Assembly (NCBI GenBank): GCA_903917705.1
Contig: CAIXBQ010000125.1
Span: forward strand, 1 to 64,000
Direction of reading: 5' to 3'
Source: an uncultured Verrucomicrobia subdivision 3 bacterium
GTDB lineage: Bacteria > Verrucomicrobiota > Verrucomicrobiia > Limisphaerales > UBA11358
DNA length: 64,000 nucleotides
Shown: positions 1 through 64,000 of the stretch, piece by piece
Layout: every line of letters starts with the position of its first letter
Position numbering within the stretch: the stretch's first letter is position 1
The notes under the pieces: generated by a model
The model's input: the letters and a program-made list of their open reading frames with translations, nothing else
What the model was told of the DNA's origin: nothing
Databases searched by the model: none
Position numbers and translations under genes: made by a program

Positions 1-80
1 CCCGGCAACGTGTCCAAAGAAATCTCGTCTTTGCCTTCACCCGCAAGGTGAACCGATACCAGCGATGCAAATGTGCTCAT
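1..80 (-). CDS. Start of an unidentified gene, cut by the window edge
   Basis: On the minus strand an ATG at 80-78 opens a reading frame that stays open to the window edge (26 codons, beginning MSTFASLV). A G-rich stretch (GGGGGTG) sits directly upstream of the ATG and could serve as ribosome binding site, although it is very close. The fragment is too short to assign a function. It lies in the same direction as, and downstream of, the PLP enzyme at 261-1466, separated by about 180 nt in which I see no other gene. It could also be a chance frame. Confidence 0.4.
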   Translation of the reverse strand, partial: MSTFASLVSVHLAGEGKDEISLDTLP

Positions 81-260
81 CACCCCCAATTTTATTCACA
101 CTTTCACCCTTTGACCACCACTTCAATTGCGGACATTAGGATTCAAATGTATCAGCCATCCAGCGTGATCCTTCAACTCTTTTCTGCTGGCCGCCGGATA
201 AGTGTGCAACATCATTTTTCCCTGAAATTCCGCCCGTAATCCGGCTGACCCCGGCCGTTG

Positions 261-1466
261 TTATATCTGTGCCAGTGCCTGGTACAGATCAGCGATGATG
301 TCTTCCGGATCTTCCAGGCCCAGCGCCACGCGGACGAGGTTGTCCGTCATGCCGATGGATTGGCGATATTCCAACGGGTAGTCGAAGAACGACATGGTGG
401 ACATCTGGGTCACGAGGCTTTCGGTGCCGCCGAGACTCGGCGTGATGAGGAACACCTCTAGCGCATCAATGAACTGGCGCGTCGCCTTGACGTCACCTTT
501 GACTAGAAAACTGATCATGCTGCCAAAGCCGGACATCTGTTGTTTGGCGATGATGTGATCCGGATGTGACTTGAGGCCGGGATACCAGACCTTTTCCACT
601 TTGGGATGTTTTTCCAATGCCCGCGCCACCTGCAAACCGGCGCGGTTGTGATGCTCCATCCTCAGCGGGAAGGTTTTGAGGCCGCGTTCCAATAGAAAGC
701 AGGTCAACGGGCCGGGAATCGCCCCGATCATCCGTTGCAGCTTGTTGAGATCTTCGAGCAATGCATGGGCACCGAGGGTCACGCCCGCAAGTAGGTCGTT
801 ATGGCCGCCGAGATACTTCGTGGCGGAATGGATGACGAAGTCTACGCCCAATTCCAGCGGTCGGATGTTGTGGGGCGTGGCTAGGGTGGCGTCAATCATC
901 GTCAATACCTTGTGCCGGCGGGCGACTTGGACAATTGCCGGCAGGTCGAGCACGCGCAGAAAGGGATTGGTGGGCGACTCGGTGAAGATGATGTTGGTGT
1001 TGGGCCGGATGGCTTTTTCGATGGCTTTGGCATCCGGTGCCACGATGGTGTTTTGAACCCCGAACTTGGTGAGAAAATTGGTCGCAAAATCACGCGTCTG
1101 CCGGTAGCAGTCGCTGGTGAAGATGATGTGGCCGTCTTTTTTCATGTAGGCCATGAGCGTCAGGATGACCGCGCTCATGCCTGAGGAAAATAAAATGGCG
1201 CGTCCGGCGCCTTCGATGGCGGCGAGTTTGCGTTCAGCCTCCTGTTGGGTGGGATTACCGTAACGGCCGTATTCCTGCTCGCGGATGATGCGTCCCTGTC
1301 CCTTGGCCGTCATGAACTCGACCACTTCGGTCATGGACTCAAAACTGTAGTTTGAAGTCTGGACAATGGGCGTCGAGACGGCGTGGTGGGCTTTGCGGCG
1401 ACGTTCACGTCCGTGGATAGCCAGCGTGGCCGGCCCCCGTTTGGGGGTCTTTTGGCGTTTAGGCAT
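261..1466 (-). CDS. PLP-dependent transsulfuration-family enzyme (cystathionine gamma-synthase/lyase type)
   Basis: This is a fold-type I PLP enzyme of the Cys/Met metabolism family, which makes or breaks C-S bonds in cystathionine, homocysteine or related substrates. The sequence shows the family's YGRYGNPT segment near the N-terminus, the FSSGMSA phosphate-binding loop, the IDAT aspartate region and the SATKYLGGH motif, whose lysine (about residue 217) would hold PLP. I chose ATG 1466 rather than an earlier frame start at 1517, because GGAGT lies about 7 nt upstream and the basic N-terminus MPKRQK fits. The length of 401 residues matches the family. Family membership is clear; whether it is a synthase, beta-lyase, gamma-lyase or O-acetylhomoserine sulfhydrylase cannot be decided from sequence alone. 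It is followed on the same strand only by the partial gene at the window edge. Confidence 0.88.
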   Translation of the reverse strand: MPKRQKTPKRGPATLAIHGRERRRKAHHAVSTPIVQTSNYSFESMTEVVEFMTAKGQGRIIREQEYGRYGNPTQQEAERKLAAIEGAGRAILFSSGMSAVILTLMAYMKKDGHIIFTSDCYRQTRDFATNFLTKFGVQNTIVAPDAKAIEKAIRPNTNIIFTESPTNPFLRVLDLPAIVQVARRHKVLTMIDATLATPHNIRPLELGVDFVIHSATKYLGGHNDLLAGVTLGAHALLEDLNKLQRMIGAIPGPLTCFLLERGLKTFPLRMEHHNRAGLQVARALEKHPKVEKVWYPGLKSHPDHIIAKQQMSGFGSMISFLVKGDVKATRQFIDALEVFLITPSLGGTESLVTQMSTMSFFDYPLEYRQSIGMTDNLVRVALGLEDPEDIIADLYQALAQI

Positions 1467-1757
1467 AGAATAAACTCCTGTCGGTGTGGTTGGGTTTGGC
1501 TTGCTGTTTTCCTTCATCTCAAGCCATTGCCAAATCGGGAGTCCGGCGGGAGCCGGGAGTGATAAAACTGGCCGATGGTGTGCTCATGTGATGGTTTTAT
1601 TTGACCACTGCCCGCGCTAAATAGCCAGTGAAAATCCACGGTTAAACCGCCTCTCTGTGTGGCATTCGTTCGCGCCCCAAGCCGGCGGGCTTTTTTTCTG
1701 CCGCTTGGATATTACCTGCCGTTTCAACCGGCTGGCGGTGTCGAGTTGGCCGCCGGG
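1467..1757. other. Intergenic region between rpoD end and the PLP enzyme start
   Basis: No gene is seen in these 291 nt. An imperfect inverted repeat at 1677-1708 (CCAAGC at one end, GCTTGG at the other) lies just after the rpoD stop and could end the rpoD transcript, but on the minus strand it lacks a following U-tract. The promoter of the PLP enzyme gene should lie here; I could not pick a convincing -35/-10 pair. Confidence 0.35.
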
Positions 1758-3533
1758 CTACGGGCTTTGAACGGCTTTGTTCGGTGTCGGGCCGTTGCCG
1801 GGGCCGGCCAGTTCCGTGCCCAGCACCTCGTCCAGCAGTTCGAAATCCAGAAAACCGTGCAACTGCCGCAGCCGCGTGGGGTGGCGCATCTTGCGGAGCG
1901 CCTTGGCCTCAATCTGCCGGATGCGCTCGCGCGTGACGCGGAACTGCTGGCCGACTTCCTCCAGCGTCCGCGCGTTGCCGTCGCCGATGCCGAATCGCAG
2001 TTCCAGCACCTGCCGCTCGCGCTCGGTGAGGCTGCACAATACGTCGCCCAGCTTGTCTTTGAGCAGGCTGAAGCTGGTCAGGTCGAGGGGATTGTCGGCC
2101 GCCTTGTCCTCGATGAAATCCCCGAAGCTCGTCTCGTCGCCGTCGCCGATCGGCGCCTGCAGGGACAGCGGCTGCTGGGCCATTTTCAAAACCGCCGATA
2201 CCCGGGACACGGGCAATTGCATCTCGTCGGCGATCTCCTCCGTTGTGGCCTCGCGGCCGAGTTCCTGCAGCAGTTTCTTTTGCGCCCGCATCAATTTGTT
2301 GATGATGTCGATCATGTGCACCGGAATGCGGATGGTGCGCGCCTGGTCGGCGATGCTGCGGGTGATGGCCTGCCGGATCCACCAGGTCGAGTAGGTGGAA
2401 AACTTGTAGCCGCGTTTGTATTCAAATTTTTCCACCGCCTTCATCAAGCCGATGTTCCCTTCCTGGATCAGGTCGAGGAATGACAGGCCTCGGTTGGTGT
2501 ATTTTTTGGCGATGGAGATGACGAGCCGCAGGTTGGCCTCCACCATTTCCGTCTTGGCCTGGAGCGCGCGGGCCGAGGCGTCGCGCAGCTGGTCGAACGC
2601 CTCGAGAAAATCCCCCGCGGGCTGGCGCACAAATTCCTCCAGCGCGCGGATTTTCTGCTGCTCGGCCTCCACGAGATGTTTTTGCGCGCTGGATTCGCGC
2701 TGGAGCTGCACGTCGGCCAGGGCGTGCAGGCTGTATTGCAGCTTTTCGTGGATGTTTTCGGCGACGAGCGTCATCTCCTCGGTGACCTTCTGTTTGTAAT
2801 AGAATTTGGCGTAGGTCGCCTGCAGTTTGGCATCGACCTTTTGAAACTTAGCGTTTGCGTTTTTGCGGCGGGCGGGCTGGTGCGCGTCCCGCCAGTGGTT
2901 GAAATGCCGGTCCACCTCCGCGTCGAGTTCCCGCACGTGCGCGATGAGCCGCTGGAGGGTGTGCAGGTGCGCCTCGCGGTTGTTGACTTTTTTGTCCAGC
3001 ACCACGCGGTCGAAACGTTCGCGCGGCGGATCGGCCAGCAGCCGTTCCGCCAGGGCGATGTGTTCCTTGCCGGCGAATCCGAAGCTGTGGACAATCCGGC
3101 GCACGTCGGCTTCCGCCGCCTCGATGCGCTTGGAAATCTCGACTTCCTGCTCGCGCGTCAGCAGCGGCACCGTGCCCATCTGCCGGAGATACATCCGCAC
3201 GGGATCGTCCAGCGCGTCGAGCTGTTGTTCGGCCTCCTCGCCCTCCTGCCCGGCGGGCTTGACGCGATCCACCTCGGCGGCGTCCACCACCTCGATTTCA
3301 AGTTCGCGGAGCTTGGCGAAAATCTGGTCCAGCAGCGTGGGCGTGGAAAATTCCTCTGTTAAAACCTCCCCGACATCTTCAAAGGTGAGCTGGCCCTGGT
3401 CGCGCGCGAGCCGGACGAGGTCCCGGACTTTTTCGGCGAGCGCCGCCGCGGGGTCGGCGGGTGCGAGGGCGCGGAGTCTTTCCGTTTCGGGAATTGGAGA
3501 CGCTTCCTTTTTTCGGGCCTTCGGCTTTGGCAT
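1758..3533 (-). CDS. rpoD: RNA polymerase primary sigma factor (sigma-70/RpoD family)
   Basis: This is the housekeeping-type sigma factor that directs core RNA polymerase to promoters. The domain order is visible: an N-terminal acidic region 1.1-like segment, region 1.2 ([27 protein letters not shown]), a long non-conserved charged helical segment, region 2 ([44 protein letters not shown]), region 3 ([18 protein letters not shown]) and region 4 ([14 protein letters not shown] with a helix-turn-helix ending [10 protein letters not shown]). I place the start at ATG 3533 (MPKPKARKK), 591 residues; the open frame continues upstream to 3614, but that extension is Pro/Arg-rich and unlike the family. 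A C-terminal tail of about 45 residues extends past region 4. It is followed upstream on the same strand by waaA. RpoD-type identity is strong; it could be one of several group 1/2 sigma factors. Confidence 0.95.
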
Positions 3534-3632
3534 ATTTGCTTCCCGCCTTCGTCCCGGCACCGGGGGCGGACGCGAAGCAGGGGTGAATATGAAAAGCGCG
3601 CGCGTCTTCGTCAAGCGGCGAAACGTCCCGCG

Positions 3633-4961
3633 TCACTTTTCCGGCGCGATGAAAATCCCGTTCTCCTTCAGGTGCGGCAAAATCATCTCCACCGTGCGCT
3701 CGACCGCGCCGAGGTTGTCGGCGACTACCGCCAGCGCGTTCCGGCCCAGTTCCGCGCGCCGCGCGGGGTTGGCCAGCAGCTCGCCGAGGACGCGCTCCAG
3801 TCCGGCGCCGTCCGGCACCTGCACCGCGGCGTCTTTTTTCAGGAAATTCCGGGTGATGTCCGCGAAGTTCTGCATGTTGGGCCCGAACACGATGGTTTTG
3901 CCCTGCGCGCCCGGCTCGATGGGGTTCTGCCCGCCGAACGCCGTGAGGCTCTTGCCGACGAACACCAACGTCGCCGGCTCGTAGAAAAACTTCAGCTCGC
4001 CCGTGGTGTTGACCAGCAGGCAGTCCACCGTCCCCGGGGGCAGGGCGGTGCCGGGGAAAACCTCATTGCGGTAGGCGAATTTCACCCCGCGCGCCTTCAA
4101 TTTCAGGCCGAGCTCCTTGCACCGTTCAAAATGGCGCGGCACGAGAATCAGGAACAGCTTCGGAAATTTCCCGCGCAGTCGCTGCGCGAGGTCAGCCAGC
4201 AGGAGTTCCTCGCCGTCGTGCGTGCTGCCGGCCACCAGCACCGGGGCATCGTCGGCCACGCCGAGCTGCCGCAGCAGCCCGCGCACGTCAAAATTGCGCC
4301 GCTCGAACAGCGTGGCCGCGTCAAACTTCAGATTGCCCACCACCTGCACGGCCTCCGGCCGGCAGCCCACCGCGCGCAGCCGGTCGGCGTCCTCCTCGTT
4401 CTGGCAGCCGACGCCGGCGAACGAGGCGAACAGCGGGCGGAACAGCCAGCCGAACTTTTTGTAGCGGGGGTAGGAGCGGTCCGACAGCCGCGCGTTGGCG
4501 AGGAACACCGGGATCTTCAGATCGCGCGCCCGCCAGAGGAAATTCGGCCAGATCTCCGCCTCCACCAGCACGATGGCCAGCGGATTGATGTTCGCCAGCG
4601 CATGCCGCACGAATTTGCGGCGGTCCACCGGGTAATAGATCTTGCTCACGTGCGTCGGCAGCCGCCGGCGCAATTCCGCCATGCCCGTGGTGGTCGTGCA
4701 CGAGACCACGATCTTGACGTTGGGCACGCGCGGCTCCAGGGCGCGGATGAGCTGGGTGCAGAGGTTCACCTCGCCCACGCTGACCGCGTGCAGCCAGATG
4801 ATGTGCCGGTTGGTCAGCGCCTGCTTGAGCGACGGATCGTAAATGGCAAACCGCTGCCCGAACCCGCGCTGCCAGTCGCCGCGCCGCCGCAATCGCCAGA
4901 AGTAATATGGCGACGACAGCACGAAAAATATGAGAAACAGAATGTTGTAAAGCGTGCGCAT
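3633..4961 (-). CDS. waaA: 3-deoxy-D-manno-octulosonic acid (Kdo) transferase
   Basis: WaaA (KdtA) is a GT30 glycosyltransferase that transfers Kdo from CMP-Kdo to lipid IVA on the cytoplasmic face of the inner membrane. The sequence begins with a hydrophobic anchor (LYNILFLIFFVL), followed by the GT30 N-terminal domain with SVGEVN, the EAEIWPN motif and NARLSDRSY. The C-terminal half has the nucleotide-sugar region with AGSTHDGEE and ends with the GQNPIEPGAQGK acceptor/donor loop typical of the family. ATG 4961 is preferred over the upstream frame start at 5009 because GGGGA lies about 8 nt before it and the membrane anchor starts there. The length of 442 residues is slightly above the usual 425. 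Together with kdsD and a GT9 elsewhere in the window it shows that the cell makes Kdo-containing lipopolysaccharide. Confidence 0.95.
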   Translation of the reverse strand: MRTLYNILFLIFFVLSSPYYFWRLRRRGDWQRGFGQRFAIYDPSLKQALTNRHIIWLHAVSVGEVNLCTQLIRALEPRVPNVKIVVSCTTTTGMAELRRRLPTHVSKIYYPVDRRKFVRHALANINPLAIVLVEAEIWPNFLWRARDLKIPVFLANARLSDRSYPRYKKFGWLFRPLFASFAGVGCQNEEDADRLRAVGCRPEAVQVVGNLKFDAATLFERRNFDVRGLLRQLGVADDAPVLVAGSTHDGEELLLADLAQRLRGKFPKLFLILVPRHFERCKELGLKLKARGVKFAYRNEVFPGTALPPGTVDCLLVNTTGELKFFYEPATLVFVGKSLTAFGGQNPIEPGAQGKTIVFGPNMQNFADITRNFLKKDAAVQVPDGAGLERVLGELLANPARRAELGRNALAVVADNLGAVERTVEMILPHLKENGIFIAPEK

Positions 4962-5033
4962 CCGATCAGTCCCCGACCGTCCAAGAGATAACCAAAGCCG
5001 ACCGGACAAACTATGTCACAATTCCGCCGCAAT

Positions 5034-6320
5034 TCAACCCCGGAAAAACAGTAACCAGACGGTTACCAGCACCGGCAGCAGGAACGGCAGCGAGAATTTC
5101 CAGATGAATTCCACAAACGCCGGCGTCCGCAGGCCGCGCTGCTCCGCGATGGCCTTCACCATGAAGTTCGGGCCGTTCCCGATGTAGGTGGCCGCCCCGA
5201 AAAACACCGCCCCCACGCTGATGGCCAGCACCTGCGCCGGCCCGCGCGCCAGCAGGGCGGCATCCGGCGGCCCCGCCGTTCCCGCCCCGAGCGTGCTGAG
5301 AAAAGCCAGATACGTCGGCGCATTGTCCAGCACCGCGGACAGGCCGCCCGTGGCCCAGTAATAAGTCCCCGGCGCCGGGCCGGGCCCCAGCAGCGCCGCC
5401 GGATGCCGGTCCAGCCACGCCAGCGCCGGGATCATCGTCGCAAAAATGCCCGCGAACAGCACCGCCACCTCGATCACCGGATGAAAACTGAATTCATTCG
5501 CCGCGTGGACGGCCTTGGGCGTCGTGAAAAAAGCAATCGCCGCCGCCGCCAGCATCAGGCCCTCGCGCCAAAACGGCGGCAGGAACACCGCGCCCACGAT
5601 CACCGCCAGCCAGAACAGGTTTGCCGCGCCCGCCAACTCCCAGCCCGCCGGGGCCGGTTCGTCTGCCGGCGGCGCCGGCGCCGCGCGGCGCGCGTGCACC
5701 GTGTCCACCGTGAAATAAATCGCCAGCAGCAGGCCCGCGCCCGTCGCCCACATCGGCCAGCAATGCCGCGCCACCCACCAGAACGGGATGCCCTGCAGAT
5801 AGCCGAGGAACAGCGGCGGGTCGCCGATGGGCGTGAGGCAGCCGCCGATATTGGCCACGAGGAAGATGAAAAAGACCAGGTGATGCGCCGCGAGGCGGCG
5901 CCGGTTGAACTCGAGCCACGGGCGGATGAGGAGCATGGCCGCGCCGGTGGTGCCCAGGACATTGGCCGCCAGCGCGCCGGCCAGCAGGAAAGCCGCCCCG
6001 GCCAGCGGCGTGGCCGCGCCCGGCACGCCCAGGCGGATGCCCCCCGCCACCACAAACAGCGAGCCCACCAGCGCGATGAACCCGGCGTATTCGCGGGCCG
6101 CGTGGGCGAGGCTGGCCGGGTCCTGCCGGAGATACCAGGCCGCCGTGACCGCGCCGAGGCCGAGGGCCGCCTTGGCGTAATGCCGCCCCCACCAGCGCGG
6201 CGCGAGGACAGGCGCGAGCGCCATCGCGCCCAGCAGCAGCGCGAACGGCAGGATCAATAGGGGAGGCGGGCCGGACACCGGGAAAAGCTTGCGGACGCCG
6301 CCCGTTCCGGTCAAACCCAA
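5034..6320 (-). CDS. Sodium:proton antiporter-like membrane carrier (CitMHS_2 / NhaD-like ion transporter family)
   Basis: This is a polytopic inner-membrane protein of about 428 residues with roughly ten to twelve hydrophobic segments. The conserved GGCLTPIGDPPLF stretch and the later LSAVLDNAPTYLAF stretch are the signature of ion-transporter superfamily carriers annotated as putative citrate transport or sodium:proton antiporter. Substrate and ion cannot be assigned from the sequence. The frame opens at a TTG (6320) with no clear ribosome binding site, so the true start may lie a few codons further in, just before the first hydrophobic segment. It ends about 70 nt before waaA on the same strand and is divergent from the glycosyltransferase block that begins at 6615. 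Confidence 0.75.
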   Translation of the reverse strand: MGLTGTGGVRKLFPVSGPPPLLILPFALLLGAMALAPVLAPRWWGRHYAKAALGLGAVTAAWYLRQDPASLAHAAREYAGFIALVGSLFVVAGGIRLGVPGAATPLAGAAFLLAGALAANVLGTTGAAMLLIRPWLEFNRRRLAAHHLVFFIFLVANIGGCLTPIGDPPLFLGYLQGIPFWWVARHCWPMWATGAGLLLAIYFTVDTVHARRAAPAPPADEPAPAGWELAGAANLFWLAVIVGAVFLPPFWREGLMLAAAAIAFFTTPKAVHAANEFSFHPVIEVAVLFAGIFATMIPALAWLDRHPAALLGPGPAPGTYYWATGGLSAVLDNAPTYLAFLSTLGAGTAGPPDAALLARGPAQVLAISVGAVFFGAATYIGNGPNFMVKAIAEQRGLRTPAFVEFIWKFSLPFLLPVLVTVWLLFFRG

Positions 6321-6614
6321 TCGGCAGGAGGCAAAGGGGCAGGGGGTGGCCGAGCTAGCCGACTTGGAAAATGGTTCCCGTAAAGACGCCGAGCTGATTT
6401 GCTAAAACTTTTGCTGCTAACTGACAAAGCTGGTTTTCCTGCCTTCGTCATACCGTAGTATCAGCAGGAATAATCCTTCCATATTTGGCGTCAAGCATTT
6501 TTTTAAGGTTTGTTAATGCTGGCCGACGGGGGTTCCGGAGGAGATGGGCGCTGGCGGCTTCGCCAAATTGATTTGATTTGAATTTGCCGGTTCAATTTTG
6601 TCTCATGCCGGAGC
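6321..6614. other. Divergent intergenic region
   Basis: No gene is seen in these 294 nt between the minus-strand carrier and the plus-strand glycosyltransferases. It is more AT-rich than its flanks (a run of seven T near 6500 and TTGATTTGATTTGAATTTG near 6570), which fits a two-way promoter region, but I cannot define -35/-10 boxes with confidence. Confidence 0.35.
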
Positions 6615-8231
6615 ATGTCGTCGCCGGATGCCTGTTCCCGCGGATTTCAACGGCCCTGGACCTGGTGGTTCATGGTCGGGGTGCTGGCCGTGGTGGCGCT
6701 GGCGCGGCTGCGGCTGCTGAACTTCCCGCTGGAGCGCGACGAGGGCGAATACGCCTACGCGGGCCAGCTCATCCTCCAGGGCATCCCCCCCTACGAGCTG
6801 GCGTATAACATGAAATTCCCCGGCACTTATCTCGCCTACGCGGCGGTGATGGGGCTGTTCGGCCAGTCGCCGGCGGGCATCCATCTGGGGCTGCTGCTGA
6901 TGACGACGGCCACGGCGCTGATGCTGTTCTGGCTGGGCAAAAAATTGCTGGATGAACTCGCGGGCGCGGCGGCGGCGACGTGCTACGCGGTGCTGGCGGC
7001 CTGTCCCTCGATGCTGGGGCTGGCGGGCCACGCGACGCATTTCTGCGCGTTCTTCGCCACGGCGGGTCTGTGCGCGATGTGGCGGTGCCGGGAGCGGGCG
7101 GGCTGGCGGTGGCTGGCGGCGGGGGGCGCGCTGTTCGGCGCGGCGGTGCTGATGAAGCAGCACGCGGTGCTGATCGCGGCGTGGGCGGGGCTGGCCTACG
7201 CGGGCGGGCAGTTTTTCCGCGCGCGGGAGGGATTTTCGCGGCGGCTGGCGGCGGTGGCGGTTTACGGGGCGGCCATGCTGGCGCCGCTGGGGCTGTGCTG
7301 CGGCTGGCTGGCGGCGGCGGGGGTGTTCGGCAGGTTCAAGTTCTGGACGATTGATTATGCGCGGGAATACGCGTCGGGGGTGCCGCTCGCGTATGCGCCG
7401 CTGTATTTCTGGCACGGCTTCTCGTGGGTGATCACGGACGGGATATTGCTGTGGCTGGTGGCGCTGGGCGGGCTGGCGGCGGTGGCGGCGGATGCGCGGT
7501 GGAAAGGTTCGCGCGGGTGGTTCCTCGGGTTCGTGGCGGCGTCGGCGCTGGCGGTGTGCCCGGATTTTTATTTCCGGAAACATTATTTTCTGATCGCGCT
7601 GCCGGCGGTGGCGCTGCTGGCGGGGGCGGCGGTGAGCGGCCTGCGCCGGTGGTGGGGCGGGCGGCGTTCGGCGCTGGGGGACTGGCCGGCGTGGAGCTAC
7701 GCGCTGTTTGTGGCGGTGAGCGTGGCGGGTTGCGCGGGGGCGTGGTTCCAGTTGCCGCTGACGGCGCTGGCGCGGCAGCTTTACGGCGCGGACCCGCTGC
7801 CGGAGGCGGAGGTGGTGGCGAAGTTCATCCGGGAAAATTCCGCGCCGGGCGACCGCGTGGCCATTCTCGGCTCGGAGCCGGAAATCTATTTTCTCGCGCA
7901 CCGGCATTCGGCCACGGGCTACATTTACACCTACGCGCTGATGGAGCCGCAGCCGTTCGCGCTGAAGATGCAGCGGGAGATGATCGCGGACCTGGAGGCG
8001 CAGGCGCCGGCGTACGTGGTGTTCGCGGACAATATCATGTCATGGAACCGCCACCCGGAGTCCGACCCGGCGCTGTTCAACTGGTGGGAGCGCTACCAGA
8101 CCAATTACACGCTCACGGGGATGACGGATATCATCTCGCCGACGAACACGATCATCGTGCTGGGCACGAATTTCACCGCGCGCTATCCGGTGGCGCACGG
8201 GAGCGCGCTGGAGATTTACCGGCGGAAATGA
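6615..8231 (+). CDS. GT-C membrane glycosyltransferase (PMT/ArnT family 39-like)
   Basis: This integral membrane protein of 538 residues carries, after the first membrane helix, the acidic loop ERDEGEYAYAGQ that marks GT-C glycosyltransferases of the ArnT/PMT_2 type, where the acidic pair sits in the periplasmic catalytic loop. Such enzymes transfer sugars from polyprenyl-phosphate donors to lipid or protein acceptors outside the inner membrane. About ten hydrophobic helices follow, then a soluble C-terminal domain of about 150 residues (from AKFIRENSAPGDRVAILGSEPEIY) found in several members. The codons are very GC-rich. The start is uncertain: ATG 6615 has GGAG only 1 nt upstream; ATG 6672 is an alternative. 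A second GT-C gene follows after 36 nt, and a GT2 polyprenyl-phosphate glycosyltransferase-like gene after that, so the three probably work in one pathway. Donor and acceptor are unknown. Confidence 0.8.
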   Translation: MSSPDACSRGFQRPWTWWFMVGVLAVVALARLRLLNFPLERDEGEYAYAGQLILQGIPPYELAYNMKFPGTYLAYAAVMGLFGQSPAGIHLGLLLMTTATALMLFWLGKKLLDELAGAAAATCYAVLAACPSMLGLAGHATHFCAFFATAGLCAMWRCRERAGWRWLAAGGALFGAAVLMKQHAVLIAAWAGLAYAGGQFFRAREGFSRRLAAVAVYGAAMLAPLGLCCGWLAAAGVFGRFKFWTIDYAREYASGVPLAYAPLYFWHGFSWVITDGILLWLVALGGLAAVAADARWKGSRGWFLGFVAASALAVCPDFYFRKHYFLIALPAVALLAGAAVSGLRRWWGGRRSALGDWPAWSYALFVAVSVAGCAGAWFQLPLTALARQLYGADPLPEAEVVAKFIRENSAPGDRVAILGSEPEIYFLAHRHSATGYIYTYALMEPQPFALKMQREMIADLEAQAPAYVVFADNIMSWNRHPESDPALFNWWERYQTNYTLTGMTDIISPTNTIIVLGTNFTARYPVAHGSALEIYRRK

Positions 8232-8267
8232 CGGGCGGCCGGCGCGCGCAAAGATTTTTCAACGACC

Positions 8268-9902
8268 ATGAAGGAATTTTTCAAAAAACATCTGGGGCAG
8301 GGGGAATGGCTGCTGGCGCTGGTCCTGACGGCGGCGGCGGTGCTGCTGCATCTCTTTTCCTGGTCCGTGGCGGGCGGGCTCTGGCGGGATGAACTGGTGA
8401 CGGTGAACATCGCCACGCTGCCGACGTGGCATGACATGGCGGGGGCGCTGATGAACGATTCGTTTCCGGGGGTGTTCCACACGGTGGTGCGCGTCTGGTC
8501 GGCGCTGGGCTTCGGGCAGAGCGACCTGGGGATGCGCGCGCTGGGGCTGGTCGCGGGCTTGTTCCTGCTGGGTTCCTTTTGGGCGGCCAGCCGGATGCTG
8601 GGGCGCAATCCGCCGCTCCTGCTGCTGTCGCTGGCGGCGCTGAACCCGGTGGTGATCCGCTACGGCGACACGATCCGCGGCTACGGCCTCGGCACGGGCT
8701 TCATGGTGCTGACGACGGGATTGTTATGGCGCTTCATCGAGAAGCCGACCTGGCGGCGCGGCCTGCTGGCGAGCGCGGCGGCGGTGGCGAGCGTGCAGAC
8801 TTTGTATCAAAACGCGTTCTTCGTGCTGGCCATCGGCCTGGCCGGGGTGGCGGTCAGCCTGCGGCAGCGGCAATTCTTGAAGGCGGTGGGGATATTGAGC
8901 ATTGGCCTGGTCGCGGCCCTGTCGCTGATTCCTTACGTGAAGCCCATTCTCGCCACGCACGACGGCTGGCAGATGCTGCAATACGGCACGAGCTTCTGGA
9001 ATTGCCTGGGTCGGCTGACTTTGATGGCGGGGGATTTCCTCGGCGTGTGGCTGGTGGTGGCTTTCCTGGCGGTGATGCTGGGCCTCGGCCGGCTGTTCCT
9101 GAAAAAATTGCCGGACGCGGAGCGCGCGCAGCCGGATCTGGCGCTGTTCGGCGGGCTGGCGATCGTGCTGGGCGTGGTGTGCTTCGCGGGGTTCATCAAG
9201 TCGAGCGGTTTGCCGACGCAGGTGTGGTATTACATCCCGGTGCTGTGCTTCACGATGGCGGGCTGCGACTGCGTGTTCCCCCGCGTGCACGCGTTCACGC
9301 GGACGGGGGTGCTGGCCATCGCGCTGTTCGGGCTGGTGCTGTCGCCGTCGGCCTATTCGGCGCTGCGCTGGCGGCAGTCGAACGGGGACATTGTCGCCGC
9401 GCAGGTGGCGAAAGAGGCGACGGCGGGCGATTTCATCATCGTCAACACGTGGTATTTCGGCGTGACCTTCGCCCATTATTATCATGGCGCGGCGGAATGG
9501 ACGACGCTGCCGTCCATCGATGATTTCCGGTTCCAGCGCTACGATTTGATGATGAAAAAGCTGCAGACGCCCCACGCCATCGCGCCGGTGCTGGCCCGGG
9601 TGCAGGCGGCGCTCTCGTCCGGGCACAAAGTCTGGATCGTGGGGAAAATCTCCGCGCCGCCGCCGGGCGCGCCGATGCCGGGCGACCCGCCGCTGGCGCC
9701 CCACGGGCCGTTCGGCTGGCTGGACGCGCCGTATTACGAGGCCTGGGAGAAACAGCTGGGCTGGTACCTGCAAAACCACGCGGGCAAGGTCACTTTTTTT
9801 GTGGCGGATAACGCCGGCGCCATTCCGGTGAACCCGTTTGAGAACCTGGGATTGATCGCGTTTCGCGGCTGGGAAACCAACGCGCCCGCGGTCGGGCCGT
9901 AA
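8268..9902 (+). CDS. GT-C membrane glycosyltransferase-like protein
   Basis: This is a second polytopic membrane protein (544 residues) with a first helix followed by GGLWRDELVTVN, the short acidic loop expected in GT-C enzymes of the dolichyl/polyprenyl-phosphate-sugar type. Many hydrophobic helices follow and the last ~170 residues form a soluble tail with an IIVNTWYFG stretch. It starts at ATG 8268, 36 nt after the preceding GT-C gene, and is likely co-transcribed. Sequence similarity between the two neighbours is low apart from topology and the acidic loop, so they probably add different sugars. A mannosyltransferase or other family 39-like activity is possible, but no substrate can be named from the sequence. 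Confidence 0.7.
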   Translation: MKEFFKKHLGQGEWLLALVLTAAAVLLHLFSWSVAGGLWRDELVTVNIATLPTWHDMAGALMNDSFPGVFHTVVRVWSALGFGQSDLGMRALGLVAGLFLLGSFWAASRMLGRNPPLLLLSLAALNPVVIRYGDTIRGYGLGTGFMVLTTGLLWRFIEKPTWRRGLLASAAAVASVQTLYQNAFFVLAIGLAGVAVSLRQRQFLKAVGILSIGLVAALSLIPYVKPILATHDGWQMLQYGTSFWNCLGRLTLMAGDFLGVWLVVAFLAVMLGLGRLFLKKLPDAERAQPDLALFGGLAIVLGVVCFAGFIKSSGLPTQVWYYIPVLCFTMAGCDCVFPRVHAFTRTGVLAIALFGLVLSPSAYSALRWRQSNGDIVAAQVAKEATAGDFIIVNTWYFGVTFAHYYHGAAEWTTLPSIDDFRFQRYDLMMKKLQTPHAIAPVLARVQAALSSGHKVWIVGKISAPPPGAPMPGDPPLAPHGPFGWLDAPYYEAWEKQLGWYLQNHAGKVTFFVADNAGAIPVNPFENLGLIAFRGWETNAPAVGP

Positions 9903-9927
9903 GGATTCGCGCGGGCGCGTGCGCGGC

Positions 9928-9956
9928 TTGACGCCCCGTGGTCTGGCTGCGATTAT
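9928..9956 (+). promoter_or_regulatory. Possible sigma-70 promoter upstream of the GT2 gene
   Basis: TTGACG at 9928-9933 and GATTAT at 9951-9956 are spaced by 17 nt, matching 5/6 and 4/6 positions of the sigma-70 boxes. It would drive the GT2-epimerase-methyltransferase genes that start at 10083. The surrounding 174 nt are GC-rich and otherwise empty. This is a pattern match only. Confidence 0.3.
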
Positions 9957-10082
9957 CGCGCCGCTTGGCGCAGGAACCAGCGGTGAATACGGCCGGCAAA
10001 CCATTCGCGGCCGGCGCGCGGAACCCCGCCGGACCGGCTGCGGGCCGGCGGCAAGCAATTCGCCAAACGAAAGGCCATGCTC

Positions 10083-11012
10083 ATGAAAAAGATCAGCGTC
10101 ATTTCCGGTTGCTACAATGAAGAGGGCAACCTGCAGGAGTTTTACGACCGGCTGATGGCGGTCTTCCGCAAGCTGCCGGGCTATTCGTACGAGATTGTCA
10201 TCGCGGATAATTGCTCGACGGATCGCAGCCGGGAAATTCTGCGCGCGCTGGCGGCGAAAGACCCGAACTTCAAGGTTATCCTGAACGCGAATAATTTCGG
10301 CCACATCCGCTCGCCCTTCAATGCGCTGCTGCAGGCGACCGGCGACGCGGTGGTGGCGCTCTGCTCGGATCTGCAGGAGCCGCCGGAGATGATCGGCGAA
10401 TTCGTCCGGCAGTGGGAGGCGGGCCATCAGGTGGTTTGCGCGGTCAAGCCGACGAGCCTGGAAAATCCGCTGATGTTCCAATTGCGCCGCGTGTATTACC
10501 GGTTGCTGGCGAGCATCTCCGAGACGCCCCAAATCCAGAACTTCACGGGGTTCGGCCTGTATGACCGGAAAGTGATTGATGCCGTCAAGCGGTTCAATGA
10601 GCCGTATCCCTATTTCCGCGGCCTGATCAGCGAGATCGGGTTCAAGCGGGTGGAGGTGCCGTTCCAGCAGGCGGCCCGGCGGCATGGTAAGACGAAGAAT
10701 AACTGGTTCACGCTTTACGATCTGGCCATGACCGGCTTTGTGAACCACACGAAGCTGCCGCTGCGGCTGGCGGCGTTCTCCGGATTCATCCTGGCTTTTT
10801 TGAGCCTGCTGGTGGCGGTGGGCTATTTCGTCTACAAGCTGTTATTCTGGCAGACCTTCAGCCTCGGGCTCGCGCCCATGGTGATCGGTTTGTTCTTCTT
10901 TTCCTCCGTCCAGCTGATCTTCATCGGCCTGCTGGGCGAGTATATCGGCGCCATCTGGACCCAGGTCAAAAACAAGCCGCTGGTAATCGAGGAAGAGCGC
11001 ATCAATTTTTGA
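10083..11012 (+). CDS. Family 2 glycosyltransferase (polyprenyl-phosphate sugar synthase type)
   Basis: The N-terminal GT-A domain starts ISVISGCYNEEGNL, has the nucleotide-binding ADNCSTDRS segment and a DLQEPPEM stretch in place of the usual DxD-type DLQ.PPE seen in GtrB/ArnC/Dpm1-like enzymes. Two C-terminal membrane helices follow (FILAFLSLLVAVGYFVY and VIGLFFFSSVQLIFIGLLGEY), typical of bacterial enzymes that load a sugar onto undecaprenyl phosphate. The product would feed GT-C transferases such as the two encoded just upstream. ATG 10083 is preferred, as GAAAGG lies 9 nt before it; ATG 10077 is two codons earlier. It is followed after 6 nt by the epimerase gene, so co-transcription is likely. 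Confidence 0.88.
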   Translation: MKKISVISGCYNEEGNLQEFYDRLMAVFRKLPGYSYEIVIADNCSTDRSREILRALAAKDPNFKVILNANNFGHIRSPFNALLQATGDAVVALCSDLQEPPEMIGEFVRQWEAGHQVVCAVKPTSLENPLMFQLRRVYYRLLASISETPQIQNFTGFGLYDRKVIDAVKRFNEPYPYFRGLISEIGFKRVEVPFQQAARRHGKTKNNWFTLYDLAMTGFVNHTKLPLRLAAFSGFILAFLSLLVAVGYFVYKLLFWQTFSLGLAPMVIGLFFFSSVQLIFIGLLGEYIGAIWTQVKNKPLVIEEERINF

Positions 11013-11018
11013 AATGAG

Positions 11019-12053
11019 ATGAACCCGTTGGCTCCCGATCTTGATCATGTGCTGGCCGGCACGGCGGGGCTTTGGGACGAACTGCGCGGGCAGCGGATTT
11101 TCATCACGGGCGGCACGGGATTCTTCGGCCGCTGGCTCCTGGAAAGCTTGGCGCGGGCCAATGACCGGCTGGGCCTGGGGGCTTCGGCGGTGGTGCTGTC
11201 GCGTCAGCCGGAGGCTTTCGCCGCGCGGATGCCGCACCTGGCCGGCCGGCCGGACCTGGAATTTCACACCGGCGATGTGCGGAATTTTTCGTTTCCCGAC
11301 GGCCCATTTCCCTACGTCATCCATGCCGGGACAACCTCCAGTGCGCCGGTGGCGCCGGCGGAAATGCTGGAAACCATCGTGGCGGGAACCCGGCGCGTGC
11401 TGGAATTGGCGGCGGCCCGCGGAACCCGCAAGTTGCTGTTTGTCAGTTCGGGTGCGGTCTATGGGCGCCAGCCGTCCGGCCTCACGCATATTCCCGAAGA
11501 CTATGCGGGCGCTCCCGATCCGCTTGATCCGGCCTCGGCTTATGGCGAGGGAAAGCGCGCGGCGGAGCGGCTGTGCGCCGTGGCCGGCCAGGGAACCGCG
11601 CTGGAGGCCAAGATTGCCCGGTGCTTCGCGTTCGTCGGGCCGCATCTACCCTTGGACGCGCATTTTGCCATCGGTAATTTCATTCGCGACGGGTTGCGCG
11701 GCGGTCCGATCCACGTGCGCGGCGACGGGACGCCGTATCGCTCTTATCTTTATGCGGCCGACCTGATGGTCTGGCTCTGGACGATTCTGTTTCGCGGCCA
11801 ATCCTGCCATCCCTATAACGTCGGCTCGGAAGACGCGCTGACCATCAGCGAGGTGGCCGGGGCGGTGGCGCAAGCATTCCAGCCGGCGCGCCCGGTGATC
11901 ATTGACCAAAAGCCCGCCCCCGGGGCGGTCGCTGCGCGTTACCTCCCCGACACCCGGCGGGCGCAGCGGGAATTAGGTCTGCAAACCAGGATCAATTTGG
12001 GGGACGCAATCCAACGAACCATCTCATGGCATCAGAAAACCAATCAACGCTGA
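11019..12053 (+). CDS. NAD-dependent sugar epimerase/dehydratase (extended SDR)
   Basis: This is an extended short-chain dehydrogenase of 344 residues that acts on nucleotide-activated sugars. The Rossmann glycine motif TGGTGFFGRWLLE lies near residue 30, SSGAVYG supplies the catalytic serine region, and YGEGK supplies the Tyr-x-x-x-Lys pair. The C-terminal half (FAFVGPHLPLD, GDGTPYRSYLYAADL, YNVGSEDALTI) matches the substrate-binding part of this family. Reaction type (epimerase, 4,6-dehydratase or decarboxylase) cannot be told. The gene ends 28 nt inside the following methyltransferase gene, indicating translational coupling. The pair is likely involved in making an unusual sugar for the surface glycan. 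Confidence 0.87.
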   Translation: MNPLAPDLDHVLAGTAGLWDELRGQRIFITGGTGFFGRWLLESLARANDRLGLGASAVVLSRQPEAFAARMPHLAGRPDLEFHTGDVRNFSFPDGPFPYVIHAGTTSSAPVAPAEMLETIVAGTRRVLELAAARGTRKLLFVSSGAVYGRQPSGLTHIPEDYAGAPDPLDPASAYGEGKRAAERLCAVAGQGTALEAKIARCFAFVGPHLPLDAHFAIGNFIRDGLRGGPIHVRGDGTPYRSYLYAADLMVWLWTILFRGQSCHPYNVGSEDALTISEVAGAVAQAFQPARPVIIDQKPAPGAVAARYLPDTRRAQRELGLQTRINLGDAIQRTISWHQKTNQR

Positions 12054-13291
12054 CCTCGCCCGAAAACCGGCCGGTGAAAACATCCTTGCGCGGCTGTCCC
12101 GTTTGCGGCGGGGCCGCGTGCGAAGTTTTGCATTCGCAAAAATTTGTTTTGCCGGAAGGGCATCCCCTGGCGGCCGGCTATGAAGTCGTGGTTTGCGGCC
12201 AGTGCGGCTTCGTCTATGCGGACACCCAGGTCAGCCAGCACGATTACGACGTGTTCTATGCGCGCTATTCGAAATACGAGAGCAACAGCACGTCAACCGG
12301 GGGCGGCGGTTCGCCGGAGGACGCCCGGCGTTTGAAAGAAATGGCGGGGTGCATCGCCGCCATGCTTCCCGACCGGCAGTCGCGGTTGGTGGATATTGGC
12401 TGCGCCAACGGCGGGCTCCTGAAAGAGCTGCACGATCTGGGTTATACCCGGCTCTGCGGCATCGATCCGTCCCCGGCTTGCGTGGCGGCCGCCAGGGCGG
12501 CCGGAGCCGCCGAAGGTTTTGTCGGGACTCTGTCAGCGCTCCCGCCGGACGCGGGGGAATTTGACGGGGTGATTCTCTCGCACGTGCTGGAACACGTCCA
12601 GGACTTGCGGCAGGCGGTCGCGGGCATCCGCCGGCTGGCGCGCTCGGCGGGTATGGTCTATGTGGAAGTGCCCGATGCCGCGCGTTATGTCGAATGTCTC
12701 CTGGCTCCCTTTCAGGATTTTAACACCGAACATATTAATCATTTCTCCGCCTGCTCTTTGCGTAATCTGTTTGTCACGCAGGGATGGCATCAAAAAAGCG
12801 GGGGCGGTAAAACTTTGTTCGCGGCACCCGCCATGCCCTATCCGGCGGTGTTCGGATTCTTTACGAAAGACAACGCGGCGATGGAGTCCGGTTCGCTGGA
12901 AACGGACGCGGAATTACGGATCCGGATGGCGGAATACATCGCCGCTTCCCAGGCCATGATGCAATCCATTGACCGGAAGATTGAGGCGGTTCTGAGGGGG
13001 AATGATTCGGTGATTGTCTGGGGCACGGGTCAGCTGGCCATGAAACTGTTGGGCGAAACCTGCCTCGCCCGGGCAAAGATCGCCGCTTTCGTGGATGGCA
13101 ATCCGATCAACCAGGGGAAGCGGCTGAAAGGCATTCCCATTCTCGCGCCCGCCCGGGTGGTCGGGTCGGAACAGCCGATCATTATCACTTCCATTATTCA
13201 GGGACAGGCCATTGCTCAGGCCATCCGTCGGTTGAACCTCCCCAACCCGGTCGTTTTGCTGACCAACGATGATGTCCCGGGCATCCATTAA
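12026..13291 (+). CDS. Class I SAM-dependent methyltransferase with zinc-ribbon N-terminus (sugar C-methyltransferase type)
   Basis: Three parts can be seen. Residues about 15-75 contain CPVCGG and CGQCGF, a putative zinc-binding domain found in sugar methyltransferases such as TylC3/NovU-type C-methyltransferases. The centre has SAM motif I (VDIGCANGG) and the LSHVLEHVQD motif. The C-terminal domain (VIVWGTGQLAMKLL, FVDGNP, GIPILAP) is the Rossmann-like domain seen in the same C-methyltransferase family. These enzymes add a branch methyl to a keto-deoxysugar nucleotide. The gene overlaps the upstream epimerase by 28 nt, supporting action on the epimerase product. Family is well supported; the C-methylation is inference from domain order. 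Confidence 0.85.
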   Translation: MASENQSTLTSPENRPVKTSLRGCPVCGGAACEVLHSQKFVLPEGHPLAAGYEVVVCGQCGFVYADTQVSQHDYDVFYARYSKYESNSTSTGGGGSPEDARRLKEMAGCIAAMLPDRQSRLVDIGCANGGLLKELHDLGYTRLCGIDPSPACVAAARAAGAAEGFVGTLSALPPDAGEFDGVILSHVLEHVQDLRQAVAGIRRLARSAGMVYVEVPDAARYVECLLAPFQDFNTEHINHFSACSLRNLFVTQGWHQKSGGGKTLFAAPAMPYPAVFGFFTKDNAAMESGSLETDAELRIRMAEYIAASQAMMQSIDRKIEAVLRGNDSVIVWGTGQLAMKLLGETCLARAKIAAFVDGNPINQGKRLKGIPILAPARVVGSEQPIIITSIIQGQAIAQAIRRLNLPNPVVLLTNDDVPGIH

Positions 13292-13409
13292 AACATGGTT
13301 CGCGGGATTGCGGGCATCCCTCGAAAACCGTGCCCATTGTTTTTGCGGATTTGATTTGGTCCTTTATTGGTTGCCTGATTAAGCAGACAGGTTAAAACTG
13401 TCGAAAAAT

Positions 13410-15221
13410 ATGATCCGACTCGCCGACTATGTCGCCCAAACGCTTGCCGCGCGGGGTGTTCGTCATCTGTTTCTGGTCACGGGTGGCGGGGCGATGCATT
13501 TGAACGATGCTTTCGGCCGGTGCGAACAGTTGCGCTATGTATGCTGTCATCACGAACAGGCGTGTGCGATGGCGGCGGAAGGGTATGCCCGGGTCACCAA
13601 CCAGATTGGCGTGGTCAATGTGACCAGCGGCCCCGGCGGCATCAATGCGCTCAATGGCGTTTTCGGCGCGTGGACGGATTCCATTCCAATGCTGGTGATC
13701 TCCGGCCAGATGAAGCGCGAGACTTTGCTGGCCACCAACGGATTGACCGGGAAGCTTCGGCAGTTGGGCGATCAGGAGGCGGATGTTATCCAGATGGTGA
13801 AGGGGATCACGAAACATGCCCAGCTGATTACTGATCCGGCCACCATCCGTTATCATCTTGAGAAAGCGCTCTTTCTGGCCACCCACGGACGGCCCGGCCC
13901 GTGCTGGCTCGACGTGCCGGTGGATGTGCAGGCGGCCATGGTGGATCCGGACTCCATGCTGGCGTATGATCCCATTGTCGACACCATTCAATGGGACCTG
14001 GCCGCCTTGCGGAAGCAGGCGGCGGAAGTCGTGCAACGGCTCCTTGCCGCCAAACGCCCGGTCATTCTTGGTGGAACCGGTGTGCGTCTGGCCGGCGCGG
14101 TCGAGCCGTTCCGACAACTGGCTGAACGGCTGAACATCCCGGTCACCACGGCCTGGACGCATGATTTGATCCCATCGGATCATCCGTTGTATTGTGGTCG
14201 TCAGGGAACCATCGGAACGCGTCCCGGCAACTTCACCGTTCAGAATTCCGATTTCGTGCTGATCTTGGGCAGCCGCATGTGCATCCGGCAAATCAGCTAC
14301 AATTGGGGGAGTTTCGCCCGCGCCGCCTTCAAGGTTCAGGTGGATGTGGATGCTGCCGAACTGGCCAAGCCGACTTTTCGCGCGGATCTGCCGGTCCACT
14401 CGGATACTCGTTTGTTTTTGGAACTGCTGTTGGCACAGCTCCCGGCGGCGCTCCCGCCATTGCCCTTGCATGCTGAGTGGCTTAAATGGTGCCGGGAACG
14501 CTTGGAGCGGTATCCTGGCGTGTTGCCGAAACAGCGCACCGCCGAACCGGGGACCATCAACCAATATCACTTTGTCGAGCTGTTGTTCGCGGCTTCCCGG
14601 CCGGGTGACATTTTTGTCTGCGGCGACGCCTCTGCCTGCATCACGCCGTTTCAAGCCGGGCTGTTGAAACCGGGACAGCGCCTGTTCAGCAACTCCGGCT
14701 GCGCCTCCATGGGTTACGATCTGCCTGCCGCCATCGGCGCCGCGTTTGCCGCACCTCAACAGCGCGTCATTTGTCTCGCCGGTGACGGTAGCCTGCAAAT
14801 GAACATCCAGGAACTCGCCACGGTCGCGCATCACCGCCTCCCCATCAAGCTGTTCGTCCTTTGCAATGGTGGTTACCTTTCGATCCGGTCGACCCAAAAG
14901 GCGTTTTTTAAACTGCTCGTCGGCGAAGGTCCGGAAAGCGGCGTCAGCTTCCCGGATTTTGTCAAGCTTGCCGGGGCCTACGGACTGCCTGCGCGGCGGC
15001 TTGACCCAACGCGCGCGTCGGAAGACATCGCCGAAATCCTCGCCGCCCCGGGGCCGCAGGTTGTTGTCGTGGAACTCGATCGCACCCAGTCATTTGAACC
15101 CAAGCTCAGTTCCCGGCGGCTGCCGGATGGCCGGATGGTCACGGCGCCTTTGGAAGATATGGCGCCTTTTCTTGAGCGGGACGAGTTCCGTTCCAATATG
15201 CTGATACCCGCGGCGGATTGA
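13410..15221 (+). CDS. Thiamine pyrophosphate-binding enzyme (acetolactate synthase-like)
   Basis: This 603-residue protein has all three domains of the TPP decarboxylase family: the N-terminal PYR domain with the cofactor-activating glutamate in CCHHEQACAMAAEGYAR, the central Rossmann-like domain (KRPVILGGTGVRLAGA), and the C-terminal PP domain with GDGSLQMN and the downstream NGGY metal/diphosphate motif. Biosynthetic acetolactate synthases have similar architecture, but this gene is not next to an IlvN small subunit or ilv genes. Its neighbours, HAD phosphatase and NeuB-like synthase, overlap it and each other by 4 nt, so the enzyme most likely acts in sugar biosynthesis. TPP enzymes of this class are known to attach two-carbon units to keto-sugars (YerE type), one possible role. 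A hairpin (GACAG/CTGTC, 13386-13402) sits just upstream. Confidence 0.85.
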   Translation: MIRLADYVAQTLAARGVRHLFLVTGGGAMHLNDAFGRCEQLRYVCCHHEQACAMAAEGYARVTNQIGVVNVTSGPGGINALNGVFGAWTDSIPMLVISGQMKRETLLATNGLTGKLRQLGDQEADVIQMVKGITKHAQLITDPATIRYHLEKALFLATHGRPGPCWLDVPVDVQAAMVDPDSMLAYDPIVDTIQWDLAALRKQAAEVVQRLLAAKRPVILGGTGVRLAGAVEPFRQLAERLNIPVTTAWTHDLIPSDHPLYCGRQGTIGTRPGNFTVQNSDFVLILGSRMCIRQISYNWGSFARAAFKVQVDVDAAELAKPTFRADLPVHSDTRLFLELLLAQLPAALPPLPLHAEWLKWCRERLERYPGVLPKQRTAEPGTINQYHFVELLFAASRPGDIFVCGDASACITPFQAGLLKPGQRLFSNSGCASMGYDLPAAIGAAFAAPQQRVICLAGDGSLQMNIQELATVAHHRLPIKLFVLCNGGYLSIRSTQKAFFKLLVGEGPESGVSFPDFVKLAGAYGLPARRLDPTRASEDIAEILAAPGPQVVVVELDRTQSFEPKLSSRRLPDGRMVTAPLEDMAPFLERDEFRSNMLIPAAD

Positions 15222-15871
15222 AGCTCATGCCGATCACGCAATTATTTTTTGATCTGGACGGGACGCTGGTGGATTCCTTGCCCGGCATCGCTTTTTCCGT
15301 CGAAGCGGCGCTGGCGCAGGTGTCTCCCGGCCGGCGGATGCCGGATTTGTTGCCGTTTATTGGCCCGCCGGTCCGCGAAATATTCCGTCGGGCTCTGCCG
15401 GAAGACGATCCTGAAATTCTCTCTCGCCTCGAACAGTTCTTCCGCGCCAGTTATAATTCCGAAGGCTGGCGCAAAACCCGGACTTATCCCGGCGTGGAAA
15501 AAGTTCTCGCCCAAGTCTGCCAGACCGGGCGGATCTGCCGTGTGCTGACCAACAAGCCGAAACAGCCGAGCCATGCCATTCTCCAAAACTTCAGCCTGGA
15601 CCGGTTCTTCCGCGAGGTCATAACTCCGGATATGCGGACGCCCCCTTATTCATCCAAGGCTGAAGCCGCCGCGGACGCCTGTCAGCGTAATGCGCTGGTG
15701 GGTGGGGAAGTCTTGTTGGTTGGCGATTCTGCCGATGACGGGGCGGCGGCGGCTGCCTGCGGATTCAAGTTTGCCGCTGCCACGTTTGGCTATGGTCGCG
15801 CTTTTGAAAGCTGCCCGACCCCGGTTCATTATCGTTTGGAACAATTCGAAGACCTTTTGCACATCCTATGA
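15218..15871 (+). CDS. HAD-family phosphatase (phosphoglycolate phosphatase-like)
   Basis: This is a haloacid dehalogenase-like hydrolase of about 217 residues. Motif I DLDGTLVDS supplies the nucleophile aspartate, TNKPKQ is motif II/III region, and VGDSADDG is motif IV with the metal-binding aspartates; a helical cap lies between motif I and II. Substrates of such enzymes are small phosphates. Between a TPP enzyme and a NeuB-like synthase it could dephosphorylate a sugar phosphate, as NanP-type phosphatases do in nonulosonate pathways. The reading frame opens at a TTG (15218) that overlaps the TPP stop codon; ATG 15227 is an equally likely start. It shares an ATGA overlap with the next gene, so the three are translationally coupled. 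Confidence 0.85.
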   Translation: MKLMPITQLFFDLDGTLVDSLPGIAFSVEAALAQVSPGRRMPDLLPFIGPPVREIFRRALPEDDPEILSRLEQFFRASYNSEGWRKTRTYPGVEKVLAQVCQTGRICRVLTNKPKQPSHAILQNFSLDRFFREVITPDMRTPPYSSKAEAAADACQRNALVGGEVLLVGDSADDGAAAAACGFKFAAATFGYGRAFESCPTPVHYRLEQFEDLLHIL

Positions 15872-16998
15872 ACACCACCTTGTCTAACCCGATCAACTCC
15901 CAGCCGGTTCTGAATAATATTTTCCAGGAACTGTTCGTTCTGGAAATGGCTAACAACCACTGGGGAAAGCTGGAGCGCGGCTTGCGCATCATCTCCGAAT
16001 TCTCGCAGGTTGTCCGCTTCAACAATATGCGGGCGACCATTAAGCTCCAGTTCCGCGATGTGGACGCCTTTATCCACAAGGATTTCCGGGCGCGGACGGA
16101 CGTGCGCTACATCAAGAAAACTTTGGATACGAGATTATCCAAAAAAGAATTTGGCACGCTGGTCGCGTCCGTCCGCGACCACGGTTGCCTGACCTCGGCG
16201 ACCCCGTTCGACGAGGCTTCGGTGGATTTGTGCGAGGAGTTTGACTTGGACATCATCAAGCTGGCCAGCTCGGACATCAATGACTGGTTTCTCATTGAAC
16301 GCGTGGCCAAGACGCGCAAGCCGGTTTCTTTCTCGACCGGCGGATCCTCGCTCAAGGATGTGGACGACCTTGTGAAATTCTTTTCCAACCGCGCCATTCC
16401 TTTTGCCGTCAACCATTGCGTGTCGCTTTACCCCAGCGAGGATTCCGACCTCGACTTGAACCAGCTCGATTTCCTGCGAAATCGCTATCCGCAGGCGGTC
16501 ATCGGCTTGTCCACCCACGAATATCGCAGCTGGGACGCTTCGATGCTCATCGCCTATGCCAAGGGCGCGCGAACCTTCGAGCGGCACATTGATATTGAGG
16601 CCGATGGCATTCCGGTTTCGCCCTATTGCTCGCATCCCCATCAGCTGGATGCCTGGTTCAAGGCTTTCAAAAAAGCGAAGGAGATGTGCGGCGGAAGTTC
16701 CACCGAACGGCGCTTCGTCCCGCCGAAAGAAGCCAATTACCTCGATGGCCTCGTGCGCGGGGTGTACGCCCGGCGCGATTTGCCCGCCGGCTACCAGATC
16801 CACCATGACAGCATTATTGAGGATTTCTATCTGGCGGTTCCGCTCCAGAAAGGCCAGTTGTCCTGCCGCGAAATGATGAACGGCGAACGGTTGACCGTGC
16901 CGGTTCAAAAGGATCAGCCATTGATGGTGGAGGCCATTGATTCGCCTTACGCCCGGGTCGAGTCGCTGAAGCGGGAAATATATCAACGCGGGCTGTAG
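15868..16998 (+). CDS. N-acetylneuraminate synthase family protein (NeuB-like, with C-terminal SAF-type domain)
   Basis: NeuB-family enzymes condense phosphoenolpyruvate with a six-carbon sugar to give nonulosonic (sialic-like) acids. This 376-residue protein has the TIM-barrel landmarks in order: LEMANNHWG near residue 28, IKLQF, IIKLASSDINDW, STGGSS, HCVSLYPS and the GARTFERHI motif. A C-terminal SAF/antifreeze-like domain follows (RGVYARRDLPAGYQI). Two loops differ from ordinary sialic acid synthases: STHEY replaces the usual SDH region, and VSPYCSHPHQL replaces the usual GPDH region. That suggests a different sugar substrate. No CMP-sugar synthetase or epimerase of the sialic acid type is nearby. 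The start ATG overlaps the HAD stop (ATGA). Confidence 0.85.
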   Translation: MNTTLSNPINSQPVLNNIFQELFVLEMANNHWGKLERGLRIISEFSQVVRFNNMRATIKLQFRDVDAFIHKDFRARTDVRYIKKTLDTRLSKKEFGTLVASVRDHGCLTSATPFDEASVDLCEEFDLDIIKLASSDINDWFLIERVAKTRKPVSFSTGGSSLKDVDDLVKFFSNRAIPFAVNHCVSLYPSEDSDLDLNQLDFLRNRYPQAVIGLSTHEYRSWDASMLIAYAKGARTFERHIDIEADGIPVSPYCSHPHQLDAWFKAFKKAKEMCGGSSTERRFVPPKEANYLDGLVRGVYARRDLPAGYQIHHDSIIEDFYLAVPLQKGQLSCREMMNGERLTVPVQKDQPLMVEAIDSPYARVESLKREIYQRGL

Positions 16999-17038
16999 GG
17001 TTGCGCGTTGTTCCCGCCGGGCGCCCCTTTGGGGATTG

Positions 17039-20000
17039 ATGGCGTCACTTGACTTCAGCGGCCGGCGCTGCGATTTTTTGCCCTTGGTGCAAAACGAATC
17101 CTCGTCAGCGGTGGACAAACTGTTCGCTGACATTCTGGTGGCTCCCGCCGTGCAGTCCCTGGCCCGGCGGCTGGAGCGGGGCGGCGCGTTGGCTTGTTCC
17201 GGCGTCGCTCGGTCCGCCCAACCCTTTTTCTCAGCGTTGCTGCACAAATTATTTCCGCGCCGGCGGTTGGTTGTCGTCACGGAAAACCTTAAGGTGCAGG
17301 AAAGCATTCAGCAGGATCTGGAAACGTGGCTGGGTGCTTCGCCTTGGTTTTATCCGGCTTGGGAAATTCTGCCGCATGAGGACAAGCTTCCACACGCCGA
17401 CGTCGTCAGCGACCGCCTGCAAACCCTGGTTGGGCTCGCCGAAACCCCGGCTTCCGTTGCCCGTGACCTGTCCCCGATTGTCACCAGTGTGGCCGCGCTG
17501 CTGCAAAAAACCTTTTCCCCCGGTGAAATTCGGAAACGCCTCCGCCGGCTGGAGCGCGGCGGCAAAATCGCGCCGCTTGACCTTGTCGAATTTCTTGAAA
17601 CCCAGGGCTATGAGCCGGAGGCCCAGGTCACCCAGAAGGGTGAGATCGCCTTGCGCGGCGGCATCGTGGATGTTTTTCCGCCCACGAGTCCGTGGCCCGT
17701 GCGGTTAGAGTTTTTCGGGGACGAACTGGAGTCCCTGCGTTATTTCGATCCGCTCACGCAGATTTCCCGCGAGGAAATTTCCAGCCTCACGCTGCCGCCA
17801 GCCGGCGAACTCGGAATTCTAAAACAAAATCAGAAGTCCGAAGCCGGCAGCGGGCACGAGCTTGCGCTGGTCACCCTGCTGGATTATTTGCCGCGGGAAA
17901 CCATTGTTCTGTTGTGCGACCCGGAATCGCTCGCCGCCCAGGCTGACGCCTACGGACAGCAGATTCCGCCGGGTGATTCTTTTTTCATTTCGTGGCCGGA
18001 TTTTTTGGCTGAATTGAACCGGCGGGGCCTTGCGGCGGTTGAATTAGCCGACGACGAAGGGCAGCTTCAAACCGTTCGGAGTGTGGCTCCTGCCGGGCCG
18101 TCATTGGAAAGTAACCAGGCTTTGGTGTCAACGGTTCGCGTGAATGCAGGTCCCGCCGGGCTGGTCTTTGCCTCGCTCGAAGCCTTCCGTCCCCTGGCCG
18201 AGCGTGCGCCCGAGCCTCTGGTCGCCGAGGCGCAGCGCCGGGAGTTTTTTCAGCAGCTTCACCGGTGGCAGCGGCAGGAGTATGCCGTCCACGTCTTTTG
18301 CAACAGCGACGGCGAACGGCAGCGGTTTGAGGAGATTTGGGCGGAATTTGGTTTCGGGTCGGGCGCCTCGGATCCGGGGACCCCCCTCTGTCCCCGGACT
18401 CAGGCTGTCCGACCCCGGACGCAAACCGGCTCGCTCGCTCGCGGCTTCATTTGCGATGAAGCCAGGCTTGTGGTTGTCACCGATGCGGAAATTTTCGGGC
18501 GCTTCAAAATCCAGCGTCCCCGCCGCCAGAAGTCCGCCCACGCATTGGCCGCGCGCTCGGCGCTCGACATTGATTTCACGGATCTGGAGGAAGGCGATCT
18601 GGTGGTGCATCTCCAACACGGCATCGGGCGTTATCTGGGTTTGAAGCAGATGCCGGCCGGCCACAGTCGTCATCTATCGGCCAGCAGCCTTCAGCTTTCA
18701 CCACCCACCGAATGTCTTGTCATTGAATATGCGCCGGCTAATTCTGGCGAGGAATCTCCCAAGCTTTACGTGCCCGTCAGCGAGGCGCACCTCGTCAGCA
18801 AATACGTCGGGGCGGGCAAGGTCAGCCCGCCGCTGAATCAGCTCGGCGGCACGCGCTGGGCCAAAGCGAAGGAGCAGACCGAAAAAGCCGTGCGCGACAT
18901 CGCGGCTGAAATGTTGCGCATCCAGGCCGTACGCGAAACGCAGGCCGGTCACGCGTGCAAGCCGGACACGCAATGGCAGCGCGAGTTTGAAAGCGCGTTC
19001 ATCTACGAGGAGACGCGCGACCAGATCACCGCCATCGCCGACACGAAAGCGGATCAGGAGCGGGCAAAACCGATGGATCGTCTGATCTGCGGCGACGTGG
19101 GTTTTGGCAAAACGGAAGTGGCCATTCGCGCGGCGTTCAAATGCGTGATGGACGGCCGGCAGGTTGCTATCCTGGTCCCGACCACCGTGCTCGCGCAGCA
19201 GCATTATAATAATTTTTGCGAGCGCATGGCGGATTATCCGATCCGCGTGGAATTGCTTTCGCGCTTCCGCACGAAACGCGAGCAGGCGAACGTTTTAAAA
19301 AATCTGGCGGCGGGCGCGGTGGACATCGTCATCGGCACGCATCGCATCGTGCAGGAAGATATTGCATTCAAAGATTTGGGCCTGGTCGTGATTGACGAGG
19401 AGCAGCGCTTCGGCGTGCTGCACAAGGAAAAGTTCAAGCGGCTGCGGACGATGGTGGACGTGCTGACGCTGAGCGCCACGCCGATTCCGCGCACGCTTTA
19501 CCTTGCCCTTACCGGCGCTCGCGACATGAGCACCATCCAGACCCCGCCGCATGACCGGCTGCCCGTTGAGACCATCGCTGCGCCTTACGACGAACGCACT
19601 ATCCGCGACGCGATTCAGCGTGAACTGAATCGGGGCGGCCAGGTGTTCTTCCTCCACAACCGCGTGGCGACGATTGACGCGATGCTTGCGAAATTACAGT
19701 CGCTCGTGCCGTCCGCGCGCATCGTCGTGGGTCACGGCCAGATGCATGCGGATGATTTGGAAGAGGTGATGACCCGGTTCGTCAACGGCGAGGCGGACGT
19801 GTTGTTGTCCACCACGATCATCGAGAGCGGTCTCGATATTCCGAACGCGAACACCATCATTATTGACCGCGCCGACCGCTTCGGTTTGAGTGAGCTTTAC
19901 CAGTTGCGCGGGCGCGTCGGGCGCTACAAGCACCAGGCTTACGCGTATCTGCTGTTGCCGCGCCATGCGCGTCTGCTCACCGACGTGCGCAAGCGCATCA

Positions 20001-20572
20001 GCGCGATGAAGCAATACGCCTCGCTTGGCAGCGGTTTCAAGATCGCCATGCGCGATCTCGAAATCCGGGGCGCGGGGAATCTGCTCGGCGCGGAACAGAG
20101 CGGCCACATTACCGCCGTCGGGTTTGAACTATACTGCCAGTTGCTCAAGCAAAGCGTCGGGGCGCTCAAAGGCGAGAAGGTGAAGCCTCGGGTCGAAGTG
20201 CGCGTGGCGCTGGATTTTCTCGGCGACGCCGCCAATTTGCCGGAGAGCTACGTCACCGGGCCGCATCACCGCATCGAAATTTACCGCAAGCTGGCGCAGG
20301 CCGCGGACAAGGCCGCGCTCGCTGGCTTGCAAAAAGAATTGCGCGACCGGTTTGGCCCGCTGCCGCCGCCGGTGGAATGGTTGCTGGCCGTGGGCGAGCT
20401 TAAGGTTCTCGCCGGCGAAAAGGCGGTGACCGCCATCGAAGTCGAGGCGGATAAATTGAAAATCACCCGGCGTGGCGATTTTATCCAGCTCGGCGGCAAA
20501 TTCCCGCGGCTCACCAAAAAGGACGCCCAGGCTCGCCTCCGGGAGATCAAGCGCCTGTTGCTGGCGATTTGA
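17039..20572 (+). CDS. mfd: Transcription-repair coupling factor
   Basis: Mfd removes RNA polymerase stalled at DNA lesions and recruits UvrA. All parts are visible in about 1177 residues (E. coli 1148): an N-terminal UvrB-like module ([39 protein letters not shown]), the CarD-like RNA polymerase interaction domain ([18 protein letters not shown], near 515), the RecG-like motor with Walker [10 protein letters not shown] (near 684), [19 protein letters not shown], and the C-terminal TRCF domain. ATG 17039 follows GGGGA closely; a TTG at 17036 is alternative. Three in-frame insertions of repeat-like sequence disturb less conserved places (near 17820, 18373-18450, 18661-18715), see separate entries. 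The gene stands alone, ending exactly at the convergent stop of the next gene. Confidence 0.97.
18373..18398. repeat. Palindrome inside mfd coding sequence
   Basis: TCCGGGGAC (18373-18381) and GTCCCCGGA (18390-18398) form a perfect 9-bp stem with an 8-nt loop, and a shorter GTCCG/CCGGAC hairpin follows at about 18417-18430. The DNA encodes a Pro/Arg/Thr-rich segment that interrupts the otherwise conserved N-terminal half of Mfd, without shifting the frame. Confidence 0.7.
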
Positions 20573-22225
20573 CTATCCCAGTCTCAGCCAGACCGTTTTC
20601 AGATACGCGGGCTCGGCGCGGTTGCTGGGGAAATCCGGCGGCTGTGGGACGTAATGCTGTTGGAGGCTTTTCCGCTTCGCGGCTTGTGCCGCCGCGCTCA
20701 CCATTGCCAGGAAATCTTCCGGGGGCCAGTCCGCCGCGTTCGTCGAGGCCAGCAGCACGCCGCCGGGCTTGAGGACCGGCAGCGCGGCGGTGACGAGTTT
20801 GCCGTAATCTTTTTCCGCGCGGAATGTGCCGTGCTCTTTGGACTGTGAAAACGTCGGCGGGTCGAGCACCACGGCGTCAAAGGCTCGCCCCTTCTTCGCC
20901 AGTCGCCGCAGCCAGTCGAAGGTGTCGCCGTATATGAAATCGTGGCTTGCCGGGTCGAGGCCGTTCCGCGCAAAGTTGCGCTTGCCCCATTCAAGGTATT
21001 TTTTCGAGAGGTCGAGGCTCGTCGTCCGCGCGCCGGCTTTCGCCGCCGCCACGGAGAAGCCGCAGGTGTAGGCGAAGGTGTTGAGGATTTCGGGCCTGGC
21101 GTCCGTGGCCGGCGATTTTAGCAGGGGAAAACCTGCCGCGATATGGCCGGTGAGCAGCCGGCGGCGGTTGTCGCGCTGGTCCAGAAAGAGGCCGACCGAA
21201 TAGCCCTCATCGAAGCTCATTTCGTAACGGACGCCGTTTTCCCATATCTCGATTCGCTCCGGTGCGGCTTCCCCGGCGATGAGTTTCGGCGAGGCTTCGG
21301 CGGTGGTGGAACGGCGGACCTGGCGCGACAGGGTCTTGTGATACACACCGCGTGACGACAGGAGTTTGGCCAGTCGGTCTAATTCTTTGCCTTGGGTGGT
21401 GGTCAGCGGTGATTCGGATTCCGAGAGGAGAAAATCGCCGAGCTTGTCCACAAACCAGCCGGGCCAGCCGTCGCCCGCGCCGTGAATCACCCGGAAGGCG
21501 GTGGTCGCGTTCGGTTCGATGATGGCTGTGCGTAAAGCCAGGCGGGCATCGGCGTCAAAATCTGCGGGTGCGGAATACTTTACCGGTCTGTCGGTGGCCG
21601 GATGGTTGAAGGATATGTCGGCTGCATGCAGAAACACTCGGGCCGCCGGGGTGCCGCCGTAAAGCGTGTCGCCGAGAATCGGGAAGCCGCTCTCCGCCGC
21701 GTGGACGCGGATCTGATGCGTGCGGCCGGTTAGCGGTGAGGCTTCGATCCGGGCGTAGCCGCCGGCCGGTGGCGGTGCCGGCTCGTTTTCGCTTTCCGCT
21801 TTTCGCTTTCCGCATTCCGCTTGGGCCCCGTCATCGCGTTGGCTGCGAAACTTTGTTTCCGCCACTTCTCCGCCGGGCCGGCTGGCGTATTTCTCGCCGA
21901 TCCGGAGCAGGGTGGTTTTCACCGTGAATTCTTTTTGGGGCGCGGGCCGGTCGGTAAGCAGTAGATAATTTTTGTGGACGCCCCGGCCGGTGAATTGTTC
22001 CGTGAGCGATTTGTTGGCGAGCGGAGTTTTGCCGAAGACGAGCACGCCGCTGGTCTCCTTGTCGAGCCGGTGCACAATGGCGAGCGACGACCAGCGCGGC
22101 TCCCGGTGGCGCAGCCACTCGTAGATGCCTTCGCCGGCGTAAGGCGCCGGCGCATGCGTGTTCCAGCCGGCGGGTTTGTTCGCCACCAGCAAATGTTCGT
22201 CCTCGAAAATCACGCACGGAACCAT
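20573..22225 (-). CDS. Fusion of RluA-type pseudouridine synthase and RlmI-like SAM-dependent methyltransferase
   Basis: This 550-residue protein joins two RNA-modifying enzymes. The first about 225 residues are an RluA-family pseudouridine synthase with the catalytic aspartate in HRLDKETSG and the GRTHQIRVH motif. The last about 300 residues are a class I methyltransferase of the RlmI/RlmK type: FRVIHGAGDGWPGWFVD, GLFLDQRDNRR, the SAM-binding FAYTCGFSVAAAKAGA, and VVLDPPTFSQSK. The PUA domain usual for RlmI is absent; the pseudouridine synthase part takes its place. Both active sites look intact. A repeat-derived insertion of about 16 residues (AECGKRKAESENEP region) sits in the synthase domain. 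The product probably modifies rRNA twice; target positions cannot be read from the sequence. The stop codon abuts the convergent mfd stop, and the start faces the GH43-like gene with 109 nt between. Confidence 0.88.
   Translation of the reverse strand: MVPCVIFEDEHLLVANKPAGWNTHAPAPYAGEGIYEWLRHREPRWSSLAIVHRLDKETSGVLVFGKTPLANKSLTEQFTGRGVHKNYLLLTDRPAPQKEFTVKTTLLRIGEKYASRPGGEVAETKFRSQRDDGAQAECGKRKAESENEPAPPPAGGYARIEASPLTGRTHQIRVHAAESGFPILGDTLYGGTPAARVFLHAADISFNHPATDRPVKYSAPADFDADARLALRTAIIEPNATTAFRVIHGAGDGWPGWFVDKLGDFLLSESESPLTTTQGKELDRLAKLLSSRGVYHKTLSRQVRRSTTAEASPKLIAGEAAPERIEIWENGVRYEMSFDEGYSVGLFLDQRDNRRRLLTGHIAAGFPLLKSPATDARPEILNTFAYTCGFSVAAAKAGARTTSLDLSKKYLEWGKRNFARNGLDPASHDFIYGDTFDWLRRLAKKGRAFDAVVLDPPTFSQSKEHGTFRAEKDYGKLVTAALPVLKPGGVLLASTNAADWPPEDFLAMVSAAAQAAKRKSLQQHYVPQPPDFPSNRAEPAYLKTVWLRLG
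21784..21831. repeat. Short-word tandem repeat inside the pseudouridine synthase domain
   Basis: The plus strand shows degenerate tandem copies of CGCTTTC/CGCATTC-like words (TTCGCTTTCCGC, twice, then GCATTCCGC). On the coding strand this gives a Lys/Glu/Ser-rich stretch between conserved parts of the RluA domain. The insertion keeps the reading frame. Confidence 0.65.
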
Positions 22226-22334
22226 GCGTCATGAAAACACGTTTCACCGTCCGAATGAAAGCGCGGAAAGTCGGCCAGCGCATTTTCCGCGGCTTGATTA
22301 ATCCGGTCGCAATCTGTATTTCTCCGTCGCCACC

Positions 22335-23348
22335 ATGAACCGCGCCGGCTTTTTTCTTGCCCTGTTGGTGTTTGTGCCTGCCTTGTTGGCCGCCGATCCC
22401 GGCGCCGTCGCCGCTAAACCCCTGTATCGCGACCCGGTTTATGACGGCGCGGCCGATCCGGCGCTGGTTTGGAATCCGCTCGTTGGTAAATGGTGGATGT
22501 TTTATACGGACCGTCGCGCGAATGTCCCGGGACTTTCCGGTGTTACTTGGGTTCACGGAACTCCCATCGGCATTGCGGAATCGGCGGACGGTGGTGCGCA
22601 TTGGAAATTTGTCGGCTTGGCCCGGTTGGATCTTCCCCTCGAATACGGCGCCACGAATCTCACCTGCTGGGCCCCGGACGTGATCCGCGCGCCCGATGGA
22701 ACCTGGCGGATGTTTCTCACCGTCGTGCCGGGTATTTTTGAGGATTGGGGGCATCCGCGCTTCATTGTTCAGCTCACCAGTGCCAACTTGCTGGATTGGT
22801 CTCATGCCATAAAACTGACGCTCGCGTCCGACCGCGTGATCGATCCGAGCCTTCAGCGCATGACTGATGGCCTTTGGCGGCTGTATTACAACGACGAGCG
22901 CACCGGCAAATCCATTCATTATGCTGACAGCCCCGACTTGGCGAATTGGACCGATCGGGGGCTTGCTTTCAAAAGCCGGGGCGAAGGGCCGAAAGGCTTT
23001 CGTTGGCACGGTAAGGATTGGGTGATCATAGACGAATGGAAGGGCCTTGGCGTCTTCCGCTCCGACGGTGCGGGCGGCTGGTCGAAGCAGCCCGCCAATC
23101 TGGTAGCCGGTGCTGGCCGGGGTCTGGACGACCGCGTCATGGGCAATCATTGTGACGTGGTGGTCAGCGGCGGCCGCGCGTTTTTGTTTTATTTCACGCA
23201 TCCCGGCCGGCGTGGGCCGGACGGGCGCAAAGACGGCTATGAGCAGCGCCGCAGTTCCATCCAGGTCGTTGAATTGTCCGAGCAGGGGGGCTGGCTCGCC
23301 TGCGACCGCGATTTGCCGGCGCATGTTTTGCTCCTGCCGCAAAAGTGA
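22335..23348 (+). CDS. Secreted GH43-like glycoside hydrolase family protein
   Basis: The protein (337 residues) begins with a signal peptide (FFLALLVFVPALLA, cut near AADP). The rest reads as a five-bladed beta-propeller: each blade has W..FYT/Y or D.W..G patterns such as DGAADPALVW, WWMFYTDRR, CWAPDVIRAPDGTWRMF, IDPSLQ and WRLYYNDE. The acidic residues in DGAADP, WAPDVI and a later Glu are placed like those of GH43/GH62-type arabinofuranosidases and xylosidases, so it may act on plant or algal polysaccharide. I did not find an unmistakable catalytic triad, and substrate is unknown. It starts at ATG 22335 without a clear ribosome binding site and is followed 6 nt after its stop by the papain-like gene. 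Confidence 0.65.
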   Translation: MNRAGFFLALLVFVPALLAADPGAVAAKPLYRDPVYDGAADPALVWNPLVGKWWMFYTDRRANVPGLSGVTWVHGTPIGIAESADGGAHWKFVGLARLDLPLEYGATNLTCWAPDVIRAPDGTWRMFLTVVPGIFEDWGHPRFIVQLTSANLLDWSHAIKLTLASDRVIDPSLQRMTDGLWRLYYNDERTGKSIHYADSPDLANWTDRGLAFKSRGEGPKGFRWHGKDWVIIDEWKGLGVFRSDGAGGWSKQPANLVAGAGRGLDDRVMGNHCDVVVSGGRAFLFYFTHPGRRGPDGRKDGYEQRRSSIQVVELSEQGGWLACDRDLPAHVLLLPQK

Positions 23349-23354
23349 TTTCTT

Positions 23355-24080
23355 ATGAAAAACCAGATGATCATCATTACGGGTCTCTCGAACCGTGAGT
23401 TTCTCGAGCGTCACGCCCGGCCGGGGCGCGTGGGCCTGTGCGGCGGGGCGACGCGCGTCGACCTCGCCATCCGTCGGGCGCAGCGGCATCTCGATGCTGC
23501 CGGCCGCTGGAGCGACTGGTCGCACGCGTTTCTCTTTGAAGGCCGGCGCGCCGACGGCCGGCATTGGGTGCTCGAGTCCGACCTCCAGTTTCATCGCAAA
23601 AACATCCAGCTCGGCGCGCAGGAAAACCGCGTTGAAAAATACCACGATGAAAAAATGTTCCCGGTCCTTGCGGTGTTGGATTTCGGGCTGAATGAAACCC
23701 AGGTGGCCGCCTTGTTGTGCGCCGGGCTGGACCTGGTGGCCGGTCATGAGCGTTATTCCCTGCGTGAACTGGTCGGCACCCTTCTCGCCCTGCGCCATCC
23801 GGAGTTGCGCGCGCGGGAAAATCTGCTGGCGCGGGAGCGTTCCGTGTATTGTTCCGCCTTTGTGCGGCGCCTTTTTCTTGCGGCGGAAATTGATCTGGCT
23901 CCGGGGGTGACCGGCAAGAACACCACGCCGGAGGACATCGCCCGCACGCCGGTGCCGCATGTGGTTTATGTTTTACAGCGTGAGCCCGCCCCGGGAAATG
24001 TCGCGGACCTGAAACAGAAAATCCGGAGCCGGGTCCGGGTCGGGCTGGCTAAAATCAGGCGGCCCCCCGCGGGGAGTTGA
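23355..24080 (+). CDS. Putative permuted papain-like (NlpC/P60-type, YiiX-like) cysteine hydrolase
   Basis: This 241-residue protein has no clear export signal. WSHAFLFEG near residue 57 and VYCSAFVRRLF near residue 163 have the His-then-Cys order of circularly permuted NlpC/P60 enzymes (YiiX/YaeF type), in which the C-S-x-x-V cysteine lies late in the chain. Such enzymes cleave amide or ester bonds in peptidoglycan, lipids or peptides. The assignment rests on these two motifs and the overall length, and the rest of the sequence is not recognised. The gene follows the GH43-like gene at 6 nt and precedes recF, but a shared role is not obvious. Confidence 0.5.
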   Translation: MKNQMIIITGLSNREFLERHARPGRVGLCGGATRVDLAIRRAQRHLDAAGRWSDWSHAFLFEGRRADGRHWVLESDLQFHRKNIQLGAQENRVEKYHDEKMFPVLAVLDFGLNETQVAALLCAGLDLVAGHERYSLRELVGTLLALRHPELRARENLLARERSVYCSAFVRRLFLAAEIDLAPGVTGKNTTPEDIARTPVPHVVYVLQREPAPGNVADLKQKIRSRVRVGLAKIRRPPAGS

Positions 24081-24144
24081 TTTTCTTGCGGTTAAGCTTC
24101 TGAAAAAACTCGCGGTCCGGCGTTCCGCGCCCCATTTTCTCCGC

Positions 24145-25233
24145 GTGCATCTGGCCCATCTGCGACTTCGAGACTTCCGCAATTACGCGCGGTTGGACGT
24201 GGATTTTGCGCCCGGCTTCCACTTGCTGCTCGGCGACAACGCCCAGGGCAAGACCAACATCCTGGAAGCCATTTATCTCATGGCCACCCTCCGCTCCTTT
24301 CGCGGCGTGGGCGGCGCGCAGATGATCCGGCACGGCGCCAAGGGCTATTTTGTCGGCGGCCATGTCGTGGGGCCGGCGGAGCAGGAAATCAAAATGTATT
24401 GGTCCGCGCGGGAGCGCAAGCTGGCGTTGGGCGGCCAGCCGGTGAAAAAACTCGCGGACTATCTCGGCGCGCTACACACGGTGGTTTTTTGTACGGAAGA
24501 TTTGCAGCTCGTCAAGGGCACGGCGCGCGCCCGGCGGCGTTTTTTGGATCTGCTGCTGGCGCAGACCCGGCCGGGTTATCTGCCGCTGCTGCAGCGTTAC
24601 ATGCATGCGGTCCGCGCCCGCAATGCGCTGCTCAAGCAGCGCGCCGTGGACGAGGCTGCGCTGGAAAGTTTTTCCGCCGAACTTGTCAAGCTCGGCAGCG
24701 ACCTCATCCGCGCCCGCCGCGAGCTGGTGCCGAAATTTTCCCCGCTCGCGCGGCTGGCCTATCGCCGCATCGCCAATGACGCGGAGGATCTGCGCATCGA
24801 ATACCAGCCCAGCGTGAAGCATGATTTCGCCGTGGAACTCGCCCAGTCGCGGGCGCGGGAACGTTCTTTCCGGGCCACGCTCGTCGGCCCGCACCGCGAC
24901 GAGCTGCAGCTCCTGCAAGACGGAAAATCCGCCGCGCAGTTTGGCAGCGAAGGCCAGAAGCGCACCTTGGCGATTGCCTTGAAGATGGCGCAGGCGGAGT
25001 TTCTCGCCGGCCGGCACGGTTCGCCGCCAGTCCTGCTGATTGACGATGTGATGGGCGAGCTGGACGTGAAGCGCCGCAGCGGTTTTCTGCCGTTGCTGGA
25101 GTCCGCCCGCCGGGCCAGCGGCCAGGTGTTTATGACCTGCACCGAGGAAAACTGGCCGCGCGAACTGGGCGGGGATTTGCACCGCTGGGAGGTGCGCGCC
25201 GGGGCGTTGCACCGGAGCGAAGCGGGGGGTTAG
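24145..25233 (+). CDS. recF: DNA replication and repair protein RecF
   Basis: RecF is an SMC-like ATPase that loads RecA at single-strand gaps. The sequence starts HLAHLRLRDFRNYARL, has Walker A GDNAQGKTN near residue 31, the signature-like GSEGQKRTLAIALKMAQ and Walker B LLIDDVMGELD with the D-loop. The length of 362 residues is the family norm. The first codon is GTG 24145, with no clear ribosome binding site; no in-frame ATG lies close upstream. It is not next to dnaA or dnaN, unlike in many bacteria. Confidence 0.95.
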   Translation: MHLAHLRLRDFRNYARLDVDFAPGFHLLLGDNAQGKTNILEAIYLMATLRSFRGVGGAQMIRHGAKGYFVGGHVVGPAEQEIKMYWSARERKLALGGQPVKKLADYLGALHTVVFCTEDLQLVKGTARARRRFLDLLLAQTRPGYLPLLQRYMHAVRARNALLKQRAVDEAALESFSAELVKLGSDLIRARRELVPKFSPLARLAYRRIANDAEDLRIEYQPSVKHDFAVELAQSRARERSFRATLVGPHRDELQLLQDGKSAAQFGSEGQKRTLAIALKMAQAEFLAGRHGSPPVLLIDDVMGELDVKRRSGFLPLLESARRASGQVFMTCTEENWPRELGGDLHRWEVRAGALHRSEAGG

Positions 25234-25266
25234 CGGGTCTCCACGCTGCTGGTGAAAATTTTGTTG

Positions 25267-25294
25267 TTGCAAAACGGCAATTAAAAAGTATTCT
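25267..25294 (+). promoter_or_regulatory. Possible promoter of the prepilin-like gene
   Basis: TTGCAA (25267-25272) and TATTCT (25289-25294) are 16 nt apart in a short AT-rich stretch (TTAATTAAG follows) between recF and the prepilin-like gene. The base composition contrasts with the GC-rich surroundings. This is a consensus match only. Confidence 0.4.
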
Positions 25295-25327
25295 TAATTA
25301 AGTATCCAAACAAGCCACAAGCCAGCT

Positions 25328-26068
25328 ATGAAACATTTGTCTTTGTCACGTTCGTCGCGAAAAGCGTTCACCCTGATTGAACTGCTCGTCGTCATTGCCA
25401 TCATCGCCATTCTCGCCGCGATGCTGTTGCCCGCGCTGGCCAGCGCGAAGGAGCGCGCGCGTCGGGCGGCCTGCAAAAATAATCAGCATCAGATGTGTAT
25501 CGCTCTCCAAATCTACGGGGGCGATTACAGCGATAAAATGCCCGACTTATCACAAGCTCCTTATGGCCCGGTCGGGGCATGGCCTTGGGATCTCTCATCA
25601 GCTTTCATCGTCAATATGACTGCCAGCGGGTGCTCCAAGGATGTTTTTTATGATCCCGGTTATCCCTCTTGGGATTGTGATGACACTTGGAATTTTCAAG
25701 TGAATTATCAAGGTATGGCCGCCTCCGCTGTGACCTTCCGAATCACGGGTTATTTCTGGATTTTGAAAGGCATTCCGCAAATGCCCGCAACGGTTTATAC
25801 GCCGGTCAAGATAACTGGAGATGGAAACCATCCGCCCAGCAGCACACCCTTTGCGGCTTGTGTAATCATTAGTGATCCGGCCAAGACACAATATGGCGGT
25901 ATCACCGCCGGCACCGCCGCTTTTGCCGCCAAAAATCTGCAATCCACAAGCCATTTGACCAAAAATAAGCCGCCGGGGAGCAATCATGCTTTTTTAGACG
26001 GACATGTCGAGTGGATCGCCTACAATACCATGACCAACAGTTTTGGACTGCCACTGTTTGAGTGGTAA
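25328..26068 (+). CDS. Type II/IV secretion prepilin-like protein (prepilin N-terminal cleavage/methylation domain)
   Basis: The N-terminus has a short basic leader ([13 protein letters not shown]) followed by [16 protein letters not shown], the prepilin peptidase motif where cleavage precedes F and E5 lies at position 5. The long hydrophobic helix ends in [16 protein letters not shown], the pattern shared by the many pseudopilin-like proteins of Verrucomicrobia and Planctomycetes. The C-terminus has [11 protein letters not shown], the H-x-G/DGH-type tail of that group. About 246 residues in total. The gene stands alone between a putative promoter and a strong terminator; the prepilin peptidase and assembly genes are not in this window. 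Likely substrate of a type II/IV system rather than a main pilin. Confidence 0.9.
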
Positions 26069-26083
26069 AATCAATTTTCTTTC

Positions 26084-26115
26084 AAGCGTCCAGCTTTCCA
26101 GCTGGACGCTTTTTT
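26084..26115 (+). terminator. Rho-independent terminator of the prepilin-like gene
   Basis: A perfect 12-bp stem, AAGCGTCCAGCT (26084-26095) and AGCTGGACGCTT (26100-26111), with TTCC loop, runs into a T tract to 26115. It lies 15 nt after the stop codon. Confidence 0.9.
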
Positions 26116-26161
26116 GTTTTCCTGCTTTCCAGTTTTCCCTGTTCGCTGCTAACTTTCCTTT

Positions 26162-27127
26162 ATGCGAATTTTGTCCGGCATCCAGCCCAGCGGTACGCTG
26201 CACCTCGGAAACTTTTTCGGGATGATGCAGCCCGCCATCGCGCTTCAGGAAAAAGGCGAGGCGTTTTACTTCATCGCGGATTACCATTCCATGACCTCGC
26301 TGTTCGATCCGGCGGAGCGGCGCAAAAATTCCCTGAATGTGGCCTTGGACTTCCTCGCGTGCGGTCTGGATCCGGCGAAATCGGTTTTCTTTAAGCAGTC
26401 CGACGTGCCGGAGGTGACGGAGTTGGCGTGGCTGCTGTCCACCCTCACGCCGATGAGCCTGCTGGAAAAATGCCACTCTTTCAAAGACAAGTCGGCCAAG
26501 GGGTTGCCCGTGAACCACGGCCTGTTCGCGTATCCCGTTTTGATGGCGGCGGACATTTTGATTTACGATTCCAATATCGTGCCGGTCGGCCAGGATCAGA
26601 AGCAGCACGTCGAAGTCACGCGCGACATCGCCATCAAGTTCAACGAGGCCTACGGCGAGACCTTCGTGATTCCCGAGCCCCAGATCCGTGGTGAAACGGC
26701 GAAGGTTCCCGGCCTCGACGGCGAAAAGATGAGCAAAAGCTACGGCAACACCCTGGAAATCTTCGGCGAGGAAAAGGCGCTTCGCAAAAAAGTCATGGGG
26801 ATCAAGATGGATTCCCGCACGCCGGAGGAGCCCAAGCCCGACGCGGACCAAAACCTCGCCATCCAATTGCTCAAGCTCGTGGCCCCCGCCCCGGTGGCGG
26901 GTGAGTTTGAAGCCCGGCTTCGCGCCGGCGGTCTTGGCTATGGCGATTTGAAGAAGGGATTGTTCGAAAACTACTGGAATCACTTTGCCGAAGCGCGGAA
27001 AAAGCGCGCCGAACTCGCCGCCAACCTGGATTACGTCAACGGCGTCCTGGCGGCCGGTGCCGTGAAAGCCCGTGCGCTCGCGCAGACCGTTTTGAAGCGC
27101 GCCCGCCGGGCTAGCGGGTTGGAATAA
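26162..27127 (+). CDS. trpS: Tryptophanyl-tRNA synthetase
   Basis: This class Ic aminoacyl-tRNA synthetase charges tRNA-Trp. The sequence opens RILSGIQPSGTLHLGNFFG, which holds the HIGH-type motif as HLGN, and later shows the KMSKS loop as GEKMSKSYGNTL near residue 195. YPVLMAADIL and VPVGQDQKQHVE are also typical of the family. The length of 321 residues is standard for bacterial TrpS. The ATG 26162 start fits alignment, although the ribosome binding site is weak. It is followed, before the RlmI-like gene, by a short-word hairpin repeat. Confidence 0.96.
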   Translation: MRILSGIQPSGTLHLGNFFGMMQPAIALQEKGEAFYFIADYHSMTSLFDPAERRKNSLNVALDFLACGLDPAKSVFFKQSDVPEVTELAWLLSTLTPMSLLEKCHSFKDKSAKGLPVNHGLFAYPVLMAADILIYDSNIVPVGQDQKQHVEVTRDIAIKFNEAYGETFVIPEPQIRGETAKVPGLDGEKMSKSYGNTLEIFGEEKALRKKVMGIKMDSRTPEEPKPDADQNLAIQLLKLVAPAPVAGEFEARLRAGGLGYGDLKKGLFENYWNHFAEARKKRAELAANLDYVNGVLAAGAVKARALAQTVLKRARRASGLE

Positions 27128-27132
27128 AAATC

Positions 27133-27196
27133 TCACGCCAAGTCGCAAACGGACTGTGGCAAAGTTTTTTCTTCGCGCCTTTGCGTCTTTGCGTGA
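27133..27196. repeat. Hairpin repeat, copy 1 (ACGCAAAG-type words)
   Basis: The left arm TCACGCC..GTCGCAAA and right arm CTTTGCGTCTTTGCGTGA are approximate reverse complements built from short tandem words. The right half (CTTCGCGCCTTTGCGTC, then TTTGCGTGA) is nearly identical to copy 2 at 28425-28512. It fills the trpS-rlmI gap and could act as a bidirectional transcript end. Confidence 0.8.
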
Positions 27197-27205
27197 CACT
27201 TTCCC

Positions 27206-28417
27206 ATGGATTTGAAACCAACTCGCCTGCGCCTGCGCGTTACGGCGGCGGCGGAGACCATCGTGCGTGGCGGCCATCCGTGGCTGTTTGCCGACAGCAT
27301 CCGGGAAATGAATCGCGCCGGGGCGGCCGGCGAATTCGCGGTTATCTTTGACCGCCAGGACAAATTTCTCGCCGTCGGCTTGTTTGATCCGGATTCGCCT
27401 ATCCGCGTCCGCATTTTGCACGCGGGCAAGCCCGCCACGATTGATGCGGCTTGGTGGCAGGCCCGGCTGGAACAGGCGCTCGCCCGTCGGGCCGGGCTTT
27501 TTGACGCGCCGACCACCGGTTATCGCTTGATTCACGGCGAGAGCGACGGCTGGCCCGGTCTGGTGCTGGACCGCTACGACACTACCCTCGTGCTGAAACT
27601 GTACACCGCCGTCTGGCTGCCGCGGTTGGCTGAAACGCTCGCGCTGTTCCGGGAAAAAATCGGGTGCGAACGCATCGTCCTGCGCTTGAGCCGGAACCTC
27701 CAGACGCTGGCGGAGCAGCAATTTCAGCGGCGCGACGGGCAGGTTCTGTTCGGTGACTCACCGGCGGGTGCGGTGATTTTTTCCGAAAACGGCGTCCGCT
27801 TCGAAGCCGATGTTTTGCGTGGGCAGAAAACCGGTTTTTTTCTCGACCAGCGTGAGAATCGCGCGGAGGTCGAAACCCTGGCGCGGGGGAAAAATGTCCT
27901 GAACGCCTTCAGTTTTTCCGGCGGCTTCTCGGTCTATGCCGCGCGCGGCGGCGCAAAATCCGTGACCGACCTTGATATCAGCGCGCACGCCCTGGAATCG
28001 GCCAAAAGGAATTTTGCCTTGAACCGGAATTTTCCGGCCGTCGCCGCGTGCGAACACCAAACGGTGCAGGCCGACGCGTTCAAGTGGATTGAAAATACGG
28101 CTGCGAAGTTTGATTTGATCGTGCTCGACCCGCCGTCGCTCGCCCGGCGCGCGGTCGAGCGCGAGGGCGCGATCCGCGCCTACGAACGTTTGAATTCGCT
28201 TGGCATCGCCCGGCTTTCGCGCGATGGCGTTTTGGTGGCCGGGTCGTGTTCCGCGCACGTTCCGGCGGTGGAATTCTTTGATGCCGTGCGGCGGGCGGCG
28301 GTGAGGTCTGGCCGGAAATTTACCGGGCTGAAAACCCTGCAGCATCCGCCGGATCATCCGGCCGGCTTCAAGGAGGCGGAGTATTTGAAAGTGATTTATC
28401 TGAAGTTCGCAGCGTAA
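27206..28417 (+). CDS. RlmI-like class I SAM-dependent rRNA methyltransferase
   Basis: This 403-residue protein has an N-terminal PUA domain ([15 protein letters not shown]), a central EEHEE-type subdomain ([19 protein letters not shown]) and a C-terminal Rossmann methyltransferase with [26 protein letters not shown] and [11 protein letters not shown]. This is the architecture of RlmI, which makes m5C in 23S rRNA; the exact target here is unproved. It is a paralogue of the methyltransferase half of the fusion at 20573-22225, which lacks the PUA domain. Both sides are bounded by copies of the same hairpin repeat. Confidence 0.88.
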
Positions 28418-28424
28418 AAAAATC

Positions 28425-28512
28425 TCACGCAAAGGCACCAAGCCGCAAAGAAATTACAATTAAAATGGCGGGTTGAATTTTGTTTTCTTCGCGCCTTTGC
28501 GTCTTTGCGTGA
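28425..28512. repeat. Hairpin repeat, copy 2 (ACGCAAAG-type words)
   Basis: The left arm starts TCACGCAAAGGCACC and the right arm ends CTTTGCGTCTTTGCGTGA, separated by an AT-rich centre. The arms pair over more than 10 bp at the ends. It lies exactly between the convergent stops of the RlmI-like gene and kdsD, so a bidirectional terminator role is plausible. The right arm matches copy 1 over about 30 nt. Confidence 0.8.
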
Positions 28513-28515
28513 TGC

Positions 28516-29487
28516 CTAAACAATTTTCAGCTTCGGCAGATCCTGCGAATCCACCAGCCCGACCGGCTCGTTCTTCGCGTTCACGACGATGAGGTCGTCG
28601 ATGTTCCGCTCGTTGAAGATTTTCAGCGCCTCGGCGGCCAGCGCGTCCTCGCGGATGCAGATCGGCTTGCGCGTCATCACTGCTTTGACGGGCAGCGACA
28701 ATAGCTTGTCGCTGGTCGCCATGTGCCGGCGGAAATCGCCGTCGGTGAATATCCCGGCGAGTTTGCCGCGCCCGTTCACGACCGCGAGGCTGCCGGACTT
28801 GGCGTGCGTCATCACGAGCAGGGCTTCCTTGACGGACAGCTCTTCGTTCGCGATGGCGTTTCGGTCGCCGCGGCGCATGATCTCGCCGACTTTGAGCAGC
28901 ATCGCTCGCCCGATCGCCCCGCTGGGATGATATTTGGCAAAATCGCTTTGCTTGAAGCCGCGGGCCTGCAGCACCGCCATCGCCAGCGCGTCGCCGAGCA
29001 CCAGCGTGGCCGTGGTGCTGCTCGTCGGCGCGAGATTGAACGGGCACGCTTCTTTCGGGATCTTGACGCTGAGCGCCAGGTCGCTGTGCCGCGCTAGGGC
29101 TGACTTCGCGTTTCCGGTGAGCGAGATGATTTTGACGGAGAACCGCTTGAGCGCCGGCAGCAGGTTCAGCAGTTCATCCGATTCGCCGGAATAGCTCAGG
29201 GCGAGGATCACGTCGCCGTCATTGACGATTCCCAGGTCGCCGTGCAGCGCGTCCACGCTGTTGAGCACCACGGCGGTGGAGCCGGTGCTGGTCAGCGTGG
29301 CGGCGATCTTCGCGCCGATGTTGCCGGACTTGCCGATGCCGACGATGACGATTTTCCCGCGTTGCTTGAGCGCGGCGATGATGGTCTCGACGGCGGCGTC
29401 AAAGGCGGGGTCGAGCTGGGCGCGGACCGCTTTCAGCGCGGCCAGTTCGATGTCGAATACTTCGCGGGCTTTGGCGAGGTGGCTCAT
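28516..29487 (-). CDS. kdsD: Arabinose-5-phosphate isomerase (KpsF/GutQ family)
   Basis: KdsD interconverts ribulose 5-phosphate and D-arabinose 5-phosphate, the first step to Kdo. The N-terminal SIS domain carries VGIGKSGNIGAKIAATLTS, LSYSGES and the PTSSTTATLVLGDALA segment; YHPSGAIGR leads into two C-terminal CBS domains (MRRGDRNAI, GIFTDGDFRRH, MTRKPICI, GLVDSQDL). The length of 323 residues matches the family. It follows pheA with only 3 nt between, so the two are likely co-transcribed. Together with waaA it supports Kdo-containing lipopolysaccharide. Confidence 0.95.
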   Translation of the reverse strand: MSHLAKAREVFDIELAALKAVRAQLDPAFDAAVETIIAALKQRGKIVIVGIGKSGNIGAKIAATLTSTGSTAVVLNSVDALHGDLGIVNDGDVILALSYSGESDELLNLLPALKRFSVKIISLTGNAKSALARHSDLALSVKIPKEACPFNLAPTSSTTATLVLGDALAMAVLQARGFKQSDFAKYHPSGAIGRAMLLKVGEIMRRGDRNAIANEELSVKEALLVMTHAKSGSLAVVNGRGKLAGIFTDGDFRRHMATSDKLLSLPVKAVMTRKPICIREDALAAEALKIFNERNIDDLIVVNAKNEPVGLVDSQDLPKLKIV

Positions 29488-29490
29488 AAG

Positions 29491-30552
29491 TTAATCCGCG
29501 TTCGGATAGGAGCCGAGGATTTTGACAAAATTGCAGTGTTTGCCCAGCTGGTGGATGGCCTTGGCCACTTTCGCGTCTTGAAAATGTCCGGTGCAGTCGA
29601 TGAAGAAGAAATATTCCCACGCCTTGCGCTTGCTGGGGCGCGATTCGATCTTCGTCATGTTGATCTTGAACCTGCGGAACACGGCGATGGCTTCGTGCAG
29701 TGCGCCGGCTCGGTCGGCCACGCTGATCATCAGGCTCGTGCGGTCGTCGCCCGTGGGCGGGCTGCACTGGCGGCCCAGCACGATGAACCGGGTGACATTG
29801 ACGGAGTTGTCCTGGATGTCCTGCGCCAGGATTTTCAGGCCGTATTTTTCGGCCGCCAGCGCGCCGCCGAGGGCGGCGGCGGATTTTTCCTGCGCGGCGA
29901 GTTCCGCCGACCGGGCGTTGGACGAGGTCTCGACGATTTCCACGCGCGGCAGGTTTTTCGCCAGCCAGCCGCGGCATTGCGCGAGCGACTGCGGATGGAC
30001 GTACAGTTTCTTGATCTTCGTCCGCGGCGAGTTGCTCATCAGGCATTGCTGGATTCGCAATACGATTTGCGAAACCACCTTCAATTCGCTGTCGGCGAAC
30101 ATGTCCAGCGTGTGCGTGACGACGCCTTCGGTGGAGTTTTCCACCGGCACCACGCCGTAATCCGCCGTCCGCTTGGCGACCTCGGTGAACACGTCGCCGA
30201 TGGTTTTTTGCGCGGCATAATTCAGGCTCGCGCCGAATTTCTGGATGGCCGCCTGGTGCGTGAACGTTGCCTCCGGCCCGAAATAGGCGATCGTCATCGA
30301 CTTCTCCAGCGCGAGCGCGCTGGACATGATTTCGCGGTAAATGGTCCGGAGTTGCTCGTGGGTGATCGGCCCGGCGTTTTGCGCGCAGACCCGGTTGAAT
30401 ACCGCCCGCTCGCGGTGCGGTGCGTAAATCTCCTCGCCGGCCTTGAGCTTGATTTCGCCGATGGCCAGCACATGGCGGGTGCGGTCGTTCAGCAGCCGGA
30501 CGATTTGCGCGTCCAGCTGGTCGATCGCCTGGCGATGGTCGTGAAGGCTCAT
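29491..30552 (-). CDS. pheA: Bifunctional chorismate mutase/prephenate dehydratase
   Basis: The P-protein converts chorismate to prephenate and then to phenylpyruvate for phenylalanine. Three domains are visible in 353 residues: an N-terminal AroQ chorismate mutase helix bundle (HRQAIDQLDAQIVRLLNDR), the prephenate dehydratase domain (AYFGPEATFTHQAA, VPVENSTEGVV, DNSVNVTRFIVLG) and a C-terminal ACT domain (SLMISVADRAGALHEAI and ESRPSKRKAWEYFFFID), which binds phenylalanine for feedback control. The start is ATG 30552. It lies directly upstream of kdsD on the minus strand and is divergent from rpsU. Confidence 0.96.
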   Translation of the reverse strand: MSLHDHRQAIDQLDAQIVRLLNDRTRHVLAIGEIKLKAGEEIYAPHRERAVFNRVCAQNAGPITHEQLRTIYREIMSSALALEKSMTIAYFGPEATFTHQAAIQKFGASLNYAAQKTIGDVFTEVAKRTADYGVVPVENSTEGVVTHTLDMFADSELKVVSQIVLRIQQCLMSNSPRTKIKKLYVHPQSLAQCRGWLAKNLPRVEIVETSSNARSAELAAQEKSAAALGGALAAEKYGLKILAQDIQDNSVNVTRFIVLGRQCSPPTGDDRTSLMISVADRAGALHEAIAVFRRFKINMTKIESRPSKRKAWEYFFFIDCTGHFQDAKVAKAIHQLGKHCNFVKILGSYPNAD

Positions 30553-30711
30553 TTCGGGGTAGCATGCTGAATCGGGGATGAAGAATCAATCCGTTCGTGC
30601 GCTTTTATTCGTTGACTTTTCCGCCCGAAAATCCATGCTCTCCGTTCCAAAATTTATGCGGGAAGCGGCCTGTGGCCGCTTGTCACCCGCCCCCGGAAGG
30701 AAGTGAGTGCA

Positions 30712-30909
30712 ATGACAGAGATTAAACTGAAAAAAGGCGAACCCGTGGAACGTGCTTTGCGTCGGCTGAAGAAAAAAGTCGACCGCGAAGGCACGCTCAA
30801 GACCGTGCGCAGCCGCCGGCAATTCGAGAAGCCCAGCGCCGTCCGCCGCCGCAAGGAAAAAGTCGCCCGTTTCTCCGCCATGCTCGCCGCGCGCCACGCC
30901 GACGATTAG
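30712..30909 (+). CDS. rpsU: 30S ribosomal protein S21
   Basis: This small basic protein (65 residues) reads TEIKLKKGEPVERALRRLKK, then SRRQFEKPSAVRRRKE, the S21 pattern. ATG 30712 follows GGAAGGAAG at a good distance; a GTG three codons earlier is less likely. A hairpin with stem AAGCGGCC/GGCCGCTT at 30663-30681 lies in the leader just upstream of the ribosome binding site. A strong terminator follows 21 nt after the stop. Confidence 0.93.
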   Translation: MTEIKLKKGEPVERALRRLKKKVDREGTLKTVRSRRQFEKPSAVRRRKEKVARFSAMLAARHADD

Positions 30910-30930
30910 GCCGTGATTTGCATTTCCCGC

Positions 30931-30965
30931 GCCGGGCGCGTCCGCTAGGATGCGCCCGGCTTTTT
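30931..30965 (+). terminator. Rho-independent terminator of rpsU
   Basis: The stem GCCGGGCGC-G-TCC (30931-30943) pairs with GGA-T-GCGCCCGGC (30948-30960) with a GCTA loop, followed by five T. The T tract ends at the base directly before the ATG of the next gene. Confidence 0.88.
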
Positions 30966-31880
30966 ATGTATTCGTTTTCGACTTGTTGGAATTCCGCCCG
31001 CCATACCGACGGGCGCGCCATGCTTCGCGAAATCCGCGGGCTTGGCTTTGAATATGCCGAGTTGAGCCACGGCATCCGCCTCAGCCTGTTGCCGGGTATT
31101 CTCGATGCCGTGAACGCCGGGGAGATCAAGATCTCCACCCTGCACAACTTCTGTCCGCTGCCCGTCGGGGTCACCGGCCCCTCGCCCAACCTTTACGAAT
31201 TCTCTTCCGATCGCGAGCGCGACCGCCAGCTCGCCATCAAGCACACCGTCAACACGCTCGACTTCGCCCAGCGCGTCGGCGCGCCGCTGGTGGTGTTGCA
31301 TTTCGGCAGCATGGACTTGAAGGACTACACCGGCAAACTCAAGGAGCTCTTGGAGCGCGGCGAGCGGGGCACGCCCAAGTTTCAGAAAATCGTCGCCGAG
31401 GCCATGGCCGCGCGCGAGGCCAAAAAAAAGAAGTTCTACGACCATTCCCGCGAAACCCTGAAGCATTTGCTGACGGAATCCAAGTGGCGCGGCCTCAAGT
31501 TCGGCATTGAAATCCGCGAGGCCGTCGAGGAGCTGCCGCTGGAATCCGACTTCGCCTCGCTGCTGGAGGAATTTCCCGCGCCGCATGTTTATTACTGGCA
31601 CGACGTGGGCCATGCCCAGATCAAGCAGGACTTGGGCTTCATCAACCACGCGTCGCATCTGGCGTCCTTGGCGGGCCGGCTGGCGGGCTTTCACATCCAC
31701 GATGTGAAATTTCCCGCCCGCGACCATTTCCCGCCCGGCGGCGGCGACATCGATTTTGCCGCCCTCCGGCCTTATGTGCAGCCAGCGCACATCAAGGTGT
31801 TTGAGCTCAGCCCCAAAGTCCCGCTCGATTCCGTGACCCGCAGCATCGCCCACCTGAAGCGGATCTGGGGCGACGAGTGA
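30966..31880 (+). CDS. TIM-barrel sugar phosphate isomerase/epimerase family protein
   Basis: The sequence matches the xylose isomerase-like TIM-barrel (AP endonuclease 2) family: MLREIRGLGFEYAELSHG at the N-terminus, VVLHFGS, FGIEIRE with a metal-binding glutamate, YYWHDVGHAQ and FHIHDVK with the metal-binding His/Asp. About 304 residues from ATG 30966 (start MYSFSTCW). An upstream TTG at 30918 would force translation through the rpsU terminator and add a Pro/Arg/Leu segment, so it is unlikely. Because the T tract of that terminator touches the ATG, no separate ribosome binding site is available outside the hairpin. The substrate is unknown. Confidence 0.8.
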   Translation: MYSFSTCWNSARHTDGRAMLREIRGLGFEYAELSHGIRLSLLPGILDAVNAGEIKISTLHNFCPLPVGVTGPSPNLYEFSSDRERDRQLAIKHTVNTLDFAQRVGAPLVVLHFGSMDLKDYTGKLKELLERGERGTPKFQKIVAEAMAAREAKKKKFYDHSRETLKHLLTESKWRGLKFGIEIREAVEELPLESDFASLLEEFPAPHVYYWHDVGHAQIKQDLGFINHASHLASLAGRLAGFHIHDVKFPARDHFPPGGGDIDFAALRPYVQPAHIKVFELSPKVPLDSVTRSIAHLKRIWGDE

Positions 31881-31931
31881 ATTTGCCGTTGGCGCCGGGT
31901 GTTTGATGAGTTGGCTTGCAAATTCGTGCCT

Positions 31932-31953
31932 AAATCGTCAATCGTAAATCGTC
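31932..31953. repeat. Short tandem repeat directly before the cca start codon
   Basis: The 22 nt before ATG 31954 are AAATCGTC, AATCGT, AAATCGTC. They end exactly at the start codon and leave no Shine-Dalgarno sequence. Confidence 0.8.
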
Positions 31954-33399
31954 ATGACGTCCGATTCGGCCTCCGCTGTCGCCCAAGCAATCGTCCGCCG
32001 ACTCCAATCGGCTGGCTTCGCTGCGTTCTGGGTCGGCGGCTGCGTGCGCGATCTGCTGCTCGGGCGCGACCCGCAGGACTTTGACATCGCCACCGACGCC
32101 CGGCCGGAGCAGGTGGAGCAGCTATTCTGCAAAACGATTCCCGTCGGTAAAAAATTCGGTGTCATCATCGTCGTTGAGGGCGGGGGGCAGTTCCAGGTCG
32201 CCACCTTCCGCGCCGAGGCGGATTATCAGGACGGCCGGCGGCCGGAGAATATTGTTTTCGCCAACGCGGAGGCCGATGCGTCGCGCCGCGATTTCACGGT
32301 GAACGGGCTGTTTTACGATCCGCTCACGGAAACAATCCACGACTGGGTCGGCGGCGAAAAAGATTTGCGCGCAAAAATCATCCGCACCATCGGCGCGCCG
32401 GCGGAACGTTTCGGCGAGGATCATCTGCGGCTGCTGCGGGCGGTGCGCTTCGCCGCGCAGTTGGGTTTTGAGATCGAGCCGCAGACGTTTGCCGCCGTGC
32501 AGAAGCTGGCGCCGAAAATCAAACTCATCAGCGCCGAGCGCGTGCGGGAGGAGCTGATAAAGTTGTTTGCGCCGCCCCCGGCGGAGCGGATGAATGGATT
32601 AATGGATGAATGGATTGGTGGGGAAAACGCGCATGACGTTGCCAGCCCGCCCCAACCATCCAGCCATCCAGCCAGCCAGCCAGCCATCGTGTCGCCCGCC
32701 GCGCGCGGTCTGGTGCTGCTGCGTGACAGCGGACTGCTGGAACCCATTTTGCCGGAACTCGCGGCGACGGTTCATTGCGAGCAGTCGCCGGATTATCATC
32801 CCGAAGGCAGCGTGTTCAATCACCTTTGCCTGATGCTCGAAAAACTTCCGGCGGGCGCCGGCGAGTCGCTGCCCTGGGCGGTGCTGCTGCACGATATCGC
32901 CAAGCCGGTGACGGCGGAGCGCGATGCGGCGACGGGCAAAATCCATTTCTACGGCCACGAAAAAGTGGGCGCGGACATGGCGGAGAAGATTCTTGGGCGA
33001 TTGAAGTTTCCGAATAAGCAGACGGAAGAAATCGTCGCGTGCGTCCGCCATCACATGCAGTTCAAGGACGTGAAGCAGATGCGCAAGGCCACGCTGCGGC
33101 GGCTGCTGTTGCGCGAGACGTTCCCGCTGGAGCTGGAGTTGCACCGGCTGGACTGCCTCGGCTCGTTCGGCGATCTGGAGCATTTTAATTTTTTGGTGGC
33201 GCAGGCGGAGGAATTGAAACATCAGCCGCAAATCCGTCCGCCCCTGCTGACGGGAAATGATTTGATTGCGCTGGGCCTCCGGCCGGGCCCGGCGCTGGGT
33301 CTCCTGCTGGCGGAAATCCGCGAATTGCAGCTGGCGGATGAATTGAAAACGCCGGACGAGGCCCGGGCGTGGGTGGAAAAACAAATTTCACATGGCTGA
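31954..33399 (+). CDS. cca: CCA-adding/poly(A) polymerase-type tRNA nucleotidyltransferase with HD domain
   Basis: This class II nucleotidyltransferase adds or repairs the CCA end of tRNA, or adds poly(A). The active-site GGCVRDLLLGRDPQDFDIAT is near residue 29, followed by the DASRRDFTVNGLFYDP motif and the RNA-binding neck (GEDHLRLLRAVRFAAQLGFEIE). The C-terminal part has an HD domain (HDIAKP, HEKVGADMAEKIL, VRHHMQFKD). Length is 481 residues. An in-frame repeat-derived stretch of about 35 residues (NGLMDEW to AIVSPAA) interrupts the neck-HD linker, see separate entry. The start codon directly follows a tandem repeat. The last 8 nt overlap the following Smr gene. Confidence 0.92.
   Translation: MTSDSASAVAQAIVRRLQSAGFAAFWVGGCVRDLLLGRDPQDFDIATDARPEQVEQLFCKTIPVGKKFGVIIVVEGGGQFQVATFRAEADYQDGRRPENIVFANAEADASRRDFTVNGLFYDPLTETIHDWVGGEKDLRAKIIRTIGAPAERFGEDHLRLLRAVRFAAQLGFEIEPQTFAAVQKLAPKIKLISAERVREELIKLFAPPPAERMNGLMDEWIGGENAHDVASPPQPSSHPASQPAIVSPAARGLVLLRDSGLLEPILPELAATVHCEQSPDYHPEGSVFNHLCLMLEKLPAGAGESLPWAVLLHDIAKPVTAERDAATGKIHFYGHEKVGADMAEKILGRLKFPNKQTEEIVACVRHHMQFKDVKQMRKATLRRLLLRETFPLELELHRLDCLGSFGDLEHFNFLVAQAEELKHQPQIRPPLLTGNDLIALGLRPGPALGLLLAEIRELQLADELKTPDEARAWVEKQISHG
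32588..32687. repeat. Imperfect hairpin repeat in cca coding sequence
   Basis: The left arm consists of ATGGATTA, ATGGATGA, ATGGATTGG words and the right arm of CCAACCATCCAGCCATCCAGCC words; GGATTGGTGGGG near 32612-32622 is nearly complementary to CCCCAACCATCC near 32650-32660. The spacer is about 27 nt. The insertion keeps the frame and gives a Pro/Ser/His-rich linker in the protein. Confidence 0.7.
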
Positions 33400-33676
33400 C
33401 GAACCGGTTCAATTGCCGATTGACGGCGTGCTGGATTTGCACCCGTTTGCTCCGCGCGACGTCAAGGGGTTGGTGTCGGAGTATCTGGCGGCTTGTCAGG
33501 TGCGGGGAATTTTGCCGGTGCGCCTCATTCACGGCAAAGGCGTTGGCAATCTGCGTCGTACCGTCCATGCGGGTTTGCAAACCAATCCGGCGGTGATTTC
33601 GTTCGCGCTGGACCATCCGCAATTTGGCGGCTGGGGCGCGACGCTGGTGCAACTGCGCGCGGCGGAAAAAGTTTAG
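33392..33676 (+). CDS. Small stand-alone Smr domain protein
   Basis: The 94-residue protein is almost only an Smr domain: DGVLDLHPF supplies the D-L-H motif, RLIHGKGVGNLR the H-G-K/x-G motif, and a C-terminal GWGATLVQL strand ends it. Smr domains of MutS2 and similar small proteins are nucleases that cut DNA or RNA (some act in ribosome rescue). The start codon lies 8 nt inside the cca gene, so it is translationally coupled to it. Its role is not known from the sequence. Confidence 0.85.
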   Translation: MADEPVQLPIDGVLDLHPFAPRDVKGLVSEYLAACQVRGILPVRLIHGKGVGNLRRTVHAGLQTNPAVISFALDHPQFGGWGATLVQLRAAEKV

Positions 33677-33765
33677 GGCGTTTGAAAAAATGGGGTGGCC
33701 GCCCTCATTTTGGTCCCCGCCGGGCGGCTGCAGTATCTATGAAAATGCTCCATAAAGAACCCAGA

Positions 33766-33798
33766 CAACGAAGCCCAATTCCCTTTGTTCCTTCGTTG
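33766..33798. repeat. Short inverted repeat between convergent genes
   Basis: CAACGAAG (33766-33773) and CTTCGTTG (33791-33798) form an inverted repeat in a stretch of short related words (AACAAAG, AACGAAG, CAACCAAG on the minus strand). It sits between the Smr gene and the convergent DUF1080 gene, where it could end transcripts. Confidence 0.5.
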
Positions 33799-33807
33799 CT
33801 TGGTTGT

Positions 33808-34470
33808 TCAAATTTTTTTCGGCAGCGGTTCCAATGACATTTTCCGGATTTCAATCTCGCCCCCTTCGCTCTGGATGCCGATGAAGCCCGATGAAATGGT
33901 GCCTTCGGTGATTTCGTTCAGCGATTTTCCGTTGATGATGGCTTTGACGTTGTTGCCGGTGCAGACGGTGACATTGGTGTTCCATTCGCCGATGGCTTTT
34001 TCATTGGGTTCGCCGTGCAGCGGCACCGCCGTGTTGGCATCTTTGCCCATGGCCAGATGTTCCTTGCACTCCGCGCCCCCCATCACAAACAGATCGCCCT
34101 GCCGGCCGGACTTGCCCTGGTTTTGGATGCAGCGCGGCCAGACTTTGTCGGGCGGTTGTATGTGCACCAGCACGCCGGAGTTGTCGGCGCCGGGGGCGGC
34201 CTTGACGAAGCGCCATTCGACGGTGAGCACGTAGTCGCTGAAACTCTTCGTGGTGCGGAGGTAGCCGGTTGGTTTGCCGGTGCAATGGATGACGCCGTTG
34301 GTGACGCTCCAGGTCTTTAGCGGGTCGGTGTCGCCCTTCATGCAAAACGTGAAACCGTCGAAATTCCGGCCGTTGAAAAGTTCGCGGGTAGGGGTCGGCG
34401 TGGGGGCTTCCTGCGCGGTGGCTTGGGCCAGCGCTAGGATCAGGCCGGATAAAACGGCGGCGGATTTCAT
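33808..34470 (-). CDS. Secreted DUF1080 (3-keto-disaccharide hydrolase family) protein
   Basis: After a signal peptide (KSAAVLSGLILALAQATA, cut near QEA) comes a concanavalin-like beta-sandwich domain of the DUF1080/3-keto-disaccharide hydrolase family, common in Verrucomicrobia and Planctomycetes: ELFNGRNFDGFTF, WSVTNGVIHCTG, YVLTVEWRF, NSGVLVHI, GFIGIQSEGGEIEIRKM. Members cleave 3-keto-sugar glycosides or bind sugars. The ATG 34470 start gives about 220 residues and a proper signal peptide; the frame is open further upstream but would run into the GT9 gene. It is the last gene of a minus-strand run (acylphosphatase, phosphoesterase, four-helix bundle, GT9, DUF1080). Confidence 0.88.
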   Translation of the reverse strand: MKSAAVLSGLILALAQATAQEAPTPTPTRELFNGRNFDGFTFCMKGDTDPLKTWSVTNGVIHCTGKPTGYLRTTKSFSDYVLTVEWRFVKAAPGADNSGVLVHIQPPDKVWPRCIQNQGKSGRQGDLFVMGGAECKEHLAMGKDANTAVPLHGEPNEKAIGEWNTNVTVCTGNNVKAIINGKSLNEITEGTISSGFIGIQSEGGEIEIRKMSLEPLPKKI

Positions 34471-34501
34471 GCGGCGAGAATTATCCGGCCTGGCTCGCAA
34501 G

Positions 34502-35554
34502 TCAAGCGCGCGGCGCCAGCAGTTTTTGCGCGTGTTCAAAAACCGTCGCCGGGGTCAGGGCGCGGAGGCATTCCTCCGGCTTTTCATAGCGGCAGGTGGA
34601 TTTCAGGCAGGGCGCGCAGGGGAGTTCCAGGCGCAAAACATTTTCCAGCTGGCCGTAGGGGCCGGTGCGGCGCGGCTCCGTCGGGCCGAACAGCGCCACC
34701 AGCGGCTTGCCCAGCGCGGCCGCCGCGTGCATCGGGCCGGTGTCGTTGGTGACGAGCAAATCGCAGCGCCGCAGCCATTCGATCATTTCCGGCAGCGTGG
34801 TCTGGCCGCACAGGTTCAGGCAGCGCTCCGGCGCGGCCCGGGCGATGACCTCCCCGAGCGGCTGTTCCTCCTTGCCGCCGAGGATGGCGAATTGCGCGGC
34901 GGGAAATGTTCCGGCCAGCGCGTGGACGAGTTCGGCGAAATGCTCGGCGGGCCAGCGTTTGTTTTTCCACCGCGCGCCGGGCTGGAGGGCGATCCGTTGC
35001 GGCGTGCGCAAGGCGGAGTGCAGGGAGGGAAAAAAGGCCCCGGGCCATTTGCGTTTTACCTCGGCGGCGGCCTCCGGGCGTTCCGGCAGCCAGGTGAAAT
35101 TCCGGTGCACGGGCACGCCCAGCGGCGGGAGCACGGACAAATACCAGTCCACGGCGTGCGTGTGGAAACTCTGGCGGGGCACCGCCAGGTCGTAAAAGCC
35201 GCGCGCGCCTTCGCGGACCTCGTCGAGGCCGATCAGGAGTTTGCCGCGCGCGAGCCACGCGAACGCGCCGCTGCGCGCCAGGCATTGGAGGTCGATCACC
35301 AGGTCGAAGTTTTGTTCGCGCAGCCAGCGGATGCTGCGCAGCATTTCCGGCCAGTGCCGCGGCTTGCCCCAGCGTTTCCGCTTGAAGTGGACCACGCCGG
35401 CCAGGTCGGGGTCGCCCTCCAGGAGCGGCGCCAGTGCCGTGTCAATCCACCAGAAAATTTCCGCGTCGCGGTGATGCTGCTTCAGCAGGCGCAGCACCGG
35501 CAGCGCCTGGATCACATCGCCGAGCGAGCTGGGTTTGAGGATCAGGATTTTCAA
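34502..35554 (-). CDS. Family 9 glycosyltransferase (lipopolysaccharide heptosyltransferase type)
   Basis: GT9 enzymes transfer heptose to the Kdo-lipid A core. This 350-residue protein starts MKILILKPSSLGDVIQALP, has the DLVIDLQ segment, a central ALQPGARWKNKRWP and the signature TNDTGPMHAAAALGKP followed by ALFGPTEP. The last ~40 residues have a cysteine-rich stretch (LPCAPCLKSTC). The start codon appears to be TTG 35554. It is linked on the minus strand to a four-helix bundle protein 16 nt upstream. Heptosyltransferase I/II/III cannot be separated by sequence here, but a lipopolysaccharide role with waaA and kdsD is likely. Confidence 0.9.
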   Translation of the reverse strand: MKILILKPSSLGDVIQALPVLRLLKQHHRDAEIFWWIDTALAPLLEGDPDLAGVVHFKRKRWGKPRHWPEMLRSIRWLREQNFDLVIDLQCLARSGAFAWLARGKLLIGLDEVREGARGFYDLAVPRQSFHTHAVDWYLSVLPPLGVPVHRNFTWLPERPEAAAEVKRKWPGAFFPSLHSALRTPQRIALQPGARWKNKRWPAEHFAELVHALAGTFPAAQFAILGGKEEQPLGEVIARAAPERCLNLCGQTTLPEMIEWLRRCDLLVTNDTGPMHAAAALGKPLVALFGPTEPRRTGPYGQLENVLRLELPCAPCLKSTCRYEKPEECLRALTPATVFEHAQKLLAPRA

Positions 35555-35570
35555 TGGCGGAAGGCAGTAA

Positions 35571-35927
35571 TCATTCCCCGCGCGCCCGCTTCGAAATGGT
35601 CACGAGAATTGAAATGAGTTCGTTGGTTTCTTGTAATAACGGTTCGAGTCGCGCCTTCGGCAGGATGTTTTCTTCGGCAAGCAATTCCAGCCAGTAGGCC
35701 GTTTCATCGGCCTCTTTCAGGCAATCGCCGATTTTTGCCCCGAACTCCGCTTTGGATCGTCCGCGGCTGGCCTCGCGATAATTAGCTCCGATTGAGGTTC
35801 CCGACCTCAAGGCTTGTTTGCCTAGGACTTGGGCGACGGTTTCTTTCGGTAGTGCGGTGTATAGCCGGATGATGCGGCGTGCATACTCCTTGGTGCGTGC
35901 CGCCAGGTCTTTTTCTGCCTTCTGCAT
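35571..35927 (-). CDS. Four-helix bundle protein (S23/rRNA intervening-sequence type)
   Basis: This 118-residue helical protein matches the small four-helix bundle family first described from intervening sequences in 23S rRNA and later found free-standing in many genomes: RIIRLYTALPKETVAQVLGKQ, RSGTSIGANYREASRGRSKAEF, GDCLKEADETAYWLELL. Biochemical function is unknown. The start ATG lies within a tandem repeat of GAAGGCAGA/ATGCAGAAGG words, which also encodes the first residues. It is 8 nt from the upstream phosphoesterase gene and 16 nt from the downstream GT9. Confidence 0.85.
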   Translation of the reverse strand: MQKAEKDLAARTKEYARRIIRLYTALPKETVAQVLGKQALRSGTSIGANYREASRGRSKAEFGAKIGDCLKEADETAYWLELLAEENILPKARLEPLLQETNELISILVTISKRARGE

Positions 35928-35935
35928 TCTGCCTT

Positions 35936-36658
35936 CTACCTTCCAAAGGCCAGCCGTTCGGCGAGGCGTTCGGGTAGGCCGGCGGCGAGGATTTTCTTCT
36001 GGGCGGCGGCGATGTCGTATTCGAGCCGGCGGAGTTCGATGGTGCCCGCGGTCACGTCGTAGAGGACGTAGGCGGACTTCGGGTTGTTGTCGCGGGGTTG
36101 GCCGACGGCGCCGACGTTGATGAAATATTTCTTGGCCGGATCCACCTTGAATTTGGAATACGTGCCGCCCCGGACGACCGTGTCGCGCATGAACGCGACC
36201 GGGACGTGGGTGTGGCCGAAGAAGCAGAGCTGCGTGTTTTGGTACGGAAAACTGGCGGCGGCGGCGAGCTTGTCAAACACATACCCCCAGCGCTGCGGCG
36301 CATCCAGCGTGGCGTGGACCATCGTGAAATGGTCGGCCATGCGGGTGTATTTGAGGTCGCGCAGCCACTGCTTCTCCTCCTCGTTGAGCTGGTCGCGCGT
36401 CCAGTGGACCGCGTCGGCGGCGTGCGGGTTGAAACCTTCCAGATGGTCGGTGCTCGAGCAGTATTCGTCGTGGTTGCCCTTGACGCAGGGAATGTTCATC
36501 TCGCGGACGATCTGCAGGCATTCCTTGGGGTTGGCGTTGTAGCCGACGACGTCGCCGAGGCACACCACGTGCGTGGCGTTCTGGGCGCGGATGTCTTCAA
36601 GCACAACCTGGAAGGCTTCCAGATTGCCGTGGATGTCGGCGATGATGGCGTATTTCAT
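35936..36658 (-). CDS. Metallophosphoesterase (YfcE/diadenosine tetraphosphatase-like)
   Basis: A calcineurin-like phosphoesterase of 240 residues with the metal-ligand motifs in order: AIIADIHGNLEAF, VCLGDVVGYNANP, KGNHDEY, MVHATLD and FGHTHVPV. These metal-dependent enzymes hydrolyse phosphodiesters or phosphomonoesters; the substrate is not known. The start at ATG 36658 (MKYAIIAD) fits the family, although the frame is open further upstream. It follows the acylphosphatase gene by 4 nt, on the same strand. Confidence 0.9.
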   Translation of the reverse strand: MKYAIIADIHGNLEAFQVVLEDIRAQNATHVVCLGDVVGYNANPKECLQIVREMNIPCVKGNHDEYCSSTDHLEGFNPHAADAVHWTRDQLNEEEKQWLRDLKYTRMADHFTMVHATLDAPQRWGYVFDKLAAAASFPYQNTQLCFFGHTHVPVAFMRDTVVRGGTYSKFKVDPAKKYFINVGAVGQPRDNNPKSAYVLYDVTAGTIELRRLEYDIAAAQKKILAAGLPERLAERLAFGR

Positions 36659-36662
36659 TGAC

Positions 36663-36968
36663 TTACGAGCGGGCGATTTCAAATCCCCGAAATTCATTTT
36701 TCGCGGCGGCCCAAGTTACCTGCTCGTCGCGGATAAATCCAGCAAGACCTGCATCGCGCAGCGCCGCGCGGTAGGCGTCCAGTTCGGCGCGGGCGCCTTC
36801 GGCCGTGAGTTCCACGCGCCCGTCGGGCAGGTTGCGGATCCGCCCGGTGATCTCAAAGCCGGTGGCGACGGTCTTGGCGGTGTACCGGAACCCCACGCCC
36901 TGGACGCTGCCGGAATAAAAAACGGTCATCCGGTGGCGGGTGGTGCTGGTGGCGGTTGGCGACACCAT
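36663..36968 (-). CDS. Acylphosphatase
   Basis: Acylphosphatases hydrolyse acyl phosphates. The 101-residue sequence contains the signature VQGVGFRYTAK with the catalytic arginine and the RNLPDGRVEL strand with the conserved asparagine. ATG 36968 opens the frame; ATG 36929 (MTVFYSG) would give the more typical 88-residue length, so the start is not certain. It lies at the beginning of a minus-strand run and is divergent from the pilM operon. Confidence 0.9.
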   Translation of the reverse strand: MVSPTATSTTRHRMTVFYSGSVQGVGFRYTAKTVATGFEITGRIRNLPDGRVELTAEGARAELDAYRAALRDAGLAGFIRDEQVTWAAAKNEFRGFEIARS

Positions 36969-37040
36969 GGGATGAAGCCAAAGGCGGGCGCGCGACGCAA
37001 TGTTTTTTACGCGCGGCGTAAATTATTTTTTGCTTTCTGT

Positions 37041-37067
37041 TTGACCCGCGCGGCAATTTGCCATAAT
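37041..37067 (+). promoter_or_regulatory. Possible promoter of the pilM-N-O-P-Q-like operon
   Basis: TTGACC (37041-37046) and CATAAT (37062-37067) are spaced 15 nt, each near the sigma-70 consensus; a TTTGAC one base earlier gives a 16-nt spacing. They lie 65-90 nt before the PilM start in the divergent region. Confidence 0.4.
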
Positions 37068-37132
37068 GAATTCGCGCTGCCCATCATGCGATTTGAACAA
37101 ACCGGTCGCGCGACGGCGGCGTTGCTAAAAAA

Positions 37133-39049
37133 ATGCTGAACACCAAGTCATTTTTGACCATTGATTTCGGGGCCGGAAGCCTCAAGCTCGCCGAGTTTGA
37201 AATCAATGAGGCCGGCGGTTTGTGTCTTAAGAATTTTGTCATCAAGTCCTTGGGGTTGGAGGGGTCGCAGGAGGCCACGCGCGAAAAAACCATCCTGTCC
37301 GCGCTGCAGGGCGTGCTCGCCGAAAAAAACTTCACCGCCAATAACGTCAATGTTTGCGCGCCGGGCTTCCATGTCTTTTCCAAGTTCGTCAAGCTGCCGC
37401 CGGTGGATTCCGGCAAGGTCGGCCAGATCATCCAGTACGAGGCGCAGCAAAACGTGCCGTTCCCGCTGTCCGAGGTCGTGTGGGACTATCAGATTCTCGG
37501 CTCCGCCGCCAGCGGTGAGCTGGAAGTGCTGCTGGTTGCCATCAAGTCGGAGATTGTCGAGGGCCTCTTCCGCATCGCCGAGCAGTCCAAGTTGAATCTG
37601 CAGTTGTGCGACGCCTCGCCCGCCGCGTTGTGTAACGCCTTTCGCTATAATTATGGCGACCTTGAGGATTGCACCATGCTGCTGGACATCGGCGCCAAGA
37701 CCAGCAACCTGCTGTTCTTCGAGAAGGGCAAGGTCTTCTCCCGCAGCATCAATCTGGGCGCGAATGCCATCACGCAGGACTTTGCCACGGAGGCGAAGCT
37801 GAAGTTTGATGACGCGGAAAAAATCAAGATTGCCGAGGGTTTTGTCAGCTTGGGCGGCGCCTATGAGGAGCCGGATAATCCCCATCAGGCGGCCATTTCC
37901 AAGATTGCGCGGCAGTTCATGACCAAGCTGCACATCCAGGTCAACCAGACGATGCAGTTTTATCGCGGCCAGCAGGGCGGCTCCGCCCCGCAGCGGCTGT
38001 TTTTGTCCGGCGGCGCCTCCATCATGCCCTACACGGCGCAGTTTTTTGCGGAAAAGCTGAACGTCCCCGTGGAGTATTTCAATCCGTTCCGCAATGTGCA
38101 GATTGATCCCGCGGTGAATTTGGAGGACCTCTCCCGCGTGGCCCACTCGCTCGGCGAGGTGGTCGGCCTGGGCCTGCGCAACATGGCGAACTGCCCCGTG
38201 GAGATGAATCTGATGCCGGACAGCACCCTCCGCTGGCAGTCCTTCAACCAGAAAAAGCCGTATCTTATCGCCAATGTGTTCAGCCTCGTGCTGGTCGCCT
38301 TCGGCGTCGGGTTTTTGTTCCAGAAGCTGGCGGTCAACAAGGAGGCGGAAGTCGAGCGCCTGAGTCCGCAGGTGGCGGACGCCAGTCACAAATCCGAAGT
38401 CTTCCGGCAGGCTTACGGCAAGCTTCAAAAGGCCACCAATGAGATGGGGCAGGTCACCCAGTGGATGCAGCAGCGTTATTACTGGGGTGATTTCCTGTCC
38501 GATATGCGCCGGGCGCTCATTCGTTCCGAGGACGGTATCCGGAAAAAATTGTCGGCCCAGAAGTCGGGCATCGAGGCGGGCATCTGGATTGAGCAGATGA
38601 TTTCCGCCCCTAGTCTCGGTTCCGGCTCTTCCGGCGCTCCCGTCGCCCAAATGCCGCCGGGCTATGGCGCGCCCGGCATGATGCCCGGGATGGGGATGCC
38701 GGGCATGGGGATGCCGCCTGGTATGCGGCCCGGTGTGCCGGGGTTGTCGCCGCCGGGTATGCCCGAGCCGGGCATGGCCCCGCCCGCGGCGGATGCCGCC
38801 GGTCAGGCCGGATCAGCCAGTACGAACAGCGCCATCACCTTTATCTGCCGCGCGGTGGATTTGACCAGGACCAGCGGCGATGCGTCGGCTAACAGTGAAA
38901 TCGCCTACGTCGTGGAAAATGAGATCAAGAATTCACCGCTCGTCGATCCCAAGGGGACGGCTCTCACGGGCCAGATCACCCCGGATGAAACCACCGGTAC
39001 CTTCACGTTTACGGTGAACGTGACGCCCCTCAACCCGCTTAATTTCTGA
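37133..39049 (+). CDS. PilM-PilN fusion-like protein (Amuc_1101-type pilus complex protein)
   Basis: This 638-residue protein starts with an actin-like PilM domain (LTIDFGAGSLKLAEFE, FVKLPPV, IIQYEAQQNVPFPLSEV, MLLDIGAKTSNLLFF, LFLSGGASIM) of about 355 residues. It continues with a PilN-type segment beginning CPVEMNLMP, one membrane helix (ANVFSLVLVAFGVGFLF, near 378-396), a helical periplasmic part, a Met/Gly/Pro-rich linker (38650-38800) and a C-terminal beta-rich segment. PilM and PilN normally interact through the N-terminus of PilN that starts with NLLP; here both seem to be one chain. The next genes in order look like PilO, PilP and PilQ, and the whole set resembles Akkermansia Amuc_1101 to Amuc_1098. 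The next gene starts 1 nt after its stop. Confidence 0.88.
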   Translation: MLNTKSFLTIDFGAGSLKLAEFEINEAGGLCLKNFVIKSLGLEGSQEATREKTILSALQGVLAEKNFTANNVNVCAPGFHVFSKFVKLPPVDSGKVGQIIQYEAQQNVPFPLSEVVWDYQILGSAASGELEVLLVAIKSEIVEGLFRIAEQSKLNLQLCDASPAALCNAFRYNYGDLEDCTMLLDIGAKTSNLLFFEKGKVFSRSINLGANAITQDFATEAKLKFDDAEKIKIAEGFVSLGGAYEEPDNPHQAAISKIARQFMTKLHIQVNQTMQFYRGQQGGSAPQRLFLSGGASIMPYTAQFFAEKLNVPVEYFNPFRNVQIDPAVNLEDLSRVAHSLGEVVGLGLRNMANCPVEMNLMPDSTLRWQSFNQKKPYLIANVFSLVLVAFGVGFLFQKLAVNKEAEVERLSPQVADASHKSEVFRQAYGKLQKATNEMGQVTQWMQQRYYWGDFLSDMRRALIRSEDGIRKKLSAQKSGIEAGIWIEQMISAPSLGSGSSGAPVAQMPPGYGAPGMMPGMGMPGMGMPPGMRPGVPGLSPPGMPEPGMAPPAADAAGQAGSASTNSAITFICRAVDLTRTSGDASANSEIAYVVENEIKNSPLVDPKGTALTGQITPDETTGTFTFTVNVTPLNPLNF

Positions 39050-39050
39050 T

Positions 39051-40022
39051 ATGGGCTGGATCAAGCGAAATTTGTTTTTTGTGATTGGCGGCGGGGTGGC
39101 CCTGGTGCTGCTCGGCGGGGCGGGCTATTACAATTATCAGGGCTGGTCGCGCAACTCGGCCGCCGCTGACAAGCTGAACGAAATTTACGGGACGCTTCAG
39201 AATCTCGCGCAGGAAAAACCCGCGCCGGGCAATGAATCCATCAATAACACCGCCATTGCCAAGGAGCAGGAGCGGCAGGTGCGCGCCTGGGTGGCTCAGG
39301 CGCACGCGTGTTTTCAGCCGCTTCCGGCCATCCCCCCGGGTGGTCCCGTCACCAGCGAGGCCTATGCGGCCGCTTTGCGTCGGACGATTGACCAGTTGCA
39401 GCACGAGGCCGAGGGCGCTGGGGTGTTGCTCCCGCCGAAATACGACTTCTCTTTTACCGCGCAGCGTCCGCTGGTCAAATTCGCCTCCGGCAGCCTCGGC
39501 TTTCTGGCCGCGCAGCTCGGCGAGGTCAGGGCCATGGCCGGTATTCTTTTTGCCGCGCGGATCAATGCGCTGGACGGCTTTCAGCGGGTCCGCGTTTCGG
39601 ATGATGATAATAACGGGCCGCAATCGGATTATCTGGACAAGCATCCGGCCACGAACGAGCTGGCCGTGCTGACGCCTTATGTCGTGACGTTCCGCTGTTT
39701 CTCGCCGGAGCTGGCCCGCGTTATTGCCGGCTTCGCGACCTCGTCAAACACGTTCATTGTGAAGGCCGTCAATGTCCAGCCGGACCGTGCCGGCGGGGCC
39801 GGTTCGGGCGAGCCGGCGGCCGGCGTGGCTGTTATGCCCGGTGGCTATCCCCCTGGGATGGGCGCGCCCGGTCGCATTCCGGGGGAATTTTTTCCGCAGC
39901 CAGGGGCGGCTCCGGCTCCCCAGCCGGTGGCCGGGCGCGGCGGTCTGCCGGTCGTCTTGAAGGAGCAGTTGCTCCGGATCACGATGGAGGTGGAGCTGGT
40001 GAAACTGCTGCCCAGGAAGTAA
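39051..40022 (+). CDS. PilO-like / Amuc_1100-family pilus-like protein
   Basis: The 323-residue protein has a short cytosolic start, one membrane helix (FFVIGGGVALVLLGGAGYY), a coiled-coil-prone periplasmic region and an alpha/beta domain (YVVTFRCFSPELARVIAGF, FIVKAVNVQPD), then a Pro/Gly-rich tail and a last strand (RITMEVELVKLLP). This layout matches PilO-like inner-membrane proteins and its place in the operon matches Amuc_1100, the Akkermansia protein of that family. Family naming here relies on layout and gene order, since the sequences diverge strongly. It starts 1 nt after pilM-N and ends 1 nt before the next gene. Confidence 0.75.
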   Translation: MGWIKRNLFFVIGGGVALVLLGGAGYYNYQGWSRNSAAADKLNEIYGTLQNLAQEKPAPGNESINNTAIAKEQERQVRAWVAQAHACFQPLPAIPPGGPVTSEAYAAALRRTIDQLQHEAEGAGVLLPPKYDFSFTAQRPLVKFASGSLGFLAAQLGEVRAMAGILFAARINALDGFQRVRVSDDDNNGPQSDYLDKHPATNELAVLTPYVVTFRCFSPELARVIAGFATSSNTFIVKAVNVQPDRAGGAGSGEPAAGVAVMPGGYPPGMGAPGRIPGEFFPQPGAAPAPQPVAGRGGLPVVLKEQLLRITMEVELVKLLPRK

Positions 40023-40023
40023 G

Positions 40024-40806
40024 ATGGACTTTCTAAAAAAACATTACGAAAAGATTTTGCTGGGCCTCGTTTTGGCGGGGCTGATCGGCGTGCTGGTCTT
40101 CATGCTTTTCTATATCGCCGCCGATAAAAAAGCCATGGAAGATCGTGCCACCAGCTTGATCCATCCGCGCGTGACCGCCTTGACGAATCTTGACCTGTCG
40201 GCTCAGACCAGCGCCGTGGCGCGGCAGCAGTCGCCCTATAATCTGGATTTCGAAACCGTCAACAAGGTCTTCAACCCGTTCGAATGGCAGCGGGCCATGG
40301 ATGGCAGCCTGATTCCCGCCAAAAAAACCGGCCTGCAGGTGGCCGTGGTCACCAACATCTCGCCCTTGTACCTGATCATTACCTTCAACTCGGTTTCCAC
40401 CAATGAGCTCGGTGCCCGCTATGTCCTCGGCGTGGAGAAACAGGCGGCGCCGCCGTCCAAGCGCTTCAAGCAGCAGCATTATATCTCGGTGGGCGACAAG
40501 GCCAACGACACCTTCGCGCTGGATAAGGTTTTTGGCGCGCCCGAGAATCCCGACGCCTTGCAGCTCAAGCTGGTGGACACGGGCGAGCTGGTCACCGTTT
40601 CCCGCGACAAGCCTTATCGCCGGGTGGACGCCCATTCCGTGGATTTTCGCTACGACCCGGAGAAAAAAACATTTCACGCCCGGCGGATCGGTGATAAAGT
40701 CTCGTTCGGCGGCGTGGATTACCTTGTTGTCGAAGTCAACCAGAATGAATTAATTTTGTCCGACCAGTCCAACCAGAAAAAAACCTCTTTGCCATTTGCC
40801 CCTTGA
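40024..40806 (+). CDS. PilP-like / Amuc_1099-family pilus-like protein
   Basis: The 260-residue protein has an N-terminal membrane helix (LLGLVLAGLIGVLVFMLFYIA) and ends in a beta domain with IGDKVSFGGVDYLVVEV and ELILSDQSNQKKTSLPF, the pattern of PilP-like periplasmic domains that contact the secretin. A second similar beta domain (VAVVTNISPLYLIITFNSV) lies in the middle. It begins 1 nt after the previous stop and precedes the secretin gene by about 55 nt. In Akkermansia the corresponding slot holds Amuc_1099. Confidence 0.72.
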   Translation: MDFLKKHYEKILLGLVLAGLIGVLVFMLFYIAADKKAMEDRATSLIHPRVTALTNLDLSAQTSAVARQQSPYNLDFETVNKVFNPFEWQRAMDGSLIPAKKTGLQVAVVTNISPLYLIITFNSVSTNELGARYVLGVEKQAAPPSKRFKQQHYISVGDKANDTFALDKVFGAPENPDALQLKLVDTGELVTVSRDKPYRRVDAHSVDFRYDPEKKTFHARRIGDKVSFGGVDYLVVEVNQNELILSDQSNQKKTSLPFAP

Positions 40807-40861
40807 GTGTTAACAATTTGAAATTGAAACCGTGCCCATCGCCCACGAACAAGAATTTGCC

Positions 40862-43807
40862 ATGACCAAAGCCGCCCTTTTCACCCTCGGACTCGCCGCC
40901 CTGCTGGTTTTCCCCGCAGCCGTGCCGGCGCAGGACAATTCCACCGCGCTCGCCGTGAACGAAGCTGTGTTGCGCCAGGCCAAAACCATCGACCTCCGCC
41001 AGAAGTTGTCCGACGCCCGGGCCACCGCCCAGCGCGGCGAAACGGCCGTTGCCGCCAAGCTCTATCAGGAGGCTTGCACCTTGGTCACGCAGATCGGCTC
41101 CGGCATTGACGTGGAAACTGCCCAGGCCGTCGCCGGTTTGACCGCCACGCGAATGGCCCTCGCGCGCGACGCCCAGAGCCGTGGCGATTTGCGCGAGGCT
41201 GACACGCAGGTGCTGCAGGTGATCAAGACGGAAAAAGAATTGAAGGTTGCGCCGGATCTCAACCAGGTGATCGCTTTCAAGTCGCAGAATGACCAGATGC
41301 TCGCCGCCATGAAAGGCCGGATGCCCAGCGAGGCGGTCACCCAGCTGGTGCCCCATGCCATGGAACAGCAGGTGGAAGTCGGCACGCTCGTGCAGGACGG
41401 CAAGCTGTTCTACGAAATGGGCAAGTTGCCGGAAGCGGAGGGGAAGCTTTATGAGGCTTTGAAAATTGATCCGGACAATACGGGTGCCTACTATTATTTG
41501 AACCTGATTCAGCAGGCCAAAATCAGCCGCAGTTATGCCCAGCATACCGTGGATACCCAGACGCGGATGGAGAAGGTCGAAAAACAATGGGTGTTGCCGA
41601 CCGCCCACCCCATTCTCCCCATACCGAACCCCTATGCCACCAACACCTTGGTTTACACCGGCCCGGGTCGGCAGGCCATTGTTGCCAAGCTGGACCATGT
41701 CCGCCTGGACAACTTTTCCACTGGCGAGGGCATGCCCTTGAGCGAAGTCCTCCGTAACTTGGCCGAGCAGGCTCGGCTCCGTGATCCTGAGCGCCGGGGT
41801 ATCAATTTTCTGATCAATCCCAATGCGGACAAATCGGGCCAGGCGATTGCGGCTCCCGCCAATACCGGTTTTGGCGGTGGTTTTGGCGGTGGCCTGGCCG
41901 GTGGTGGTTTTGGTGCTGGCGGGGCCGTTCCGGGCGGTGCTCCCGGCGCGGGTGCTGCCGTTGATCCGGCTACCGGTTTGCCCGTGGCTCCCGCTCCCGC
42001 CGCCAATGGTGGGTCCGGCGGTGGCGAGGCGGCCGATGTCGGGGCCTACATGATCAAAATCCCCAGTCTGATGGATGTGCGCTTGTCTGAGGTGCTCGAC
42101 GCCATCTGCTTGGTTTCCGATCATCCGCTCAAGTATTCCATTCAGGATTTTGCGATCGTTTTTCAAGCCAAGGGGGAGGAGCAGGTCGTGCTCTCCATGC
42201 GCACCTTCAAGGTTGATCCCAACACCTTTTATTCCGGTCTGGAAAGCGTCAGTTCAGCCTCTTTTGGTGGTGTGAATAATAACGGGAGTTCGGGTGGCAA
42301 CGGCGGCAGTAGCGGCGGTGGCGGTGGCGGTCAAAACCAGAACAGTGGCGCCGCGGTTGGTGTGGTGAACGCCTTTTCCGGCCAGGGCGGCCTTCGCAAT
42401 TATGGTAGTCAGGGTGGTGGTGGCGGCGGTCAGGGCGGTGGCCAGCAGGGCGGTACCGTCAATCCGCTGAGCAACAATGGCGGCCAGCAGGGTGGCGGCG
42501 GCGGCGGAAATATTGGCGGTCAGGGCGGTTTGAATTATATCACCCAGGTCACGCTTGCGGCCACGCCCAGCGAGGCGGCTCGGGCCTTCTTTACCGCGCT
42601 GGGGGTGAACCTTCAAAGCCCCGCCGGCAAATCTGTGTTTTTTAACGACAAGTCCGGTATTCTCTTTGTCACCGCCACGGAACGCGACCTGGATACCATC
42701 GAGCGCGCCATCCAGACCTTGAACCAGATTGCCCAGGAGGTTCACATCAAGGCGCGCTTCATTGAAGTCCAGCAAAAGGATGACAAGGCGGTTGGCTTTG
42801 ACTGGTATCTCGGCCAGTTCAATATGGGTAATAACGTCAGCGGCACGGGCGGCACTTCCCCGTCCCTGAACGTCCCGGCTTCGGCCGCCAATCCCTTGGG
42901 TGCGTTCCCCGGCAACACGGCCGCGACCATTATCCCCGGTGCGGCCACGGATCAGCAGCTCTTTGGCAGCGGTTCTTCCGCTCCCACCGTGGCCACCATG
43001 ACCGGCATCCTCACGGATCCCAACTTCCGCGTCGCCATGCACATGCTCCAAACGCGCACCGGTTTCGAAAACCTGGCCGAGCCGGAGGCCACCACCATCA
43101 GCGGTCGCCAGACCCAGATGCGGGCCACGGAAATGATCAATGTCGTCACCGGCTTTTCGTTTAACAATGGTTCGTCCGCGGGCGCTAATAACAACACGGT
43201 GAATGGCGGCACTGGTGGTTCGGTGGTCAATCAGGCTGGCGTGGCTTCCGTTGAACCCAACACCCAGCCGATGGAGACCGGCCCGGTTTTGGATGTGGTG
43301 CCTTACATTTTGTCGGATGGCTACACCATCAACATGGCGCTGATCCCGTCGTACACCGAGTTTAACGGTTATGACACCATCACGGCCGGTCAGATTCCCG
43401 GTTACGTTCCCGGCAGCACGACCGGTAACCTGAATAGCCAGACCCTCCCCGTGGCCCTGCCTCGGTTCACCGTCCGTCAGGTCGTCACCACCGTCAATGT
43501 GTGGGATAATCAGACCGTGGTGCTCGGCGGCCTGATTTCCTCGACGGTGCAAAACACCAAGAGCCAGCTTCCCGTCATTGGTGACATCCCGCTGTTGGGT
43601 CGGCTGTTCCAGAATCAGGCCAAGACGGCCACCAAGCAGAATCTCATGATTTTTGTCACGGCCACCATCGTTGACCCCGCCGGCAACCGCGTGCATTCCG
43701 ACGACGACCTGCCGTTCGCTCAAACGGGCGTTCCGCCGCAGCCGCCGGGCGCTGGCCAGATGACCGAGACCGTCCAGAAGGTTCGCCTGCCCGGACAGAA
43801 TCCGTGA
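40862..43807 (+). CDS. Secretin (PilQ/GspD-like, Amuc_1098-type outer-membrane pore)
   Basis: This 981-residue outer-membrane protein starts with a signal peptide (ALFTLGLAALLVFPAAVPA, then QDN). An alpha-helical repeat-like N-terminal half (KLYQEACTLVTQIGSG, EGKLYEALKIDPDNTGAYYYL) suggests TPR units. Two Gly-rich linkers (DNA 41870-42030 and 42270-42530) bracket an N-domain (LMDVRLSEVLDAICLVS). The C-terminal secretin domain has HIKARFIEVQQ, FENLAEPEATT, QTVVLGGLISS and the LPVIGDIPLLGRLF signature. GTG 40832 is an alternative start but would precede the signal peptide by 10 residues. The pore would let pilus-like fibres or substrates cross the outer membrane. Its stop overlaps the exonuclease start by 4 nt. 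Confidence 0.9.
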   Translation: MTKAALFTLGLAALLVFPAAVPAQDNSTALAVNEAVLRQAKTIDLRQKLSDARATAQRGETAVAAKLYQEACTLVTQIGSGIDVETAQAVAGLTATRMALARDAQSRGDLREADTQVLQVIKTEKELKVAPDLNQVIAFKSQNDQMLAAMKGRMPSEAVTQLVPHAMEQQVEVGTLVQDGKLFYEMGKLPEAEGKLYEALKIDPDNTGAYYYLNLIQQAKISRSYAQHTVDTQTRMEKVEKQWVLPTAHPILPIPNPYATNTLVYTGPGRQAIVAKLDHVRLDNFSTGEGMPLSEVLRNLAEQARLRDPERRGINFLINPNADKSGQAIAAPANTGFGGGFGGGLAGGGFGAGGAVPGGAPGAGAAVDPATGLPVAPAPAANGGSGGGEAADVGAYMIKIPSLMDVRLSEVLDAICLVSDHPLKYSIQDFAIVFQAKGEEQVVLSMRTFKVDPNTFYSGLESVSSASFGGVNNNGSSGGNGGSSGGGGGGQNQNSGAAVGVVNAFSGQGGLRNYGSQGGGGGGQGGGQQGGTVNPLSNNGGQQGGGGGGNIGGQGGLNYITQVTLAATPSEAARAFFTALGVNLQSPAGKSVFFNDKSGILFVTATERDLDTIERAIQTLNQIAQEVHIKARFIEVQQKDDKAVGFDWYLGQFNMGNNVSGTGGTSPSLNVPASAANPLGAFPGNTAATIIPGAATDQQLFGSGSSAPTVATMTGILTDPNFRVAMHMLQTRTGFENLAEPEATTISGRQTQMRATEMINVVTGFSFNNGSSAGANNNTVNGGTGGSVVNQAGVASVEPNTQPMETGPVLDVVPYILSDGYTINMALIPSYTEFNGYDTITAGQIPGYVPGSTTGNLNSQTLPVALPRFTVRQVVTTVNVWDNQTVVLGGLISSTVQNTKSQLPVIGDIPLLGRLFQNQAKTATKQNLMIFVTATIVDPAGNRVHSDDDLPFAQTGVPPQPPGAGQMTETVQKVRLPGQNP

Positions 43808-44685
43808 GCCGGCTGTTGATCGTTGACGGGCACGCCTACGCGTATCGGGCGTTTCACGCCATCCGCGAGTTGCGGGCGCCGGATGGTCGGCCGACGAATG
43901 CCGTTTTTGGTTTCGTTAAAATGCTCGAGAAAATGCGCTCGGCCTTGGCGCCGGCGCATTTGATTGTCGTCTGGGACGGCGGGCTGGATGCCGGGCGGGT
44001 CGCGGCCCTGCCGGAATATAAGGCCCAGCGGCCCGAGATGCCGGACGATTTGCGGTCGCAGTTGGACGGGATTGGGAGCTATCTGGCGGCCGCGGGGATC
44101 GTCAGTTTTTGCGGCGACGGCGTCGAGGCGGATGATTATATCGCCTGTCTGGCGCGGGCGGCGGCGGAAAAAGATTGGGACGTGGTGATTGCCAGTTCCG
44201 ATAAGGATTTTATGCAGTTGGTCTCGGCCCGGATCGGCCTGTTGAATCCGGGCGATAAGACCGGGACGGTTTGGACGCGGGAGCAGGTCGTGGCGAAGGC
44301 CGGGGTGGAGCCGGGGCAGGTGGCGGACTGGCTCGCGCTCATGGGCGATGCGGTGGATAACATCCCCGGCGTGCCCGGTGTCGGACCGAAGACCGCCGCC
44401 GCCTTGTTAAACCAATTTGGTTCGGCCGCCGCCTTGCTGGCGCGGCTGGACGAGGTGAAGTCGGAAAAATTACGGGCGTCGCTGCTAAGTTCGGCGGACG
44501 CGGTTCGCCGGAATCTGGAGTTGGTCGGCCTGCGCGCCGTGCCCTGCGAGTTCGTGCCGGACCGGCTGGCGGTGCAGCCGCCCGACCGTGAACAATTGCG
44601 CAGCCTGTTCCGGCTCTGGGGATTCAACGGTCTGTTGGCGGAACTGGATGCCTTGCCGGTCGAACGGCAGGCGGAGTTGATTTGA
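43804..44685 (+). CDS. 5'-3' exonuclease (DNA polymerase I N-terminal domain type)
   Basis: A stand-alone flap/5'-3' exonuclease domain of 293 residues. The N-terminus LLIVDGHAYAYRAFHA has the first metal-binding aspartate, GVEADDYIA and ASSDKDFMQLV supply further acidic residues, and DNIPGVPGVGPKTAAALL is the helix-hairpin DNA-binding motif. No polymerase domain follows. It starts with GTG 43804, overlapping the secretin stop by GTGA, so it is translated with the pilus operon despite an apparently unrelated job (primer removal or repair). A hairpin pair follows after its stop. Confidence 0.9.
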   Translation: MSRLLIVDGHAYAYRAFHAIRELRAPDGRPTNAVFGFVKMLEKMRSALAPAHLIVVWDGGLDAGRVAALPEYKAQRPEMPDDLRSQLDGIGSYLAAAGIVSFCGDGVEADDYIACLARAAAEKDWDVVIASSDKDFMQLVSARIGLLNPGDKTGTVWTREQVVAKAGVEPGQVADWLALMGDAVDNIPGVPGVGPKTAAALLNQFGSAAALLARLDEVKSEKLRASLLSSADAVRRNLELVGLRAVPCEFVPDRLAVQPPDREQLRSLFRLWGFNGLLAELDALPVERQAELI

Positions 44686-44723
44686 AAATGAATTTGCAAA
44701 GCTCGATTAACCAAATAGTCGGT

Positions 44724-44762
44724 GCAAGGAAAAACCTTGCGGGATTTTTTAGACAATCCCGC
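44724..44762 (+). terminator. Two overlapping hairpins after the exonuclease gene
   Basis: Hairpin 1 (GCAAGG 44724-44729, CCTTGC 44735-44740) is followed by GGGATTTTTT. Hairpin 2 (GCGGGATT 44739-44746, AATCCCGC 44755-44762) begins inside the last two bases of hairpin 1 and uses part of the T tract as loop. The first looks like an intrinsic terminator; the second could compete with it. They lie between the PilQ/exonuclease genes and the giant secreted-protein genes. Confidence 0.5.
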
Positions 44763-44792
44763 CGGGTTGGATTATTTTGCACATACTTAGTC

Positions 44793-46781
44793 ATGCCCAT
44801 TTCAACCCGCTTTTGTCTGGCCGCCGCGTGCGCCTTTTGCATGCTGGCGGTTTCCTTCGCCGCCGTCGCCCAGACCAATTATTACCACGCCAACGGCACC
44901 GAATACGCCGTCATCGGCTCGCTGCCCGGCGATCAGGTGTTTCCGGATGCGGCCGTTTCGCCCTCCGGCGGCTTCGTGGTCTGGTCGGACAACGCCACCG
45001 ACGGCGATGGCTGGGGCGTCAGTGCTCGGCGGTTGGATGCGACGCTTTCCGGCACGTTGGGCACCTTTCGCGTGAACGCTGCCGGTGCGGGCAATCAGGA
45101 AAATGCGCGCGTGGCGCTGCTCAAGAATGGCGGCGCGGTGTTTGCCTGGCAGGGCGGCCGGCCCGGTTTCCAGCATGTCTATGCCCGGTTCCTCGCCACC
45201 ACCAACACCTTTCTGGCCACCAATGACTTGTTGGTCAGCACCTTCACCAACAATTTCCAGGTCAACCCCGCCGTGGCCGTCTTGAATAACAGCAATGTGG
45301 TCGTCGTCTGGGCCAGCTACAATGAGGCCGGCTCCAATTCCATGCAGGATGTCTATGGCCAGATTCTGTCGCCCGCTGGCCAGAAGGTCGGCGGTGAATT
45401 CCTGGTCAACCAGTTCACCAGCTTCAACCAGCGCGCCCCGGCCATCGCGGCATTGCCGGCCGGCGGTTTTGTCGTGGCCTGGGTTTCTGAACAGCAGCGG
45501 GTGGCGTCTCCGGCCGCGGGCACCAACGCGATCTATACCACCGCCGCCGGTGCGCCGGGGCCCAGCGTGGATGTTTATGCCCGGTTGTTCAACGCCGGCG
45601 GATCGGCGGCGTCTTCCGAGTTTTTGGTGAACGCGGATCGAAACCCTTGCGCCAGCCCGTCGGTGGCGGCGGCCACGGATGGCAGTTTTTTGGTTGCTTG
45701 GAGCGCTTGGGACATGGCCAATGCCGGTAACAGTCTGGATGTTTATGGCCGTTGTTTTACCGGCGCCGGCACGGGTGGGTCGGTTTTTTATATTAATTCG
45801 CACCTGTATGGCGATCAGTATCTGCCGCGGGTCAGTTCGCTGGCTATGGATTATATGGTCACGTGGACCAGTCTGGCGCAGGATGGTTCGCGTGAGGGGG
45901 TATTTGGCCGGTTTGTCCACAGCAACGGCGCCTTGATCGGTGGTGAATTTTGCGTCAATTCGACGACCATCGGCCAGCAGATGCAGCCGGCTGTGGCCTC
46001 GGACGGGCTCAACCAGTTCCTGGTGTTGTGGACGAGTTTCACCGGTTTGCCCAACAATTTTGATCTGTTTGCCCAGCGGTACATCAACGCCTCGGCGGTT
46101 TTGCAGCCGATGTCCGCGCCGTTCGTTTGGGTCCCGTTCGTGCTCAGCAACAATGTCTACCAGCCTCGCTTGGTGGTGTCCTGGGCCCCCCTTCTCGGCC
46201 TGTCGGTGTCCAATTTTGAGGTGTATGTGGACGGTGCCGGGGCGCCCTCGGCCTTGGTCACCAGTAACCAGTGGACGATGACGGCGGCCAATGGCTTGAC
46301 CACCAACAGCACCCATTCTTTCCAGGTGGACTATGTCATGACCGACGGCCGGCGCGCGCCGATCTCCCCCTCGGCCGGCGGCACCACTTGGAGCGGTCTG
46401 AACTGGAATGGCATTCCCTACGAATGGATGCGGGATTATTTCGGCGGCTATAATTATGGTAACGGCCATTACACCACCACCTACTGGCCTGCGGCCGGTA
46501 CGCGTGCAAGTGCCGGTGGCCCGACGCTGGCTCAGATATTTTTGAGCGGCGGCGACCCCTTGGATTCCACCACCTGGCTCTCGACGGTGATGACGCGGAC
46601 GGCTCAGGGGATGTTCTTGAGCTGGAACACCCAGGCCGGGGCGACTTATCAGGTGCAGGTCACGGCCAATTTTACCACGTGGAGCAATCTGGGTTCGCCG
46701 CGGTTTGCGGCGGGGACGACGGATTCAATTTATGTCGGCGGCAATTCGGCGGGTTACTACCGCGTGGTGCTGCTGCGCTAA
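44793..46781 (+). CDS. Secreted beta-propeller-like repeat protein
   Basis: After a signal peptide (STRFCLAAACAFCMLAVSFAAVAQ, ATG 44793), about 450 residues consist of tandem units of about 60 residues built on a pattern of GxFVVxW, then VDVYARLF or VYGRCF, then EFLVN and QxxPxVA. These resemble blades of a seven-bladed propeller of secreted proteins. The C-terminal ~90 residues have the pattern FLSGGDPLD, GMFLSWNTQAGATYQVQ, YYRVVLL seen as a repeated C-terminal module on large Verrucomicrobia secreted proteins. The longer open frame from TTG 44682 would place the signal peptide inside. Function unknown. It is the first of five co-oriented large genes. Confidence 0.7.
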   Translation: MPISTRFCLAAACAFCMLAVSFAAVAQTNYYHANGTEYAVIGSLPGDQVFPDAAVSPSGGFVVWSDNATDGDGWGVSARRLDATLSGTLGTFRVNAAGAGNQENARVALLKNGGAVFAWQGGRPGFQHVYARFLATTNTFLATNDLLVSTFTNNFQVNPAVAVLNNSNVVVVWASYNEAGSNSMQDVYGQILSPAGQKVGGEFLVNQFTSFNQRAPAIAALPAGGFVVAWVSEQQRVASPAAGTNAIYTTAAGAPGPSVDVYARLFNAGGSAASSEFLVNADRNPCASPSVAAATDGSFLVAWSAWDMANAGNSLDVYGRCFTGAGTGGSVFYINSHLYGDQYLPRVSSLAMDYMVTWTSLAQDGSREGVFGRFVHSNGALIGGEFCVNSTTIGQQMQPAVASDGLNQFLVLWTSFTGLPNNFDLFAQRYINASAVLQPMSAPFVWVPFVLSNNVYQPRLVVSWAPLLGLSVSNFEVYVDGAGAPSALVTSNQWTMTAANGLTTNSTHSFQVDYVMTDGRRAPISPSAGGTTWSGLNWNGIPYEWMRDYFGGYNYGNGHYTTTYWPAAGTRASAGGPTLAQIFLSGGDPLDSTTWLSTVMTRTAQGMFLSWNTQAGATYQVQVTANFTTWSNLGSPRFAAGTTDSIYVGGNSAGYYRVVLLR

Positions 46782-46791
46782 TGAGATTTGT

Positions 46792-49668
46792 ATGCGGAAA
46801 TTGATTAAATATTTTTTCTGGGCTGGTGCGTTTCTCCTGACGTTGCCGGTCGCGTGGGGCTTTGTTCCCGGTGGGCCGATCGGCAACGGCGGCGACGGCT
46901 ACCAGACGCCCGCCCTTGATTACGGCATCCGCGGCGAACAGCTCGGGCCGAAAAACATCGGCGAGGAGTATCGCCGGGTCACGCCGGTGATGTATTATGC
47001 CTGCGATTCGAGCTTTTTGAATTATTTTGGCTTGGTCGGCTCCACGAACATTGATGCGGCGTTTGGCTTGATGAATATTGTGCTGACCAACGGGGTCTCC
47101 AGCTTTTCCTCGGATCTTTCCGAGTTCCCCTTGGAATCACAGCAGTTCAATTATACAGCTCAGGCCCTGGGGTTGACGGATTTGAAATCCGGCACTTTCC
47201 AGTTGCTCGTCGAGCAGATGGGGTTGGCCAACCCTGACTTTTACGTCTGGACCCTGCATGACCGCATTGCGGGGCCGAATTGCCCGGCTGACATATCTTA
47301 TAACGTGATCCAGCGGAACTTGGATTTCATGCCTACCCCGTTCAATCAGGTGCAATACTCGCCGTATATCAACGGCACGCTTTTTACCTACCAGATTTTT
47401 GAGACCTGCGCTGGCTTGGCCGGCACTCGGAACAGTTCGGTTGACCCGTTTGGTGCCGTCAACACGGCGGTGGCCTCCCAGAACTTGCAAAGCGGCGGTT
47501 TTTTTACGGGCTTGACGCGCGATGATGTGGGCTGCTTCCGGTATCTGTTGAGTTCCAACAACATTAATTGGGAAAACCCGGCCCCCAGCGGCGGTTTGCT
47601 CTTGGTGACCAATGTTCTGGCCCCGCAGACGCTGACGACCTTGCCCATCAGCCTGATCCTTTCGCAGTCCGGCTCCACGAACGATCCCGCGTCCTTGGCC
47701 ACCAATTTTCCGGGGGTGGTCATCCTCTCGGTCGTCACCAATACCGGCCTTTATATCTCCACCAACGTTGTTTATTATTTTACCAACCAGTCGGTCCTGC
47801 CGGTGTTTTCTAACACGGTGGCTGGCGGCTTGCCGGTGGTCCACAACCTGACCAATATCTATTATTTCACCAACCAGCCCGGGCCGACGGTCATCAATTA
47901 TGACAACAGCGGTTTCTGGACGGAAATTGATACCATGGATCTGGCCACCTTCGTGGATTCGGTGGCGATCGATGACCCGGCTACTTTGCAGGCGGCCTAT
48001 CCCGGCCTCTCCATTTTGAGTGCGAGGCCGTACCCCGGTTATGCTGACATCACCAATTATGTTTCCTATCTGACCAATCAGGTCGGCTCGCCCTATGGTT
48101 CCCCGCCCATCCTGGTCACGGTGCCGGTTATCACCAACGGGTTTACCACCAATTGGACCTATGTTTTTGGCAATGTGTTTACCAACCATGTTTATCCCAA
48201 GCGCTGGGTCACCATCCAAACGACTTGGGTGACCAATCTGGTCGGGGCGCCCTATCCGAACATCTACTCCAATACCACGTCGATATCCTATTTTACGAAC
48301 AAGGTGGCGGGTGATTTCTTCCTGATTCCCACCAACTGGTGTGGTTTTGATCTGATCCTGTCCAAATCCAGCTCGTCCATGGTGGGGGCGGTCACGGCCC
48401 AGCCGTTTGGCTCTTTCACCAATTCCACCGCCACCAATTCGACGATTTTCAGCGTTACCAAAAATTATTTTGACACCTATACCAATTACTCCTATCTCGT
48501 GTATCCCGGCATCTGCGAGCCGGTGGTGGCGGTTGCCACGAACTACGCCACCAATATCCTGACCACCTACGTGTACTACTTCGGTGGCATCGTTACCAAC
48601 CGGTTTTATACGAATACCTATTCGGTGGTCATCACCACCAACGTCTCGGCCTGTTTTGGCGGTTCTCCGGATTTGCTCTGCACCAACATCTCCATTGTCA
48701 CGACCTACCTCAATCAGCCTTCCGGCGATTTCCTCCCCATTCCGGCCAATTGGTGTGGGTACACCATTCTGTCCGCCCTGCAGACGAATACGATCTATGC
48801 CACCAACATTGTTTCCGCTACGAATGGCGTGTCGTCGGGCACCAATGGCGGACAGTTCTCTTATACGCAGACGACCATCACCGCCTATACCAACGTCGTG
48901 TTCCTGGTGCAGCCGGACCTTTGCTCCCAGGCGGCCCCGGTGCCCGCCTTGCGGCAGGGCATTGAACACCTCCAGTTTGTCCGCGCCAACTACGATTCAC
49001 TGCTGGGCCAGTTCTTCCAGCCGCTGACCAATCGCTACAGCATGGTGACCGTCACCAACAGCCAGCGCGTGGTGGAATTTTATCAGCGCGTGGTGACGGG
49101 TCCGGACTTTTTGCTCAGGGCCGCCGATTTGGGGGCCACGCGGGTGACCCGCGGCATTAATTTTGACCAGAGCACCGTTTCGGGCGGTTTGGCGGGACCC
49201 GGCACGATCATTCCCTCCACCACGTTTACCTACACCAAGGTCGGGCCGATTTTTGCCAACGGACCGGCCGGTAATCGGGCGTTCTTGGACCAGAATACGC
49301 AGCAGACCAATTCGCTGGTGACTTGGGCGTCCTTTGATGGCTCCACCAATCTGCCCGTGCTGTATCCCAACGGCGCCAGCATTGCCGACTTGGTCAGCCA
49401 GATGTTCATCCAGGTGGCGCCCGCCACCGTTCCCGACGGCACAAATGGCGTGCCTTACAGCGCCGCCTTTACCGTGACCGGCGGCCAGTCGCCATATGTC
49501 TGGGGGGCGCCCGGCTTTTCTAACTTGGTCCCCGGATTGACCTTCACCCCCGGCACGGCCACGGTCTCCGGCACCCCCGTTGGTCCCGGCGTGTTCAACT
49601 TTACCCTGCAGGTGACTGACGCGGCCAACCGGGTCGTCAACCTGAGCTATTCGATCACCATTCACTGA
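46792..49668 (+). CDS. Large secreted protein with Tyr/Phe-Thr-Asn-rich insert and C-terminal putative Ig domain
   Basis: A 958-residue secreted protein: signal peptide KYFFWAGAFLLTLPVAWG (ATG 46792), then a globular part of about 270 residues of unknown family (IDAAFGLMNIVLTNGVSSF, YNVIQRNLDFMPTPFNQVQ). DNA 47640-48930 encodes a stretch rich in YFTN/TNYV motifs with two pairs of internal repeats (PASLATNFPGVVILS and PATLQAAYPGLSILS; GDFFLIPTNWCG and GDFLPIPANWCG). The globular part then resumes (GIEHLQFVRANYDSLLG, VVEFYQRVVTGPDFLLRAADL). The last ~85 residues (FTVTGGQSPYVW, GLTFTPGTATVSGTPV, LQVTDAANRVVN) are a He_PIG-type putative Ig domain. The gene is 10 nt from the one before and 5 nt from the one after. 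Confidence 0.65.
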   Translation: MRKLIKYFFWAGAFLLTLPVAWGFVPGGPIGNGGDGYQTPALDYGIRGEQLGPKNIGEEYRRVTPVMYYACDSSFLNYFGLVGSTNIDAAFGLMNIVLTNGVSSFSSDLSEFPLESQQFNYTAQALGLTDLKSGTFQLLVEQMGLANPDFYVWTLHDRIAGPNCPADISYNVIQRNLDFMPTPFNQVQYSPYINGTLFTYQIFETCAGLAGTRNSSVDPFGAVNTAVASQNLQSGGFFTGLTRDDVGCFRYLLSSNNINWENPAPSGGLLLVTNVLAPQTLTTLPISLILSQSGSTNDPASLATNFPGVVILSVVTNTGLYISTNVVYYFTNQSVLPVFSNTVAGGLPVVHNLTNIYYFTNQPGPTVINYDNSGFWTEIDTMDLATFVDSVAIDDPATLQAAYPGLSILSARPYPGYADITNYVSYLTNQVGSPYGSPPILVTVPVITNGFTTNWTYVFGNVFTNHVYPKRWVTIQTTWVTNLVGAPYPNIYSNTTSISYFTNKVAGDFFLIPTNWCGFDLILSKSSSSMVGAVTAQPFGSFTNSTATNSTIFSVTKNYFDTYTNYSYLVYPGICEPVVAVATNYATNILTTYVYYFGGIVTNRFYTNTYSVVITTNVSACFGGSPDLLCTNISIVTTYLNQPSGDFLPIPANWCGYTILSALQTNTIYATNIVSATNGVSSGTNGGQFSYTQTTITAYTNVVFLVQPDLCSQAAPVPALRQGIEHLQFVRANYDSLLGQFFQPLTNRYSMVTVTNSQRVVEFYQRVVTGPDFLLRAADLGATRVTRGINFDQSTVSGGLAGPGTIIPSTTFTYTKVGPIFANGPAGNRAFLDQNTQQTNSLVTWASFDGSTNLPVLYPNGASIADLVSQMFIQVAPATVPDGTNGVPYSAAFTVTGGQSPYVWGAPGFSNLVPGLTFTPGTATVSGTPVGPGVFNFTLQVTDAANRVVNLSYSITIH

Positions 49669-49673
49669 AGTTT

Positions 49674-52631
49674 ATGGAATTATTTGTCCGCCCAATGAAA
49701 CGCCGGAGCTGGTGGCTGAACCTCCCGTCGGTCGCGGTGTCGCTCATGTTGCTGGGCCGCAGCGTGGAGGCCCAGCAGGACACGTTCAATGTCACGGATT
49801 ACGGTGGCACCCTGATCAATTATAATACCCCCATCGACGCGCTTAACTTTGTCAACGATTGGGGTGATATTTTCAGCTACAATAACCCTCTGCTTACGGG
49901 CAATTGGCCCCACGGCCTGCTGTATGATAATTGGAGCGACACCCTCAATTTCTTCAATGCGGGTGAGATGGACTGCGGCACCGGCTTCTGTTTTGACACG
50001 CATAGTGCGTCCGGTTTCCGGCAGGCCGCCGGGTTTTACAACTACGGGGTCATTGCCTGTGGCACCAATCAGGTCGGCGGTAATGTTGGCATTTATGTGA
50101 ATGCCACCAACATCGTGAATTCCGGCACCATCAACATCGGCTTGAACGGTTTGGCTCGTTTGAGCGGTAGTTATTTGGATTTTACCGCCGGCACCTTGGC
50201 GATTCAAAACAATCAGATCAACTACAATGCCAATGTGAACGCCACCGGCGCGACCGGCACGGACACCAATGCCGACTGGATACCCATCAATGCGCTGACC
50301 AAGAACACGGCGGTTTCTTCGGCCCCCCTTTACTTCAACCTCAGCCGTTCAACGCCATATTTTGATCTGCGGCAGACCGGTCCGACCACTTTTGTTGTCC
50401 GGATGATCTTCCTCCAGAACAACAGTTCCAACTCCGTGCCGGCCAACGTTTATTTTGGGAATGATCCTTCGGTTCCTTTCACCGGTGGCGGCCATGTCGA
50501 ATGGCTGGGCGGTTATATCTCCCCCGCTACGGGCCTGCCGGCGACCAATTATCTTTATCTGGATAACGATTATGTCGTGGGGTCCAACACCAACATCCTT
50601 GGCTACGTCAGCCCGGGCGTTCCGAATAATTTTAACATCAGCGAAAACACCACCCCGCTGAATTATGGCACCCCGGTGGTCGCGGGCTTTCCGGATTATT
50701 TCGGGCCCAATACCGGCCCTTTCCTGTCCGGCAACGTGACCAACAACATTTATTCCTACCTCAATGCCCAGTTGATTGCCTCCTCGGTCTCCTTGGCCTC
50801 GGTGGCCAACGGCGCGCTGACCAACCTCCCGGGCCGGGTGGAACTGACGGCGTCGAACGAATTGAATCTTTCGCTTTCCACGATGTCGGGCATGAATTAC
50901 CTCCAGTTGAAAAGCACCAACCAGTTTGATTACGATGGCCAGTCCCTCATCACCGCGCCTTATTCCGATATGTATCTGGGCCGCACCAACGGCAACCTCG
51001 CGATTACCAATCTGATTGTGTCTTCCATTCCGGTGTGGAGCGGCAATGTACAGGCTTGGAGCACCCGCTGGTTTGTTACGGATGGTGGCGGCAACACCAT
51101 TGACTACCGGGCGTTGTTGGTGATGGATGCGGTCAATCCGGTCTCCCCCTCCCAGCAGCAGGACGTGGTGCTGTATAGCACCAACAACGTGATCATCAGC
51201 GACACGTTGAATATTTCTCGCACCCTGTCTTTGAACTGCACCAATCTGCTGATCTCCACCAACGGGGCGGGTAACGGCGCGCTTTCGCTGGACGGCGAGT
51301 TGAATTTGAATTCCTCGACCATGGACTGGGCCGCTTCCACGCCGCGCCTGCGTTGCCTGACCAACAATGGTGCCATCCGCACGATGAAATCCACCAAGTT
51401 TGGCAGTTCCGCCCTGCCTTACCTGACCATGGTGAATGCCGGCACCATCAGCACCACGTCCGGTGCGTCGATTGTGGCCGGCGACTTCGAAAACAACAGT
51501 GGATATTTTTCCGTCGGCAGCGGTTCTTTTATCATCCAATCGCTCACCACCACCATGACCAACGGCTTCATCCAGGCCGGTGGCTCGTTCACGAATATCA
51601 GTGGCAGCCTCGTGGTGGCCGGTAACACCATTTTGGCCGGGAATGCGTTCTCGCTCACCGTCACCAATCTCTTGACGGATAACGGCCTGACCAACAGCTT
51701 CTGGTCGCTGGGTGCCAATTATCCCGGCTTTGGTCTGGCTCCGGGGTTGAGCCTGCCGATCAAGCCGGTTGCCGGCGATCTCCTGGGCACCACCATCACC
51801 AATATTGTCGCCAGCGGCACCGCCTTGTCCAACTCGTGGGCCGGTCAGGATCGCGGTTATTCCACCGCCGGCTATGCGAACAACGCCGCCATCGGCCAGT
51901 TGGTCCTGCTCGCGAAAGGCGCGCCGCCGCATACGACGTGGTATTTCACCGGCACCGGCTCCAGCAACGCCATCTATGTGGATTGTCTGCAATTGTTCAA
52001 CTACGCCACCAACCATAATGCCAGCTATGACTTGCTCAACCTGCAGTTCAACACCAATCTGGTCATTTACTATGCGCAGGCCTTGTTTGAGGGCGTTTCG
52101 GTGGCGGAAAAATTGAACCACCGGAATAATGACCACCTTCGCTGGGTGCCCGCTTATGCCGGGACGTTCAGTTCCGTGGCCGTGGTTTATCCGGATGGGA
52201 CGACCAATCTGGTCAACGCGGCTCTGGCCGCCGCCTCGGATATGGATTCGGATCGTGACGGCCGGGCCAACAGCACGGACCCGACGCCGGTGCTCGTGCC
52301 CTCGCAGGTGCAGTTTAACCTGACCTTGACCACCAACCATCCGCCGCTCGTCCGGCTGGCGTGGCCGACCATCCCGTTGGCGGGCAATTTTGTTTATTAC
52401 AAGACCAATTTGCTGTCGCCCGTCTGGTTGCCCTTCACCAATTTCGGCAATTATTACTACGGTCCCGGCACCGCGGTGACGAACTCGGCCCACTCCAATA
52501 ATTTTATTTCGCCCCAGCCCTATAATAACACCATGTGGCCGGCGGATAACTGGGAGACGACGAATGTCTGGCTGTTTGATGTTCTGACGAATGGTCCCCG
52601 TTTTTATCGGGTGATGCTGTTGCCGAACTAA
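49674..52631 (+). CDS. Large secreted beta-rich protein (adhesin- or autotransporter-passenger-like)
   Basis: The 985-residue protein begins with a signal peptide (WWLNLPSVAVSLMLLGRSVEA). The body is Asn/Thr/Gly-rich with many short strands (NIVNSGTINIGLNGLA, VELTASNELNLSLSTM, TVNAGTIS-like patterns such as MVNAGTISTTSG), as in parallel beta-helix passengers of filamentous surface proteins. There is no recognisable autotransporter barrel; the C-terminus instead ends in the same PRFYRVMLLP pattern as the 44793 gene. ATG 49674 is taken because the three following gene starts share an AAGTT-ATG leader; ATG 49695 is an alternative just before MKRRSW. It is 5 nt after the previous stop and 20 nt before the giant gene. 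Confidence 0.6.
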   Translation: MELFVRPMKRRSWWLNLPSVAVSLMLLGRSVEAQQDTFNVTDYGGTLINYNTPIDALNFVNDWGDIFSYNNPLLTGNWPHGLLYDNWSDTLNFFNAGEMDCGTGFCFDTHSASGFRQAAGFYNYGVIACGTNQVGGNVGIYVNATNIVNSGTINIGLNGLARLSGSYLDFTAGTLAIQNNQINYNANVNATGATGTDTNADWIPINALTKNTAVSSAPLYFNLSRSTPYFDLRQTGPTTFVVRMIFLQNNSSNSVPANVYFGNDPSVPFTGGGHVEWLGGYISPATGLPATNYLYLDNDYVVGSNTNILGYVSPGVPNNFNISENTTPLNYGTPVVAGFPDYFGPNTGPFLSGNVTNNIYSYLNAQLIASSVSLASVANGALTNLPGRVELTASNELNLSLSTMSGMNYLQLKSTNQFDYDGQSLITAPYSDMYLGRTNGNLAITNLIVSSIPVWSGNVQAWSTRWFVTDGGGNTIDYRALLVMDAVNPVSPSQQQDVVLYSTNNVIISDTLNISRTLSLNCTNLLISTNGAGNGALSLDGELNLNSSTMDWAASTPRLRCLTNNGAIRTMKSTKFGSSALPYLTMVNAGTISTTSGASIVAGDFENNSGYFSVGSGSFIIQSLTTTMTNGFIQAGGSFTNISGSLVVAGNTILAGNAFSLTVTNLLTDNGLTNSFWSLGANYPGFGLAPGLSLPIKPVAGDLLGTTITNIVASGTALSNSWAGQDRGYSTAGYANNAAIGQLVLLAKGAPPHTTWYFTGTGSSNAIYVDCLQLFNYATNHNASYDLLNLQFNTNLVIYYAQALFEGVSVAEKLNHRNNDHLRWVPAYAGTFSSVAVVYPDGTTNLVNAALAAASDMDSDRDGRANSTDPTPVLVPSQVQFNLTLTTNHPPLVRLAWPTIPLAGNFVYYKTNLLSPVWLPFTNFGNYYYGPGTAVTNSAHSNNFISPQPYNNTMWPADNWETTNVWLFDVLTNGPRFYRVMLLPN

Positions 52632-52651
52632 GGTTGATTTATTGAAGTTGT

Positions 52652-55600
52652 ATGAGATTTTTAAGCGTTGAATGCCGCGCCGCCTTGCGGTCGCCGGCAG
52701 ATTGGAGAAATGTTGTGAATACGATGCAAAATATTATTGCCGGCCCGAGTTTGGCCGGTCGCTCGGTCGTTGCCGGTTGGCTGAAGTTGTCCCTGCTGCT
52801 GGCCTTTGGCCTGGTGGCCGGAGTCGCCGTGGCCCAGCCCGCTAACGACAGTTTTACGAATGCCCTCTTCATTACCGGCTTCACGGGTTCGACCAATGGC
52901 AGCAACGTGGGTGCCACCTTGGAAACCTGCGAGCCGACCTCGGTGAATACCGATGATTTCGGGGTTGAGCCGGTGGACAACTCGGTTTGGTATAAATGGA
53001 CGGCTCCCTCCAGCGGAACGGTTGCCGTGACCACGATTGGCAGCACTTTTGATACCCTACTGGCCGTGTATTCGGACGCCACGAACAACTTGTGCGATCC
53101 CAGCCTGACCTTCATCGGGGCGGATGATGATAATGGCTTTAATGTCGGCGGGGACCCCAATTTTTTTACCAGCCAGTTGAGTTTTACGGCGGTTGCGGGT
53201 ACGACTTACTACTTTTCCGTCAATGCCAGCGTGTTTGGTTTTTACGATACCGGCAATATCGTGCTGAATTGGAATTTGCCTTTGCCGGGGCCCGCTCCGA
53301 CCATCGAATCGGGTACGTTTCAATTTACGGCCGGGGAATATCTGGTCAGTGATACGGATTCCGCGGGACTAAATAATCCTTACGATGGCTACACAGTGAC
53401 GCCTTGGTCCGATCCGCAGGGGACTCTTGGGGCGCGTCTCACCGTGACTCGCATGGGTGGATCAACCGGGCGAGTCATGGTGGATTATACGACTATTGGT
53501 GGCGGGATGACCTACACCAACATGTATATCACCAATTATTTTGGCACGAACATCTCTTTTTCGATGTTGGATACCAATACGGGTTTCACCTTGATCACCA
53601 ATTTCAGCCTGAACACCATCGTCTTTTCAAACTATTATGAATCGATCGCCGGTGGCTATATCACCAACATTGTATATGGTGCCTTGTCTAATTCCACTTT
53701 CCAGACCTACTCGGTTGGGACCAATTTCTCGACCAATTATTTTCCATTGGTGACCGGGCCGTTGGTTCCGGCGCCGACGAATCTGCCTCCTTTGGGAACT
53801 TTGTTCGCCACCCTGACTGATAATCTGACCGGGTTTGGTTCAACCATCTCGACTTTTTTTAGTTTTAGCACGGTCTCTACCAATACGGTTTCGGGGGTGC
53901 TTCCGTCCGATGGTTCAACTGTCACTGACGGCGTTATCCTTTACACCAATTTTGCCGCCTATTGGACCAATACCTTCGTGACCAATATCTACGGCACCAA
54001 TATCGCCGTTTCCTATACTCTGTTGGGTGGTGGGCGTTATTTCACCAATTATTTCTACACCAATATTGTTTCCTCGAGTTATTATTTCACCAACTTCGTC
54101 TACACCAACGGCCTGTTAAGCACCAACTTTACCTTCTCAACCAATCTTGTCAGCGCCATCACTAATTTTGCGTGGTGGAATAGCAACAATGTGGATGCCG
54201 CAGGGCCGGTGGTCAGCACCAGTACGCGGTATATAGAATTCCATCCGGTGCCGACGAACTATCCTCCGATTGGAATCCACGGCATTGGGCCTGGTACCAA
54301 TACCTATCATTATCGCACGGTCACCAACGAGATTATTTATGCGTCGGCCGGTTTCGACACCAACCTGACCGGGACAATTGTTTTTGATGACTATCAGATG
54401 AGCCAGGACATCATTTTGCCTGTCGCAGCGGGGGTTCAAAGTGCCGATGCCCCCTATCTCCCGTTTATATCCTGGGTGGTAAATGTCCAACTTACCAATC
54501 CCCGATTGGCCCCGTTGGAATCATCTCAATTGATTCCGCCGACCGTGGATCCCAACTCTGGTAGCAGCATTGTGAATGCGTTGAGCACCAAATATCCGCC
54601 GGTGGCGTTCAGGCCCATCTGGCAGGCGCAGGCAACGTCCTTTAATTTTGAACATTCTTGTTTTAAGGTGGACAAGGATGTGCTCGGCGGTGTTGCCATT
54701 GTGAGTGTCCTGCGCGCCGGGGGGAACGCCTGCGATAACGTGTCCGTGAGTTATACCGTTGATAATTATCCGAATCCCCCGGCCAATACGTTTGGCGTCC
54801 AAGCCGGTTCCGATTATGCCACTCCCGACAGTGATTTTACCCGGGTGACCGGCACGATGACTTGGGGGGCTTATGATTTTAAACCCAAAACCATCCAGGT
54901 TCCGATTCCGATCCTTAACAATGGCCTTGTGGAGAATAACGAGGATCTTTTGATCCAGTTGTTCAATCCCGTCCTCAATTCAACTTGTGTCAACCCCTCA
55001 TCGGATGATCCGGGGGCGGTCGTGGGGTTGGTCGGTTCGGCTAACTTGACCATCTTGTTTGATGATGCGGTTTGTGGCCAGCAGCCTGCTGGCGCTTTGG
55101 ATCGTTGCTGGAACGCAGAAGGTTCGCCGGTGTCCGTCCCGCCGTTCCTGACTTATCCCGGCACCCAGGGCGGTGTCAGCGGCGGCGCCAACGGTAACGG
55201 CGGCACCGTCTACGCCGTGACTGAGCAGCCCGATGGCCGGGCCATTGTGGCCGGTAGTTTCATCTCCTACGATTCCAATCCTTACAATCGCATCGTTCGC
55301 GTGCTGGACGACGGGTATCCGGATACCACGTTCCTGCAGGCGCCCAATAGCGGGGCCAATGACTATATCACCTCGCTGGCCTTGCAGCCGGATGGGAAGA
55401 TTTTAGTCGGTGGTAAGTTTACCTCCTTCAATGGAAATAATCGCTATCACATTGCTAGGTTGAATGCGGATGGCAGCGTGGATGGCAATTTTATGAACGG
55501 CACCAGCGGCACCGCGTTGGGGGTCCGGGGCACCAATGCGATCGTTCAGTCCATCGCGCTCCAGTCCAACGGGCAGTTGGTGATTGCGGGTCATTTCACC

Positions 55601-58600
55601 TCGGTCAACGGCACCAACTGTAACTCGGTCGCCCGGTTGAATGCGGATGGCACGCTCGACTTGAGTTTCAATCCCGGCATCGGTCCGAATGGCGTGGTGA
55701 ACTCCGTGGTGGTGGACGCCAGTGGCCGGGTCATCATCGGCGGCGAATTTGAATATGTGGGCGGCTTGTTGCGTGGCGGGGTGGCGCGCTTGAACGTGGA
55801 TGGCTCCGTGGACACCGCGTTCGATCCCGGCATCGGTACGTACAATCCCGATACCGGTTATTCTGACCCGGTTTACGCCTTGGCCTTGCAGCCGGACGGG
55901 AAGTTGCTCATGGGCGGCACTATTACTTACTATGAGTTGGCCAACTATAACGGCATTTTGCGCCTCACTACCGATGGTTCAGTGGACACCACGTTCAATC
56001 CCGGCACCGGGCCCCAAAACGGCACCTACAATCCTGTGACCGGTGTGGCCGATACGGTCAGTGCCATTACTCTCCAGCCGGATGGTAAAATACTGATTGG
56101 CGGTGATTTCATTCAATATAATCAGACTCATCGCGTGGGTATCGCCCGGTTGTTCAGTTATGGCAGCTTGGACACCAGCTTCCTGGACACTTATTACAAT
56201 CAGTTCGCCGGCATTCCGAATCATTATTTCAACAATGATGCCGTCGATCCCACCCTTTATCCGCCGATAAATAACCGTAATTTTGTGGACGCCATCGCGC
56301 TGGAACCGGGCACCACCAACGTGATGATTGGCGGCGGATTTCTGCAAGTTGGTGGCGGTGCTACTCGCGAGGATATCCATCCTCGCAGCAATTTGGCCCG
56401 TTTGATTGGTGGAGCCACGCCCGGGCCGGGTAACATACAGTTATCGTATGGCAAATACACGGTGGACAAGAGCGGTGATAGCTTGTTTGTTTCAATCGTG
56501 CGTACCAACGGCAGTTTGGGCCTCGCCTATGCAACGTTTTCGACGATTCTGGGGGCTCCCGGGCCGGGTGTGGCCACCGCGAATGATTTTACGCCGCAGG
56601 GTGCCATTCCGGTCTGGCCGACGCTTTATTCAACCAGTCCAAGTATGTCCTGGTTGCAAAGTCCGGCCTATTACGGGCCAAATTACAATACCTTGCCTCA
56701 ACCGGACCCGAATACGACGGAGTACGTCAAATTGACAATCAATAATAATGCCACCATCAGCGGAAATGTGAACGCCAACTTTGCCATGGCGGATCCGCAG
56801 TCAGCTTTTACTCTCGGTGGCGAAAGAATGCCGCTAGGGGTTGCCTTGGGTTGGCAGGATGCCGCTCTGATGACCATCATCGACGACAACTTCAAGCCGG
56901 GCGTGCTCGGTTTCAGTTCTGCCGCCTATATCGTGAATGAAAATGGCAACAACGCCACCATCACCGTCGTCCGCACCAATTTCACCGGCGGTGTGGTTCA
57001 GGTGAGCTATGCCACGAGCAATGGCACGGGTACCAACGGAATTGATTTCACTAACACCACTGGCACTCTGACTTTCCAGGCGGGCGACAGTACCAAGACC
57101 TTCACCGTTCCGATTAAAAATGGTACCACCACCCAGCCGGACAAGACGGTGATTCTGACGCTGTATACGCCGTCGGGCGGGGCGACCCTCGGCCTGACCA
57201 ATGCCGTGTTGACCATTGTCAATAACAACTCGCGGGTCGGCCATATTGGTTTCGTTGCGGCGGCATACACTGCCAATGAAACGGATGGTAATGCCTTGAT
57301 CGGTATTAGCCGTCTGGGTGGCGGTCAGGGGACTATCAGTGTTACGATGGTCACCGGGGACGGCACCGCCACCAATGGGGTGAACTATGTGGGTACGACC
57401 AACACCCTGACTTGGACCAACACGGATGTGAGTACCAAGCTGGTGTCCATTCCGGTGAAGCGCGACTGGCTTTATACGTCGAATCTCCTGGTCAATCTGC
57501 GGTTGACCAATGGTGTGCTGAACTTGGGGACCAACAACGCGGTGCTGGGCTATGGCGGTACCAACGCGGTGTTGACCATCGTTAATGTGGATTTCCCCGG
57601 CACGGTCGAGTTCGCCGCTAATGCCTATTCGGTGAAGAAATATGGCGGCTCTGCGCTGATCCCGGTGGTCCGCACTGGTGGCCTATCCGGGTCGCTCTCG
57701 GTCGCCTACGCCACGGCGGACGGTTCGGCGTTGGCTGGGGTGAACTATACCGCCACCGGCGGCACCCTGGTGTTTACTAATGGCGAGGCCGCGAAGTATT
57801 TCACGGTGCCGATTAATCCTGCCGCTTCCAACGGGTTGGTGTCTCTGAACCTGTCCTTGAGCAACGCGGTGGTGGTGGGCAATGCCACCCCTTGGAATGC
57901 CCAGGGCAGTCCCAGCAATGCCGTGTTGAACATTATTGACACAACGACGGTGAACGAAATCCCCGGCGGGCCGGATGTCACTTACAGTTCTTTTGCGGGC
58001 TTCAATGGCCCGGTCTATGCCATGACGCTCGCGACTGAAAACCAGTTGTTGGTGGGTGGCGATTTCACCATGGCGGACGGTGTGCGCCGCCAGCGGATTG
58101 CGCGCCTGAACGCCGATGGGTCGCTGGATCCCGCTTTCTCGCTGCCCACCACCACCATGGGTGCGGATGCCACCGTGCGTGCGGTTGCCATCCAGTCGGA
58201 TGACCGCATCCTGGTCGGCGGTTCCTTCGCCAACATGAACAGTGTGGTGATGAAAGGTATTGCCCGCCTGAACTCCGACGGTTCCCTGGACAGTCTGTTT
58301 AATCCCGGCTCCGGTGCGGACAATCCCGTTTATGCCGTGGCTGAAACCTTCTTCAATGGCGACCGGAAAATTCTGGTGGGTGGCAGCTTCTCTCTGCTGA
58401 ACGGCCAGTTGGCGAATGGCGTCGGTCGGTTGAATGACGACGGATCCCCGGATACCACCTTCAATGTCAGTGGTGTGGGGGCCAATGCCACCGTCTATGC
58501 CATGGCGGTGCAAACCGATGGTAAGGTGCTCATCGGCGGCGACTTTACGTCCGTGAATGGGGTCAATGCGAATCACCTCGCCCGGCTGAACCCGGATGGT

Positions 58601-61600
58601 TCCGTGGACCTCAGCTTTACCAACGCTACGGCCAATGATTCGGTCCGCGCCATCGCCCTCCAATTGGACGGCCGGATTCTGGTCGGCGGTCTGTTCACGA
58701 GCCTTGATGGCCATACCAACTTCAACCATGTTGCGCGGTTGAATAGTGCGGATGGTTCGGCGGACAACAGCTTTGTCCCCGGCTTGGGGGCGAATGACGC
58801 CGTGTTCAGCATCGCCTTGCAGACGGACGGTCGTGTTGTTCTGGGCGGGTCGTTCACCCGTTGCAGCGGCGTCACCCGTAACCGTATCACGCGCCTCAAT
58901 CCCGACGGCACGGTGGATCCCACCATCAACTTCGGCGTGGGGGCGGATAGCTTTGTGGCGGCGGTGGTGGTGCAGGAAGACTTGGTTTCCGGCTATCCCA
59001 CGAACGTGCCCGATGAAAAAATCATCATTGGCGGCGGGTTCCTCAACTACGGCGGGTTGCCGCATCCGTATCTGGCCCGGATCTACGGTGGCTCGATTGG
59101 TGGTGTCGGAGCCTTTGAGTTCTCCGCGCCCACCTATTCGGTGAATGAAACCGGTACCAACGTCATCATCACGGTGAACCGCACCGGCGGCACCAGTGGC
59201 ACCAATGCCAATGGTTCGGGCCACATTTTTGTGCCCGTCGCCACCAGCGACGGCACCGCGCAGGCGAATACCGACCACGGCGCGGTCACCAATTATTTCG
59301 CCGTCATGACCAACTTGGATTTTGCGATGGGCGAAGTGCAGCAGACCATCACCATTTCCGTCTTGGACGATCATGTCATCACCCCGGATTTGACGGTGAA
59401 TCTCGCGGTGAATCCGGTGGCGCCGGCCGAATATGGTGACCAGCCTACGGCGGTGCTCACGATTGCCAATACGGACAACTCCATCAGTTTCTCGTCTGCC
59501 GCCTATCAGGCCAACAAATATACGGGCAGCGTTCCGGATGGCTATGCGCCCATCTATGTCAACCGTAATGGCGCCACTTATGGTGCTGCCACCGTGGTCT
59601 TCAACACCACCACCAATGGCAACGCCACGCCGGGCTTGGACTATTTGCCGATGACCAATATCCTGGTCACCTTTGCGCCGGGCGTCACCGTTCAGACGGT
59701 GTTGATACCCGTCCTCAACGGGGTGTCAGACGGGGATCGCACCGTTACTCTTCAGTTGACCAATGTCATCGGGTCCCTGTTGTCTAATCCGTCAAATGCC
59801 GTGCTGACCATTTTGGATCGGACGCTGGCCAAGGGTTCCTTCGTGTTTTCTCAGACCAACTATGTGGTCAGCGAGGGCGGCGGTTCGGGCTATACCAATG
59901 CCTACATCACGGTGTTGCGCACCAACGGTGCCTCCGGCATCGTTTCGGTCGGCTACAGCACCGCGGATGACACGGCCGTGGCCGGGGCTAAATATGTCAA
60001 CACCACCGGGGTCCTGAACTTTGGCGATGGCGAGTTGAGCAAGACCTTTGCCGTGCCGGTGCTCAATACGGCCTCCATTGAGGTGACCGAGGATTTCTTT
60101 GTCGGGTTGTCCAATCCGACCGGCGGTGCCACCTTGGGCAGTCCTGCCATCACCACGGTGACGATTTTGAACACGAACATTGGCATCGTCTTCGCCTCGG
60201 CCACCAATACGTTCATTGAGACGCTGCCGTTCGCCACCATCAATGTCCTGCGCTATAACAACACCCAGGGCACGACCACCGTCAACTACTTCACCACGAA
60301 CGGTACGGCTTTTGCCGGCACCAACTATGTCGCCAGCAGCGGCACGCTGACCTTTAATGATGGCGCCGCGCAGGCCGCCATTCTGGTTCCGCTGATTTAT
60401 GACACCCAGGTGACCGGCGATGTGCAGTTTAAAGTGGGTCTATCCAGCCCCAGTCCCGGCGTCCAGATCGGCACGCCCGGGGTGAGTACCGTGATCCTGC
60501 AGGATGCCGACAACGGCTTGAGTTTCACGAATGCCAATGTCAGTGTGTTCAAGAATGCCGGCAATCTGCTCGTGACGGTGATGTGCTCCAACACGAATAT
60601 CGAGCCGGTTTCCGTCAGCTATGCCACCGCCGACGGCACGGCTGCCAACCACGCCACCGCCGGGGCGGATTACACCGCGACCAGCGGCACGCTGACCTTC
60701 AGCAACGGCGTGGCCACCCAGACGTTTAATGTGCCGATTATCAACAACGGCGCCGTCACGGGCGACCATGTCTTTATCATCAGCTTGTCCAATCCGACCG
60801 GCGCCGGTCGCCTCGTTTCGCCGAGTCAGCAGACGGTCACCATCGTGGACAGCAATTCCGGTCTGCGGTTCTCTAGCGCCAACTTCACCGTTGGCAAATC
60901 GGGCGGTTCGGCGGTCATCACCGTTTATCGCAGCGACAATACGAACGTCACCACCACGGTCGATTTCGTTGCGACCAACGGCACGGCGGTCAACGGCCTG
61001 AATTTTATCGCCACCAACGGGACGCTGATCTTCTCCAACGGCGTCACGGTCCAGACCTTCAGTGTGCCGGTCATCGCCACCACCACGGTGCAGCCCGATT
61101 TGACCGTGTTGTTGGCCTTGTCCAACCCCACCAACGGCATCCTGCTTTCTCCGTCGTCGGCCCGGCTGACCATTCACGACAACACCGGTAGCTATGTCAT
61201 TCCCGCCGGTTCTCAATTGGTGTCTGAAACCGGTGCCGGGGTGCCCAACGGCATCATTAATTCCAACGAGACCGTCACCGTCCTGTTTGGCCTGCGCGAC
61301 GCCGGCGGCACCAATGTCAATAATCTGATTGCGACTCTGTTGGCCACCAACGGCGTGACGCCGGTGGGTTACACGACCACGAATTACGGGCCGCTGGTGT
61401 ATGCCGGCCACTCGGTTTCGCGCCCGTACTCTTTTACTGCCCATGGCACCAACCACCAGCAGATCGCCGCCACCTTCAAGCTGTTCGCCGACAGCACCAA
61501 CAACGGCATCGGCACGGCGGTCTTTGGTTACACGATTGGCAGTTGGACCTCCATTTACTCCAACAACGCCACGATCATCATCAATGACACCAATGTTGCC

Positions 61601-61888
61601 TCGCCCTATCCGTCCATCATCAATGTGAGCGGTGTCGGCGGTTCGCTCATCAAGGCCACGGTCACCTTGAACAAGCTGACGCATACCTACCCGCACGATG
61701 TGGATGCGCTGGTGGTTTCGCCCGCGCAGTTGAACACGCTGATCATGGCGCATGCCGGCACGGTTTCCGCCACCAATGTCACGCTGACCTTTGATGATGC
61801 GGCCACCAACAGCCTGCCGGAATTCGGCCCCATCACCACCAGCACCAACAAGCCGACGCAGCATTTCCCGGTGAATCCTTTCCCCTGA
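52652..61888 (+). CDS. Giant secreted Calx-beta / delta-60 repeat protein, 3078 residues, ending inside a P-like domain
   Basis: Domain order from N- to C-terminus: signal sequence (to about residue 61), a PPC-like beta domain (PANDSFTNALFITG, VWYKWTAPSSGTVAV, TFDTLLAVYSDA), a Calx-beta domain interrupted by a YFTN-rich insert (53500-54370), another Calx-beta (near 54650-55060), a block of delta-60 repeats (LQPDGKILVGGKFTS, ARLNADGSVD, 55200-56400), several Calx-beta units (56420-57940), a second delta-60 block (57960-59090), six more Calx-beta units (59100-61180), and the first half of a subtilisin-type P domain (HDVDALVVSPAQLNTLI, LTFDDAATNSLPEFGP). Translation ends at TGA 61886, without the second half of the P domain, which is present in the next gene. 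Such proteins are probably surface or adhesion proteins. No sorting signal is visible because the C-terminus is lost. Confidence 0.85.
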   Translation: MRFLSVECRAALRSPADWRNVVNTMQNIIAGPSLAGRSVVAGWLKLSLLLAFGLVAGVAVAQPANDSFTNALFITGFTGSTNGSNVGATLETCEPTSVNTDDFGVEPVDNSVWYKWTAPSSGTVAVTTIGSTFDTLLAVYSDATNNLCDPSLTFIGADDDNGFNVGGDPNFFTSQLSFTAVAGTTYYFSVNASVFGFYDTGNIVLNWNLPLPGPAPTIESGTFQFTAGEYLVSDTDSAGLNNPYDGYTVTPWSDPQGTLGARLTVTRMGGSTGRVMVDYTTIGGGMTYTNMYITNYFGTNISFSMLDTNTGFTLITNFSLNTIVFSNYYESIAGGYITNIVYGALSNSTFQTYSVGTNFSTNYFPLVTGPLVPAPTNLPPLGTLFATLTDNLTGFGSTISTFFSFSTVSTNTVSGVLPSDGSTVTDGVILYTNFAAYWTNTFVTNIYGTNIAVSYTLLGGGRYFTNYFYTNIVSSSYYFTNFVYTNGLLSTNFTFSTNLVSAITNFAWWNSNNVDAAGPVVSTSTRYIEFHPVPTNYPPIGIHGIGPGTNTYHYRTVTNEIIYASAGFDTNLTGTIVFDDYQMSQDIILPVAAGVQSADAPYLPFISWVVNVQLTNPRLAPLESSQLIPPTVDPNSGSSIVNALSTKYPPVAFRPIWQAQATSFNFEHSCFKVDKDVLGGVAIVSVLRAGGNACDNVSVSYTVDNYPNPPANTFGVQAGSDYATPDSDFTRVTGTMTWGAYDFKPKTIQVPIPILNNGLVENNEDLLIQLFNPVLNSTCVNPSSDDPGAVVGLVGSANLTILFDDAVCGQQPAGALDRCWNAEGSPVSVPPFLTYPGTQGGVSGGANGNGGTVYAVTEQPDGRAIVAGSFISYDSNPYNRIVRVLDDGYPDTTFLQAPNSGANDYITSLALQPDGKILVGGKFTSFNGNNRYHIARLNADGSVDGNFMNGTSGTALGVRGTNAIVQSIALQSNGQLVIAGHFTSVNGTNCNSVARLNADGTLDLSFNPGIGPNGVVNSVVVDASGRVIIGGEFEYVGGLLRGGVARLNVDGSVDTAFDPGIGTYNPDTGYSDPVYALALQPDGKLLMGGTITYYELANYNGILRLTTDGSVDTTFNPGTGPQNGTYNPVTGVADTVSAITLQPDGKILIGGDFIQYNQTHRVGIARLFSYGSLDTSFLDTYYNQFAGIPNHYFNNDAVDPTLYPPINNRNFVDAIALEPGTTNVMIGGGFLQVGGGATREDIHPRSNLARLIGGATPGPGNIQLSYGKYTVDKSGDSLFVSIVRTNGSLGLAYATFSTILGAPGPGVATANDFTPQGAIPVWPTLYSTSPSMSWLQSPAYYGPNYNTLPQPDPNTTEYVKLTINNNATISGNVNANFAMADPQSAFTLGGERMPLGVALGWQDAALMTIIDDNFKPGVLGFSSAAYIVNENGNNATITVVRTNFTGGVVQVSYATSNGTGTNGIDFTNTTGTLTFQAGDSTKTFTVPIKNGTTTQPDKTVILTLYTPSGGATLGLTNAVLTIVNNNSRVGHIGFVAAAYTANETDGNALIGISRLGGGQGTISVTMVTGDGTATNGVNYVGTTNTLTWTNTDVSTKLVSIPVKRDWLYTSNLLVNLRLTNGVLNLGTNNAVLGYGGTNAVLTIVNVDFPGTVEFAANAYSVKKYGGSALIPVVRTGGLSGSLSVAYATADGSALAGVNYTATGGTLVFTNGEAAKYFTVPINPAASNGLVSLNLSLSNAVVVGNATPWNAQGSPSNAVLNIIDTTTVNEIPGGPDVTYSSFAGFNGPVYAMTLATENQLLVGGDFTMADGVRRQRIARLNADGSLDPAFSLPTTTMGADATVRAVAIQSDDRILVGGSFANMNSVVMKGIARLNSDGSLDSLFNPGSGADNPVYAVAETFFNGDRKILVGGSFSLLNGQLANGVGRLNDDGSPDTTFNVSGVGANATVYAMAVQTDGKVLIGGDFTSVNGVNANHLARLNPDGSVDLSFTNATANDSVRAIALQLDGRILVGGLFTSLDGHTNFNHVARLNSADGSADNSFVPGLGANDAVFSIALQTDGRVVLGGSFTRCSGVTRNRITRLNPDGTVDPTINFGVGADSFVAAVVVQEDLVSGYPTNVPDEKIIIGGGFLNYGGLPHPYLARIYGGSIGGVGAFEFSAPTYSVNETGTNVIITVNRTGGTSGTNANGSGHIFVPVATSDGTAQANTDHGAVTNYFAVMTNLDFAMGEVQQTITISVLDDHVITPDLTVNLAVNPVAPAEYGDQPTAVLTIANTDNSISFSSAAYQANKYTGSVPDGYAPIYVNRNGATYGAATVVFNTTTNGNATPGLDYLPMTNILVTFAPGVTVQTVLIPVLNGVSDGDRTVTLQLTNVIGSLLSNPSNAVLTILDRTLAKGSFVFSQTNYVVSEGGGSGYTNAYITVLRTNGASGIVSVGYSTADDTAVAGAKYVNTTGVLNFGDGELSKTFAVPVLNTASIEVTEDFFVGLSNPTGGATLGSPAITTVTILNTNIGIVFASATNTFIETLPFATINVLRYNNTQGTTTVNYFTTNGTAFAGTNYVASSGTLTFNDGAAQAAILVPLIYDTQVTGDVQFKVGLSSPSPGVQIGTPGVSTVILQDADNGLSFTNANVSVFKNAGNLLVTVMCSNTNIEPVSVSYATADGTAANHATAGADYTATSGTLTFSNGVATQTFNVPIINNGAVTGDHVFIISLSNPTGAGRLVSPSQQTVTIVDSNSGLRFSSANFTVGKSGGSAVITVYRSDNTNVTTTVDFVATNGTAVNGLNFIATNGTLIFSNGVTVQTFSVPVIATTTVQPDLTVLLALSNPTNGILLSPSSARLTIHDNTGSYVIPAGSQLVSETGAGVPNGIINSNETVTVLFGLRDAGGTNVNNLIATLLATNGVTPVGYTTTNYGPLVYAGHSVSRPYSFTAHGTNHQQIAATFKLFADSTNNGIGTAVFGYTIGSWTSIYSNNATIIINDTNVASPYPSIINVSGVGGSLIKATVTLNKLTHTYPHDVDALVVSPAQLNTLIMAHAGTVSATNVTLTFDDAATNSLPEFGPITTSTNKPTQHFPVNPFP
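53500..54370 (+). other. Tyr/Phe-Thr-Asn-rich insert inside a Calx-beta domain of the giant protein
   Basis: The Calx-beta start (LTVTRMGGSTGRVMVDYTT) and its continuation (GTIVFDDYQMSQDIILPV) are separated by about 290 residues rich in YFTN, NYFYTN, FVTNIYG and STNF motifs. The same kind of motif fills the middle of the 46792 protein. Ordinary Calx-beta domains have only a short loop here. Confidence 0.65.
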
Positions 61889-61921
61889 TGTCGCTTGGCG
61901 CAAATATCAACGAGTAATTTT

Positions 61922-64000
61922 ATGAGCAAGATTTTTTTGAAGATGAGCTTCGGTATGGTGGCCGCCGTCGGCTTGACCCTGGCGGCGTCGGCTGCCGCGC
62001 CGGGTGCCCGGAAACAGCTTCACGGCCATGTGCCGTCGGTGGTTTCGCACTTGGCTTCCACTGGCCGGTTGAATGCAACCAATAAGCTGCATCTGGCCAT
62101 TGGCCTGCCGTTGCGCAATCAGGATGCGGTGGACTCGCTGTTGCAACAGATAAACGATCCCGCCAGTCCGAATTACCACCATTACCTCACTCCGGAGGAA
62201 TTTGCCGCGCATTTCGGGCCGACCGAGCAGGACTATCAGGCCGTTAAGGATTTTATCCGGGCCAAAGGCCTGACGGTGTCACGCGCGGACGGCAACCGGA
62301 TGCTGCTCGAGGTCACCGGCTCGGCATCGGATGTGGAAAAGGCGTTCAACGTAAAGTTGAATAAATTCCGGCACCCGACCGAAAACCGCGATTTCTTTGC
62401 CCCGGATCAGGAGCCGTCCGTGCCGGTTGAACTTTCTGTTTTGGATGTCTGGGGGTTGAGCAACTATCCGAAACCGCGTTCTTCGATGCGGCATATCCCG
62501 TCGATCGCCAAGAAGGCTTCTCCCGCGCCCAAGGCTGGGTCCGCCCCCGGCGGGGATTATATGGGCTATGATTATCGCAAGGCTTATGTGCCGGGTACCA
62601 CCTTGACGGGTACGGGCCAGAAAGTCGCCTTGGTTCAGTTCGATGGCTATTTTGCCACTGACATTGCGGAGTATGTGCGCCAGACGGGCTTGCCCACCCT
62701 CTCGATTACCAACATTTTGTTGGACGGCTTTGACGGGAATCCCACGATGACCGGCGGTGAGGGTGAGGTCACGTTGGACATCGAAATGGTTAATTCGATG
62801 GCTCCCGGCTTGGGTCAGTTGCTTGTCTATGAGCAGAATCCGAATAACTTCAATCCTAACTCGGTGCTCAACCAGATCGCGATGGACAATGCCGCGCGGC
62901 AGGTAAGCTGTTCTTGGGGGTGGGGCGGCGGTCCGAGCGCAACCAGTGACCAGATTTTCCAGGAGATGATTCTGCAGGGGCAGAGCTTTTTCAATGCGTC
63001 AGGCGATACCGACGCCTCTTTGCCGGGAGAGTTTGATGACCCGAACGGTTTTGGTTATCCCACTTGCAGCCCCTATCTGACCCAGGTGGGTGGAACCAAA
63101 CTTACGACGGATGCGGGGGGGAAATTTGTTTCGGAAACCGTTTGGAATGATCGCACTCCGAATGCCAATGGCGGTGATTGGGGTAGTACCGGCGGTATTA
63201 GCGATTTCTATAAAACGCCCTCTTGGCAGGTTGGCTTCGGGACCGCCGCCAATCACGGTTCCACCACCGGCCGCAACGTCCCCGATGTCGCCTTGACCGC
63301 CATCAATGTATATATGGTTCTCTACGGTCAGGGGCAATCGAGTGGCGGGACCAGCGCGGCTGCGCCGCTGTGGGCTGGTTTCATGGCCCTTGTCAACCAG
63401 CAGGCCGTCGCGAACGGACATGCCCCCGCCGGTTTCATCAACCCCGCTATTTATGCCCTCGCCAAAACGGCGGCTTATACCAACTGTTTCCACGACGTCA
63501 CTGCCGGTGACAATACGTGGCCGGGCAGCCCGACCAATTTCTTCGCTGTGACTGGCTATGACCTTGCCACTGGCTTGGGCACGCCCAACGGCACCAATCT
63601 GATAAATGCGCTGACGACTGTCAGTAGCGGTGGCGGTGGCGTCATTATCCCGCCCATCGTCTCCGCCCCCTTGCCGCCTTGGGGCACCAACTTGGCCGTG
63701 ATGAATGGTAGTGACCCGAACGGTGCTTGGTTCCTGTTTGTTCAGGATGACAAGCCGCTCGATGTCGGGATGATCAATAATGGCTGGTTTGTCACTCTGA
63801 CCACCGCCAATCCCGTCGGTTATGCCGCTGACAATCAGGTATATGCCACGCCCGCCAGCGTGTCCCTTGGCACCAACGCTCATTGGCTGGTTAGCTTGTC
63901 CGTCACCAACTACGGTCCGTCCTCCTCCACCAACGTTGTGGTCACGGACCTCCTGCCCGGTGTCGGCGTCACTCTCCTGTCCTCCATTCCGACCGTTGTC
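61922..64000 (+). CDS. Sedolisin/kumamolisin-type (S53) peptidase with split P-domain half and DUF11-like domain, partial
   Basis: The protein starts with a signal peptide (SKIFLKMSFGMVAAVGLTLAAS, ATG 61922). An activation domain follows (YHHYLTPEEFAAHFGP, DVEKAFNVKLNKF), then the S53 peptidase domain with acidic residues in GGEGEVTLDIE (near 280), oxyanion aspartate in NASGDTDAS (near 360) and the serine in SGGTSAAAP (near 473); DLATGLGTPNG marks the calcium loop. These serine-carboxyl peptidases are usually active at acid pH. After a short Gly-rich linker, residues from about 581 (NLAVMNGSDPNGAWFLFVQDD, GWFVTLTT) are the second half of a P-like domain and then a DUF11-like beta domain (SVTNYGPSSSTNVVVTDLLP). 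That part matches the missing end of the preceding gene. The gene is cut by the window end. Confidence 0.88.
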   Translation, partial: MSKIFLKMSFGMVAAVGLTLAASAAAPGARKQLHGHVPSVVSHLASTGRLNATNKLHLAIGLPLRNQDAVDSLLQQINDPASPNYHHYLTPEEFAAHFGPTEQDYQAVKDFIRAKGLTVSRADGNRMLLEVTGSASDVEKAFNVKLNKFRHPTENRDFFAPDQEPSVPVELSVLDVWGLSNYPKPRSSMRHIPSIAKKASPAPKAGSAPGGDYMGYDYRKAYVPGTTLTGTGQKVALVQFDGYFATDIAEYVRQTGLPTLSITNILLDGFDGNPTMTGGEGEVTLDIEMVNSMAPGLGQLLVYEQNPNNFNPNSVLNQIAMDNAARQVSCSWGWGGGPSATSDQIFQEMILQGQSFFNASGDTDASLPGEFDDPNGFGYPTCSPYLTQVGGTKLTTDAGGKFVSETVWNDRTPNANGGDWGSTGGISDFYKTPSWQVGFGTAANHGSTTGRNVPDVALTAINVYMVLYGQGQSSGGTSAAAPLWAGFMALVNQQAVANGHAPAGFINPAIYALAKTAAYTNCFHDVTAGDNTWPGSPTNFFAVTGYDLATGLGTPNGTNLINALTTVSSGGGGVIIPPIVSAPLPPWGTNLAVMNGSDPNGAWFLFVQDDKPLDVGMINNGWFVTLTTANPVGYAADNQVYATPASVSLGTNAHWLVSLSVTNYGPSSSTNVVVTDLLPGVGVTLLSSIPTVV

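Follow-up and report, generated by a model that had tools for sequence, protein, structure and literature searches.

The DNA analysed here, referred to as the window, is a stretch of 64,000 nucleotides (positions 1–64000 of contig C125) from a single metagenome-assembled genome (MAG) of 3.76 Mb in 167 contigs, which is 66% complete. Towards its end, on the forward strand, a gene for a giant secreted protein of 3078 amino acids (A; 52652–61888) is followed, after a gap of 33 nt (61889–61921), by a gene for a peptidase of 827 amino acids (B; 61922–64000, running on to position 64405 of the contig). Protein A consists of a PPC-like N-terminal region, about ten Calx-beta domains and about 13 DUF5122/delta-60 repeats (10 Calx-beta and 13 DUF5122 matches), and ends with 108 residues that form the first half of a P domain, comprising seven strands (61562–61885). 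Its C-terminus reads ...KPTQHFPVNPFP, with FP as the last two residues, and the TGA stop at 61886 (61886–61888) falls inside the P domain.

Gene B starts with ATG at 61922 and encodes a signal peptide, MSKIFLKMSFGMVAAVGLTLAASAAA (61922–61999), a pro-kumamolisin activation domain (62054–62440; Pfam PF09286, E = 9.6e-32) and an S53 catalytic domain of the kumamolisin/sedolisin type (62558–63619), in which the catalytic tetrad is Glu282, Asp286, Asp362 and Ser478 in the numbering of B. A linker that differs among relatives (63620–63661, with the end GGGGVIIPPIV) leads in frame to the second half of the P domain, so that ...GVIIPPIV is joined directly to SAPLPPWGTNLAVMNGSDPN. This half has 56 residues in three strands (63662–63829) and is followed by a DUF11 domain (63854–64000, continuing past the window; Pfam PF01345, E = 4.6e-14) and an FYR-type C-terminus, ...RFYRAVLGP, which is also found on other large secreted proteins of the window genome. 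The gene coaE comes directly next on the contig. In a structure comparison, the S53 peptidase matched the sedolisin fold (pro-kumamolisin, 1t1e; Z = 39.3, r.m.s.d. 2.9, 495 residues), and the tetrad is invariant in all 26 split loci in which it was compared.

Identity of the divided domain

Excision of 61886–63661 (1776 nt, 592 codons) fuses FPVNPFP to SAPLPPWG in frame. In an alignment of 37 contiguous P domains from relatives, most of them of other genera and some of other phyla (including Bacillota and Cyanobacteria), every sequence has 0–1 residue where the window has the 592 codons. An earlier note, made from the window alone, had proposed that the giant protein ends in the middle of a P domain of which the complementary half is attached to the next gene, that excision of the intervening segment restores the domain in frame, and that a peptidase gene with its own signal peptide and start sits exactly within this domain and bears the C-terminal tail of the giant; all of this was borne out, with the coordinates exact.

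The Pfam family P_proprotein (PF01483) was matched by all 23 contiguous relatives (best E = 9.2e-11), and the rejoined halves of the window scored 19.8 bits against a cut-off of 21 bits. The AlphaFold2 (AF2) model of a contiguous relative from the same genus (L187; pLDDT 95.5) resembles the P domains of furin and Kex2 (furin: Z = 12.5, r.m.s.d. 2.0, 116 residues). A profile of the P-domain alignment found no match among the sequences of solved structures, although the fold comparison matched furin. The cut lies in a proline-rich loop after strand seven, leaving seven strands in A and three in B. When AF2 was run on a read-through A–B chain, both halves were placed with high confidence, and their strands were ordered as in the contiguous domain; this model is to be read as compatible evidence only, because the contiguous homologues in the alignment favour a joined fold and the contacts between the halves were not read out. 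A structure search with the fused model returned a list filled by S53/subtilase matches.

Age and distribution of the split

A break in the P domain was searched for in 195 relatives. The relatives named here are mostly MAGs of Limisphaerales or 'Verrucomicrobia subdivision 3', and the hosts of the split locus, likewise known from MAGs, are Verrucomicrobiota of lakes and bogs. In about 30 of the 49 genomes of the window genus, from many independent assemblies, the P domain is interrupted at one and the same residue; it is contiguous in other families of the order and in other phyla. In the split genomes, B starts at most about 100 nt from the end of A (from overlapping the A stop to about 95 nt beyond it) and carries the second half, and the pair precedes coaE wherever the contig reaches that far. 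Protein A terminates in FP in nearly all of the 28 split loci compared, its stop occupies the identical alignment column in nearly all split genomes, and this stop is TGA in all of those examined except one. Both half domains are under purifying selection, with differences of 0.06–0.19 at second codon positions and 0.33–0.61 at third positions. The split is thus an old and fixed gene split, located at one residue across deeply diverged species.

The earlier note had envisaged the truncation of an adhesin. As a recent accident, such a truncation is not supported: the split is shared by about 30 of the 49 genus members, and the intact state is found outside the genus. S53 peptidases with this tail and giant proteins that stop at this point, which the same note had set against its reading, do exist, but only as the parts of one split locus; the homologues with an uninterrupted P domain that it had sought were found among relatives elsewhere.

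Some genomes of the sample depart from this pattern. One member of the genus, G047, has a contiguous P domain, and a single split clade that excludes it is accepted by the data (AU p = 0.41); G047 may have lost the insert or may never have had it, and the data are compatible with both. The split locus of G121, a genome binned in another family, lies on a short contig and may be contamination. In several members of the genus A has been lost entirely, and the A–B pair is therefore not essential.

Exchange of the protease

The S53 bodies of the split loci make up no fewer than three clades with good support, and paralogues encoded at other places in the genomes fall between these clades; this rules out a single S53 inherited with the split locus. 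The flanking sequences group G012 with G033, G038 with G043 and G006 with G013, and within each pair the proteases come from different clades. Tests on the S53 data reject the three flank pairs (AU p = 2e-31, 2e-48 and 1e-9; log-likelihood differences of 189–240 units), and tests on the flank data do the same for the S53 groups (p from 1e-4 to below 1e-80), these p values being optimistic because the pairs were picked after the trees had been viewed. On the flank tree of 26 species, at least 11 changes of S53 type are needed. Mantel correlations were 0.53–0.65 between flanks compared with 0.18–0.30 between flanks and S53, and those of coaE, which alone is a weak proxy for the species tree, were 0.25 with the first half, 0.44 with the tail and 0.20 with S53.

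Furthermore, two loci (G036 and G121) contain a reprolysin-like metalloprotease in place of S53 (SHEVGHNLGLHHQG; Pfam Reprolysin_3). These genes keep the tail of half P domain, DUF11 and FYR-type C-terminus, and their signal peptides are similar to those of the S53 versions, including that of the window. The flanks of G036 are sister to those of G039, an S53-bearing locus. The DNA of the intergenic gap and signal peptide tracks the flanks (r = 0.36, p = 0.015) and not the protease (r = 0.15–0.16). From this tracking and from the exchanged proteases it follows that A, the gap, the signal peptide and the half-P tail are resident, whereas the protease body is mobile. The body between the signal peptide and the half P domain of B has been shown to be replaced repeatedly, by other S53 peptidases and in at least one case by a reprolysin-like metalloprotease. 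Both the split of the P domain and the exchange of the protease can be held with great confidence.

The genomes with split loci carry several S53 genes, and the donors of the exchanged S53 bodies were probably other S53 genes of this kind. In addition, trees of the pro-domain and of the catalytic core disagree for G014 and G040, which suggests internal recombination within S53 bodies.

Origin of the split

Three states of the locus were found. In the first, seen in most of the other families examined, the P domain of A is complete and A bears a C-terminal domain of its own; the next gene codes for 2100–2400 amino acids and has separate P domains. The N-terminal part of this second gene varies by genome: it is S53, by similarity, in G056 and G153, and in G143, G066, G187 and G094 it was judged to be another peptidase, on a reading of the sequences rather than by a family search. 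The second state (G047, G107, G060 and G059) is a single gene that ends in a P domain, DUF11 and a C-terminal domain, with coaE directly next. The third, that of the window genus, is the P domain split around a peptidase. In trees, the first half groups with the P domains of A type, and the tail joins those P domains that stand last in their locus. Both trees have G107, of the second state, as the nearest outgroup, and this speaks for a peptidase gene that was inserted into a contiguous domain. On this reading, the ancestor of this Limisphaerales genus would have acquired the gene of a secreted peptidase inside the P domain of the gene for a giant Calx-beta/delta-60 surface protein, dividing the latter into two adjacent genes upstream of coaE, namely A (the giant with the first half) and B (signal peptide, protease, second half, DUF11 and FYR).

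Several other accounts of the arrangement were weighed. The earlier note had left room for an assembly artefact fusing two loci, as a MAG that is 66% complete might contain; however, the same junction, in syntenic position ahead of coaE, recurs in about 30 genomes that stem from many independent projects, and no long repeats were found at the junctions. Conservation across independent assemblies rules out misassembly, the probability of which we regard as negligible. Programmed readthrough of the TGA, yielding an A–B fusion, might be suggested by the single frame shared by the two genes of the window, with the TGA as the sole stop between them, and by the near-universal use of this codon in the split genomes. 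Yet B is equipped with a start and a signal peptide of its own, and the phase between A and B is random over 30 split loci (10/7/13), which excludes readthrough, and likewise frameshifting, as a conserved mechanism; we consider it very improbable. A recombinase was sought within 61886–63661 and none was found, the repeats around the insert are short and at chance level, and neither a target-site duplication nor terminal repeats are present, so that insertion of a mobile element (transposon, intein or intron) is ruled out.

It is possible, if rather doubtful, that the split arose not by insertion but by complementary deletions in an ancestral pair of A and B genes. Pairs of this kind do stand before coaE in the outgroup families: the P domain of A is complete, and the protease gene B, whose protease varies, has P domains of its own. 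The tail of the split locus is also of the type found in the last P domain of a locus. On the other hand, two independent deletions to complementary points would be needed, and G107, the locus that comes closest as an outgroup on both trees, has one gene with a contiguous P domain right before coaE. This alternative concerns the origin only and is compatible with the docking considered below.

Proposed docking of the protease on the giant protein

Two complementary half domains in two co-localized genes are both conserved. Neither half alone closes the jelly roll (seven and three strands), from which we infer that the two proteins complete one P domain. The conservation of the split in about 30 species, together with the exchange of the protease, indicates that the halves probably rejoin and thereby dock a replaceable protease on the giant protein. 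After export, the halves of A and B would complete the P domain by non-covalent complementation, and the rejoined domain would dock one protease at the C-terminus of each giant protein. The only copy of the FYR-type C-terminal domain, on B, would be docked together with the protease, so that A would receive in trans the DUF11/FYR module that it lacks, and the split would act as a fixed connector that accepts different proteases. Other large secreted proteins of the genome, unlike A, carry a C-terminal module of the DUF11/FYR type themselves.

The halves might instead be tolerated relics of an old insertion, with an A that stops early and a B with an odd tail that do not interact. The loss of A from several members of the genus would fit such relics; however, the second-position divergence is low beside a high third-position divergence in both halves, the position of the cut barely drifts over about 28 loci, and the half-P tail persists through exchanges of the protease, including exchange for a metalloprotease. 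We therefore consider relics unlikely. Separate roles for the two halves, for example a secretion or anchoring signal in the tail of B and a cap at the end of A, would account for conservation without reassembly and would suit the FYR-type C-terminus that the tail shares with other large secreted proteins of the genome. Such roles would leave unexplained the exact complementarity of the cuts in the two genes within one domain, and fragments of seven and three strands of a jelly roll are, judging from the models, unlikely to fold alone; this account seems quite improbable.

The explanation that we favour, and hold to be probably correct as a whole, is an ancient split with an exchanged protease and halves that complete the P domain in trans. 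Docking through the rejoined halves, taken by itself, appears reasonably likely. We would give an even chance to the broader proposal of a natural plug-in, in which a domain divided between two secreted proteins couples unrelated families of protease to a single giant surface protein, the protease body being swapped by recombination that leaves the signal peptide on one side and the half domain on the other in place.

Partial domains at gene boundaries are usually written off as annotation errors, and here about 30 species conserve one. If the halves rejoin, the locus holds a natural non-covalent connector pair that evolved for swapping secreted enzymes, with a possible use as a protein-coupling tool. 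The locus is also a clear example for the evolution of modular secreted protease systems.

Comparison with known systems

P domains, S53 peptidases and two-piece domains are all already known. In the literature searched, which included few subscription journals, no report was found of a conserved split P domain with exchanged unrelated proteases, or of this locus. Natural and engineered two-piece domains include split inteins, donor-strand complementation and SpyTag/SpyCatcher. The likeness to these is the completion of a domain by a segment of another polypeptide, as proposed here; the differences are that no covalent bond or splicing is expected and that the connector halves stay fixed while the enzyme between them is exchanged.

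The P domain of furin and Kex2 (P/Homo B, PF01483) shares the family, the fold and the association with a secreted protease, but is contiguous behind an S8 catalytic domain, whereas in the present locus two genes share the domain and the partner is an S53 or reprolysin-like metalloprotease domain. Sedolisin/kumamolisin peptidases of family S53 (for example pro-kumamolisin, 1T1E) share the activation domain, the tetrad and the fold with B, which differs from them by the half P domain, DUF11 and FYR-type C-terminus. Domain atrophy (PMC4432964) resembles the present case in that a protein ends in a truncated structural domain, but is ruled out because the missing part has not been lost and sits in the adjacent gene, a situation treated as a gene-prediction error in that survey of truncated domains. 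Finally, the pairs of giant A and peptidase B before coaE in other Limisphaerales families have the same position, a varied peptidase and P domains; unlike the pair of the window genus, they have complete P domains in each protein.

Related loci in other genomes

In genome G009 (locus L095, contig C43), the giant protein itself begins with a complete S53 peptidase domain that shares its reading frame with the Calx-beta region, and a second S53 domain, additional to this N-terminal one, is located in the following gene. Upstream of coaE, the giant protein and a subsequent large gene are retained in many families of the order (outgroup loci L106-L121); the N-terminal domain of this large second gene, which is apparently a peptidase, varies from genome to genome. 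In genome G035, a short ORF before coaE (L132:16521-17519) is similar to the N-terminal part of the giant protein only and is probably the leftover of a deleted giant gene. The metalloprotease version of the split locus was also observed in G121 (L103), a MAG assigned to a different family; the contig that carries it (C466) is only 3.9 kb long, and the locus is possibly contamination.

Other features of the window's genome

This genome encodes many large secreted proteins whose C-terminal domains resemble one another (window 44592-52628 and the stretches L010 and L011); the domain closes with an [FY]YR motif and may be a sorting signal. On the window's own contig (C125), IS66-type transposase genes (L009:5188-7420) are flanked by coaE on one side and on the other by a diversity-generating retroelement (L009:7455-10500, corresponding to C125:67455-70500), which lies a short way to the right of the window. 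This retroelement comprises, according to Pfam, an FGE-sulfatase-type variable protein, bAvd and a reverse transcriptase, together with a template repeat, and 20 of the 26 mismatches between its template and variable repeats fall at template adenines.
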